Shown here: positions 1 through 64,000 of the stretch, piece after piece
Layout: each line of letters starts with the position of its first letter
Position numbering within the stretch: the stretch's first letter is position 1
Assembly: GCA_963920665.1 (NCBI GenBank)
Contig: OY987265.1
Coordinates: 43,777,001 to 43,841,000 of the forward strand
Source: Straminergon stramineum
Lineage: Eukaryota; Streptophyta; Bryopsida; Hypnales; Calliergonaceae
Direction of reading: 5' to 3'
DNA: 64,000 nt
Notes under the pieces: model-generated
What the model saw: only the letters and a program-made list of their open reading frames with translations
Told to the model about the DNA's origin: nothing
The model's database searches: none
Translations under genes and position numbers: made by a program

Positions 1-3000
1 AAGTGGTATTTTGTCGTCGTTGTCACTCGTAACCCTACACTAAATACACTAAATAGAGAAATTATCTTGCCTTACCCCCAAAAAATTTACTTTACAAGCC
101 ATCAAAGTCAACAAATATTTCATTTGTACACATAGAGGTTTACTAGCACAAAGTTGTTGCAATGTAACATTAATTGAACTTAGGAGATGGATGAAAAACA
201 TGCAGGATGAAATATTTGGGATGAAAAAGTGACCATTTTGTGACAACAAGTTGTGACAGGGGTCATGATAGTCTGTACTTAATATAATAAATGAATCCCA
301 ATTATAACAATATCTAATTCAAAAGCATTGCATTCTTGTAAAGAAACAATAAGTATTCATGTAATGTCAAATTCCAATAAATTAGTGTGGGGCAACCAAA
401 TTTGACTATTTAGTGTAGATTATACCTATGGTGTAGATTTCGAAATTGCAAATGGAAGCCTTCCCATACCATTCAATCTGTCAAATTTGCATAGAGCCAT
501 CATAATACAACATAACATTGTTTACAAATGAGGAAGGGGGCCCTTTTGCATCCTTGAAAAGGGGACTCTTACATTGAATGAAATTGTCTTGTAGGGCTTT
601 TCAACCAACCCCAATCCTTGAATTAAATGGAAAGTCCCTCCCATGCATCTAGAGAGGTATAATACTACTGAAAGAAACCCATGTTTATATGAACACATTT
701 TTTGGGAACATCCACTTGTTTTTTAACATTACACTTGATGTCATTGTTGACAAATGCCTAAAAAAATGCATCCCCTAAACATGAGTTTCTTATAGTGTAC
801 CTTTCTAGTGTGGGAGGACCATTGCTTGATTTTACGATGTTATAGATATACTATAGGTTCAAGAGGTGCAGTTAGCAAAACTATCCTCTCCAATAACTCT
901 ATATTGATGTGGAATTACCCCAAAGATCTTGGAAGCTTAATTATCAACCCAACATGGGTTTTTTTGTGTGTATGAATTGAAGTATAGAAGATGTATGAAT
1001 TGAAGTACGTAGGAGAGACTAGAGTTTGAAATCTTGAATTAGATCAAATCACATGGAGCTTCTAATTTCCATCATCACTACATTTTCCAAAATGTCTTAG
1101 AAGCTACAAAATATTCACATATTCTTTGTGTATGTCGAGAGATTTTTGCATGATATGGTTAAGAGGTTAAAGTAACATTCAAAAGAAAGATGCTAATTGC
1201 AGAATTATCAATTCAATTGTATATGACTTGCCATAATTTTAGTACACAATTCGTAATTTAGAATTCAAAGTTCTCCACATACATTTATGGATAAAACATA
1301 CTTTGAATGTTCAAATTTGAACAATGGATGAATGTCAATATGTTCTAAGAACACAAAATTTTGTTTTCTTCATCCATCTAAAGTTGGGTACATTCTTGAG
1401 TTAGTTTTCTAACATTTGAACGATATGGATTTTCAAAATTTTTGTGTGTAAATATTCTATAGTTGAAAGGGTGCAACTTTTTTTCATGGTGAAATATAAC
1501 TTCTCTACTTCAAAAAATGATTGGAATTAATAAATAAGAAAATTCTTTTAGAAATCACCAAAATTATACCTAAGAGTGTGAACTCAAAGTTTTTATTGAT
1601 GTGAAATTTTCAAATATTCAATTACTAATAGTTTTTTTTAAGGAATTTCAATTTTTGATTTCAAATTTTTATTTTAAAATATTTGTTAGTATAATAGTAA
1701 ATCTAGTTGTATGGATGTAATCTATTAATATTACTTTATAGTTTTTGATGAAATTCATCATTAAATTATTATTTCTTGTTTCATTTTATATCATCTTCAC
1801 AATTTTGAAAACTTCATCAACTTGTGGAAGGATTAAAATCTATGCCTTTCTCCTTATAAGACAAATCAAACAAGACACTAAGACCTTCAATGACGACATG
1901 AAGGTTACAATAATGGTATGACTACAACTAAAATATTAGAATCCATCTTTAAATAGGAGAGCAAACTTTTGCAATTTTATAACATTATGCAACACATGCC
2001 TTACAACCAATTCCTTCTACCCCACTTCTTCTTTAAGATTTTTTATATTTTTGTTTGTATGTCTCATTGCAATAAATACTTGTCAATTTTGTACCAAGTA
2101 GGGTGCCATAGTTGAACAACAAGATCAATAGAAAATAATTCTAAAATTAATTGCCAAAATTTTGGAGGAATGGTTTTTTCAAACAATAAAAAAATTGTAT
2201 GCTGAAAAAGAAATCATTGAAAAAAAAAATTCAGTATTTATCAAAACTCATTTTTTTGTCAAAGAGGTGCTGATCTTGCCCTAAACTCGTGGTGATATTT
2301 CCAATACTAGAAGCTTTGTGAATAGAAATTTCAATACCAATATAAAATTTGGGAAATTCGTTGAACATTAAAAAAATTCTTGTCAAAATAAATTATCCTA
2401 AAAGTATCTTTGAATTTTATGAGCAGAAAAAGATTAGTCAAAATTATACAAAAATAAATAATTTGGTGCTTGTATTTATAATAATTTCAAACCGAATAAA
2501 ATTGGCAAATTTCCTTCAAGTTGAAGGAAGTTGTGATCAAATAAGATACATCTGAAACAAATATGTGATATTTGTGTTCAGAAAAACAACAACACTCTTC
2601 GAAATTGAAGCTATTACTAAGAAAAAATATTAGAATTGTCAACTTGTGTATAATTGTAGTCAATGACAATGAACCAGAGCACCAAGTCTTCCACTCCAAA
2701 TTGCCAAAATTAGAAATTCCATGTAACATTTTATAAATAAATATTATATTGGAAGGTATGGAAAATAATTCAATATATAAATTTTTATTATGTAGCTTAA
2801 TATGAATATTGATTCCTTTGGTAGTGTACCACAAAATTATGGCCAAACCATCCTTCCTAGAAGCCAAAGCCAAAAAACAAGTAAAGTATTTCTCACAATT
2901 ATCCATTTTTTTGACGCATATATTAAGTACTTCAAATTTATCATATTACTTTATGAGGCAACTAGGTTGGTTCGAGAAAGAATTCTAAAAAGTAATTTCA

Positions 3001-3074
3001 ATATTTTGGAAAAAATATTGGTTACATTTGTCAAAAACAAGTGAAATTCAAGACACACTATGTCAAAATTTTAG
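1..3074. other. AT-rich intergenic sequence, no gene recognised
   Basis: Long AT-rich stretch with only short open frames of biased composition (Phe, Ile, Asn, Lys) on both strands. None shows a recognisable domain, splice structure or codon pattern. I see no transposon end or strong repeat here. Most likely it is decayed intergenic DNA. Confidence 0.6.
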
Positions 3075-3270
3075 GAAGTGCTAGTATGTAAGCATAAGAT
3101 CTATGAACTAGTGGACCTAAGAGTCTATATTGTAGACATCTTCTATAGTTAGAGGTGTCTATATTGTAGGTACCTAAACTATATACTCTTTTCATATTAT
3201 AGTGTAAATATATTATAGGTCTATATGTTATAAACACCTTCAAATGGTCATAGGCTCACATCTTTGTGTT
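3075..3270. repeat. Palindrome-rich AT repeat, possible copy of the one at 37.6 kb
   Basis: This stretch is full of short self-complementary words built on TATAGGT/ACCTATA and 'tctatattgtagg'. It ends near 'aggctcacat'. A stretch at 37606-37810 has the same style of words and a matching 'gggctcacat' end. The similarity is at motif level only, so it could be a decayed shared element or convergent AT-rich sequence. Confidence 0.35.
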
Positions 3271-4300
3271 CATGCATTAGCATCATTTGTCAAAATTTTC
3301 ATTGTTTAAATATGATTAAGGATCACATGCACCATCAAATACTAAGATATAATTTGTTTGTGGTGACATGAAGGGCTAATTTCTCTTATGTGCTATGAGA
3401 AGGTGACATGGAGAGTTTCTTATATTGAAATTTATTATTCTTCATCAATCCTCAAAGGACATGGAATATGTGAAGCAAGGTGTGAGCTTGATTGCTCAAA
3501 GAAAAAATGTAATGATTATATTCATAATGGAACTTTGGACCTTATTTAAGCATTGTAAATAAAGACATTTTTCAAATTTTGATCAGCTAAGAAAATGTCG
3601 TAAACCAAGTTAACTTGCACCTATAACATCTATTTGAGATTTGAAGCTCTAATAGAAAATTATGGACAAGAGAAGAGACAACATACAACAATTTTCTTCC
3701 CTACCTAATTCTAAACTTTGTTTGTGACTTTTGATTGGAGACTCTAAATCACAAAAAACTTTTTGGAGATGAAATTTAACTTTACTTCCTACACTTTACA
3801 AGTTGATCAACATTTGAATTTTTTTTTAACTATGCTTAAATGAGGTCTAAAGTGTAGTTGTGAAAACAATTAGTGTACTTGACTTGACTATGAGTGGTCG
3901 AGTTCTTCCACGTTCTAATTGACGTATCCCACATGGATTGTTGTACCTCCTACCTTCCCCACTTCTAAGCCAACTACATCCCTAACCATCAGTGCCCTAA
4001 AGCCAAAATCTACAAATTCTTGCCTCAAATGTACTCCCACTATTCATGGAAGTCTAGTTTTGGTCTTAGAAACACTTACTTTCAACACTTTGAAAATTCA
4101 TAGTTTTTTCATACGATGTCCAAAACGCATTCCTAGATAATTTAGAATCCCCTTTTGATTGCCAACAAGAACCCACAATTTTTTTTCAATGAATAATGTA
4201 ACCATGGTGAATTGTTTATTTAGTTGGTTTTAAGTGCATTTACCATTTAATTCTCTCCTCAAATCAATTACTTAGTGGCTTATGCAGGTATCTAGAGATT
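3271..4300. other. Intergenic, nothing recognised
   Basis: AT-rich sequence without a recognisable coding region, repeat boundary or RNA gene. A short open frame around 3919-4140 has no family resemblance and no splice context. Confidence 0.5.
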
Positions 4301-4507
4301 GTGACCCCTAGCCCAATTGACACCCAATTGACACCCAAATTGACACCTAATTGTGAGACCCAATTGAGACCTACTTGAGGCCCAATTGAGACCCCAATTG
4401 AGACCCCAATTGAGACCCAATGGTGAGACCCAATTGTGACCCAAATTGAGACCCAACTGAGACCCAATTGTGAGACCCAATGGTGAGACCCAGTTGAGAC
4501 CCAATTT
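4301..4507. repeat. Minisatellite, about 11-bp unit (ACCCAATTGAG)
   Basis: About 18 tandem, slightly variable copies of a unit close to 'gacccaattga', with variants 'acccaattgtgag' and 'acccaatggtgag'. The array keeps two minus-strand frames open, giving NWVS/IGVS-like peptide repeats. This is expected for a tandem array without stops and is not evidence of a gene. Variant units alternate, which suggests several rounds of slippage. Confidence 0.9.
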
Positions 4508-5114
4508 ATCTACAGTACTTTGAATTTGGATAGATTTGCTGCTTGTTGCATGGAGGCTGGACTGCTATCAATTTTTTAACCCATATTTCCACATTGAAAT
4601 TCCATGGATTTGAAGTCCAATAACTTAGTATGACTGATCCATTTGCCCACTATCTTAACTTATGATCCCTCCAACTGGGCTGCCACTCCCTTGCTTTTCC
4701 TTTTCTTTTTCTTCAGTGGAGTCCCGTCCCCAAAGGAAGCCAATGGAGTTGCAGTTGCTGCCCCAATGGATGGGATGGGATGGGTGTCTGGTGGGACTCC
4801 ACTAACTAGTAACTTACCCCCATTGGCTCATTCCCCCGCCCACTTGAGGAAGCCTTCAACTCCTCCAAAGTTGGCAAGTGCCCACTCACTGCCTGCCGGC
4901 CCATGTCCAAATGACGGACGCAGTCAACCCACTAACTTAACTCACTATTAAACCCACTACAGTAGCTGAAGCTTCAGAAAGAGGTCACACTAACTTAATT
5001 AAGTTAACCAAAAAAAGGAGAAATTAGCTGTCAGTTGGAACTCAGCAGCTACAGGACAGTACTTGCTTGCCTTCTGATTGGTGGAGACGACGCCATCTCG
5101 GATGAAACATCGAA
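4508..5114. other. Intergenic block of higher GC, no gene recognised
   Basis: GC content rises compared with the surroundings. A 102-codon open frame at 4643-4951 is Pro/Ser/Leu rich and has no recognisable domain or splice partners. Several 'acttaactta'/'taagttaa' words occur, as in other GC-richer islands of this window (13.2, 29.1, 34.0-34.5 kb). It may be an old gene or element remnant, but I cannot assign it. Confidence 0.4.
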
Positions 5115-5282
5115 TTGAACCCCGCCCCCCTCATTGCCCCGAACGTGGATGGATGGATGGAGGGAGGGGATGAGAGGGCCATTCCCTGTCCGTCCTCGAC
5201 CTTCAGTTCTCCCCCTCCGACCTACTGCTCCCCCCTCCCGCTCCCTGCGACCCTCCCCTCCTCCCTCCTACAATTTTTCTTT
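5115..5282. repeat. GC-rich inverted repeat, arm 1 (partner at 8.05-8.26 kb)
   Basis: The reverse complement of 8045-8262 matches this block in order. Shared words include 'ccccctcattgcccc', 'ggatggatgga', 'gagggccattc', 'cgaccttc', 'tccccctcc' and 'aatttttctt'. The copies are diverged by substitutions and small indels. Together they form a large inverted pair separated by about 2.8 kb. The element type is unknown. Confidence 0.75.
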
Positions 5283-5437
5283 CTCTCATGCATGAATTAT
5301 TTCTTTGAATTTTTCATGATATTTCTTGTTTTTCGCTAATAGAAACTTGGAATGCAAATATTTGAAAGCATTGAAGTCACACCACAAGAATAATTGTGAG
5401 GATCCTTGAGTATCTAATTAATGCAAGAAATGTATTC

Positions 5438-6370
5438 TTAACCCCTAAAGTTCCTCGACTATGATTTCACCAAAAATGTTCCAAAACTACCATTTCTAGC
5501 ATAAGTACTAAGTTTAAGAGAAAAAGACATTTTTGAACACATGCAACTGTAGGATTTTACAGTAAGTTTTTTTGGAAAAGATGTGGAAAAAATTTCAGAA
5601 ACTTCCACTTTGTGGATTGCAAGATATTAACATTTGAAGTGACAAAAATCAGTTTTTTGGCCCTACAAATAACCAGGCAACAACACTTTAGAAAGTTACA
5701 TTTGTATGAAAAAATGTCCAAAATGGTGGTGCATCTTTGGATTCATTCTTTTAGGCAAGTTGGCTATATGCTTGAAAAATTTCGAATCATTTGGAATTGT
5801 ACAACATATAGGAAAAAAATAGTAAGTAGAAAGAAGTAGAGAATGGTTCAAAATACTAAATTGTCAAGAATTTAATTATGGAATTGAAAAATGCCAATCA
5901 CAATGGTTGTAATGTTCTAATAAACAATCTACATCCTATGATTTTATTTTTTTCAAAAAATATTTAAAATTGAGTTAAATAAAGGACTCCAAAGTTTATT
6001 GTAGAGTACAAATTTCATAACTACTGCAAACTAAAATTTCTCATAACTTTCATCTCATTGATCAAAATGGATTGATTCAAAGCTTTATCCATATATACAA
6101 TTCTAGAAAACCAATTTCAATTTTTATTTTGGAAAAAAGTGATTTTTTCTGATCTACCTAAGCTGCCTGAGTTGAGAAACAAATAACATTTTGCATCATA
6201 ATTTTTCACTTGTATACTCAAATGAAATGAAATTTAGCATGCCTGGAAGATATTCCTTGTCCACACCTTGTAAAAAAGTTTCAATCTAAATAAGTCCAAT
6301 CTCCAATCACATGTACCTATCCAAGATAGTTATGTTGCCAAAAACACAAGGCCGGTCCTTTAGGGGTTAA
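5438..6370. mobile_element. TTAA-flanked non-autonomous element A (933 bp)
   Basis: Begins TTAACCCCTAAAG and ends CTTTAGGGGTTAA, giving terminal inverted repeats of at least 13 bp bounded by TTAA. No coding capacity is visible. It is homologous over its whole length to element B at 34640-35579 in the same orientation. TTAA flanks with C/G-run termini are the hallmark of piggyBac-type elements, and a piggyBac transposase pseudogene lies at 37.9-39.8 kb. Other TTAA-targeting superfamilies (for example Sola3) cannot be excluded from termini alone. Confidence 0.8.
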
Positions 6371-8034
6371 ACAAGCAAAACTGAAATTAGGGTTTGGGGA
6401 GTTGGAGCTTCATAATTTGAAGGAGGATTGTTAGTTTTAGAAAAGCGGTGGAATAAGAATGCATACACTTACAAGATTGCAAACTTTCATGAAATATTTG
6501 TAATCATTTTGAAATATGATGTAGTTGTCATGAAGCTTGTGGAGGAGTTTGAAACTCCAAACATTAAATCTAAAACTTATGCTTGACAAAGCTTTCCATC
6601 CCTAAGTTGTCTTGTACTCATCCCTCCACCCAAAATTCTTTATCTGTAAAGATGTTTCACTATGGTTTAGGATGCAAATTACTTGATGTCAAGTACTTGA
6701 AGTGTTACAATGTGCAATCTTAGAAAAAGTATTTCATTAAGGACACCCATATAGAAATGATTCTTGATAGGATTGTAAATAATTGTAATCCCTACAATTC
6801 CACAACTATCATGCTTGTCTATTGGGGTCAAAAAAATAATTTTAGAAATTGCCTCCATAATTTTAGGAGGGAATGTTTTTATAAAAAAAATTACATATAC
6901 AAAGTACAAATTTTAAAGGAATGGTCTTAGTATTTTAAGAATTTGCCAACAAAATTTCAACTTTAACTATATATTGAACTAGAAATGGTTACTCTAATAG
7001 TCACGTATAGTACTCTATGTTTCACCAAAAATCCCCCTACAAGTTGACAATGAGTACTATTACACAACCTTAATTCAAACCAGATCCAAACTATTCAACA
7101 TTCTACCACCTCAATTATAAACATTATAGTAAGACCATTTGGCAATGACAATGAAACACAAATTTAATGTTACAAGACCTAATACATAGATTCAAATACC
7201 CAAGAATACAAAGCAAATAGGAAACCTAATAATACTACTCATTTGGTTCAAGCACAAAAAATTCATCTCACATTAGGGAAGAATTGAATCCAAGAAGGGG
7301 TTGCTTCATAGAGCAAAAATTTGGGTGGGAAAGAGACTCAGTCTCAATTCACTAATTGGGCCAAGATTTGCATAATGGGCACAAATATTTGTCTTCATTA
7401 CTCAATCCATCTCCACGGTCTAATCTCCATTACCCAATCCATCTCCAAATTTTTTTGACTAAGTGATGGAGGATGGCTTGCACACGCCTCTAATAGATCT
7501 CCACATGCCAAGTGGCCACTCCAGTGATAGTAATGTTGATATGGACAAACTCATACTCTCCTCAATTAGTAAAAAAACTCAAAGCTTTTCAATGGGTTCA
7601 TTTCTCCCCTTATGTATTTGTTATCAGTTTGGCTAATTTTAGTGCTACAAAATATGTTGTTCAAGATGCTAAAACTTCCATGCAAGGTTTGCCAAGTTCT
7701 AAATCTAAACAAGATGTTAATTTGATATTTCAAATAGATCTAAGCCGCTCCAGTTCTCGAGTGAGAGCTCATTTATAAATGCATCTCTTTTATAAAGTTA
7801 AGGTGATTGTGGGAACAAGATCAAACCCAAAATCCAAAATCTTCACTGGAATCGTCCCTCTTGGTTGTAAGCCACTCCAATGACAAAATGATGCAACAAA
7901 GACTCCACACTGCAAACTAAATATCCTATTTCTATGGAGTTCTAGATCCACATTTCACAGAATTTTGACAAGATTGAAATCAAACATCAGAATGCATGAA
8001 TTCAGCATTTGGACCAATACTATGAGGAGCATTC
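6371..8034. other. Intergenic, nothing recognised
   Basis: AT-rich sequence with no gene, RNA or repeat boundary that I can support. 'gttgcttcatagagc' near 7300 resembles the end of the repeat at 19815-20009 and may be a stray fragment of it. Confidence 0.45.
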
Positions 8035-8270
8035 CGATTTGCGTTCAAAAACACGGTGAACAACAAGAAAATTGCACAGTAATGTTGAAAGGGAGGACAA
8101 GAAGGGAGGAGGAGGGTTGCGGGGAGTGGGAGTAGATCGGAGGGAACAGGAAGAGAGGAGGTAGGTTGGAGGGGGAGAAGGTCGGGGATGTGTAGTGAAT
8201 GGCCCCCTCATCTCCATCCATCCAACTTTGGGGCAATGAGGGGGTCAATTCACCCTGGCCCAAGTACATG
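8035..8270. repeat. GC-rich inverted repeat, arm 2 (partner at 5.1-5.3 kb)
   Basis: Purine-rich on the plus strand. Its reverse complement aligns with 5115-5282 from the 'ccccctcattgcccc' end to the 'aatttttctt'-like end and runs further outward. No coding assignment is supported, because the open frames on both strands arise from the biased composition. Confidence 0.75.
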
Positions 8271-8327
8271 TATCAGTCAAACTTTGCATAAAAAAGGAAT
8301 AATAATTTTGGAATTTTACATGGAAGT

Positions 8328-8435
8328 GTCTAAAAACTACGTTATAGTTAATGCAGATTTTGCGTTTGGGGGCAGAAAATGAAAAACTACGTCCCTGGAT
8401 TTTGTTGAAGGTGATGCAGTTTTCTACTAGTGATT
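8328..8435 (+). repeat. Direct repeat copy 1 (about 105 bp)
   Basis: Shares about 105 bp with 8764-8869, with only scattered differences. Shared words include 'aaactacgtta', 'agttaa(t/c)g', 'gcagattttgcgtttggggg'-like text, 'tggattttgttgaaggtga' and 'ttttctactagtga'. The two copies flank about 330 bp. They could be terminal repeats of a miniature retroelement, but no TG..CA ends or primer-binding site are visible, so it is listed as a plain direct repeat. Confidence 0.85.
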
Positions 8436-8763
8436 TAACTCTAAATTCGAAGTTTAAAGGTAATCTTTTTAATTTTTTTAATTGGTAGATTGTAGAAAAA
8501 TCAAAGTCTCATAACTTTTCATATTCTGTATTCTACTAAAAGAAAAATAGAAAAGAAAATTGTATTTGTTAGAGGCGCAAAATTACACAAATGAATGTTG
8601 TTATAGATGTCTACACTTGTCAATGTAGATGTCCAAATAATTATGTCAAGATTGACATGGCAAATACATCCAAAATCTCAAATAGCATGCCCCAAAATTC
8701 ATATGTTTCAACTAACATCTATAGAAACATGGTTTTTGAGGGTATTGAATTCTTGCCATGTGG

Positions 8764-8869
8764 CTGCTAAACTACGTTACAGTTAACGTAGATTTTGCAT
8801 TTGGGGGCAGGAAATGAAAAACTACGTCTTTGGATTTTGTTGAAGGTGACACAGTTTTCTACTAGTGAA
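8764..8869 (+). repeat. Direct repeat copy 2 (about 105 bp)
   Basis: Second copy of the sequence at 8328-8435 in the same orientation. It ends with the same 'ttttctactagtga'. The intervening 330 bp contain no coding sequence. Confidence 0.85.
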
Positions 8870-8932
8870 AGAACCTTATTTTGCAAAACATCCTTTCAAT
8901 CTTTCAATTAAGTCAATTGGAAGTAAAATTTT

Positions 8933-9705
8933 CTAATTCCAAAAGGACCATTGTCCCTATTAGAGACAAATGGATTTCAAATAGGTTCCTATAGTCTCAA
9001 TTTTCATCTCAATTTTTTTGATTTTTTGGGAAGATATAAAAATACCTTAGTTTTTTAGTCATATCATTTTTATTTCAATCAATACCCAAGAACAAAAGTT
9101 CTACCACCCTAAGCATAATTTCCAACTCATTGGCAATAAAAGGAATCCACAAAAATTTAAAATATATGTTTCTTATAAATCATATTTTTGTTTACATGGA
9201 AAGTTTTGATTGGTTTCATTTGGATTAGTAATGTGAAGGTTATATAGGTAGAGCATCTTTTGGGGGGGCAATCAAAGCATCTTCTTGGAAAAATAACATA
9301 TTGGGTTCGTTATTAAACTCAATTTTCACAATCTTTACCCAAAAAATTTCTTCAATGTTTAGTTTGCTTGCTAGAAAGATCTCGCCATTGGGATTAGTGT
9401 GTTCTAATTCTTTCTTAGAACTATTAATAATTTTGTACCTACTTCTACTTCATAATTTTCTTAACAATAATAATTACCATCTTCTTTATTGAATTATTTT
9501 TCCCTATATATTTAACTCAATTATTCATGACCAAAAAAATTACATTAAAATTTTGTAGTGCAAAAATTTGAAGTTAAGAAGATTCAAAGTCTTACAATCT
9601 AAGAAAGCAAGGCGAAGATACTTGTTTTCTTCAATGTAAAACAAAAATATCTTGCAATCTATAAAGTCAAAGTTTCTCAAGTTTCCCCCACATTGCAAGA
9701 TCCTA
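8933..9705 (+). mobile_element. Decayed, right-truncated TTAA element D (C subfamily)
   Basis: Aligns with the left three quarters of element C (27123-28054). Shared words include 'aaaggaccattgtccc', 'ataggttcctat', 'gtaatgtgaaggttat' and 'gcaatctataaagtca'. The TTAA terminus is mutated to 'ctaattcc', and the right terminus is missing after about 9705. It is more diverged than A, B or C, so it is probably an older copy. Confidence 0.65.
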
Positions 9706-11965
9706 TAGTTAGGTCTGCAAAAAATAAATACATAAATAATTCGTTCTTTGCAATAGAAATGAAAATTTTAAGTGTTTTATAACAAGAAAAGGACACTGTT
9801 CTTCACGGGTTAAGATAAATAAGAGTGAATACATACATACAATAGAAAAGGGGGGGGGGGGCACAATACAAGAAGGGCACATCTTTGCCATCTATTTGAG
9901 GCAAAAATGGTCAAATCTATCTAATGACTTGGATATAAACTATAAATTATAAACTTTTCATGCCAACAAATAATTTGGACTTCACTTCCAAGTTGGATTT
10001 TGGTTCTCTTCCATTCAAAATTTTTACCCTTGAGGTTTCCAACATTCCAAAATCCCAAACATCAAACTGGATACACCAAATATCAAACTCATTTCTAGCT
10101 TTCAAAATATCTATTTTAGAATATGTTATAAAATGAGTAAAATAAATGTGATATGTTAGTTTTGAATCCTTTTTAAGAAAATTTGAACCAAAAAATTCAA
10201 TTGAATCATTGCAATTGAGGAATCCATATTTTCAAATTCAAATCATTTCACAACAATGTGTGATTTTCAATCATTTTTATTTATATTTTTTAAATTAAAA
10301 TCAGAATCGGAATGATTGTGTAAAGAAATATGGTTTAAAATATCATATTTTGTTCTTGTACATATGAAATATGATAACAATCTCTTTACGCTTTGCAATT
10401 TAGAATTATAATGGTACTTTGACTTGAATGTCATAGTTCAAGATATTTGGGATAATTACAAATAAAATAATTACTTGAACAAAATTGCACTATTTTGCAT
10501 TGCTTCTTCTACTTTAAGAAAAAAATATTCATGAATTGAATTGATTTTGATATAAATTGAGTTTAGAAATGAAGTTCAACCATGAAGTAATAGAGCTAAT
10601 CCCTAAAGGCTTAAACAAAGTCCAAGCTAGTTATTGCTTAAACCCTCGCACAGCCTTGTTATACATACATTTTGATATAAATTGAGACATTTCTTAGGAG
10701 ATTGAATATAAAAGTAAAGAGCGTGGTTTTGTACAAATGTCCAATTAAATTTTACTAATCAAGTGAGACTTGGGACGTTCTATAAAGTACATGACTATTG
10801 GATTTAAATGCATGTTTGGGAAGTTAGGATGGCTATATATAGGATGGATAACTAAAATGTTTACATCACCATGTCATCTAGTTGTCAACAATATTGTTTA
10901 GGTGTGCAATCTTCACTACACATAATAATGAAATTAGGTTGCTTTACCTCCAAAGTTACCTCATCATATACAACTATCCGAACATGTCTAGGGGTGGCAA
11001 CCCATTCCTAATCACTCCCCCATTATGGCAGCATAAGGTGTAGTAATTTCAATCAAGAGGTGATTAACATGATTAATGCTCGCACAATTCTTGGCGCGAC
11101 TATGGCACATTATGATTGGCTATAACACTCTCAATATTGAAACCAACCCTTGTTGGATTTTGCAAGCATCCCTTGGTTTGAAATATTTAGGTATGTATGA
11201 CCAATATGGAGTGGAATAGAATCTTCAGCTAAACATTCACAGTATTTTTGTTTTGAGAAATAAAAATCTGAAAATTCTAGAAATCTTATGAACTCTTTTT
11301 TTGCACATAGGAAAATTTCCCACTATTAAAAACTCCCTTGTAGATAAATGTATTTGCTTAAGTGGTGAGAAATGGGTTGCTTCTCCTATACACATGGCTT
11401 CCGGTTGATGAAAATTACCACATCCTTGTATAGGAATAGTAAATATCAATTTAATCTAAAATATTGAGAAATTAAGGAGAGGCAACCTAATTTCTCTATA
11501 GAATGTTAATGTGCCCCCCTCCAAATGAGGTGATTAGCGGAATTCACCATTACTTGATGGAATTGGACACATTAGAGAACTCGGTGGTTATCTCATTAGT
11601 TCTCTCAGATATATTTTCCACTCATGCTTGTCTTTAAACCTGGAGTGCCTTGATGTTGAAAAAGTGGACGACAAACATATTGAAATTGTTGTATCTCATT
11701 ATTGCTTGGATGGAAATCATCCTAATTTGTGGAGATACTTTATCAAGTTGTTGTCCTATCCAAAGGTTGGATTTTGTGTTATTAGAGTACATATTTTTCT
11801 AAAGTTATAAATGTGCAAGTATGTCAAGTGGTCAAACTGCATTGACTCTAATTCAAAATAGGATTTGCCTAAACGAGGTCATAGATTTTAAGAGCACAAA
11901 AATTTCAAAAAATCACCATGTAAAGAGAACCTCATTTCAAATCCATTCCAATAAAATTTACTCAA
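9706..11965. other. Intergenic, nothing recognised; poly-G tract at about 9849
   Basis: AT-rich sequence with a short homopolymer run of G at about 9849-9860. No coding region or repeat boundary is supported. The words 'ctaatccctaaaggc' near 10590 resemble a TTAA-element terminus but lack a partner. Confidence 0.45.
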
Positions 11966-11969
11966 AAAA

Positions 11970-12042
11970 TGATACTCCCTTTGTCCCAAAATGATCTTGT
12001 TGGCCTCAATTTTTTGTCCCAAAATGATCTTCCTATTGTACT
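11970..12042 (+). mobile_element. Possible solo Stowaway-like MITE end
   Basis: The words 'TACTCCCTTTGTCCCAAAAT' resemble the well-known plant Stowaway (Tc1/mariner) terminal repeat CTCCCTCCGTCCCA, here after TA. A second 'tgtcccaaaatgatct' follows 33 bp on in the same orientation. No opposing end was found nearby, so this is at most a truncated or rearranged element. Confidence 0.35.
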
Positions 12043-12059
12043 TTGTGATATTGAGAATG

Positions 12060-14865
12060 GATTGAATTCAATTTTGATTGCTATATAGGCTTGGCAAAAC
12101 AACTCCAAGCAATAGTTTTCCTTCCATCCATGCAATCATCAATCAAAAGACAAATTAAATGACTAAAAGGGTCAATCAACATAGATAATTCTTATTTCTT
12201 ACACCTCTTTCAATAGTGCTTGCTAGAAGGAGATGAAGCTTTGGGAGGTGGTACAAAGGTCAACATATGGACTTAGGCCTATATTAACTACCTATAGAAC
12301 AACGACCTCACACTCAATAATTATGTGCCCAGTGCTTCTCCTTGAAAATACCCCCTAAAATATAGATGATAGCATTGGGGAATCTTACTACACAAATGGA
12401 ATCTACAACTCACACTCTACAACTTTTTTATGCATGTCAATTCCAAAATATGCTTCTAAATAGCACTTTGTAATGAATTTTCTCAAATTGTTGATTGTGG
12501 AGATGAGTCTGGACGTTCCAGGGTTAACTTTTGACTAAGCTAATTCCCAATTTCAAATAAACAAGACTAAAAAAATTCTATCCAAAGTCTTTACTCACTC
12601 CAAAACAAGAAGTTATACACAATATTGGGATGAAAATTAAAGTAAATTTTGCTTCACTACATTTTTGGTTTGATGTGGGTGGAATATTAGTGTCCAAAAC
12701 AAAAGGCATTGAGTGATTCACTTCATCACCATAAAGGTTGTGGCAAGATGCTAAACCCATCTCATGGAGTGGGTCTTGTAGGGTGAAATTTATTTATTGC
12801 AGCGTTATTGTAAATAAAAAAGCTTCCTACCTCTATGCCGTGCTAATTCTATTACCTTCGTCTCCTCCCATCTAATTTGAAGCCTCTGATTGCAATTATG
12901 AATTCAGAATTTGCAAATTTAATCATGTGTGACAAAGAAAAAATTCCTGCGTTTTTCCCATGAGTAAATTCACCTTGCAGGTCCTACTTCGTGGGACGGG
13001 TTTAGCGTCCCACAAGGTTGTGGGGCATCATTCAAGTCATGGAACTAACTTAATTGTTCTCGAGAATTCGTGAATTAAATCACAAATCAAGTGTACAATT
13101 TGGCTCTAAGCTTAGATGGAAAGGGCCACCTTAGGGTTAATGATGTTGTAAGTAAGTTCCAGCTGCTGTACCTTAGTGACAGTACCTTAACTTAATCAGT
13201 TTGCACTTTGCACAGTGTCATAGGAAAGCCAATTAGCTCAGTATTGATTCCCAAAATTAAACAATTAAAAAACTACTAAACTAAACTAAACTAATATATT
13301 CTACAACTGAAGCTCCACACACAAGGCAAGTCAGCAGAGTACTGCAGAAAGCTTGTTGTCCCAAAGACTTCAAAAAGAGAGGGTATAAACGCGCCTGCTA
13401 TGGACAACACTCCCCTAGCAGAATATTACGGAAAATTTTGAAAAAAGTGTCATGAACAAAGCAGATGCTTCACTTCAGAATTCCATAATTTTAATTTACA
13501 CAAGTAAGTTAACCCTTAACTTAAATTAAAGGACATTGCAAGCCCCATGGCGGACATTTTGAAAGTCAAAACATGAACTTTCACATAGTTCATGACTTTA
13601 AATGTTTTTAAGCATAACTAAAAGAAAATGTAGCTCGAACGCCATAAGGGCGCGTGGAATTCTAGTAAGTTCAAGTTCCGGCTGATACCAAGGACGGAGG
13701 AGGGCATTGACAATGATTGATTGAATGCGCGTGATAGAGAAAAGCATGCCGTGGTACAAATGTAAAGGACAAGCCAGAGTGATGGAGCTGTGGAGGCCGG
13801 GCCATTTTTAAAAAAAAATTCAACTTGTTTTAGGCCAGTGGGTTTTTTTTCTAAATTTTATAAAAATAGCAACCATTTTTTTTTATCATTGGTGGAGTGA
13901 TGAAGCATTTACACTCTATAAATACATAAATATGAATTGAATATGGGTTATAATGTGGATGAAATGGCAACGATTCATCTAAGAATGAATATCATGGTTC
14001 TTGTGAAGTGTTTGCATTCATCCAAAAATGGTAAAATTCATTCACATGACATTGTCACTTAGCTTGATTCATCCAAAAATGACAAATAGTAAACTCATTT
14101 AAATAATGTTGCCATTTCCTACCCCCTGCCCCTTAACACTTTGACGTTCAATATATGGCTACAATGCATAGAAGTGAACCACCATTCAGTTCAGTTGCTC
14201 ACAGGCGAAGATATTTTTTCATCCATCCATTTTTCATCCATTCCTATGAGTTTCTGACTGTGAGCTGTCCACGATGGACCTTCATTACATGAGGTCAACA
14301 TTTCCGAAATGTTGCAAATGTTGGGAGATATCTAGATTTTTTGCAATATTTCTGTGCCCCGCCAGAGCTCTGAGTACGGTAATAAGAAACTTGAAGTACT
14401 TTATTTGTACTTGACTTTTTCAGTGAGGGTCTGACTTGGGCAGAATGTGGGTTATTTTTTTGCCCTCAAAATTAAAGAATAATAAGTTACAGCAGACCAG
14501 TACGTTACATGCCATGGGACATGCCACAAAAAAAGGCATTGGGGGCAAGCAGTCATAGGGTGCCACGTGTCAAAAAAAATTAAAGAATAATTCATAAGAA
14601 AGAGACTCATTCCCATCATCTTTACCTTATTGAATTCCTCTTTCAATACAATATGGTAACGTCCTCTCCCGTCTTTTTGTACTTTGATGATGTCATTAAA
14701 ACTTATTACCCTTGAGTTTCCCCTTTGCTTTAAAATATATTAAATAAATAAAAAGTAAAAAAGTAAAAAAGTAAAAAAATTATTACCCATTATTAGTATT
14801 GGACCTCGGAAGCGGGCAGCATGGGGATCTATTGAAACTTAACAGCAGGGGCAGCAGAGTGCTGT
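12060..14865. other. Intergenic with a moderately GC-richer island at 12.95-13.8 kb
   Basis: No gene recognised. The part at about 12950-13800 has higher GC and 'ccttaacttaa' words, but no open frame with family resemblance. A short (A)nGT microsatellite ('aaaaagt' repeats) lies at about 14750-14780. 'catccaaaaatg' occurs twice near 14020-14080. Confidence 0.4.
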
Positions 14866-15065
14866 AACTTAGAAGCGACCCTGCTTTAAAAAGTGACCTC
14901 TACCACTAAGGTACATTTTCCTTCTACAATGTATTAATTGTGCACATTTCAGGAAGGGGTCACTTTTAGTGACCTTGGGTTTCAACTTCAAAAATTCGTA
15001 ACTAATTTCACAAAGGTCCAAAAAATATGAAACAACTTAGGGTAGAGGCTTATTCCATTTTTTTC
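14866..15065 (+). repeat. Dispersed repeat R1, copy 1
   Basis: The reverse complement of 19815-20009 matches this segment. It runs from an outer end 'agaagcgaccctgctt' to 'tccaaaaaatatga' through 'cttcaaaaattcgtaacta'. The two copies form an inverted pair about 4.8 kb apart that brackets elements E and F. A weak third copy may lie near 33690-33790. Confidence 0.7.
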
Positions 15066-15134
15066 TTCTTTCTACTTAAATTTATAAAGAATTGTTTCGT
15101 GGAGTTTAGCTTCCCCTCCAAATGCAATTAGCTC

Positions 15135-15830
15135 TTAACCCCTAAAGGACCAAGCTGCATTTTTTAGCAACATAACAATTTCGGGCAGCTCGCTACAAAT
15201 GGAATTTTTATTTTTTGTCTTTGGAATTCTCACACAACATGTGCACAAGGAGTATCTTTAAGGCGCAACAATTTTCATAACTTTTGACTACATGGTTAAA
15301 AAGTTATTGCATAATATGTAATTTTCATTTGACAACAGGCAGCCCGGGCAGCTCAAAAAACTTCCTGAAAAATCACTTTAAAAAAATAAAAGTTTGCAAT
15401 TAATCCTCTCTATTTATATATATGCCAGAAGCTTTGAATCATTATATTTTGATTAATGAGATGAAAGTTATGAGGATTTTTAGTTTGAAAGTAGCTATGG
15501 TTTTCAAAGACTCCATGGCTACCCACAAACTAAAAATTAATTCCCACTTAGACAGAAATATAATCTACAAGAAAAAAATATTCAAATTCTTATTTCAATT
15601 TTTGCGGGTTTCTTTGTTGCCTAGTCTCCCCATTTTGAGGTAATTGTGGCATAACTTTTGCTCTCAATCACTAATTGAAATAATAATTACATTTATAGAA
15701 AGCTAATAATATTTTTTATCTCATGAGAAAGGTTTAAAAAGTTTTGGAAAAAATTGAGATCATAAGAAGCTGCTTGAAATCCATTTTGTGATTTTGTCTC
15801 ATGTAGGGACACCATGACTTTAGGAGTTAA
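15135..15830. mobile_element. TTAA-flanked element E (696 bp), chimera of two subfamilies
   Basis: Begins TTAACCCCTAAAGGACC and ends CTTTAGGAGTTAA. Its left half matches the reverse complement of the right end of element A ('gcaacataac', 'aaagctttgaatca', 'gatgaaagttatgag'). Its right half, reversed, matches the left end of element C ('acaaaatggattt', 'gagcaaaagttatgcca', 'ttatagattatattt'-like text). The switch lies near 15490-15530. It has intact-looking termini but no coding capacity. Confidence 0.75.
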
Positions 15831-18648
15831 GAATTAAAAGATTAGTAGATATTAGATGAGGTGAACTTCACTTATTGCGGCATATGAAATGCAATAAAAT
15901 TATTTAATTTTTAAATGAAAAAGACCTCTTGGCCAAATTTTATTCTAATTTTATATTTTTGTAATCTAGTAATTCATTTGAGTTCTACTAGTCATTGTTG
16001 TATAATCTATTATATTAAATTTACAAAGTTAAACCTATTTTAAACTTTAGTATTTTAAAACCATACAATTATTTTTACCAAAATCTTCATGAAATATTAA
16101 TTTTACTTATATTCAAAGTAATTCTCTAGTAATTGCTCTTTTCTATTACTATTGTGTAGGCTTATATATACTATGATTAATTATAGTATACAATATCCTT
16201 CTTTTACTAAAAACTAGATTAATATAATTTTTCTAAGAAATGATTATAAGTTAGACACCACCATCTAAATGTACTTTACATGGAGGGCTTTCCACATCAA
16301 CATGTTTAAAATGGAGAGCTACAACATTTCATTCTTCATTATTTTCTAATATTGTACACAATGCTCATGGTTAACATTTTATGCCAAATAATTCATTAAA
16401 GTTGGAAATAGTGTTTTGGAAAATTCTATAATATATAAATTTCTTTAAAAGAAAATTTCAAACAAAAAAATCTTCATATTTTTTCCTAAAAACATTTTGG
16501 TATCTATCTTTAAGTATACCTATCTATCAACCTTGACTACCAATTATGGTAATCAAATTATACAAGTATTCCAAAATAGGTTATAATAAACTTTTCCTTG
16601 AGCTAGATTTCTTATTTAAAGCTAAGAAATATTTTGTCATCAAAAGAAAATTTAGAAATTTTCATTATCGACTTCTTTGGTGCACTTGTTTCATAGCTGA
16701 ATCTTTTACTTTTCAACTTCGAAGTTAATGAATCCAAAAAGATTAAAAAAACTAACATGAAGGGCAATGGTCAATTTGGGGTACCTAAAAAGGTTGTCTT
16801 AACTACAATGTTAGTCCATTCCCCTTTGTCAAACGACCTCATCTTTTAAATATAATAAAGTATGATTTTACAAAATGCAGTTTTAACTACCTAAATTGAT
16901 AATGTATGAAGAAAAAAAATTCATCACAATCAAAGAATTTTCAAAATTTTTAATGAATTTTACAGTTGAAAAAGTAAGTTTTGTCCTATGTACATAAAAT
17001 CCTCAATACCAAGCATTTGGAATATCAAATAATTTTATTTTTAAATGATTTTTGGATTTGACTTATATTTAGAGGTTCAATAAATAAAATAATTAATCTT
17101 ATCAATAAAAATTTAATAAATTGTGCATTATGATGCTTACAAATCCCTAAATTTTAGCATTTTTTCTTAGGTCCATGAATAGATCCAAAAATTTCAAATT
17201 AAGAGAAAAAACACTCATTTAGGAATATACATTTTGATCTTGTTGAGGTGCAAGAATTTTTTTTTCATTTTAGGGTCTTCTTTATTGATTAAAATAAACA
17301 AATTAGACGAGCTTTGGAGGTTTTAAACCAAAATCATTTAATCAATGTGTTCAAAAAATGATACCCCAAGTTGACCATTAACTTGAAAGGATATCTTTAT
17401 GAAATTATTTATTATTGCTTAAAATTTCCTTATTATTTCCTTATTAATTAATAAATATAATAATATTATTATTATTAAACTAAAAGTCTCTTAAAACCTA
17501 AATTGAATTCTTCATAAGTTAGGATGCTACGATGTTTCTTTTTAAATTCTTTTGGTCATTTTTTTTTTAATATTATGCGTATTTCAAATTACAAGTACTA
17601 CTAACATTTGAATGTGAAGAATATACTCAGCTTTACAAGTCTTTTCCATGTGTTCTATACAAGTTTTGGATTGCATTAATTCACATGATATAGAATTGCT
17701 ACAATTTCATGCAAAGTCAAATTGGTATTAAGAAATTGTTGAAATATATATTGTGATTCCCTAATGGAAATCTAATTTGATACACCATAATTTTACTTAT
17801 CCAAAATTGAAATCAAATTTACTATATATCACTTTTGTTATTAAAGTGTTAAAATCTAATAAAACCTTGCAATAACAATCTGTAAGTGTAATCAACATTG
17901 TCTCGTTCCAAGTCAATTTGATGAAGATATAATACAAACTTGACATGTAACTAATCTTTTATTAGATGGTAAAAATTTGTTACATAGCCAAAAAAAATTT
18001 GTAGAAAATGTAAACATTTCAACTAAAATCTTCTCTTCTAATCTTAAAACTGTCATCCATTTTATCATTTTTCATCCACTTACCACCATTTGACTATAAA
18101 ATAAATATCATTAATTGCCATTGTAGCTACCTACAAGGTAAGTGCACCTAATTGTGACCCTTTTCCAAAACCAAATCCTATAGATTTTTGCCTAAAATGT
18201 ACTACTATTTTTGAGAGTCCAATGTCACTTTTCAATACACATGTTTTTCAACACTTTGAAATTTCATATTTTATTCATACCATATCCAAAGAATGCACAC
18301 AAAGAGAATCTAAAAAATTCTTTTGTCTTCCAACAAGATCCATCCAAAAAGTGGGCAATTCAATAATAGGAACAATGCTCAATTGCTTCTTAAGATGCAA
18401 ATTTATGGAGCACGTACTTTTTCCCAAAATTTGTACAAAAAAACATATTTGCATCCCAAGCAAATAACAAACATAGAAACTCATGCACCTGTAACTTGTA
18501 TAGATCACCGACAATGAATTTCAAACTTCCAAATTGGATGTAGGAGATAGTTCATGTCATAAGGCCTTAAGGTAGTCATTAGAAGTTTGTGTTTGTCTTC
18601 CCCAAATTAAGGGTAAATGTAAAAAATTACCTCTCTTTTTGTGGTTGC
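15831..18648. other. Very AT-rich intergenic sequence, nothing recognised
   Basis: One of the most AT-rich parts of the window, with (att)n and (aat)n runs near 17455. No supported coding region. Confidence 0.55.
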
Positions 18649-19080
18649 TTAACCTCTAAAGGACTAAATGACCATTGAACATATGCAAATGATCTCAAGG
18701 AGGTGCATATGAAGTCATTTTTTAATGGATGTTCTTCAAATTTAAACACAAGGTGTGAACATGTACCCCCCTAAATGGAAATATAGTTTTTTTTTCTGAT
18801 CACATCCCTCTATTAAAAATTATGTTGCCTTGAACTTTAAGGGTGGCCCAACAACTTTGGTTAGCATGTGCAAAACTCCTCCTATAACTTTGAAATTTGG
18901 TAGGTATGTAATGTATATAATACAAGATGCAAATGTCCAAAGAAATAACCATGTGTATTGTAACAATATGTCTCTAGGAGGAGTTAAAGTCTATTGGCGC
19001 TATTGGGCAAGGTAAAGAAAAAACTTTTTCTTCTAACTTCAAACATTATAATCTTTCAATCCATGTGGTGGAATTTTCTT
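18649..19080 (+). mobile_element. Left end of a TTAA element F, right end lost
   Basis: Starts TTAACCTCTAAAGGAC, a one-base variant of the family terminus. Near 19040-19070 it has 'cattataatctttcaatcc', which resembles the subterminal part of elements G and H ('cattataatcttacaatct'). No matching GGGGTTAA end follows, so it is probably truncated. Confidence 0.5.
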
Positions 19081-19814
19081 TTGGGGGTGGGGGGGATAAT
19101 GTCTTGCATTCTTCACCTCTCCTACTATGTTCTTCACAAACTCCCAATTTTCTTGGACCTCTAATTCCAAATTTGAATTCCAAATTTCCAAACTTTATCA
19201 TGTGGGTGGCAAATAAAAATACGCCAATGTTTTTTTGCAGGGAGGGCAATGTGACCGCAGCTTTTGAATGACCACTTTTAACGTCCTACATTCATGTCTC
19301 TACATGACCATTATTTTTTAGTACTTCCATGTCTGGATGCATCCCCACATTATTCCAAAGGAGAAGGCAGCCCGGCCGGTACCTTAGGGTAGGGCCCAAC
19401 ATGAACTGAACGGAAGCCCCGCCGGGGCCTGCAGTACCTTAGGTTGGAGGTAACTTATCCGGCGGGATACCTTACCTTCGTTGTGTTGCGATATTGCGAC
19501 CGTGAGGTCAAATTCCGAGTTGACTCAATCCTGGTCTTCATAACAACCTTTGTGCTCTTTTAAGTCAAGATCTTGCCCTTCTTTTGGAAGTCGGCTGCCG
19601 TGGCCACAACAGTCAGTTCAACATCCCCAACATGGAAAATTGGGAATACTCGATCTGCTCGTAGCTTATTAGACTACCTCCCCCGGGTACGCAGAAGAAG
19701 GTAGTCTGCTTTTTTATGAGCAGATTGCATTTGTGTGTGTGTGTGGAGCCATGAACTCCTTGAAATGTTTTTTTAGGAATTTTTCGTTGGAAGAAACATG
19801 GAATTGGCATCTAA
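19081..19814. other. Isolated GC-richer block, no gene recognised
   Basis: The part at about 19340-19620 is markedly richer in G and C ('gcccggccggtacc', 'ccccgccggggcctgcag') than its surroundings. Open frames on both strands are short and resemble nothing I know. It may be a remnant of a gene or element. Confidence 0.35.
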
Positions 19815-20009
19815 CCCAAGTTGATTCATATTTTTTGGACCTTGGTGGAATTAGTTATGAATTTTTGAAGTTGAAACGTAGGGGATCTCTAAAAAGCGAC
19901 CCCCTCCTAAAATGTACATTGTTGGTACAGTGAAGAAAGCAAAATGTATTTGTGCGTTGGAGGTTGCTTTATAGAGCGAGGTTGCTTTGTAGAGCGAGGT
20001 TGCTTCTAG
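19815..20009 (-). repeat. Dispersed repeat R1, copy 2 (inverted)
   Basis: Reverse-complement partner of 14866-15065. It ends in three tandem copies of a unit close to 'gagcgaggttgctttgta' (about 19962-20008), a local expansion not present in copy 1. Confidence 0.7.
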
Positions 20010-21885
20010 AGCTCACTATCTCCTTATGAATTCTAATTTTGATTTACTTGCTTATTGGAAGAGACTCTCGATTTTCTACTTTTGACTCAAAAAGGAAAAT
20101 TGACAAATACTTCATGTGCACTCAACCATTACAATCTTCTCATAGGAATAATAATAATAATAATATATTTATTTTTAAAATGGAAGGCTTCTAGTCTATG
20201 TCCTTGTAGCACTCCATCATTTTTTGAGTAATAAGGACCAGCTACTCAAATATTCTCGCTCGTGAACTTTTTGTCAATGCAGAACCTCCTCCTTGCCTTG
20301 CAAAACACGCCCGCAGTGTTTTGTTGCTTCAGCGTAGTAGGCGTCTGATATTGTTGCAAATTGTCTCACAGCGCGCCGTACTCAATAATTTTATTCCTTT
20401 TTTTAAAATTTTATTTTATTTTTCTTCTTTGGAACTGGGGAAACCCGGTAATCTATGTTGGAAGGTAATCATCAAGACCAACTCGCGGCGCCCGAGTCAC
20501 AGTGCCTGGACCGACACTGCCTGGCAATGATTTTAGGATAAGGATTGCAACCCAACTGGGACTTGGTTGCAGAACCAACTGAACGCGTATCAATAAAACT
20601 TAACTTAGATTCTTGTGTAATATGCATCTCTTTTCGACATGCAAAAAAATAAGTAAATATTAGCGTCAACTGTTTGAAGATTATAGTTTATTCATATGGT
20701 GTCCAAAACATCGCTGAGTTTTCAAAAAAAAACAAAAAAAACCATCGCTGAGCAAAATTTGGATTGCACAACTTCAACATGGTTAGAAGTTAAATATACA
20801 TATGATAGGTGTCCATCTATTTCCTTAGGGGATGAGACTAGATAATGTAGATGATTCTATTGCTGTCCAAATGACTACCTTGTCCCAGTGAAATGATCAA
20901 ATAATTTTGTTTTACTGTTTCTAGAATTTGATATATGTAAGAAATGACAATTGAAATTGCAACTTTTCAAGCAAAGCAAGGATTTGTTATGAAATTTTTG
21001 AATTGCGCCGTCCAAAGAGTCCAAAGAGTCCAAAGGGGTATGTACTCCCCTCAAAACCAACATAAAAGTGCATCCATGGTAGTTAATGTTACTCACCTAA
21101 ATTGATTGTAGTTTATTCCTAAAATAACCACTATTCAACACATTAAAGTAGTCTCGTTTTGTGATACTTGAATACCCCGAGTAATAAAAGTTCCTATTGT
21201 AGTCACAAGTCACTCCATTTTGGTCACCCAAAGTTTTTAAATGTGACTTCTATTCATCTCACTATAGTCCAACTCATTTATTGAGCAATGATAGCTTCAA
21301 GTTGAATGCATAATTGTAATGAGTCATTTTATAGGTGTTAATAGTAGACAAAATGTGTAGAAGGTAGTCATTTAACTTATTGAATATGTAATGTTACAAG
21401 TTTAAAATTTGAACTAGCACCGTGTACACCTTTGAGTGCAATAACAAGGCTATCCCTTGATGATGTCACTTACCTAATTTTGTTTTCATAATTTATATTT
21501 ATTTTTTTGCATTTTGATACCATTATATTTAACAACATTAATTATTGTATTGAACTATACCTTCATAATGTAGGATATAGTTTATATAAATTTCAAGTTG
21601 TATTTTAATATACAATGTGGGATACAATGAATATTCTAGTATATATATAGAGAGAGAGAGAGACTATTTCTATGGGGTATGAAACTTATGACAAATTTGA
21701 AGAAACAAATACCCAAATTGCTTTAGAATAGGTATCTTCAAATCACATGAAAGTATTTAAACATTCAAAGCATTTTTTATAAAAACTATTCTACAAATTT
21801 CTTCAATTTCTTCATGTGTAAAAATGGTGAAATTTTTTCAATTCTCTTTTTGTATGTCTACTCTAAAAAGTTGGTCACTAAAAAA
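20010..21885. other. Intergenic, nothing recognised
   Basis: Mixed composition. A GC-richer piece lies at about 20270-20560, a triple 'gtccaaaga' at 21003-21030 and an (AG)n run at about 21645. No gene is supported. Confidence 0.4.
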
Positions 21886-21989
21886 AATGAGGTTATAGGG
21901 CCTAGCATGCAAAACCCCAATCAATTTACGGTTTTTCAAAATCTATTCTACAATTTTTTTAAATGAATTTCTAATGTGATTTTGCCTCC

Positions 21990-22253
21990 AAGATTTAGTA
22001 TATTTGAGGCTCATTTCCAAGAGCCTACAACACTATGAGAAGTCAAGATTGCAGTGGGTATCCTTGCACAAAATCTTCAATAGAAAAATCATAATCCTTT
22101 ATTTTTAAGATCAACTTTTTGATCCTAAAACTGGACTTCAAAAAGAATTCTCCAAAAATATAAACTAATAATAATAGCAATTTGGTTGGGTTTTACTTAA
22201 CTTCAAAGTTTTCCAAACACCACATTTGGATGCCTTGGGCATTTAGGGGTTAA
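21990..22253. mobile_element. Right end of a TTAA element (I)
   Basis: 'tgccttgggcatttaggggttaa' at 22231-22253 matches the right terminus of elements G and H. I could not find the matching left terminus. The start given is nominal and the element is partial. Confidence 0.45.
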
Positions 22254-23057
22254 GTTACCACACACTTGGAGGTTTGAGTTGGCACTCAAGAGCCAAAATT
22301 GAAATCCCACGTCATATTCTCAAGTGTCCATGTCACCTCACACCATTCACAAGATGACACATGGCACTCTTTTTTTACGAAAATGAATTAATTTCTGCTG
22401 AATCTGACCTTCACATAGGGTCAGTTAGTTGAATGATTTTTTTTTTCTTGAAACACATGGACAATTTCCATTGAAAGGGGGAAGTTGAATGATTTTGAGC
22501 CCCAGCTTTTAATTTAAGTTAACTTATGTTGTGAACTGAATTGAATCTCAGTCTCTTCTGGAATGTCATTTTTAAAATATTTTTTTCTTCTTCTACTCTT
22601 AAAGTTTCCCTGCAGTCTCATTGAAGCCTGTTTTTACTTTAATTTGCCTCAACTCAACTTTGTGCACAGTTGTGCACCTGACTCCAGTGCATGTCTGCCT
22701 GCCTGCCTGGGCGTTGCAGTCTTGCAGTAGAAAAAAAGAACAGAAGATCCATTATTGCCGCTGCATTGAAGATGCAACTTCTAGTAAGAATTTCACTGGC
22801 TTTCGCCCCCAGCGTGCCCTCGACCAGAAGTTTCCAATCGGAAAACCAAATTGCCAACCAGATTTTTTTATTTTTTTTGGTGACACAAATGAAATGGAAT
22901 CTCATTGCAAAAGAAAAAAAATACAAACCCAGAAAACCAACCAGACACAAGTGGCCTGACCAGGGACACAACATTGCCGAACAGATTTCATGGAAGACAA
23001 GGGATGGGTGAGGACTCATTATCATTGTCGGTCATTTGCCATGGCCGTTGCTTGCAT
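22254..23057. other. Intergenic, open frames but no recognised gene
   Basis: Frames of about 100-120 codons overlap on both strands at 22621-23025. They are mutually exclusive, lack family resemblance and have no splice support. I do not call a gene here. Confidence 0.35.
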
Positions 23058-24026
23058 TTAACCCCTCACCACACAAGGGGACCAAAAGTGTCCTTAGGTC
23101 AAATTCAAAGTGCTGTAACTTTTGCATCCAAAGTCCAAATTCAATAAAAAAAATTTGGAAAATTTGAGCTCTCTCTTTTAGTTTGTGTGGGAAAAGTTTC
23201 ATATCAATCCAAGATTTACTGAATTTTTGGAAGCCAATCAAAGTTCAGAGGTTCAATTTGAGTTCAGCAAATTGCATTTGATGGTTGCAACTTTGGGGGC
23301 TTGTATCTCCTTCATCCAAAGTTTGTTTTCAATCAAATTTGTTGTGTTATGTTCCCCTTGAAGTCTAGTTATTGTGGTAAATTTTTCATGCCAATCAAGG
23401 TTGTTTGGAATGTCTGGGAACAATTTGAAGTTCAAAATCCTGACATTTTAGGATTACAATGAACTTTGGCAGCTTGTTTCTTCCTCATACAATGTTCATT
23501 TCCAATAAAAAAATTTGGAAAAGTTGCGCATACTAGTCTAGTTTGTATGTCTAAAATTTCATATCAATCCAAGAAGTTATGAGTGGTTGAGAAGCATTTT
23601 AGTAGAAGGAGATTCAATTTTTGATGTATTTTGTGCAACTTTTTTTGCTATTTTTTGACATTTTAAAGTCATTTTGCAAACACAATGAATCAATTGAATG
23701 ATATTTTTTTTCATAAATGTGTTTTTATGCTGATTTTGAATCACTTTACATCTTAAGGTTTCTTCATTTGAGTAGATTTAGAAACTGAATTTTGCCTTCA
23801 AATGTATTTTTAGGAAAATTTCAGCATCCTTTTTCAACACTAAAACATTATAATCTTACAATCTATGCAGTCAAATGACACCAAATTTGGTGCATGTAAT
23901 CTACAACAAGTGCACTACAAGGTTGTATGGTCCAAATCTCTATAACTCAATGAAAGTTATATCTATAACACTTCAAAAGAAATGATGTTTTTTGACCTGT
24001 TCAAGCCTTGGGCAGTGAGGGGTTAA
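23058..24026 (+). mobile_element. TTAA-flanked element G (969 bp) with internal tandem units
   Basis: Begins TTAACCCCTCACCACACAAG and ends GGCAGTGAGGGGTTAA. The interior holds three diverged tandem units of about 177 bp. Each runs from a 'caactttgg..gcttgt..ctcc' phrase through 'caataaaaaa(a)tttgg' to 'tttcatatcaatccaag' (near 23196, 23378 and 23557). It is homologous over its full length to element H (55449-56416). No transposase-like frame is present, so the element is non-autonomous. Confidence 0.8.
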
Positions 24027-24252
24027 CCCTACAAGGGCCTAAAAGCACTTTGTAGCCATATAGTATATTATGTATTGGGTGTAATTTGATTAGGAAAACA
24101 TTGACCAAAAACTTTTCTGTACAAAGTAAATTAATGATCATGATAATGTGTAAATAAAAATTTATCATAGCTCATCTATTACACTACAATTGAATAGTTA
24201 TAAAGCTAAATACGGGTCATGTAGAGTGACCCCAAGGGCCTTTCAAGGGTAA
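24023..24252. mobile_element. Small TTAA element K (about 230 bp) abutting G
   Basis: Begins TTAACCCTACAAGGGCCT and ends AGGGCCTTTCAAGGGTAAA, an imperfect inverted repeat of about 18 bp. It shares the TTAA at 24023-24026 with the right end of element G. Its length matches that of element J (230 bp). Confidence 0.6.
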
Positions 24253-27122
24253 AGGTAACTACACCTAAACTCACACAAATAAACAATTCAGCATGGTTCA
24301 CATTATTATTGATTGAAAAACTCGTTGTGGGTCTTGTTCGTAGTCAAAAGGGGATTCAAGATTCTCTTAGAATGCATTTTTTGGACATTGTATGAATAAA
24401 CTATATAATATTTAAAGTGTTGAAAATAGTTGTTGGGATCACCGACTTTAGACTCTCATGAATAGTAGGAGTATGTTTTAGGCAACAATATAGAGATGTT
24501 GGTTTTAGAAAGAGGTCGAAATTAGATGTAGTTTCCTTAAAACTAAGACATACTTACATTTACAATGTTCGGGGGGGGCAAAGCAAAAAAATCTTCACAC
24601 GCATTCTAGTCAACTCATTTTTTTTGCTCAAAGAAAAAGCATATAGCTTCCTACTAGTATGCCCAAGGGGGGTCTATTTGAAGAGTAAAGTGTTATAGAG
24701 ATGTATACAAGGCCAATACTGGAAAGAGGGTTTATAATGGATATGTATATCTTAGTTATTCAACCATTACTTAGAGGGGGGAAACACATGAACTTTTTAT
24801 TTTATTTTACAAATGGTAAAATTTGGGAAATTTGAATTCATTTTTCAAATTGGAGATCCTGATTTTGTAAGGAAAATTCAAGATGAACCAAGTACAAAAT
24901 AGGGGTGTAGACTTTTTCATTTATCCCTGAGTGGTGAAAGTAAGTAAGATTTATTTTATTTATTTTTAATTCCCATATGTTGAAAGATAGCACCACTACT
25001 CTAAGCAACTCCATAAATTTTTTGCTTGGATTCTACTAATAATAAACAATCATAATTATAGCTCGAAGATATATGTTAATGAAGAATTTAATTGGGGTAG
25101 TATGATTAGCTATGTTTTGCATGCATGGGTAGCGAGGGATATCCTTTGTTTCTCATTTCAAAATTAGTTTCTTTTTCAAATGTTAGTATCAACAATTCCT
25201 TAGGTTTTGTGTTTCATTCTAAATGCAATTCAATGTCGATAGAAGTATTTGATGATTAATTATAAAAGGATGAGACGTATCACCAAGGTACTTTGCCAAA
25301 AATGATCTAATTTATGGACCTATATGTACACTCTTTATCTCCATAGCAATCTACAAAATAACCCATCAAGCATTGTTTAGAAATTGTGGTGGTACAAGGT
25401 TAACGTCCTAACACACTAGACAAAGAAGGAAAATTATAACAAATAAAACATACTGTCATTGGAACCACAATGATAACATGTAGATTGTATGAATAATAAA
25501 TGAACTTATTGAAGTATAGACATTTGTGATTTACCCCTTACTCTTACAATCATGGTCTTAATAAATCAAACATCAAATAAACTTTAGTATTGTACAAAAT
25601 ATATATTTACAAATGATGCAAATCTCACATGACTTATCCCAAATTGTTAAATATATCTAGTGGCCGAAGTTGGGCCTTTTGGTTCTTCATGAATTAATAT
25701 AAAATTGAAAAATCCTAAAAATAAATATAAGTTTGATTGAATTTTTGGATATAGAATCCATTTATTAAATCAATACAATTGGAGATTAATATGGAAATTT
25801 CGATAAATAACTAAATAAATTATGAACTATGAAAATAGAAATAAAGATAATAGGCTATATACCTTCAATACAATTATTATTTTCTAAATGAATGGGTCCC
25901 TAAATCTTCATGGTCATATGAGAGATGCAATTTTTTTGTTAAATTTTTTTTATCATGTATTTCAAGTCTCAACTCATTAGGTATTTGATCCATATTCCTT
26001 GGCATTTTCAATTATTGAATCTTTTTTCATTGTAGATATGCAATTTACCTCCAAATATTTGAGAATTTTGAGTAAAATTGAAATGGATTATAGTATATGT
26101 CAATCTCAATTTTTTCGAAGTATACATATATAAAACATTAAGTATAATTTTTAAACTGATATTGGTGATCAAAATTGTAAAAATCTTTTGAAGCCCTTGC
26201 CATATCATTATAGAAGCATTTAACTTTGAATTTTTTCCCAAATATACATTTTTTAATTTTTAAAACTCAAATTTGGAATAATGGACTAAAGCTATGAAAT
26301 TTTTTACATAGAATAATATGAAGTCTAAGTGTTTGATTAATTGGGTTCAAGTTACTAATTTACTTTTTTGCTTGTTGTGAATTTTGCCACAAAGACCCCT
26401 TTTTCATTTAATTTATAAAGAGCACAATTTACATGTATGAATAAACATTAACATTTAATGAAAAATAACTTTCTTGTACATTCAACGATGCACATCACCA
26501 TCTTCTTTAGAAGCTTCTACTTGAATGAAAATGAAAAATGAATGTGAAGATGGTTATAGAATGATACACATCTGTTCTATACAAGAACAAAGGTTTAACC
26601 TTTAAGGAATATTTCATATCCAAGCTTCATCAAACTTCATTAGATTTCTACATTAAAACACAAATTTCAAAATTTTGATATTTTTCACATACAATAACTT
26701 ATATCTCAAATCTGATATCCTTTTTCCATAATTTCAAACATAAAATTGAATTTATATGATTTTAAAAAGAAATTTTCTTGTAAAAATTCTTGTAATGACA
26801 AAAATGCTTTAAATGATATAAAATTGTTAAGAAAAATGAAAATGAATAGAGACAAATATTATGGTGTAATTTGATGTATTCCTTTAGATGACATCAAGAA
26901 AAATTCCATAGAAAAAGTTCAAAAGTGGTGTATTTTGAGTTTTCAAGATGCTATCTTTAAAGTGTCACAAAAATTACAATTTGATCAATTAAAAAACATG
27001 GATTAAAAAGTAGATTAATCAAGCTACATTTTCTTAGTTAAGCTTAAAAACATTTAGAATCAAGAATTGTGTGAAAATTCATGTATCAACTTTCAAAATG
27101 CCTGTAGGACTTGCAATGTCCT
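24253..27122. other. AT-rich intergenic sequence, nothing recognised
   Basis: Long AT-rich stretch without supported coding sequence. A lone 'ttaacctttaagga' at 26595 resembles a family terminus but has no partner. Confidence 0.5.
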
Positions 27123-28054
27123 TTAACCCCTAAAGGACCATTGTCCCCTCGGGGGACAAAATGGATTTCGGGTAGGTTCCTATGACCTCAATTTTTAGTC
27201 AAACTTTTTGAAACTTTCTTATAAGATAGAAAAACTGATTAGCTTCGTGGGAATATAATTTTTAATTCAATCGGTGCCCGGGAGCAAAAGTTATGCCATC
27301 TTAAACATAATTTTCATGTCACCGGGCAGAAAAATAAATCCACAAAAAATTGAAATTTAATTTTTTGATTTTTTTTTTCTTATAGATTATATTTTTGCCT
27401 ACATGTGAAGCTTTGATTCATTCCATTTGGATAAGTAATGTGAAAGTTATGAACAATATTGTTTTTCGGGCAATATGAGCATCTTCTTGAAAAAATAACT
27501 TATAGGATTCATTTCTGAATGCAATTTTCACAATTTTTCAAAAAACATTGTTTGACAAAGTTAAGTTTGTTTGCTAGAACAATCCCACCATTGGGATTAT
27601 TGAGTTTCCATCCCATGTCGAAGCTATTAAAGATTTATTTTTTCATGTAATCTTAGACCTACTTCTACTTAACAATTTTTTAGAGAATGAAAATCAAGAG
27701 TTTTTCTGTTGAAATTTTTTTCCTAGAATATCAACTCAATTCTTCAACACAAAAAATTTTTAATTCACAGTCCATAGTGCAAAAAATTTCAAGAAAAGGT
27801 GGTCAAAGTCATCTGAAATTGCAGGCCAGTGTTCAAAAAAAATTCTTTTTCCAACTTTGAATGCTAATATCTCTCAATCTGTGCGGTCAAAATTCATGAA
27901 ATTTTTACCACATGTTCTGAGACAAGTAAAGTACAAGATCCTCGGGTTAGATTTTCTTAAAGTATTTTTTTTGGATTTTATGGGTGAACGCAGCAGAAAT
28001 GGCAGTTTTGAGTGGTTTTTGACAGAAAAATGGCCTTGGTCCTTTAGGGGTTAA
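27123..28054 (+). mobile_element. TTAA-flanked element C (932 bp)
   Basis: Begins TTAACCCCTAAAGGACC and ends GGTCCTTTAGGGGTTAA, a perfect 17-bp terminal inverted repeat including TTAA. The perfect ends and its similarity to D and to half of E mark it as a relatively young copy. No coding capacity for a transposase. Confidence 0.85.
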
Positions 28055-29745
28055 GGATTAATTACTCCATAGTCACATCAACATTCCGTGCCAAATAATT
28101 AATCAAAGCTAGAAAATGTAATTGAGCATACACCTCAAAATAAGAAGTTTGTTTTTGTCCCATACATCTTTTTCTTGAAAAAACAATATCCCCCGATGTT
28201 TGACATCTACGTTTTAGAAAAAAAAAATTCCCCGCAGGCACTTACTTCCAGGTAAAGGTTTTCAATTTCACAACTAATATGAAGTGCTTTGTTTCAGGTT
28301 CACATTTTCCTCCACATTGGATTTATGCTAAAATTGAATCAAATTCCATCTACAGGAAATCCAATACACGAGCGAGATCAAATATCATAGATGAAAATAA
28401 TTTTAATAATAAAAATTGTCCATGTGCTTTAAAAAAATGAAAATGAAATGAAAAAAAGTGAAATTTATTGTCCATCCACCCCAAACCAGGGCTTACAAAA
28501 TATAACATAACATACATTCAAGCAACAAGATTCTGGTTCAATTCTCTGTCCACTAAGCTAAGGTGATGGGCGAGGGGGTTTTGCTTGCTATGTATAAAAT
28601 ATAAAATATTCATTCCCATTTAAGTTACTGGCTCCGCTTGTTTTTCTTGACAAGTTGGTACTCCTTTCAATGTCCTTTTTTAATGCCTCTATAACTCTCG
28701 GTCAGAGGCTGTGTTTGCATGTACCGAACATCTAGGGAAAAAATTAACTTACCCGGGTTAACTTACACTTGTCCATCTTTGGGCGGTGACAATGGATGGA
28801 TGATTGTAGGTTGGTTTCCATCCAATTTAAATTTAAAAATGGAGTCTCCTGCCAACACTTGGCCGGGGAGTAGCTTAGTATACGCACCATATGACTTGTG
28901 TTGCAAACTACTGCGTGACCAAGATGACCACTTAAACCATTCAAATATCCGTTGTCCTTGGGGAAAAGAATTTGAGTGAATTTTTGAAATAATTTATCGA
29001 TTCATGATTCTAAGTTTAAAATCAAAAACAAAATTGGGTAAGGATTTTTTAAGATGGATCTAATCTAAGTTAAGGTGTCAAGGACAGATTAGAAGAGAAA
29101 GGCATCACCCACTAACTTAAGTTAGGTTTAAATTAACTTACAGTACAAAAAGGTAGCACGGTACAATTTGCATTTATAGACGGAGCTGCAGCTTGCTTGT
29201 GATGGATGAAGATTTATTTTTCTCTTGTGTATGGGCAGCAGGGCTTTCTCTTTTGGCATTATAGGGCCAGATTGCACTAGAAATAAAAATCTGGCTAAGA
29301 GATGGCAAGGAACTATGAGGTTTATCACCAAAAAGTTTCAAAACTTCAAAAAAATTTGGACAAATTCGCCAAATTGTGGATGGAAACAAAATTATGGACA
29401 TGTAATATGTGCTAATGTGATATTTTCTATCTAATACATGGATAAATGTTGAAATTTGGAGCATGACTATAATATTTTATGTTGCCACTTTGGCACTTCA
29501 TAAAAAACCATAATGGATAAATGGCAAGGATTCCCTTCCTTTGGAAATGGACAATTCCATCCAACAAAAGCAAGCAAATTAGATGTTGAAATAAGGGTGA
29601 AAGCATCAATGAGATGTAAGAAAAATTGGTCTCAAAAGAGACCATCTTTGCTTAAAATGCATACTTTGTGTAAAAACATTATAGGGTTGGTTTGGGGTAG
29701 ATTTAAAATTCTATTTGGTCATTAATATTAGATGTTGTTTTGTGG
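28055..29745. other. Intergenic, nothing recognised
   Basis: Short frames on both strands at 28719-28979 and 29128-29725 overlap antisense to each other and show no family resemblance. 'acttaagttaggttt' words occur near 29110. Confidence 0.4.
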
Positions 29746-29749
29746 AGCA

Positions 29750-30009
29750 TATACAATGATGATTATTGGGATTTGGTCGGGATTTGGTATTGCATGTAAA
29801 TATGATTTTTAAGCATAAACACTGGTGAATAATGTGCTATATATTCTAGAAAACTCAATAGCCTTCTTACTTCAAGTGGTTGTAATGATGTACTATATAT
29901 TTTATACATAGCAAGCACACACACACACTTGCCCATCACCTAAGATTAGAATGATAATTATCAAGATTTGGTATTGCGTGAAAATTTGATTTTTAAGCAT
30001 ATATATTGT
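29750..30009 (+). repeat. Older partial duplication preceding the 30-kb tandem repeat
   Basis: 'gatttggtattgc', 'atttttaagcata' and 'gtgctatatattctagaaaa' each occur at about 29770-29840 and again at about 29955-30025. A segment of about 180 bp was therefore duplicated before the larger event. Confidence 0.7.
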
Positions 30010-30650
30010 GCTATATATTCTAGAAAATCCAATTATAGCCTTCTTACTTGAAGTGGTTGTAACTACCATTGGTCATCCTTGATTGTTAAGCTTGTGAAGT
30101 AGTAAAATGGCATATTTTTTCAACCAAAAGTGAATGCTTCAAAAAGAAATCACACTTTTCAAAATAAGAAAAAATATATACAAAGAAACATATCAAGAAA
30201 AACAAATTGGTTACAATTGTAACTATATCATTGAAAAATACTTCTCAATAGTGGTTTGTTGCATGCACCAAATTTGAAGAATTGTTAAATCTTTCCCAAT
30301 AACTTAGATTTGGAACTAAATTGGTGATGTTATTCAAGATGGTAGTAAACAAATTAAATGATTATGGTACACTTGAAAATTCGACTCATAGAAGTGTGAT
30401 AGATTGATAGATTTGAAATTTCAATTCATGGTGGTAGGTATAGAAGCCCATCACTTCTTTCCTCTCCTTCAATTACAATATTTACTAGTACCATTTCCTA
30501 GTGCTCAATGGCCTTAATCTACTCATTTCATGTACTAATTCCATATAAACATGATTATTTACATATACTATATACTAGTAGAAACACCGTGTATCAATAA
30601 AATTGATACAAATAACATTTGATGACAATGAATCTACACAGAAGAAAGTT
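30010..30650 (+). repeat. Tandem duplication, unit 1 (about 638 bp)
   Basis: Starts near 'gctatatattctagaaaa' and ends near 'gaatctacacagaagaa'. It is repeated almost base for base immediately downstream (30651-31325), including long identical stretches such as 'gatggtagtaaacaaatta'. There is no coding sequence in it. Confidence 0.9.
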
Positions 30651-31325
30651 ATATATTCTAGAAAACCCAATTCTAGCCTTCTTACTTGAAGTGGTTGTAA
30701 CTACCGTTGGTCATCCTTGATTGTTAAGCTTGTAAAGTGATAAAAATGTCATGTTTTGCTTCTTTTTTTTGAAACCAAAATGTCATGTTTTTTCAATCAA
30801 AAGTGAATGCTTCAAAAAGAAATCATACTTTTCAAAATAAGAAAAACTACAGACAAAGAAACATATCAAGAAAAACAAATTGGTTACAATCGTAACTATA
30901 TTATTGGAATATACTTCTCAACAGTCGTTTGTTGTGTGCACCAAATTTGAAGAATTGCAAAAATCTTTCCCAATAACTTAGATTTGGAACTAAATAGGTG
31001 ATGTTATTCAAGATGGTAGTAAACAAATTAAATGATTATGGTACACTTGAAAATTCAACTCATAGAAGTGTGATAGATTGACAAATTTGAAATTTCAATT
31101 CATGGTGGTAGGTGTAGAAGCCTGTCACTTCTTCTTTCCTCTCCTTCAGCTACATTATTCACTCGTACCATTTCCTAGTGCTCAATGGCCTTAATCTACT
31201 CATTTCATGTACTAATTCCATATAAACATGATTATTTATGTATACTATATACTAGTAGAAACATCGTGTATCAATAAAATTGATACAAATAACATTTGAT
31301 GACAATGAATCTACATAGAAGAGAG
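30651..31325 (+). repeat. Tandem duplication, unit 2 (about 677 bp)
   Basis: Second copy of 30010-30650. It is longer by about 39 bp because of an insertion near 30745-30795, where 'aaaatgtcatgtttt' is itself duplicated around a T-rich run. The low divergence indicates a fairly recent event. Confidence 0.9.
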
Positions 31326-34300
31326 GCAATTTTAATCTATATTGTCTAACATTGAACACATATCATTTATAAGTGTAATTATTTTTGAGAAGGTAAAAAA
31401 TTTAATAATCAGGATATTATACCATTTCAATAGGTCGTTTTAAACCAATGCTAATTGTATAAGATAACACAAACAACCCTATTTTACAAAAACATTCATA
31501 TCATTAAACCTAGTTATATTCATCCTCATTGATGATATTTTGAGGACAAAAGCTAATACATGTTCTCTACTTGCCCCAAGAGACGATGGGATTTGGACGT
31601 CTAAATTCAAGTTTTGGATGTTCAAACCTCATTGGCCTCTAATATGTTTAGGATTTAGTATTGTTTTACTTGAAGTTGGGGATTTTTGTGTGAGAAATTA
31701 GTTCCTCCATAGACATTTAGTATTTTTGAAAACACATTAGTGAAGGGGTATGAGAGAGTTTGACTCTCTCAAAATCTTATATTTTTTTTAACCCTTTAAG
31801 GATGTTGAGGACAAAAAATAGTCGATGTATGACTTCATTGTTAAATAGAAAAAAAGAATGAATTTGATATCCAAGAACCAAAGTAATTTTGGTTACTACC
31901 TTAGTCAAGGGGGGCCACATTTCTTAAGGTCAACGAAGAACCATGGAATTCAATAACAAGAGTAACCTTGCTAAGTGACATCTTCGAAATACTAATTGTC
32001 ATGCATTTGATTGTTTACGAAACCAATCTTTAAAGCTAATACGTGCATCTTCAACATGAATCATTGAACTTCTAAAGGATTGCTAGGCCTAGAGTAGTGT
32101 TATGAACATTCTTTAGACAAGATATTGCTGGAATATATTATTTATCATAAATGATCAAATTTGGAAATTTTGTATCTATATTTGGAATCAATAATTATAG
32201 TATTATACAATTCATAACCAACTATTCCAAAAGAAGTGATTTAAAAAAATATTTTGGCCAATAAAATTATAGTTTGAAGGGAGAGAGAAATAACTCCAAT
32301 CATAAATTCTAGGTTGGCACATATTAAGAGTATTTCATATAGGGTCCCACAACTAGTCTCTAAGGACATAGATGAGTGACACCTAAGCTACTTATCCTTG
32401 TTTGGGGGAGATTCTATCCAATGTACTAATAATTTGAAAAATGAATGCCTCATATTGGAGTTATGAATTGGAAAATTATGATGGTTAGTGTATGTTAGAG
32501 TAGAAAGCATATTTCTTTGTTGAATGGGGTTTAATAATTTGAATTTGGAAATTGGATAGGGAATCATATTCTTTCTAGAATTTACTTTTGATATTAGTTT
32601 AAAGAGGAAGGTAATTAGTGGACAAAGTTTGTATAATATATAATTTTTGTTTATGTAGTAGGATACATGTTGAATATTTAGTGGCAATTTTATGGATATT
32701 ATTTTGTGGATAATTTTTTATAGCTTGGTAACTAAAGGAATTTAAATAAATCTTGTAGTTTTGATAAAGATGGTATATGAGTAGTTCCTTTAACATGATA
32801 ACCACTAGTGGTAGTACAATCCATCTATTGTTCTAAATGATTTGCACGAGTAATTGATATTTGTTGTTTTTCACCTTGATTCTAGTGACAAGAGGTAATT
32901 TCATTAAGTGAGTTCAAGAAATTGAATGTTATTTTCGAGTGTTAAGATGTTTGCAAGAGGATTTTTGTATGGAATGTTTGTTACACATAGGATGTCTAGA
33001 TAGTTTGAGTATTGTTGTTCACTCGTAGTTCTTATAAATGCCATTGAATGGGTATATCTATGTTGGGAGTGTGTGTCCAAGAATGTTGTCTTCAAATATG
33101 CTTGCATTCATTAGGATTCAACATCACTAAGCTTGGCTTTAAAGACAAGAAGTTTAGGGATTTCTTGACTTGCTTTGTTGTGTCTTTGCATATGTAGTAT
33201 GTGCTTTGGAAATGCAATTCAATAATCCATAATAATACAATATGTGAATTCAAGTGACTATTTGGTGTAAGTTGCATAAAGGGCATATTGTGAACAACTA
33301 TTAATTTGGCCCCAAATAAGTGCATATGATTTGAAGCCCATGTAATACCCACATCTAAATTTGAATGAATGTGTTATTTGTGAATCTAGGATTTGTAGGT
33401 TATTTTATTTGTGAATTTGGATGGTTGTACAAGTTATGCCACATAAGGTAGGAGGCTTGAATTGTGCTCAGGCATTTAGAATTGTCCCTACTTTAGCTCT
33501 CAAATGGACATGAAATGGTCCTTAAATCAACCTCTATAAATAGTCATTTGAATGGATCGAGAAAAAAAGTGTAATTTATTGCAAGAGCCAATCATTATCC
33601 TTGCTTTCCCCATTTCACTTTATAACTCCAAGTGAATAATTTATGGAAGACCTAGTCTCATAAATAGGGGCCTATGACAAAACTTGTTTGAAAATTCATA
33701 ACTAATTCAATAATGCTTCAAAAGAATAATGAAACCACCTATGTTACATTCTACATCTATTTCTCTTTGTCTAAAAAAATAGATAAAAATATTCCCATGA
33801 AAGTAAATACATGAAAAAGGTGAACCAGCCCTTACATGAATGGTTTATGAGCCTACTACCTTAACTTACTACAAACTCAGCAATTCAGTTTCTTGATGAT
33901 TTAATTAGTTTCTCTTCTCGTAGAATAAATGAGCCATGTAATTTGTATTAGATAAATTACCCCATTTCATGTCAAATGGGATCAAGTCCTTTGTGTGCAA
34001 AATTGATATTAGTGGTGTACATTTCAGAACTTAACTTAACTTAGTAAGTGAAGAGTGTCTGGTATTTGAGCGTGGGATTCTTGGTCAGAGTTCAAATTCT
34101 TTATAAATGCTCCATCAAGCTCTCTCCCCCATCTTTCCCATTGCAAGTTAAGCTTGCTGTACACAGCCTGTGCATTTACCAAATTAATTTCTTTATTTAA
34201 TTTTACAATATAAAATTTTATTTTGAAAAAAATGAAGGGGTCTTCATTGTGGGAGCTGTCCACGAATTTCATTTATAATATACTGCTGCAGCCAATTGCA

Positions 34301-34639
34301 AAGTAGCCAACAAGTATTGCACTGAAATCTTCATAAACATAATTATTCTCTCATTGACTGCATTTTAGGTTGCCCTGAGATGGTCCTTCATCCTTATTCA
34401 GTCTCACCCATTTAAATTTGATTTTCTAATCATTTTCAAATTTAAATTTAACAAATGATGGAACTTCATTGCAAGGAGTCTCCGCAACCACTAAGTTAAC
34501 GTAACTTAGGGTTGGCTTTCATGTGGAGTTTGGGGGTTGGTGAAGCTCACCGATGATTGGTAGGATGGGAGTTGTTTTTTAGTCCCGATTCCACCCAACA
34601 ATGCTAGCGCTTGAGCAAATAGATATGAGTCTACAAGCT
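31326..34639. other. Intergenic; minus-strand open frames at 32.4-33.35 kb without assignment
   Basis: Consecutive minus-strand frames at 33352-32388 (86, 67, 68 and 99 codons) read like a broken longer frame. I could not match them to any transposon or cellular family. 'TTAACCCTTTAAGGATG' at 31788 resembles a TTAA-element terminus but has no partner. 'ccttaacttac' and 'cttaacttaactta' words occur at 33.85-34.05 kb. Confidence 0.35.
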
Positions 34640-35579
34640 TTAACCCCTAAAGTTTCTTGACTATGTTTTCATCAAAAACACTCTAAAACTACCATTTCTA
34701 GTACAAGTACCACATTTTACCAAAAAAAACATTTTTGGACACATATAACTGTGTGATCTTGTAGTATGCTAATTCAAAAAGATTTAGAAAAAAAATTCAG
34801 AAATTCCCACCGTGTAGATTGCAAGATATTAGTGTTTGAATTGACAAAAATCCATTTTAGGGCCTTGCAACAAATTGGGTTGCTACAATTCACAAGGTCA
34901 CATTTGTATGAAAAAATGTCTGAAATGGTGGTGCTTCTCTGGATTTGTTCTTTAAGGCAAGTTAACTACATGCTTGAAAATTTTGAGATCATTTGGAATT
35001 GTAAAACATATAGGAAAAAAAATAGTAAATAGAAAGAAGTTGAGAATGATTCAAAATATTGAATTGTTCATAATTTAGTTATGGAATTGAAAAATGTCAA
35101 TCCCAATGGTTGTAATGTTGTAATAAAAAATTTGCATCCTAGAATTTATTTATTTTTCACAAAATATGAAAAATTGAGTTAAATAAAGGACTTCAAAGTT
35201 GATTTTAGAGTAGAGATTCCATAATTACCCACAAACTAAAACTCCTCATAACTTTCATCTCATTGATCAAAATGGAATGATTCAAAGCTTTCCTCATATA
35301 TATAAATCTAGAAGACCAATTTGAAATTTTTATTTTTGAAAAAAGTGATTTTTTCTGGTTTGATAGGATTGCTTGAGTTAAGAAACATACATCATTTTGG
35401 ATCATAACTTTTCACTTGTATACTAAAATGAAATGAAATTTAGCACTCATGGAAGATATTCCTCGTCCACAGTTTGTAAAAGAATTTCAGCCTAAATAAG
35501 TAAGATCTTTGCTCACATGTACTTGCACAAAAAAATTATGTTGTCAAAAATACAAGGCCAATCATTTGAAGGTGTTTAT
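34640..35579 (+). mobile_element. TTAA-flanked element B (about 940 bp), degenerate right end
   Basis: Begins TTAACCCCTAAAG and is collinear with element A throughout, for example 'actaccatttcta', 'tttgtatgaaaaaatgtc', 'cataactttcatctcattg' and 'gatattcct(c/t)gtccac'. The right terminus has decayed to 'ggccaatcatttgaaggtgt'. It is clearly the same subfamily as A but older, or mutated at one end. Confidence 0.8.
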
Positions 35580-36205
35580 CTTATATATAACTATGTCGTC
35601 ACTTGGGTTGAGAGCAACTAGCCCACTAGTTTCTCGCAACTTTAGATGGGCTCATGTAAAGGGACCCCAACCCTCATCACTATTCGGCCCGCATGTACTT
35701 GTTGTGTATATTTTTTGTTTTGAAATAAGTACATGAAGGCAGAACTCGAAAGAAAGTTCTTTTAGGGTGAGTTACCTTATATGAGTGTCAACTTACTACA
35801 TTTTATCCAACAAGGTCGGACAAACCAAAAAGTGAATTATGAATGGTCAAACAATTTGTTTTTAAGAAACCCAAGTTATTCTATAAATAATAATAGAAAA
35901 AATTCTTTAATTATAATTATAATTGACATAATTTTATGTACACATTACAATTTTCAAAATTGCAACATTTTTTCAATCATAATTTTTGAAAATATCTATA
36001 TGTAAAGATTTTTTTTTCCATTTATAATCAATCTTTATCAATCAAGTATAAAGGTTGCAATGATACAAGGCCTTTCAGAGTTGACAATACACTAGCTTTT
36101 TCTGCAAACACATTTTCTTCTTCGTACTTTCAATATTCAAGATTTACAACAATGGATTGAAATGTTTATTTATCTTTGGCCTACTCCTAGTTCATTTTTT
36201 CAATA
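35580..36205. other. Intergenic, nothing recognised
   Basis: AT-rich sequence with no supported gene or repeat boundary. Confidence 0.45.
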
Positions 36206-36213
36206 CAAAAACT

Positions 36214-36884
36214 CTAATCTATACCTTAAATGAGGTTGTTTATTTTGATTTGTTTGATACAGTGAGATCTCCATAACCACGTGTCCCCAATTTTCATTTT
36301 TGGTAAAGTTGGAAAGCTCTTTGCAAGGAAGGGTGCATGGACTTTGTTTTGTAGTGTTTTGCTTACAACAAAAAAAGATTGAATTGAAAAAGAAATTGAA
36401 AAATGAAAAATGAAAAAATACTTGCACTTTTTTCTTATTTTGTCCATGGCAAAAACACAAGGCACATGAATTTCTTTTGAAATTACAAGGCAAAATAATG
36501 TGAACTCCCAAGAGCCTAAGTCTTGAGGGCAATCTTTAAAAAAGGGGCCTAGTTTGTCCTCAATTGTGTTATCTAGAATTCATCATCCAATCCAACTCTA
36601 CAAAATTAGGAGTTGGCCACCCTATTAGCTTGTTATACATACTAGAGTGCCTTATGTCATTGCCACAATATAAGAAAATAAAAGTAATCCTCTCATTTAT
36701 TTAATTTATAAAAATTTCAAACTTCAATATCTTTTTATTGTGAGTTGGAGTGCCAACAAACAAAATCCATGCAATCCTCCTCGTGGAGGTTTTTTCAATG
36801 GTACCAAGAATACAATTGGGGAACTCATGGTTACAGAGATTTTGTTTTAAGAAACAAAATGAACAACCTCATTTAAGGTATAGA
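36214..36884. mobile_element. Foldback-type inverted repeat element (about 90-bp arms)
   Basis: The left arm 36214-36305 is the inverse of the right arm 36793-36884. Both contain 'aacaacctcatttaaggtat' (or its complement), 'aattgggga' and 'tggttatggagat'-like words. The spacer of about 490 bp has no coding capacity. This looks like a miniature inverted-repeat element or a hairpin-forming duplication. Confidence 0.65.
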
Positions 36885-37605
36885 TATGTTGAATTGGGCA
36901 TTTCTTTGGCCATCGTAAATGTGACTTCAAACTATCTAAACCCTTAGTCAATGACAAAAAAATTAATTATTTTTTCATATAAAATTTAAAAATTCATTAT
37001 TTATTCACATGTGGTCCAAAAACCATATTCTAAAATTCAAGAATTCCTTATCACTTGCACTAAAAAACAAGTGAAATTTCATAATTTACTTCAATGTTAA
37101 AGCGAAACCTTACTAAAAAATTGACTGCTATAAGTATACTTACATTATAATCATTGTGAATGCATTGTGAATTCATTGTGAACTCACCTATTGATTGTGA
37201 CCTAAGGACATTAGTGCTGCACATAGTGACCATAAAATGTCCCACTTCTTCTCCTGAAGATTTTGGAGTTTTCTAGTTTATTCATATGGTGCCCAAAAAA
37301 TTATTTTCACAAGATTAAAAAAATATTCCTTTTACTCATTACACTCATATAAAGCATCTTTGAACCTAAATAATGGTAATCAGAACTGCCTTTAGAATAG
37401 AAATAGGCAAACTATAATTGATGAAGTGGAGAGTGGAAACCACAAATAATATGTATGAGTACTCAATTGAGATGTTCATGGCAAATTTGAAAGCATCTTT
37501 TGCAAAAGCATATAAATTTATTGCTATAAAGAGGCAATCTATCTTGGGCCTTCTTATGGGGAGGAGGGTTGCTATTATGTGACCACAGGGGTGAGCCCAT
37601 GAGCC
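36885..37605. other. Intergenic, nothing recognised
   Basis: AT-rich sequence. Three 'cattgtgaa(t/c)' words lie near 37155-37185. No gene is supported. Confidence 0.4.
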
Positions 37606-37815
37606 TAGAATACTATACACCTATTTTATAGGTGTATATATCATAGAAATCGTCTATGATTATAGGATATATATGTTACAAATACCCATATTATAGGTGT
37701 TTATGATACATACACCTTCTATAGTGTGTGGTAACTATATTATAGGTACCTATAATGTAGTCTCAATGCTCTAAGCTTGCATTCTTGGGCTCACATACTA
37801 GCACCGTTGGGCACT
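37606..37815. repeat. Palindrome-rich AT repeat (possible relative of 3.1-3.27 kb)
   Basis: Contains self-complementary words such as 'cacctattttataggtg' and 'attataggtacctataat', followed by 'gggctcacatactagcacc'. It lies just downstream of the transposase pseudogene and could belong to the element's 3' end, but no terminus was identified. Confidence 0.35.
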
Positions 37816-37849
37816 TCTATGAATTATATATGTTATTGTCTTCAATTGT

Positions 37850-39795
37850 TTCCAACTAGAGCTTTACACAATTGAGTTCAAAACTATAAATGTGTCATAG
37901 GATGGCGAGGAGAGTCACAATCCTTGCATTTGTCCAAATAAATGATGTACATATTCACTATACTTGTGTCAATGAGAAAAAAAATTATTGCCACCACCTA
38001 TACAATTGTTTTTGACATGTATGAAAGGCATGCAATTGATTTGCAACATCTATGCCATGCATGTGAACTGTACATTTGTGGGTTTGAATGTTGTCTTGAA
38101 TTGATCCATTGCATTGTGGTACCAATACCATTGGAAATTGCCTCTAAAATTAAATGGGCATAGCATGTGTAGAAATAATGAAGATCAACTTTCTATCTTT
38201 CTATAAAATAAAATTCTCTTGCTTGGACTCATGCATATGACAATCTAATATTCCTTGCGCATGTTTATTGAATGCCTTGGTATTTTTCAAAACATCTAGT
38301 AGGCCTACTTGATTATATTGAACAGTGCATGTATCATATGTTCCTCTATACAATGATTCCTTAAATAAGGCAAAAGATGGATAAAAATTGTCCATAGTTC
38401 TTATATGGCCCTTGCTCTTGTTTAAAGATAGTCTATGCAAGAATACATTCTAAGCTAATCTTGCCTCTCCATGACCCCCTTCATGTGGTGCATGGGCCTC
38501 TTCTACTATGGGAATTTTATCACAATAAGCTTCAAAATCAATAAATTTTTTGATAACAAATATGTGAAGTACTATATATATATTAACCCCATTTTGGGAG
38601 CTTCTAGGGCATATATTGTCATGCGTGATAGTATTTGCCATTGTAACAAATCATTGTTTCATCCATAGTAGCGAAGTTTCCAACATTCCATGACCTTGGA
38701 CAACTACTACAAATGGCATCAATGAATGACCTCGCATGGGCTATTTTGTTATAACTCGGCATTGCCCTATCTTTCTCATATCTAATGGGATTGGTAATGT
38801 GCAAATACTTTGTCAACAATACAAATTGAGATTGAGACATGAAGTTTGAGATATTGGGACAATGAAATATAATAAGAAATCTTCATGCGCAAATTTGATT
38901 TTATCTCGAGTTGGCACTTCATGCCCATGTATAAAATGATAGCCACGGAAACCCTCAATTTTGGTACAAAAAGGTACTACTAATTTGGACCACTACAAGT
39001 CCCACCATCCACATTGATTCAATCACATATTGGTTCGTGTTAGCACCAATGCGATGCCAAAATTTGTCAAATAAGTTGAAGAAAGTAGGAAATTGTTTTT
39101 TTATTAAATATTTGATCCATATGGTCCATCAAAAGTTTTGGGCTCCATATTATATGTAATAAATGTCTTATTTAATGTGGAATTTCAATTCAAATGTTTG
39201 ACACTATTGACATTTCTAGGCAATTTGTCATCATCATTGTCTTTATCTTCATTGAAACCCAACTTTGCATAATATAGTTCAATATCACTCCCAAGTACAT
39301 TGTGCAAGGAAATTTCATTATTCCATATTTTAGTCATTTTCCCTAGGAAGAACATACCCAAGTGTTTCCATATGAACCCTCCCAGTATGGTCATGCCCAA
39401 CTCCATCAAAATCACCCATAGGCCAAGAGAAATCGCCTCCACCCCTATCAACATGCACCCCAAAACCATCAATATAACCTCAAGCCCCATGACAATAAGC
39501 CCCCATTGATTCTTCTTGATCTATCCTAGCCCCAATCTCCCCTTGCCTCCTAAGGCAAGATATGATTGACAATTTAAGGGTTTGCGCTAGACTAAAATGG
39601 GCAAGGTTGGAGGGGGCTAAGTTGCCATATCCAACACCAAACTGTGAACCTTGACTAGGTTCTCACCAATTCTAACAGCATCCTCGCCGACCCCATTGTT
39701 GCCAACATCTCCCACTTGTTGTCCTTGTTTGCTAGAAGTGGAGCTCCCTAGTACTCCAACACTGCTACAATCCACCATCATTGATTCCCTTTTCT
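37850..39795 (-). pseudogene. piggyBac-family transposase (DDE_Tnp_1_7), broken copy
   Basis: The minus strand encodes, in order, most of a piggyBac-type transposase in pieces separated by frameshifts and stops. About 39795-39640 could be an acidic, low-complexity N-terminus (weak). 39110-38830 has pieces resembling the helical pre-catalytic region (TFFNLFDKFWHRI, ILYMGMK). 38840-38640 contains MSQSQFVLLTKYLHI and MDETM (first catalytic Asp, 38652-38666), followed by YNGKYYHA, a TGA in place of Arg, and QYMP. 38641-38450 has KWG and DFEAYCDK. 38440-38201 has TMDNFYPS (second Asp, 38390-38392) and RGTYDTCTV. 38200-38000 has the GIDVANQL motif (third Asp, 38048-38050) and RWWQ. 37975-37889 has VNMYIIYLDKC. 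The three Asp motifs, their spacing and the DNFY/GTV/GVDxxDQ signatures fit this family well. At least five in-frame stops and three frameshifts make it non-functional. The TGA from a CGA context fits methylation-driven decay. Confidence 0.88.
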
Positions 39796-40935
39796 TTTAT
39801 TGTTTTCTTGAATTGAATCAGTGAATTGTAAGCTTAAGAAGAGTGTTGCAATTTTGGTGGCTACGAAAGCTCTTCTTGGATTTTTAACTAATCATTTGCA
39901 TACTCTCCTTCAAAAATCTCATCTTCCCCTAATTTGGCCTTCACAAGAAAAGTCGCTCCCTTTTGTCTCTTGTTCTTGGCTATCAAAAAATTTGTGGTCA
40001 TACTTGCCTATATCTTCTCCATTTCCAGGCTACAAATTCTTTTCCTCTCAAAATGGTTAGGAAGCTACATGCAAGGGTGTTATATAGTCCAATTTTGGAA
40101 TTGTTGTAGGTGTAGATGGAGGGCTACGGGGAAATGGGAGAGGATCATTAGACATTGAAGCTTGTCATGCTAACAATTTGAAGTTGAGCCTTAGAGGTAG
40201 CCCATTCCAAGCAATCTACAAAAGAGGAAAAACAACTTGCATGAGAAATTTGAATTGTGTGCATGAATTAGAAAGAAGTTGAAGAGAGAAGAGAAACACA
40301 CACTCCATTGCTCTTCAAAGTGAATCTCCTTCTTGTCATGGCTTCTCAACTTCTACCTAATGTAGCACAAATTCTCCTTCTTATGTTCAAGCTTCTCATT
40401 GTAGATTCATATGAGAGTAAACAATGTCATGGCAAGTTTGAAATTCCTCCCTTTATCCATTTTCTTCCATGATGAGGTAGAGGAGGTGAATGTAAGGCAA
40501 TTTTAGGTGGATTGACAAATAGGTGTGCCATAACTAGTGTAGTGGGGAGAATTTTGTCTTGAACTATAAAAAAAGGTGGTGTTTTCAAGCTCAAGGTAGT
40601 TGCATTTCTTAATGTTGTTTTAATTAGGTAGATTGCCAAGCTTGGTTTGTATTTGACTTTGAAATTTCATTGTATATGGCAAATATGGGCTACAAAAATT
40701 TATTATGATTGTAGAAGAGAACAAAATTTGAAGTTGGACTCTTCTTTCTTTGGGAAATTTGTGTTAGGGTCTCCACTATAATTTTAGAAATTGACAAGAC
40801 TACAATCTTTCGAAAATAACAAATTTGAACTTGCAAGTATATGTGATCCACAAAAATGAACATACAAGATTTTTTAGTTGCTAGAAGTTGCTTTGCAATT
40901 GATGCAATACACAAATGTGTGAAATCCTATGCATG
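39796..40935. other. Intergenic, nothing recognised
   Basis: Upstream flank of the transposase pseudogene. No TTAA-CCC terminus pairing with a downstream one could be found, so the limits of the autonomous element are unknown. Short frames here have no family resemblance. Confidence 0.4.
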
Positions 40936-41075
40936 TATGCCTATGCTCACTATCGAAGGTTCAATGCCCTCTATCCTGATTGATGGTCTCACTGCTCTCC
41001 GATTGAGGGTTCCATTGCTCTCTCTGATTGATGGTCTCATCACTCTTCCAACTGAGGGTCGATTGACAATGGCTG
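40936..41075. repeat. 48-bp imperfect tandem repeat
   Basis: 'ctgattgatggtctcac' recurs 48 bp apart (about 40976 and 41024), with 'gattgagggt'/'aactgagggtc' and 'tccattgctctc'/'tcaatgccctc' in register. This gives about 2.5 units of 16 codons. Frames stay open on both strands across it. It could be a fragment of a repeat-bearing coding region, but no product is recognised. Confidence 0.6.
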
Positions 41076-41544
41076 CAAGGGGTTGGCCGACCTGGTCCTC
41101 TACCTGCACCAACTACCTAGCTTCCTTCCATCTTGTTGCCCCTTCTACCTCCCCCAAATAGAAGTCATGGCCAATTGACTTGCTTGCCATGCCCGCCGTG
41201 CCCCACAAAGTGCAAATTCTCCAAAGGTTGCAATACTTTTGAACCAAAAATTCAGTTGTCATAGAAATTATAATCCAAGTGAAAACTCTTTTAGAGAACT
41301 CTCTATCCTAAAAACATTACCAAAAGTTGGGTCAAACAGCTCAATAATACAATCCTACCCATATTCCATTTTGTTCCCCGAGGGAACACTGGTCATTAAT
41401 GGACATATTGAGCTTAGAAACAATCTTTGAGGAAAAAAACACAATGAAAATGATCCTTGCGTGGTTAATTGTTCAATGAAAACAATAGTTCCATACTAAA
41501 ACACCATTGCAAACTTACCCATAACTTAGCATTCAAGATTATAG
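41076..41544. other. Intergenic, nothing recognised
   Basis: No supported coding region or repeat boundary. Confidence 0.4.
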
Positions 41545-41774
41545 TTAACCCCTAAATGCCGAGGCAGACGTTTTTCGTCTGATGAATGACAAGGAATTCT
41601 CCTGTATAGGATAAAAGTGCAACTATTCATCCTCGGAATTAGGGGTGAAAAGGGAAGATCTTCAACAGTAGTTTGACCCCCAATGATTACTTTTTATTTT
41701 TGTAAAGTAGATGATGTCACATGGTTCCAAAATGCCTGATTTCCATGGTCACCAGCCTGGGGTTCAAGGGTTAA
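41545..41774. mobile_element. Small TTAA element J (230 bp)
   Basis: Begins TTAACCCCTAAATGCC and ends GGGGTTCAAGGGTTAA. It contains an internal hairpin, 'cagacgtttttcgtctg'. Its right end (reversed) resembles the 'cccttgaa' start of the small element X at 55.3 kb. Confidence 0.65.
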
Positions 41775-44093
41775 TTGTTTCACCCAGAGTTCCCCAAACA
41801 GTACCTAAAAAATAGGATAAATTATGCCCTATCTAAAGTTACAAATTGCAATACGTCTTTACTGTTCAGATTGCACAGGGTGTCATGGGATAGTGCAAAT
41901 TTTTAAACCATGAAAAAAACAAATTAGAAATTGGAACTTTCATTTGGGGGAGGCCTAGAATAAGGTAAGGTAAGTTAAATGCTGGAAGTTCTGAGTGTTG
42001 TCTGCAGATCAGATTCTGGAAGGAAAATGAAAACACTGCAATTCTTTTCTTTTCAAAGACCTGAGTGCACCAAGGGAGGGCTGGATCCTTCCAAGCCCTG
42101 GCTGCCTGCTGGCTCACATAAATACTGTACGTAGGGGCATACAGTCAGCCCTTCATAATAAGTGCGGCGAGGGGTCGGGCGCAGACAATACAATACTGGA
42201 ACACATATAAGTTAAGCTTCCAGGAACTCAAGTATGTTTACACTTTGGTGTTAAAGAGTGTTGTTACTGAAGGTCTTCGGAATGAATTTAGACCTATTTC
42301 TGTGCTAGATTCACATTGCAAACATCACTCCTAACATTAAGTGCGAACATACTTGAAGGTAACTGAGTTACATCTCAAATTTTTTGAACAAGCTTTGTGG
42401 TGTAACTGATATTTGTTGTAGACTGAAATGAACAACAATTTTTACACGTTCGTGAAGGACAAAGAATCTAAATGCAAGTGGTTCCATAATTTTTGGAAGC
42501 ATAGGGAATTAGTTACAAATTTTCAAATGATGCAAGGTATAGGAGGTTGTAAGTGGCATGCAAGGGATGCCCAAATTGATTTGAAGCATGCTAAGAAATG
42601 GCACTAGTAGTGTCAAAACATGTCATTGAGAAGAAATTTGAACAAAAGAAAGGGTATCCAAATTCACCCGCTTGTAAGGTCGTCACTTCTACAATGACCC
42701 CCAGCTCCACTTTACACTTGTCTTTTTTGATGCTCACCATTTGGGATATCCTCCCTACTCACTTTTCTTTGAAGAGTAGGGGTCAACATTCATGAAGGGT
42801 TGACTTGGTGAGGTTACCTTATTAACATTTTAACACTTTTGATCTTGATAATATGTAACATTTACAAGACTTCAAAAGTAAACACACAACATTTCTAAAA
42901 ATAAAAAGATGAAAGTACCAAAAATACGAGTCATCATTCATCTAAGTTGGTTGAAAGAAGGAATCTATTGTAGTTGATGAGGTTCTTCTACACGCCAAGA
43001 TTGTACTTGCTATTGAAGTGCTTGGATATTTTTGACAAATCACGTGACATCATTAGGTCTTTGCTCCAAAAATTTCTTCAAGTCTCAAGTGCACTCTTAG
43101 TATCTCTGAGTCCCACAACTTTATCACTCATGAAAGTCAAATCAATGAAGTAGGGAGCTAAACATTTCATACCACTTAAAGCATCTCCACAGTTCCATGA
43201 TAGGAATTGTTGGCCTAGCCAATGTAGAACCCGCCCTTGACAATCTCCCCTATTGTAGATATGCCAACTACAAAAATATCTTGGCCCCAACCAAATATGG
43301 ACATAAAACATATCTTGCCGGACCCTTACAACTCTTCAATGCATTGGTCTAACTATGTTTTTGTTATAGTTTCTGCAATTCTTTTACAAAAAATAGTACC
43401 TCTCACGAATGAGAGTGCAGAGCAACAATAGATATCCTGTGGAGATATGGCAAGTTAGGGGGGGAACTAGTTCGCAAGTGAAGCTCCGAAGGACAATTGA
43501 GCCTATAAAAACAAACATTTTGGCATAGTGCTTTCATCGTGAAAGGGTGGAGATGCTCTTAGCACTTAGCACTTCAAATATAGTGTATATTTTAGTGGAG
43601 CGCAAATCTTCATACCACATATGAGATTTTAACACTCATGAATGTAACACTACCTTAATGGAGGGCTGACTCTGCATGTCAATGGTACAATTTTATGCCA
43701 GTGTAATTACTGGACCCATGCTAAAAACAGTGGTAAGAATTATTAAGCCCCCCCCCCAAATCTGCACCCCAGTAACTTCAGTTGGGTGCATGCCACTGTC
43801 ACCAAAGGTGACTCTTGTAAGATAAACTAAACCATGGTTTGCTGTGGTGTGCAATCAGTAACTTACTAGTCTACTTAGCACCCAGACACACAAAACCTGG
43901 ATTCCATACACAATCTGACTACCAGTTACTACTAACACTGGCTCTCACAATGTTTGGTACACTTGCAAAAATTGGCATGGCTAATCGAAGGATAAGAGAT
44001 TTTAAAATAAAAATTTGGGTATGTTGTGGTACAAGTAACACACTCACATAAAAGAATTTTTCAGAATTTTCAGAATATTTAAAAAAAATTTAT
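41775..44093. other. Intergenic; no gene assigned
   Basis: A plus-strand frame near 42420-42590 (Lys/Trp/His-rich) and a minus-strand frame at 43311-43078 read somewhat like coding remnants. I cannot place either in a family. A C-run lies at about 43748. Confidence 0.35.
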
Positions 44094-44553
44094 GGCTTAA
44101 TCAAACTTATTAATGAAGAAAACCCTTCTCATACAAGTAAATGTTTTTTCAACAATTTTTTAGTAAATTGATTGAGAATTCTTTTTAGAATTCTTTGGTA
44201 AGAATTTAAAAAAATTAAAATTTGAATTGAGTGAAATATGGCATCAAATTTTTACATTCCTTATAAATCAATCCAAAAATTGTAGAGAATTTGAAAAGTG
44301 TGTAAAATGTTTATCTATTATTTTTTCTTCATTATTTTTTTGAAGATTTTAGGAGTGAATTATTTGAAGAAATGTAAAAATTTGGATTCTTGTTTTAGTC
44401 AGAAATATTTCACTCAATAAAATTTTAAAAATTGTGAAATTCTTATCAAAAAATTCTAAATAGAATTCACATTCCTCTAAAAACTCACTAAAAACTCTTG
44501 AAAAAATTTACTTATATGAAAAGTTTTTTTACTAATAAGTTTGATTTAATTAT
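44094..44553. mobile_element. Foldback MITE with about 180-bp inverted arms
   Basis: The left arm (44094-44270) and right arm (44345-44553) are reverse complements with moderate divergence. Shared words, read from each outer end inward, include 'ttaatcaaacttatta', 'taagtaaa', 'agaattct', 'tgagtgaaatat' and 'aaatttttacatt'. The central spacer is short. The element would fold almost end to end. Extremely AT-rich and non-coding. Confidence 0.8.
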
Positions 44554-45690
44554 AAAAGAATAATTTATTATTATTATTATTAAAAACTGATCATTTATAC
44601 AAGTGTCCAATACTCGCACTTCAAAATGTCCAAAATTCGTTGAAAAAATCTAATTTCTCAATTAGTTATGGCATTTTTTGAAGTATATGAATGCTTATGG
44701 GAGTCATTGTATGTGATATTATCATAAGGTATACACAAAATCAACATCAAAGATGCCAACTACGATCTCTAGTTCCTACACCAATTAGCACCCCCTTGTT
44801 AGTACAATGCCCTTAGAATTAATACCATAGTAGTTCACAATTGAGGCTAAAAAGGAATCCATTTTGTACAAAATGGGTGCTTTGCTTCCATTGGGTTGAT
44901 GAATTTTATCTAATTACATTTCATTTTCATATATAAAGAAATACAAAAGTAGGCAATAGCAATTGAAATTATAATTTTCTATCAAAGTATGTTGCAAAGA
45001 GAATTGATTCCATCCCTACTCTAGGTTTGGTGTAAATAAAGAGTCTGTTCATCCTGGGTCCTACATAAGGATACACTTTACATAACCGACTAGTGCGAGA
45101 AAGATATTGCTGTGCTATGAATTGTTGAAATGCATTGTTTTAATTGTCCAAAGAGTGACAAAAACCTCCCCAAACCAACGTGAAGTGCAATTCTAACAAT
45201 CTTGTTGCTCAACTAAAATAATTGCATACTTTCTTTAAACAATATATTAGACAATAGCCTTTTAAATAGTTACACTTTGTGATGCTTTTTTAACATCCTT
45301 AAGACAACAATTCCCATCAAAGTCACCATGTCATTCTCACTCACAGTTTTGATTTAAGTCAAAATATCAATTTTTCTTCTAAATTCCATTCTATAACACA
45401 TCCTCACTATTTTTGAAATTTGAAATTTTCTTTGATCCCCAATAGATCAAAGTAAATTAAGTCATTCTAATAATTTTAGATAATACTAAGTCTTCTTTTT
45501 ATCTTAGATATGTACTTTGAGAGTCATTTCTATTTGCCCTTTGGGCTTAGATAATGTAGGATTCAAAATGAATAGATTCTCAAGTCAAGCCCACCTCATA
45601 CAAAAGAGGTTGGAATAATACAAAGACATCCATCCAAATCTTCTCATAATCATACTCTCTAATATCACATTCAAGAATATTCTTATAATC
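44554..45690. other. AT-rich intergenic sequence, nothing recognised
   Basis: Left flank of the SEUSS locus. It has a (tta)n run near 44565 and a C-run at about 45690. No gene is supported. Confidence 0.45.
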
Positions 45691-45699
45691 CCCCCCCCC

Positions 45700-47525
45700 T
45701 CCCCAAGTGTACCCACATGATTGGACACCTTCCGCATGTTTCATTCCTTCTGCACACATGTAATAAGAGATTTCGGGCCTGGAGCCAGTGACATAAACGA
45801 GTTCAAAGCCAAAGCTAATGCGTCTGGAAGGAAACCAATGTACCCCCCAAAATGTACACTGCACAGTCCCAGTAACTTTATTATTACTGGAGACCCCGCT
45901 GCAGCAGCAGCAGCTGGGGAACCAGGTGCTGATATTTTCCGCATCCCCAGAAATCTACAAACACGGGGTCGAAATCTACGATACCCACTGGATTCATCCC
46001 GGCCCCTGCCCGCCCCCCCCCTCGAGCGAACAGGGGGAGATTCCCGTGGAAGTCGCCCGTGGCCGCGCGTCCACGGGCGTCCGCGTCGGCGGCGAGGACT
46101 TTGTACTAGGCTCGCAGCAGCAGCAGCAGGGGCAGGGGGGGCACTCTAGTGTAAAGGCCCGGCCCAGCAGGAGCAGCAGCAACCTGTTGCCTTCGCTGCG
46201 AGGGAGTCTGCGACTGCTTGTCGTGCAGGGAAACCCGGATGCGAAAGGAAGGCAGGCAACATCGCACCCCTCCACCAAGCCTCCCGGGAGTTGGCGTGTG
46301 GCGGATGGCAGGAATGTAGTCGAAGCTTTGTTCTTGGGCGGTGGGGGAAAACCGCACTTGTGTGCAGACTACTGTCGGGATTCAAGCTCACTCAAGCTCA
46401 CTGGCAAACTTTAGTCGCGAAGCTTAGTCACCAAGCTTACTCACACTGCTGGAATGGTGTTGCAATGAGAACGAAGCCGAAGCTCTCCGCCCAGTGCCAG
46501 AAGCTCCGAAACAGAGTCGGTGATGGTAAAGTCGGGGGTCCCGTGAGCATGCGTTTGTTGCTGTGAAAGCGCTTTTGATGATGACGATGATGAGGACGTC
46601 GACGAAGAAGTCTAATTCCCAGGAGCAGCAGCAGCCGCAGGTTCCACCACGATCATTGCAGAGGAGGAGCCGACGATGACCTAGTATTGTGGAAGACCTT
46701 CGCGAGACCGTTGCGGGGATGCTGGGGGCATTAGGAGGAAGCAGCAGAAGGAAGCGGGTGGGGGAGACTTTTCGCCTTGGGAGAAGCTCCGCGTCGTCGT
46801 CGTGTTGACATCCCTGGAGTTTGACAGTGTGCGAATGGTGTCGCTGTCGTCGCTGTCGTCGTTGTCGTCGTCGTTGCTTGTGTTGCTGTTGGTGGTCTCG
46901 TCGTCGTCGTTGCTTGTGTTGCTGTTGGTGGTCTCGTCGTCGTCGTCGTCGTCGTACTCTATGGTCGGGCGAGGGGGAAGCTCTGAGAATGGTGAAACTG
47001 GGAATGCGGTTTGCAAGGGCGAGAGGATGGTGGCGTCCTTCTAGTCCTTATGGCCGAACCAAGCCTGTCTGTGTCGATGTGCCGACGACGGTGGTTAACG
47101 GCACCCTGCATCCCTGCCGATCCTCTCCTTGGCTGACGTCTTTGAGCATTGCTCCTTGAGCCCCTCCCTCCTACCTTTCCTTCACGGCGCCCTCGATGTG
47201 CTTGCCAGAGCTTTCTTCACGAGTGCTGGAAATTTAGTAAGCGAATGCAGACAGGCTAACGTGAAGTTCCCCGTGACGACGAATCCCGCGACTACACTAT
47301 GTGTTACTCTTCTGTGTGTGGACGAGGGTAGAGTGCCGGCCCAAGGTGCAGGGGGCGGTACCTGTTGCGTGCTCCTCTTGCGTTCTCCTGTTGCGTGATG
47401 GACGAGTGTCGGAAGTGTCGGGAGTGCAGGAATGTAGGTTCCTGGAGATCTGCTGCTGCTGGTGGAGGGATTGTTTGGGCCTTGATGTAGCAAGCTGGAA
47501 GATACCAGCCTTACTGGCGTAGTAG
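45700..47525 (+). promoter_or_regulatory. Promoter / 5' leader region of the SEUSS gene
   Basis: From about 45.7 kb, GC content rises sharply up to the SEUSS start codon. The region is rich in trinucleotide runs: CAG at about 45899-45915, 46117-46131 and 46623-46634; GAT/GAC at about 46575-46600; GTC at 46840-46955. The GTC part contains a 36-bp duplication ('ttgcttgtgttgctgttgg' at 46874 and 46910). Long frames on both strands here are products of this composition. It probably contains the promoter and a long 5'-UTR, possibly with upstream ORFs. No TATA box or transcription start can be fixed. Confidence 0.5.
46837..46955 (+). repeat. GTC trinucleotide array with a 36-bp duplication
   Basis: Runs of 'gtcgtcgtc' surround two copies of 'ttgcttgtgttgctgttggtggtct' spaced 36 bp apart. 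It lies in the presumed 5' leader of SEUSS. Such arrays are prone to slippage and could affect leader length and folding. Confidence 0.8.
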
Positions 47526-50500
47526 ATGGCTGGTGCCCAGGCCCAGACCGTTTCTCCGAGTTCTCTTCTTCTCCGCGGCTCGCCAGCGGGCAATGTCAAT
47601 GCCCTGCCCAACGGTGGTGGTGCGGGACCTTCCTCCGGGCAGTTGCCCTCCCTTTCCCTCGTAGCAGGCCGGCGGGCGCAATTTGGGGGAGTCAACATGC
47701 TGGCGGGCTTCTCCAACAACCCTTTCCTCAATGGAGGGTCCAATCCCGGACTCTCAGGTGCGTTTCTGTCCGTCCGTTCTGCACTTGCTTGGTTGCTCTT
47801 TGCTCAAGGTTGTGGATGCTGGGAAGCATGTGAACCAATATGGTAGCTTGGAGTTGGGAGATCACTCAAGAGAGATCACTCAAGAGAGATCACTTGGGAT
47901 TGTACGAGAGGAAAACTCTCTTTGTGATCAAATTTTGCATCACTGAATGGATGAATTTCTTCTGCAGTTTCAAAGGGGGAGGTTATGGATCACTTTGAGT
48001 GATAGTGGATGGATGTTCCCATTTCTAGGCAAAAGACCGGACATGCTTACATTGCTAATTGAAGGTTTATTTAGTGTATGAAGAGATGAGAGTTGCTGTT
48101 GGAAACAGAGGTCGGTATGGCGGGATCTTAACGGTTTGGGTGTCCTTTTTCCTTAGAGCTTACCACCAACAATGCTGCAGTTTCTGTTCTGCGTAGTTTG
48201 CTGAATGATTGCTATTTGCTTGTCTTTTGCAGGTATTCCGCAGAGCTTGACTGGGACTGGAAACTCAGGATTGAGTGTCGGTGCCACCTCTTTGATTGCT
48301 GGCTCGAATTCCGACTTCCCTGATCTCCAGCCGAAGAACATGCCCGTGGCCTCTGAATCGCTTGCACTCTCTGGTTTAGCTGGTATGGGGCTGCCGACTT
48401 CACCGGTGTCCATCTCTTCTACCATCGTGAACTCTATGGTTAATCAACAAGGAAACTCGTCCCTCTCCCGATTAGAGCAGCAGCAGGTAAGCTGCTCAGT
48501 ATTGTGTGCATTGCGAGTGTTCCAATTTCTTTTGCATTTGCTTTTATCATGGATTTCCTGGTATGTACTGTTTTTTAGAGTTGTATTGTTTTGCTGCAAG
48601 TTTGGACAATCAACGCCAAAGATGGGGTTTGCCATACCCGTAGTCATGTTAGCACTGACATTTAGTTGACATACGGAGGGTGATCAGTTTTGCATTGCAC
48701 CATGTTGAACTTTGAACGACACTATTAACAGTGCTTTCCAAGCTGTTTTTGTCTTGTTTCCTACTCGGCATGTTACATGGCCCAGCTATCGATGTTAAAA
48801 TTCCCATGGGTTGTTTAGCTGACTCGGTTCTTGTTCTTTATACAGTGTTGAGGGTTGGCACAAGACACTAATTGAAAATTGTATACTGTGTTATGATGAG
48901 CCTGAATTATAATCAGGGCTTTGTGGATATCATATCTAATTTCTTCAAGAGTTGTTTGTGTCGTCTGCAAGATTAGGGGTGTTTATTGCTCGTGGACTCT
49001 AACTGCGTGACTTACAGGCTCCGCCTTGTTTGTGCAGGATTTATTGCTCCAGCAGCAGCAGGTGCGCTCCGCTACACCTCCATTGTCCGCGACGGCTCAG
49101 TTGTCCCAGTTGTCCCACCTCACGCAATCCATGCATCAGGATAGATCTCTACAAGCCTCGCAGCAAATAGCAGCTGGCCAGCAGACTGTTGGACTTTCCA
49201 GCGGGGGTAGCTCACAGCTTCTGGGCGTGGGTGGTAATCCACAGGCCTTGTTGTTGGGAGGTGGATCACCACAGATTAACGGCTTAGGTCCGAGTGGTAA
49301 TATGCAACAGGGCAAGTCGAGTGGGTCATCTCCACAACAAACCCTGGGCTCAGTGAAAGTAGAACCCCAGTCGTTGGTGGTTCACTCCTTACAGCAGCAG
49401 CAGCAGCAGCAGCAGCAAATTCTGATACCAAAGATGGAGGTGAAATCAGAACTGGACTTCGATCAGAAAGTAAGCACTTTTGATTGGCTCGTATGATTTG
49501 AACGCGGGGTAGTTCTATGACTTGATAGCTTGCGTGGTGGTGTGTATATGGTTTGGAGTTGGTGATTTCAGCTTTCTCTTGCATGTGGACTAGGTATAGA
49601 TAGTGATGTGTACCGCTCTTGTAATAACAAGTACTTGGATTTTGACGATGGCCCGTCAGATGGGACAGCACACAATGCATCAAGCGAGGTCTGGCAACAA
49701 TCTGGGTCTTACACAATCGGAAATGCAGTTGCAAGAAGTGCTACTGCAGAGGCAGTCAAAGCAAATGCAGGCTCAATTTAGTGCTTTGCAGCAGCAGCGA
49801 CTACTGCAAGGCCTCCAGCCGCAGCAGCATTTGCATGACACGGCCAGCTTGCAACTGCAGCAGCTGCACCAGCACCAGCATCACCAACAACTCCAGCTCC
49901 AGCAACAGCAAGCTAATTTCTTGCAGTCTGCTGGTCAGTGCGCTTTCTTTTTTTGGGCGAGTACCACTTTTTATTTGCTTCCTGATGAGTATTCATCGGT
50001 CTATTAGAGTGCTCATTTCTTGAATGGAAAAACAGCTATTTTCAAATGGAGAGTTTGCTTTCATTTGAAACTGTAGCTAAGTTTCACTAAATGCCTGGCT
50101 GCCACATGGCCATGTAGTTTTGTTGATTGGTTGAAGGGTCATGATTTTGTTGTAGTGTCTTCATTATTAGATGTACTCGGCAATGTTTACGACAACTGGA
50201 ATATTCCTGGTCCTTTGGAAATTTCATCGACTTTTCTGGTTTGTAACTACGCGATGTTCCTGTTGCTGCATGGAACTGATTGGAGTATTTTCATCTCTAG
50301 GTGTTAGGAAGCATCCAGATTTTGAGGCTGGAGGATGTGCGAGGAGACTTATGCAGTACTTGTACCATCAAAGACATCGACCTCCTGTGAGTAATGTTAT
50401 CTTACCTTGGCTTTCGATATTGTCCAATGCATCTCGTGGTCCAACTATCTCTTTTCAAAGTTTTTAAGGCTATATCAATCGTGTTTAGTCTCATCGTTTG

Positions 50501-53500
50501 TTTTAAATACAGTACCTTCTGTAGAGACCTTTTTAGAAACTGTCATTAGCAAAGGGAAACTAAATTGGGGCATGGTTTTGCTTGATGAATTCAGGACAAC
50601 AATATTGCTTTTTGGCGAAATTTTGTTGGCAAATATTTTGCGCCAAATGCTAAGAAAAGGTGGTGTGTTTCCCTATATGTCAGTGGTGGTCGTCAACCCA
50701 CTGGGATTTTCCCACAGGTATTGATTTTGATCACGGTTTTGTTTACAATAAAACAGGTTCTCTAGAAATAGTTTCTGAGTCCTTTTTGAATGAATCATGG
50801 CCATGACTTTTCTTCAGTTCTGTTACGATAAAAACTCGTTATGAATTTTGTTGTGTCTTCCACGACTGACAGGTTTGTTATGTCTACGGCTAATATGTTA
50901 TTTTAACCTTCAAGTGCCCATGTATCCCAAAGCGGTTGCTTCCATATCTATAGGAGTAAAAGAAATTATTTAGAAAGCGTAAGGAAGGTAACAAAATGCA
51001 TCAATAGAAAGAAGAAATCTTATTCCATATTTTTGAACGACAGATACTATAATCGACCATTAGCTTCCAAAGTGGACTTTCTATTTTAGCTTGGGCCCTT
51101 CCGGGTTAAGGTGGGTGAATTGAAGATTGCTCACAAGTTTGTGCTACTATGGTTCTGTCAGGATGTTTGGCACTGCGAGATATGTGGGACCAATCCTGGT
51201 CGAGGTTTTGGTAAGCTCGAAATCAATCTCTCCTCTCCAATGTAACTGTATTTGTCCGTTTGGCTTAATCTTGACAGACTGTTCGCGACTTTAGGAAGTA
51301 AAGGTTTTCCTTCGCTTTTACTGAAGTTTTCCTTGGATCCGGGTGTGCGCAGAGACGACAGTGGAGGTACTTCCAAGGCTGTTCAAGATCAAGTTTGATA
51401 GTGGCATACAAGAGGAGCTTCTGTTTGTAGATCTACCCCACGAGTATCGCCAAGCTTCTGGACACATGGTGCTAGAATATGGCAAAGCCATTCAGGAAAG
51501 CGTTTTTGAACAATTACGTGTTGTCCGGGAAGGGCAATTGCGCATTGTATTCTCTTCAGAATTGAAGGTGACCACACCTCCTAATGACTCCATCTCTATA
51601 AAATGTGTAACAAATTTATCTGCCGTGGTGCTAGAGAAGGAGCCTGCTAGCGGCCACTTAAAATTTGCTGTGAATTTAGATGACACTATTTGTTTCACTT
51701 TAGCCATTGAAGATACTTGGGAGTGTGATTTTGGGAGATGTAGAGAGCTGTGGAGAGATCTTCGTTTGAAAGGAGCCAGACCTATTGAGAAAAAGTTTTC
51801 ATGCATGAGTATCTTACGCAATTTAAAGTGGGAGGCTGTAGACCACTTTAAGTGAGCGTAGGCAACCCTGTTTTCATTCAAAGATCAGTGGCCATATGCA
51901 TTTAGCCAAGTCATGCTTACACCCAACTTTTTAATTAAAGTCCAATTACGTATATGAATAGATGTGTTGCTGTTGGTTTTGGAGTTGGTATGGGATCAGG
52001 TCCGTAACTATTTCAGTATCCACTAGCTTAGTTGGGAGCCATAGCCTTTATTTGAATGAAACATTTGCGTTCGTTCTGTATGAAACATTCATGAAGGTTT
52101 TTTTGTCGTCGCAGATATTGTCTTGGGAATTCTGCGCTCGGAGCCATGAAGAGCTCCTGCTTAGAAGGCTCATAGTACCACAGGTATGTAGCTCTTGTCA
52201 CCGCTCATTTGTGCAGTAGTTATCTTTTTGATTTATTATACGAGATGAGAGGGGTTAATCGTGAGCTCAGATCCATTTTTGAAATCAACACCATAATTTG
52301 ATTCAGTTCAGAAGTTTTCTTGTCTGAGATCACCTTTTATGTTCAGGTTAACCAGCTAGCACAAATTTCTCAAAAGTATCAGAATTCACAAAATGGTGGA
52401 GCAGGAGTTTCAGCTCAAGATCTTCAAACTAATTGCCATCTGTGAGTTTATCTTCTGTTTCCAAGGCTCTGTGTTTTGAGAACTTGATTGTCCCATTTTA
52501 AGACCGTGCTTTCAGTAATCAACGAAAAGTATGCACAGGGGAACGATTAGTATGAACCATGCTGTACCGGCGTCAATAGAATCAAAGTCAATTTGTCAGA
52601 GAAGCCGGCGTGGAAATGAAACCTTTGCTCATTCTTGGCGATATTTTTATTGAATATTAGGTGTTGATTGTCGAGTAGAGGAGTCAGGATTGAAGTGAGT
52701 TTGCGTTCACTCTGGTCCACAATCTAGAAACGCCTTCAACTTGGGTTCATTTGGGTGCGTTTAGAGGGGACCCTTGTAGGGTAATTTGGGGTTTGTGCAG
52801 TCAGTTTTGTCTGCTGATATTAGCATGCCACGCTCTTGGTTTCCTGCTCGCGGGACGGCTGTAAGTTGTCCCAGGGTGCTGACAACAAGACTTTGTTGTG
52901 GAAGGTTTGTGACTAGCGCTCGGCAGCTTGCTAAGAATCTGGAGCTGCCAACTGTCAACGATCTTGGCTACACCAAGCGCTATGTGCGCTGTTTGCAGGT
53001 ACCACGACAAGCTAATTTCCCTATAGAACGAAGTTTGGCTGTAGATCTACTTATACATTTTGATGATAACGACCATGAATACACTAACACTGGTTATTTG
53101 TGTGCAGATTTCTGAGGTTGTCAACAGCATGAAAGATCTCATAGATTTCAGTCGTGAACACAGTGTGGGGCCTATAGGTACGGCTCCTTCTCATCAACGC
53201 TGGCTGTTACCTATTCTGATGTATTATGGTGGTCTCTCTTGTTGGGTTGCCCATATATTATATCAGCTTTGGGAGTTAGAACTTCGCTCAGTAGTGTCTT
53301 GCTTTGAACTTTTGACCAAGCTTGGTCATGGCACTCTTTGTGCAGCAAGTTTACACAAGTTTCCTCGGAGAAGTGATGGAAGTAGTCGTACCATGCTTCG
53401 GAATGCACAAATAAGGGCCCTTCAAGAGCAACAAGAACAACAGCAGCAGCAACAGCAGCGTCAGCAAGAACAGCAGCAGCAGCAGCAGCAGCAGCAACAA

Positions 53501-54712
53501 AGACAACAAGAACAGCAGCAGCAGCAGCAACAACAAAGACAACAAGAACAGCAGCAGCAGCAGCAACAACAAAGACAACAAGAGCAGCAGCAGCAGCAAC
53601 AAGAGGAGCTCGACCTTCACAGCCTTCTAGCAGACACTAACACGACTGCCCTCAGTGGCTTACAGCAGCAGTTTAACGACGCGACTCACCTGGACAGTCA
53701 AACTGTGGATGGCTTAGATGAAGCCATCTCCGCCCCTACAGAAACTGACCCTCTGAGCTCCTTCTTTCAGTCTAACTCTTTAGCAGCCTTACAAACTTCG
53801 CTCCATGACACCCTCCAATCCCCAGTCCCTCACTCAACCCATGTGCAGAACAGCAGCAACCCTCTAGGAACAACTACCTTACAGCAGCAGCAGCAGCAGC
53901 AATTGTCTTCAGGACGAGCTCTTTCTGGCTCTTCTCCTACCAATTCCCTCTCCTCATTTCAAAATTCTTTCCCCTCCATTTCCGGCGGAGGCGTGGTTGT
54001 GGGTGGCCCATCCTCCGGCCCTTACTTACGAGGCGAGTCCTCCCAACAAAATATGGTAGTAGGGGCTGCTGCAGCAGCAGCTGGCAATGTACTCCTTCAA
54101 CAACAATCCCAGTCCAATCCTCAACATCAAGCCAACAATTCAAATGTTCATCACCTTCTCCAAGAGATGATGATCAACCAACAGCTTAACAACTCCCCCA
54201 CCCCCGCCGTTTCGTCACTACACCAAGGTCTGGGCGGCGGCAGCAACAACTCCAACTCCAACAGCTTGAATGGAAACCTGTCCAACTCTCTTGCAGGAAA
54301 CTTAGGTCTCAATCCGGGAGGAGGCCAAGTGCGCATGCTGGGAATGGGATCCAACAACTTGAACGGGTTAGTAAACAACCATCATCTAGGTGTGATGAAC
54401 AACAGCAATAGTATAGACAGTCTGGTGGGAAGTGGAGCCATTAGTGTAGGAGGAGGCAGTAGTCCTGTGGCGTTGTCAGCTCTTGGAAATCACACCCTCC
54501 GGGGAGTGGCTGGGGGGACGACGGCCTTGGGAGGGTTAATGGGCAACATGAACGCACACAATGCGAGGTTGAATCTCGCGGCCGCCGTGGCGCAACAACA
54601 AAACCAGCTGCAACATGACCTGGGCCATCCTTCCCTCCACCACGATTTGGGGGGGAACAACATGTTGGGAGGGCTGGGCATGACAGGCTCCTTTGGAGGT
54701 CTCTTTAACTAG
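47526..54712 (+). CDS. SEU: SEUSS-type transcriptional adaptor (LIM-domain-binding family)
   Basis: SEUSS proteins are nuclear adaptors that bridge LEUNIG-type co-repressors and MADS-box partners. Thirteen coding exons fit in phase: 47526-47757, 48233-48486, 49038-49469, 49660-49933, 50301-50386, 50595-50717, 51162-51210, 51353-51567, 52115-52183, 52347-52441, 52905-52998, 53108-53177 and 53346-54712, giving 1,119 aa. The start ATG follows two in-frame TAG codons directly. The N-terminus is G/S-rich with NPGLSG. Q-rich segments lie at about 275-290 and 307-397. The Ldb/LID domain (about 405-664) carries ARRLMQYLYHQ, FWRNFVGKYFAPNAKKRW, DVWHCEIC, VEVLPRLFKIKFDSG, SWEFCARSHEEL, NDLGYTKRYVRCLQ and SEVVNSMKDLIDFS. 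HKFPRR follows, then a Q array (about 692-753) and an N/G/S-rich tail. Family motifs are in order, so the identity is very secure. The exon 4 acceptor is the least certain junction. Confidence 0.95.
47845..48125 (+). repeat. Intron repeat family 'GATCACT', copy 1 (SEUSS intron 1)
   Basis: Contains 'gagatcact' three times, then 'aactctctttgtgatcaaat', 'catgcttacatt', 'attgaagg' and 'agagttgctgttgg'. The same words in the same order occur in introns of the second gene (61050-61400, and 62675-62970 inverted) and partly in SEUSS intron 8. It is probably a non-coding dispersed element of about 300 bp. Confidence 0.65.
50903..51109. mobile_element. Small TTAA element in SEUSS intron 6 (207 bp)
   Basis: Begins TTAACCTTCAAGTGCCCA and ends GGGCCCTTCCGGGTTAA inside the intron 50718-51161. 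It fits the terminus pattern and size class of elements J and K. It ends about 50 bp before the exon 7 acceptor, so it lies close to the splice signals. Confidence 0.6.
51830..52025 (+). repeat. Intron repeat family 'GATCACT', partial copy 2 (SEUSS intron 8)
   Basis: 'gccaagtcatgcttacac', 'aattaaagtccaatta', 'gatgtgttgctgttgg' and 'gggatcaggtccgtaact' match 61270-61400 ('gccaagtcatgcttacac', 'gatgtgttattatg', 'ggatcaggtccctaact'). The left half of the element is missing here. Confidence 0.65.
53428..53612 (+). repeat. In-frame 36-bp minisatellite encoding a Q/R/E array in SEUSS
   Basis: About four copies of a 36-bp unit ('agacaacaagaacagcag' near 53498, 53534 and 53570), each coding RQQEQ followed by about seven Q. 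CAG and CAA codons are mixed, so it is more than simple CAG slippage. Length change would come in 12-residue steps without frame loss. It lies directly after the Ldb domain and the HKFPRR motif. Confidence 0.85.
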
Positions 54713-55316
54713 GAATTCGGGGACTTGGAGGTGGAGGCGGAGGCGAGGCGAGGCTAGGCTAAGTTAGTTGGTGACGACGATGATGATGCAGCTGCTGGAA
54801 ATTCAGCTCCTCACAAATTGTATGATCAGGAAAGGGAGGCATGGCTCTAATCTCTGCATTGTTATAATGTTATTTGTTAAGAACAATTTTTTTTCCCTTT
54901 GCTAACTTATGTGGACGGCTACTGCGGCTCTGCTCAGAGGACTTTTCCGAAACCCGTGTCTGCTTTTACAGTGACTTGTTGTATGCACGAGTGTTGACAC
55001 GAGTGGATTTTTCTTCTTTGGAGGATTAGTAGGAACTTCGGATGTACTGTACTGTATATGTTCAGCCATTGATTTTAAGATTCGAGGTTTCAGTTGTTTG
55101 CTTGGGAATTGTTGATGTTACGGTGGGAAGATGATCTCCCATCGTCAGGACCACTTTGGCATTTGAATTTTCAATGCTACGTGTAGTGCAAGGAGAGGAC
55201 GCAAAACAGAGGGCGTCAGAGTTCAAGTAGCAAGTGGGGCTTTGAAACTCCCGAGGTTGGTTTTGGGGAATAACTGCAACATTGGGGAATCTACTTTTTG
55301 AGGTGGCTTCCTATCC
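54713..55316 (+). other. SEUSS 3' flank / presumed 3'-UTR
   Basis: Moderate GC, non-coding. T-rich and TTGTAT-like words occur ('ttgtatgatcagg', 'tgtactgtactgtatatg'). There is no canonical AATAAA before the TE cluster that starts at 55.3 kb. The polyadenylation site cannot be fixed from sequence alone. Confidence 0.45.
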
Positions 55317-55317
55317 T

Positions 55318-55452
55318 AAAACCCTTGAAGGATGTAGGCTCCCATGACCAAGGTAGTCACCAAAATACTTTGATTAGTGGGACCAGCAGGTGCATTTTTG
55401 ATTCTACATCATCCATTTGACACTTTTGGTCCTTTGCATCTTTAACCCTTAA
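55318..55452. mobile_element. Small element X, copy 1 (left flank of element H)
   Basis: Runs from 'aacccttgaaggatg' to 'ctttaacccttaa'. Its body 'cccatgaccaaggtagt', 'gaccagcaggtgcattt' and 'catcatccatttgacac' recurs at 56413-56554. Ends of this style are related to those of element J. Confidence 0.6.
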
Positions 55453-56416
55453 TCCCTAAATGCCCCAGGGGACCAGAAGTGTCCTCACATAGTTTCAAGT
55501 CCAATTCAAAGTATTGTAACTTTTGCATCTGATGTCTGAATTCAATAAAACTTGTTGGAAAATTTGCACTCTCTTTTCTAGTTTGTGTGATAAAAGTTTC
55601 AGATCAATCCAAGATGAAATAATTTTTTGGAAGCCAATTGAAGTTCTATATGAGTTCACCAAACTGCATTTGATGGCTGGAACTTCGGGGGCTTGTATCT
55701 CCTTCATGTAATGTTTGTTTTCAATAAAAAATTTTGGGTTTTGTTCCCCTTGAAGTCTAGTTATTGTAGTATAATTTTCATGTCAATCCAAGATGTTTTG
55801 AATGTTTGGGAGCAATTTGGAGTTCAAAATCTCGACATTTTTGGATTACAATGAGCTTTGGTGGCTTGTTTCTTCTTCATACAATGTCCGTTTCCAATAT
55901 TTTTTTCTTGGGAAAGTTGCACATACTAGTTTAGTTTGTGTGTCTAAAATTTCATTTCAATCCAAGAAGTTATGAGGAACTGAGATGCATTTTAGTAGGA
56001 GGTTTAGGTTTTGATGTGATTTTTGCAACTTTTTGTGATATTTTTTTACATTTCAAAGTCATTTTGCAGACACAATGAGTTCATTGAATGATATTTTTTT
56101 TCAGCAATGTGTATGAACAATGGTTTCAAATCACTTTATAGTTTAAAGTTTTTTCATTTGAGTAGGTTTAGAAATCAAATTTCACCTCCAAATGTGTTAT
56201 TAGGAAAATTTCAGCATCTTTTTTCAACACTAAAACATTATAATCTTGCAATCTATATGGCCAAATGACTCCAAATTTGATTCATGTCATCTACAACATG
56301 TATACTACAAGATTGTATGGTTGAGATTTCTATACCTAAGTGGAATTTTGATCTATAACACTTCAAAAGCAATGGTGTCTTTAGACCCCTCAAAACCTTG
56401 GGCTTTTAGGGGTTAA
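55449..56416 (+). mobile_element. TTAA-flanked element H (968 bp), same subfamily as G
   Basis: Begins TTAATCCCTAAATGCCCCAG and ends GGGCTTTTAGGGGTTAA. It is collinear with G (23058-24026) and has the same three diverged internal units of about 177 bp, each ending in 'tttca..tcaatccaag'. It lies about 740 bp past the SEUSS stop. Non-coding. Confidence 0.8.
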
Positions 56417-56554
56417 AGGATGAAGCCCCCATGACCAAGGTAGTTAGCAAAATTGCTCTGATTATTGGACCAATAGGTGCATTCTATTTTTCTATAGTCA
56501 ACAGTGAAGTCATCCATTAGACACAAAATGTTCACTTCGACATTTAAGGGTTAA
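56413..56554. mobile_element. Small element X, copy 2 (right flank of element H)
   Basis: Starts at the TTAA shared with H, 'TTAAAGGATGAAGCC', and ends GACATTTAAGGGTTAA. The body matches 55318-55452 in the same orientation with about 10-20% apparent divergence. Confidence 0.6.
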
Positions 56555-58561
56555 GGGCTAAGAGGAGGGCAAACCTTAGACTTTTGAAACCCAAGACCAA
56601 CTTTCAACCCTAATGATTCCTAATGGAATTTGTATATGTTTTGAGATTGAAATTTGGGAATTCTAGTATATATTGGCCTTTTGGTCCAATTTATCTTAAT
56701 TTCCGGTGGAATGATTCTTACAATATTGTTGACCCTTTTAATGCTTCAATTCCTTCTTTGTACATTTGTACATTTTTGCTAATATTGTTGTAAGAAAAGA
56801 TTATTTACATTGAGTTCATCAAATTGGACATAAAGAAAGGTTGACTTTTAAAAAAATTAAAGAATTGCTTTTGATGAATGAAAAGGTAGTTGGATATAAC
56901 ATTATTTTGTAGTACCATATTGATCATGCAAAACATGGATGTTAGAACACTTAGGGGGACACCAATCAAGCAAATACAAATGGATTGCCTTTAGCAAAGA
57001 AATGTCACATCTTAGACTTTATAGGGTTAATTTCTATTGGTCATTTTCAAGCACTTTATGAAGAGCACTAAAATCCATTGTGTAGTATACATGAACATTG
57101 TAGTAAATTCATTAAACCCTAAATCCTAGATCCAATCGAATAACTTTGGGATGAATAAATACTAATTACTGTAAATATTTTGGATGAATTTTGGATGAAA
57201 GTTGATGAAAATTAAATGCTTGTAGATGAATGGACAACAATTAAATTGCTTGAGAATAGTATGAAAATAGTGTAGACCACATCATATTGCATTCACCTCA
57301 AATGATCCAAACTTCCATATTAGGGCATCAATAGGTTGGTGCTTCTATAGCTAATGTCTTTAAGGATGTTGAGGCAAATTGTCTGCTTAATGATAAAAAC
57401 TGGAGAATTGAAAAATGCACCTCTTCATCATGGAATCTGATCCTTTTTATGGCTACCTACCTTGGTAATAGATCTTGTCCTTTACAGGGTTCCTGCCAAA
57501 GCCCTTGTGACAAAAGCCCCTCCAATTCAATGCCGACCAATCTCCGTCCCAGACGGAATGCCTTCAACAAGCAAGTGCCAGAGCATTTGCCAAGCTTCAC
57601 AGAAAAGGCCAGTTCACTCACTTCGCTGCAGTGCCGGAAGTGCGACCTCTCTCATAGGACCAGCAACTTACAAAACACTCACGAAGGTGGGAAAGTACAG
57701 ATTCGATAACTGTATGGCCGAGAATGTGAGGTGGTGTGTCAGAATTCCCGTCAGAGACTGACACTGAACCAACGTCCTCGATCGAATACAATCAAGGATG
57801 AAGATTGTGAGACGTGGCTTCGTCGAGAAATCCGAAAGGCCCGGGGGTCCACTGACAGAATCACAGTACAAAAAAATGGAGAAGGCTGTAGAAAGTTAAA
57901 GCTTTAAATAAGTTAAGCGCCGCTCACCATCCATCCAAAGCCTAGGCCTAACTCCAAATTCTCGGCAGATTCTACTAGCAAGAGCTTGCGAGACGCACAC
58001 GGAATCATATCAACTCTCAAAACTTGAATTCTCGAAATCACTTATCATTTGGAGAATTCGAAGAGTTTCAGCTAATTGTTGCTACCGATTTCTTACCAAC
58101 TTAAATTTTTTTCTGGAATTTTGAAGTTGTAGGCAGTGGAAAAGGAGATTCCAGGATCGGTGACTCATCAACATTAGCTGCTTGCGGAATCATCAGGGCC
58201 GGAGGTGAGATCCATCTCTTCGATCTTAAGTTTCCAGTTTCTTGTCGAATTTGATGAAGTTGGGCAGAGCAAACGTTCCAACTGTGTTTCGCAATTTTGT
58301 CTTCCTTGAACCCAATTGGGCAATTTGGTGGGTAAGCCTATTTTCAGCGAATATTGCAACGAATTTGGGCAGAGCATACTTATAACTGTGTTCGCAGAAT
58401 TGTAGTTCAACTGTGAAAATCAGTACAAATTAATTACATTCATTTTGGCCATGTCGATCGGCAGTTGTGGGAAACTGTGAGTCGGATTTTCAATCCTGTT
58501 CGATGTTTAAAATTCGGTATCCCGGCTCTTTGCTGTGCAGCATGAGGTGAACTCTTCCGCA
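56555..58561. other. Intergenic between the two genes; GC-richer island 57.44-57.9 kb
   Basis: 56555-57430 is AT-rich with nothing recognised. 57440-57900 has higher GC and overlapping open frames of 86-99 codons on the plus strand. One begins after 'ttgtgacaaaagcccc', with a Ser/Cys-rich peptide that I cannot place. It may be a non-conserved exon, a gene fragment or part of the downstream gene's promoter. 57900-58561 is presumably promoter and 5' leader of the next gene. Confidence 0.4.
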
Positions 58562-61500
58562 ATGTCGTTGAGTTCGGGGACTCGTCTGTTTCGGGAAGGA
58601 TGCTCCCAAAAGAAACTGGGCGTCCAAGCGGGGAGTTCCAAGAGCAGGAGCGAGAACAGAAGAAGAGATGGATCCCGTGTTCTCGGGTGGCGTTGTGAAG
58701 GGAAGAGCGGCGGTGGCGTGAAGGTCGAGGAGGGTGTGTGCAACGGGCCTGCGGCAGCTGCTCGGCGCGCCGTGCACGACGCTATGCTCGTGTGTGAGGC
58801 CGCGCAGAGTATCGATCTGCGGGCTCGACATGATTTTCTGCTCTTGTCAAGGTACGAGACTTCTCACATCTATGCTTTCTTTGACATTCTTGAGAATCTG
58901 TTCCGGCATCCGTGCGAAAACATGTATTTAGCCGTAGCATCTTCAGATCACGAGTGGAAGTTTTGTCAAATTCTGCTTCTTGGTACTCACTTCTGCCATG
59001 GACTCTGACAATGATTTTAAGCTGTTTATCGAGCTTTTGGTGCTCGGCGTTTGGGTTCTGTTAATTTCACAAGAGGATCTACTGGATCAGTCATTTTATA
59101 ATCACGAATTCTGGGATATGCTAGTGATGCTGAAGTTTTGGACAGTAGAATTGGTTGGTGGAGGAGTACATTGCAGGTTTCAGAATCTTGTGGGAATCTG
59201 TGTAGGAGAGCACGTGAGGGTGTCGCACGCTTGGGCTCTAATTTCTTAAAACTTGATGGTAAGATGGAGTTTTATGTTCTGAATTGACTTTCAAGTTTAA
59301 CAAATTTCACAAATGAAGATTCTAGAGACTGGGAGTTTGTTTCATGACTGTTCTAGTGAGCTGAATCTCTTTCATGTGGTGAAATTTGAAATGCGCACAT
59401 AGAGGCACAAAGACGCCACGCCTGAATTGTGACGCAAATAGGATAATGTACCTTAACTCTTGTGAATGTGAACACTCTTTGCAGCTCGGGCACGAGAGGA
59501 CGTGGAGAAGCTGGACACGCGAGCACGCATGAAGATGATGCGTCTGCGTCATATTGCCATGGTCAGTTTATACCGATTGTTGTGTTAACACTACCAAAAA
59601 ATAGATATTTTTTTACTTTCTAATATCAAAACATTAAAGTATCAAAAAATGGTGTTAACGGGAGTGTAAGAAATAACGTCCTTTTTGGTGGTGCTCTCTC
59701 CCATGGCAATGTTTGTTGTGGATGCTCATCTTTTTGCTTTGAAGGCAGAGGCTCTCAAGCCTGGAAGATTTAGTAGCAGATAGTATCTATGGAACTGGTA
59801 TTTCTTTCTTTTAAAGTGTAGATCTAATCTGTTTTAGTCATAAAAAATAGCTTGAATTCTGAATTTATCTCGAGTTCTTGAGACTGCCAGCCAGTTTCTC
59901 AAATGCCAATCACCCAATCGTTGCAATGCTTTCCAGATAAACTAAAACCTTGCACACATTGATGAAACAATATTTCTATCTCTTCAATTAACAAGACCAG
60001 GTTTTACCACAATTCGTCTCCAAATTTAGCCTGCCTGTGTGGCCTGGGCATTGTGGGCTCTGCCTTGACAGCACTCTCACTGGAGAAGTTTTGTGAACAG
60101 GGTTTGTCGGAGAGTGCATCGATGGAGCTCAGCAGTGCAGCGGAGGAGCACTGGAGCGATGGGGCGTTGGACGTAAGGCTCTCATCTACTGCCAAGCCAA
60201 TTCTAGTGATAGCTTCCTCTATATATTTGTTTTGATCTTGTGTGCTAGCCAAATGCATTCACAAGATTTTCAGTAAAATTAGATTGTTTCAAAAACTTTT
60301 AGACAACGTCATTGATCACATGGAAGCTTTCTTAAGTATCATGAGAAGGCTTTAGTAGGATCATTAAGGTCTAGGTGATGGCCGAGAACAGCTTCATGTT
60401 AGAACTTACCAAGCCGCGTCAGCTGTGGGAGAGGTAATAACCTGGTCTGTTTTGCCACTACTGGACACAATCTCAATGCTTCCAAGTCTGAGCCGTTTGA
60501 TCTCAAAATGCTCACACCAAAACAATCAAACTTACATTAAACTACATTTAACTGTTACACTCTTCCACTACTCGTGTACGTAGTTAAGATCCCTTAAACT
60601 CTAGCGTTATCAATTTTGGCTCTGCTTTGGCAATGAGAACTTGTCAAAGCGACTAATAAATGTACCTGCTTTGAGATTATGACTTCAGAGATCCTCCTCG
60701 TGAAATCAAGACGAGGATTCTCTTTATAATGTTGAAGGGTTGTGGAAACGGTATAATTTTACTGAAAATTCTACAGTGTTTTGGAGTTCGAATCATGTCT
60801 TCGATTCGTCCCCTGTCTCGATTCCGTGCTTGATGTGAGGGTGGTCATTGTTCCATTCCAGGCAGATTTGCGTCTGGCGGATCTCAGAGCTCGTCGTCGA
60901 GCTATGGAAGATCTTTACGCTGCTTTGCAGGCAGTCAAGAATGTTCACAGTGCTCTTGCGCGCACGTTGAGAATCAGGTCAGTATTGCTCATTGTGGTTT
61001 AGCTTTAGGGTTGAGAACACTCTTTCCGTCACATTAAGCATTCAACTTTGTAAGGAATGTGCTTTCATTGGGTGATCACCTAATAGAGATCACTGGAAAA
61101 CCTTATTTTGGGTGCTACAAGAGCCAAACTCTCTTCAGATCAAATTTTTTTCTCACTCAATGTCTTCGATGATGTCTTAAGCGATCGTTTCAAAGTGAGA
61201 GTTTGTAAATAACTTTTGAAAGGGTAGTAGAGAACCTCATTTCCATTCATAGATGAATGACCCCAGAGGTTTAGCCAAGTCATGCTTACACTTAACTTGC
61301 AAATTGAAGGTCAATCAAGTGTTGATTGGAAGAGATGTGTTATTATGATAAAGTGGGTACAGTCGATAGGAGACAGGATCAGGTCCCTAACTGTTTCAGA
61401 ATCTCTATGTTATGTGCATTTGTGCATTGCAGCTTCACACTCCTGAATGTTTGTCACTTAGGGTTAGGTTATATGATTCTGAAAGACTTGAGATTGCAGA

Positions 61501-63543
61501 TATTGAAGTTTTTTTCACCTGTCGTGAACAGAAAGTGCAAGTCAAACAAGCCTCTGCGGCTGGTTGATGGAAAGGATGGCGTTGCAGCAGAGTATAGTCA
61601 AGGGTTTAGATCCTCTCTGCGAAGTAGCGACCCAGTCCCGGATCAGTTGACAGCAATTCAGGTGAGACTCATTACATTTTTCAGCAATTGCGAGAACTGA
61701 CTCTTCTCCACTACGTAGGAGATGGCAACCAAACCAAAAAAATAGATTCAAATGTCTGCAATTTATTACAGAGTATACGTGGTGCGCAATGAGTGGCAAC
61801 AGTTTTCTTCTGTAGAGTTCGTACCTTCCACCTGACATGAGCTCAAAAGAGAGCACAAAAAGAATCTGGATTACTGTTCCAAGGGTTTTTTAGGGTTTAG
61901 GGTTTAGGTAGTTCCTTAAGAGGGTCATGCTGACAACTCTCATACCAATGTTTTTCAAGTAGAAATTGTTTTCTGAGTAGACATTTCTATATCTCAAAAC
62001 TGTTACAGAGCAAAAGTGGTCGCTGAAATTTCGAGTGACCTTTTTCAGGGTGCATGCTTTAAGATGGCGGCAGCATTGGTTGAGGCGGAGGGTATGGAGT
62101 GCACGGACCCCGATGAAGTATGCTGCCACTCGGAAACCCGTCTTGTCCCTTGTTTGTAGGGATTAGGGTTTCAGTTTCTATTCACGATGCAATCAATACA
62201 ATGTATTGAAATTTGGTTGGGTGGAAATGCAGCTGGAGTTCATTGTGGCCGCATTACTGGACATGGAAGAGGTGGATGGAGGAGGGGGTGCGTTGTTAGT
62301 GACCGAAAGTGCAAGCTCTCCTGATGTTGCAACTCGGTGAGTCTGCTGTGCTTGTAAAATACATTCATTTGGAGCTGGAATTTGGAGATCGTATTATAAT
62401 AAGAAGCTACAGGATATCATGCAGTGCGCACTGACTAGTCTCTGGTCTATTGAGCGTTGGCTATCTCTGAGAGCTTGTGGGCTGTGTAGTCTTGCAGTGG
62501 CAGATGCACTAGCTGATGCGCCATCACTGTGGACGCTTGGGAATGCAGGCATGGGCGCACTTCAGGTACTAATTGTATTTTCACATATGTATATCTGTGA
62601 TTCTGTTTGAAGGTTAATGCAGAGGATACTGAAACCGTTAGGAACTTGATCCCAGATCGTATTGACTGATCCCTGTTACCAACAACTCATCTCCTTTAAT
62701 GCACTTCATTGGCCTTCAACTAGCAAGTTGTGTGTACGCAAGACTTGACAAAATTGGTTGATGACCACTCATCTTTGAATGGATATGGGATTGCCTACTG
62801 TTCCTTCAATAGTGATCTACAACCTCCCTCTCATTGACCGATTTGTATAATCATCATCCAATACATTGAGTGAGAAAACAATTTGATCTAAAGAGAGTTG
62901 TGTACTTGTGGTACCCTAAGTGATCTCTCCAGCGAGCTTTATTAAGTGATCTCTCAATGAAAGCACACCTACATATTGGTGAGAACGCTGAAAATGACCG
63001 AAAGAGTGCTCTATCTTTTGTACAACATCATGCCTATTGTTCGACTGGTATTAGTTCGAGTGACGAGCTCATGCACAAACGATGTTACTTTAGATATCTG
63101 AGCCCTTTATGGTCAAAGGATTCATGGATTTGAAATGACCCTTTTGATCAATCATATGCTGGAAAGTACAGTTTTAGTACAGAACATTTTTACAAAATTA
63201 GTATTGAGTGAAGAACATTGCATTTGGCAATTCAATTTTGTTTTTTGAAGAAATGAAAATCCTCATAGGAACTCAAAACCCACCGCCAAAAAATATTTGA
63301 GCAGTCAAATGTGCACTTCCTCGTCCTTTTAAGAGTTAATATGGGGAAGGAATCGTCAGTATGTTTTGCAGATCTCTGAAATTGAATGTCATTTGGCAGA
63401 GATTATCGATGGACTCCAACCGTGAAGTGGCGGCAGCTGCGAGCAAGGCAATTACTGAGTTGAAGTCGCAGTGGAGTCAGCAGGATCAGTTGGTTTTCCC
63501 CTTCCAGCAGAAAAACAAAGATGCACCACAAGGCGAGTCATAG
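58562..63543 (+). CDS. Conserved plant protein of unknown function (helical, Ala/Arg-rich)
   Basis: Eleven exons join in phase: 58562-58851, 59146-59258, 59485-59561, 59749-59797, 60030-60172, 60862-60977, 61532-61661, 62049-62117, 62233-62336, 62490-62565 and 63400-63543, giving 436 aa. Exon 2's acceptor is chosen because it restores phase and gives GWWRSTLQVSESCGNLC. Residues 110-160 are charged helix (RAREGVARLG, LDARAREDVEKLDTRAR). Residues 210-262 contain EEHWSDGALDADLRLADLRA and RRRAMEDLYAALQAVKNVHS. The C-terminal part (about 300-420) alternates Ala-rich helices (FKMAAALVEAEGM, LEFIVAALLDMEEV, ADALADAPSLWTLGNAGMG, SNREVAAAASKAITELKSQW) in the manner of armadillo/HEAT-like repeats. Consistent phases at ten junctions strongly support a real gene. 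I have the impression of a conserved plant family but cannot name it. The N-terminal exon may be wrong (see findings). Confidence 0.72.
60978..61531 (+). other. Intron 6 of the second gene, carries a 'GATCACT' repeat copy
   Basis: The intron lies between exons ending CTTGCGCGCACGTTGAGAAT and starting after 'gtcgtgaacag'. Repeat copy 3 occupies about 61050-61400: 'gtgatcacct', 'tagagatcact', 'aaactctcttcagatcaaat', 'gccaagtcatgcttacact', 'gaagagatgtg' and 'ggatcaggtccctaact'. The remainder is unremarkable. Confidence 0.65.
61886..61908 (+). repeat. Short telomere-type (TTTAGGG) tract in an intron
   Basis: 'ttttagggtttagggtttagg' contains two full TTTAGGG units and two partial ones in intron 7 of the second gene (61662-62048). 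This is the plant telomere unit and also the 'telo-box' found near many plant genes. It is short enough to have arisen by chance expansion. Confidence 0.7.
62675..62975 (-). repeat. Intron repeat family 'GATCACT', copy 4 (inverted, intron 10)
   Basis: The reverse complement reads 'gagagatcactt' twice, 'caactctctttagatcaaat', 'tttctcactcaatgta', 'cattcaaagatgagtgg' and 'acaacttgctagttgaagg'. It matches copy 3 at 61020-61320 over about 300 bp. It lies in the long last intron (62566-63399) in opposite orientation to the other copies. Confidence 0.7.
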
Positions 63544-64000
63544 CTAAAATCTTGACAGCAGCAGGAGAAACCAAATCACCACAACCGCACCTGGTATTCA
63601 ATGGTAACGCACCTAATCACATCTCAGTTACATAATGCCAAGTCTGGTTTACAAGGCAAAACTGGGTCAGAAAAGGGAATTATAACACATAATTCTTCTT
63701 CTCTTCATTGGGAGGTTAAGAAATGCATATATGGATGTATTAGAACGAGTTAGCATTATGTCTGATAACCTTCTCGAGACTCTCAAAAACGTATTTAGTT
63801 GTCCATATTGTGATATATGGGAGCCAATTGGTCCCAATTACATTGATTTTAGCATGTATAGTACAGTCGGTTTTTAAACTAATAGAAGGAATTTTCCAAA
63901 AGCCTTCTGTTCATATGCGGTAGAAAGGGCTAAACAAAAACAGAATTTGTGTGGTGCAATTATGTATATTTGATTATCAACTTGGAAATATTTGAACAAG
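63544..64000 (+). other. 3' flank of the second gene
   Basis: Presumed 3'-UTR and downstream sequence. 'ttgtgatatatgg' and 'ttttgattatc'-type T-rich words are present, but no definite poly(A) signal can be chosen. No further gene is visible before the window ends. Confidence 0.4.

Follow-up and report, generated by a model that had tools for sequence, protein, structure and literature searches.

What is a piggyBac-type transposase doing in the genome of a land plant? piggyBac is best known from animals; it serves as a standard tool for work on animal genetics, and both animals and ciliates have domesticated genes derived from it. The transposase of this superfamily cuts its element out at TTAA and reinserts it at TTAA. 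The locus considered here lies in a stretch of 64 kb (hereafter the window; C3:43777001-43841000) of an assembly of 326 Mb in 59 contigs, and the original prediction placed a piggyBac transposase pseudogene at 37850..39795 of that stretch. Three questions follow from it: whether the copy is what it appears to be, whether it belongs to the plant, and what other elements of its kind the genome holds.

The catalytic and downstream motifs named in the prediction (MDETM, TMDNFYPS, GIDVANQL, WW and VNMYIIYLDKC) are all present when 37-41 kb is translated. They occur in order on the minus strand in two frames, and the third frame supplies the linking piece between them. We traced the transposase along a best path of six segments (Table 1), the borders of which are our choice; these segments hold nine stops in 480 codons. 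The expectation that six-frame translation would reveal the Pfam domain DDE_Tnp_1_7 held for pieces of the copy and failed for whole frames: six whole-frame read-throughs of 37.0-41.0 kb gave zero Pfam matches, whereas the fragment at 38882-38622 matches DDE_Tnp_1_7 by itself (29.3 bits, E 6.8e-7, cut-off 22.4). The fragment at 38449-38204 falls below the cut-off both alone (E 0.039) and joined with the next piece (E 0.025), and the remaining four transposase fragments have no match to this profile. A composite of 397 aa, built solely from letters of the DNA and with each stop or join written as X, matches profile positions 12-347 of 349 (62.4 bits, E 5.9e-17); none of three controls (two shuffles and one reversal) does so. 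We considered another DDE superfamily for the composite and rejected it: DDE_Tnp_1_7 is the sole profile reported at E<=10, in keeping with the original expectation that no other would match better.

Table 1. Coordinates of features in the window, numbered from its first base.
Feature	Position	Strand	Basis or remark
Remnant of one piggyBac element	37272..41397	-	DNA homology to the complete L017 copy, contig C2
Decayed piggyBac transposase	37854..39337	-	Six reading-frame segments over three frames
Transposase segments	39337-39110, 39113-39012, 38964-38866, 38861-38586, 38587-37988, 37988-37854	-	Best path
First catalytic Asp segment (MDET, aligned with D268 of piggyBac)	38586..38861	-	Structure alignment, joint alignment
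Second and third catalytic Asp segment (TMDNFYPS = D346, GIDVANQL = D447, WW)	37988..38587	-	Alignments
Probable remnant of C-terminal cysteine-rich finger (C-X4-C-X4-H)	37469..37519	-	tblastn with P0121 residues 442-458
Nested high-copy repeat inside the element, ~248 bp	37563..37810	-	Length absent from L017
Non-autonomous piggyBac element, 933 bp	5438..6370	+	Perfect TTAACCCCTAAAG ends
Non-autonomous piggyBac element, 696 bp	15135..15830	+	One mismatch in one end
Non-autonomous piggyBac-type element, 969 bp	23058..24026	+	Variant ends TTAACCCCTCAC
Non-autonomous piggyBac element, 932 bp	27123..28054	+	TTAACCCCTAAAGGACCA ends, resembling L017 ends
Non-autonomous piggyBac element	34640..35567	+	82% to 5438-6361; far end degenerate
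Non-autonomous piggyBac-type element, 968 bp	55449..56416	+	Directly 3' of SEUSS; 81% to 23058-24026; two mismatches in one end
SEUSS gene (exon pieces)	48205..54709	+	LIM_bind matches, homologs, tree

In protein searches, a hand-joined query of 341 aa had no protein match (204 candidates). The longer composite query found one protein at E<=10 (725 candidates scored in a 5.8-billion database), P0121 from the JGI metagenomes, which is 40% identical over 91% of the query (E 1.7e-71). Searched back against the window by tblastn, P0121 gives collinear pieces over 39006-37854, the best of which scores 122 bits, against 26.6 bits at most in 100 dinucleotide shuffles. The same search picks out the 17 residues that we regard as a probable finger remnant (E 0.38 alone); their placement rests on collinearity and on the shared strand, and the spacing of their closing C/H residues recurs in related open reading frames.

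We then compared the copy with solved transposases. Among these structures the composite best matches the piggyBac transposase 6x67 (E 0.00037), followed by the piggyBat transposase 9c0f (E 0.1). In the alignment to 6x67, MDET, TMDN and GIDV fall on D268, D346 and D447, respectively; the D346 piece is in register, yet scores just -1.3 bits by itself. PDB entries 6x67 and 6x68, which we take to be the piggyBac transposase of Trichoplusia ni, thus share with the window copy the Asp triad and a DDE-type core. The fourth residue of interest, D450, is important in piggyBac. A joint alignment gives the window copy Asp at all three triad positions and Asn at D450, a residue that L022, L025 and L031 also have at the latter place; across 41 rows (40 genome loci and P0121), Asp is conserved in 40 at D268, 38 at D346, 40 at D447 and 37 at D450. 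The homology of the transposase and its catalytic residues are clear from these alignments, and the profile match of the composite, with its triad aligned to 6x67, supports the original reading, by which a land plant carries the pseudogene of a piggyBac transposase.

The kinship is nonetheless a distant one, because P0121 matches the piggyBac transposase at E 1.1e-21. The window copy differs from that enzyme in being dead and in carrying Asn in place of D450, and complete relatives of the copy differ from it in having a longer N-terminus and an element of about 6 kb. piggyBat has the same core and motif order as the window copy but is likewise distant, clustering with piggyBac on long branches away from the rows of this genome. 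piggyBac itself has a TTAA target and a C-terminal cysteine-rich finger (in part from passages of PMC8086355), and both features recur in relatives of the window copy.

Those relatives are numerous. The assembly contains at least 118 matches to DDE_Tnp_1_7, all above the cut-off (116 scored of 473 candidates), and 14 of the 118 among the matches listed have no stop inside the match; 14 control genomes gave none. P0121 has at least 88 matches in the assembly, at 32-57% identity (86 scored of 679 candidates), and among the matches listed these relatives are spread over contigs C1-C11. Forty of the 88 loci were fetched for alignment, tree and end analysis. Nine open frames chosen from these 40 loci (417-840 aa) were tested, and all nine carry DDE_Tnp_1_7. 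Seven of them also have a cysteine-rich C-terminal stretch closing with C-X3/4-C-X4-H, preceded by C-X2-C-X5-C in L012, L040 and L046 and by C-X2-H-X5-C in L015, L016, L018 and L021; the open frames of L048 and L030 have a C-terminal end without such a stretch. P0121 has the same domain and finger as these elements and an open frame, and comes from a separate source.

Complete elements are among them. L018 (6,323 bp) and L015 (6,431 bp) are 97.5% identical over 6,434 bp and lie at different sites with differing flanks. Both have TTAA plus CCCCTAAAG ends on both sides, reading TTAACCCCTAAAGGACCAGACTGC at one side and TTAACCCCTAAAGTTCCTTCACTA at the other, and the limits of their alignment fall within one base of TTAA on both sides. 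Their open reading frames of 810 and 840 codons confirm the forecast that intact relatives would exist elsewhere in the genome. Copies of the same family part from each other directly after ...CTTTAGGGG-TTAA. TTAA on both sides with inverted ends starting CCC was read at both ends for L015, L018 and L017; in further copies single ends were read, followed by unrelated flanks. Of the 40 loci fetched, the one nearest to the window copy is L017 (73.7% identity over 1607 bp), a complete element of 6,045 bp on contig C2 with the same kind of ends; L017 is also the only other family-level copy in a DNA search of the genome (40 scored of 1722 candidates). It has both ends and two stops inside the match, against nine in the window copy. 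At L017 coordinates 3500-4880, in its 3' non-coding part, lie degenerate repeats, to part of which the window copy aligns. Elements of this kind probably move by cut and paste, and the near-identical pair suggests that they have done so recently. Among the genome loci compared, we found no empty site with a single TTAA. A repeat common to L046 and position 24023 of the window was tried as an empty site and rejected, because it is a small element with TTAA ends of its own.

To place the copy among its kin, we built a transposase tree from the 40 genome rows, P0121, the window copy and two animal chains. The window copy pairs with L017 (100/99), then with L022 and L009/L010. The genome rows form several deep clades, with P0121 among them (95/94). 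The two animal chains lie outside, on branches whose length draws a warning from the tree program. Because it has only two outside rows, the tree does not distinguish descent from transfer. Horizontal transfer into this plant lineage, in place of descent within plants, would concern the origin of the element and not its nature, and we hold it to be possible but doubtful. Reports of piggyBac in plants are sparse, and the single protein found at E<=10, albeit by a decayed query, would suit such an entry; against this, one genome spans the whole range of identity to P0121 given above for the matches listed and contains several deep clades, so that any entry must have been old or repeated. Scans of viral contigs and of genome contigs found none encoding a relative.

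The genome also carries short elements with ends of the same kind. Exact copies of the 13-base end TTAACCCCTAAAG number 12,296 in the assembly (6,166 + 6,130), and the same letters reversed, used as a control, occur 37 times (12 + 25). Among the first 100 ends listed, which cover the first 2.9 Mb of C1, 18 pairs face inward within 3 kb and one faces outward, and 11 of the 18 inward pairs span 913-958 bp. If these 100 ends from one stretch of C1 are typical, about 10,000 elements would keep at least one exact end; short copies apparently number in the thousands. Within the window, ends with three mismatches or fewer number 53, against 25.7 expected and a maximum of 41 in 100 shuffles. Six such elements are placed there (Table 1), a lower bound for the 64 kb, and six otherwise anonymous repeats of the window are thereby recognised as piggyBac-type elements. 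The ends of one of them, the 932-bp element, match those of full-length L017, at 95% over the first 63 bp and 75% over the last 303 bp. Searched against the genome, this element returned at least 41 rows (40 scored of 7694 candidates): itself, 39 essentially full-length copies at 95-98% and one partial copy at 77%.

When the window is compared with itself, the strongest and the third strongest pairs of similar stretches are formed by these short elements. A stretch at about 8939-9813 is probably an eroded relative of the 932-bp element (69% over 691 bp), with a two-mismatch end at 9813 and a worn end near 8940. The small element shared with L046, about 231 bp long, lies at 24023-24253 of the window, where its far end is eroded, and at 849-1079 of L046, and has TTAACCCTA... 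ends. In the window its neighbour is the 969-bp element and in L046 a different element, with one TTAA common to both neighbours each time, as if elements inserted at each other's TTAA.

How much of the element remains at the locus is clearest from L017. Collinear blastn pieces between the two run over 41397-41184 (69.6%), 40557-39804 (68.3%), 39417-37849 (73.7%) and 37561-37272 (69.8%), so the interval first proposed is too narrow. At the 5' side the alignment ends about 10 bp before the expected terminus; at the 3' side no terminus was found by alignment to L017. The best pair of TTAA and terminal inverted repeats around the copy agrees at 9 of 16 positions, a value reached in 71% of 500 random sets. 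The outermost bases of the copy are gone, and neither its terminal inverted repeats nor its target duplication seems to be preserved. The nested repeat within the remnant recurs in at least 38 other places on many contigs at 91-94% identity (the whole query had 1722 candidates, of which 40 were scored).

Several further observations concern this part of the window. The nested repeat has palindromic AT-rich stretches and short inverted ends. Adjoining the 3' side of the remnant is an inverted repeat of about 250 bp (36217-36465 against 36647-36885), 70% identical and 94% over the outer 34 bp, which may be a separate foldback element. Farther off, 30012-30648 and 30650-31325 form an adjoining tandem duplication, 88% identical. 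Rfam gave no match on the window. Over 37854-39113 the observed/expected ratio is 0.30 for CpG and 1.48 for TpG+CpA, and in the SEUSS region the values are 0.53 and 1.29; the pattern in the copy fits decay by deamination of methylated C, as would be expected.

Does the copy belong to the plant? The first exon piece found for SEUSS, at 48205, is separated from the transposase by about 8.9 kb and from the edge of the homologous stretch by 6.8 kb; neither distance is quite the 8 kb first given. Pieces of this gene best match Physcomitrium, then Diphasiastrum and Sphagnum (120 of 1297 matches listed). A tree was built from 18 rows, of which 17 were selected among those 120; in it the window groups with two Physcomitrium rows (100/99). 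The host is most likely a moss outside Sphagnum, a placement that is likely rather than proven because neither liverworts nor hornworts are represented in the tree. Contamination, or a chimeric contig, would mean that the stretch derives from an organism associated with the plant (animal, fungus or oomycete). Contamination had been named as one of the outcomes that would overturn the prediction, and this explanation is very unlikely. The nearest protein found does come from a JGI metagenome, and piggyBac is best known outside plants; yet relatives lie on contigs C1-C11, exact ends occur by the thousand genome-wide, and elements of the same kind flank the copy on both sides, at 5-35 kb and at 55-56 kb, the latter just 3' of a SEUSS gene that groups with Physcomitrium. 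Further, the CpG depletion of the copy (0.30) is like that of the intergenic DNA of the window (0.295).

A domesticated host gene with introns, in place of a dead transposon, would account for the survival of the catalytic triad despite the decay. It is highly improbable: at three of the five frame changes the segments overlap, by 4, 2 and 1 bases, and at the other two they lie 4 and 47 bases apart, which is too short for ordinary introns, the reading frame is broken by nine stops, and the homology extends over non-coding element DNA to 41397. Assembly errors in an intact gene, which the overlaps or gaps of 1-4 bases at four of the five joins might suggest, are equally improbable in view of the long open frames that relatives have in the same assembly, the stops that accompany the indels, the nested insertion and the eroded ends.

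We therefore read the window copy, with a probability of roughly 95%, as a dead copy of an autonomous cut-and-paste transposon of the piggyBac superfamily in what is most likely a moss. Its ancestor would have measured about 6 kb, with TTAA-CCCCTAAAGG at its ends and a single transposase gene encoding a DDE_Tnp_1_7 core and a C-terminal cysteine-rich finger. This element would have inserted at a TTAA and then decayed as it gained stops, small indels and the nested repeat and lost its ends. Short derivatives with ends of this kind would have multiplied, apparently into the thousands, their movement presumably driven in trans by the transposases of complete relatives.

The original prediction held that piggyBac is little reported from land plants. 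Reports are indeed sparse, but plants are on record as hosts: passages of two papers list piggyBac-like elements in fungi, plants and metazoans (PMC8086355) and as isolated from insects, fungi and plants (PMC10813416). A repeat table for C-fern gives 1,230 PiggyBac copies totalling 122,417 bp (PMC6890710), and a table for Stipa gives one copy of 75 bp (PMC8319324). A passage in a review of MITEs includes piggyBac among angiosperm MITE superfamilies (PMC10004981). These are non-autonomous and assigned to piggyBac, like the short elements of the window, to which we liken them by description and not by sequence; that passage of the review mentions no transposase for them. For mosses, the word piggyBac is absent from the main text of papers on Physcomitrium transposons (PMC7466625) and on Pohlia (PMC9247546), Fontinalis (PMC9631980), Pleurozium (PMC6723128) and Sphagnum (PMC9946827). 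A passage of the Pohlia paper puts DNA transposons at 23.68% of that genome (PMC9247546), and in the text seen of a Niphotrichum paper "piggybacking" is the sole match to the term (PMC10619864). No description of moss piggyBac elements was found in the literature searched, which includes few subscription journals and so does not prove their absence from print.

In itself the window copy is an ordinary, dead member of a known superfamily. Its setting is most likely a moss genome with a large and diverse piggyBac population that, judged by its sequences, has been mobile recently. On balance we favour, with some reserve, a wider reading in which piggyBac would have radiated in mosses on a large scale, with great diversity and recent mobility. 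There would be many autonomous families, each about 6 kb long and bounded by TTAA-CCCCTAAAG, together with thousands of derivatives of about 930 bp moved by them. piggyBac would then rank among the major DNA-transposon groups of a land-plant genome, a situation that we did not find described in the literature searched. A moss genome with complete, near-identical elements would offer a natural land-plant system for the study of piggyBac control, of the amplification of short derivatives and of horizontal transfer. piggyBac, a kind of transposon best known from animals, appears to have thrived in a land plant.
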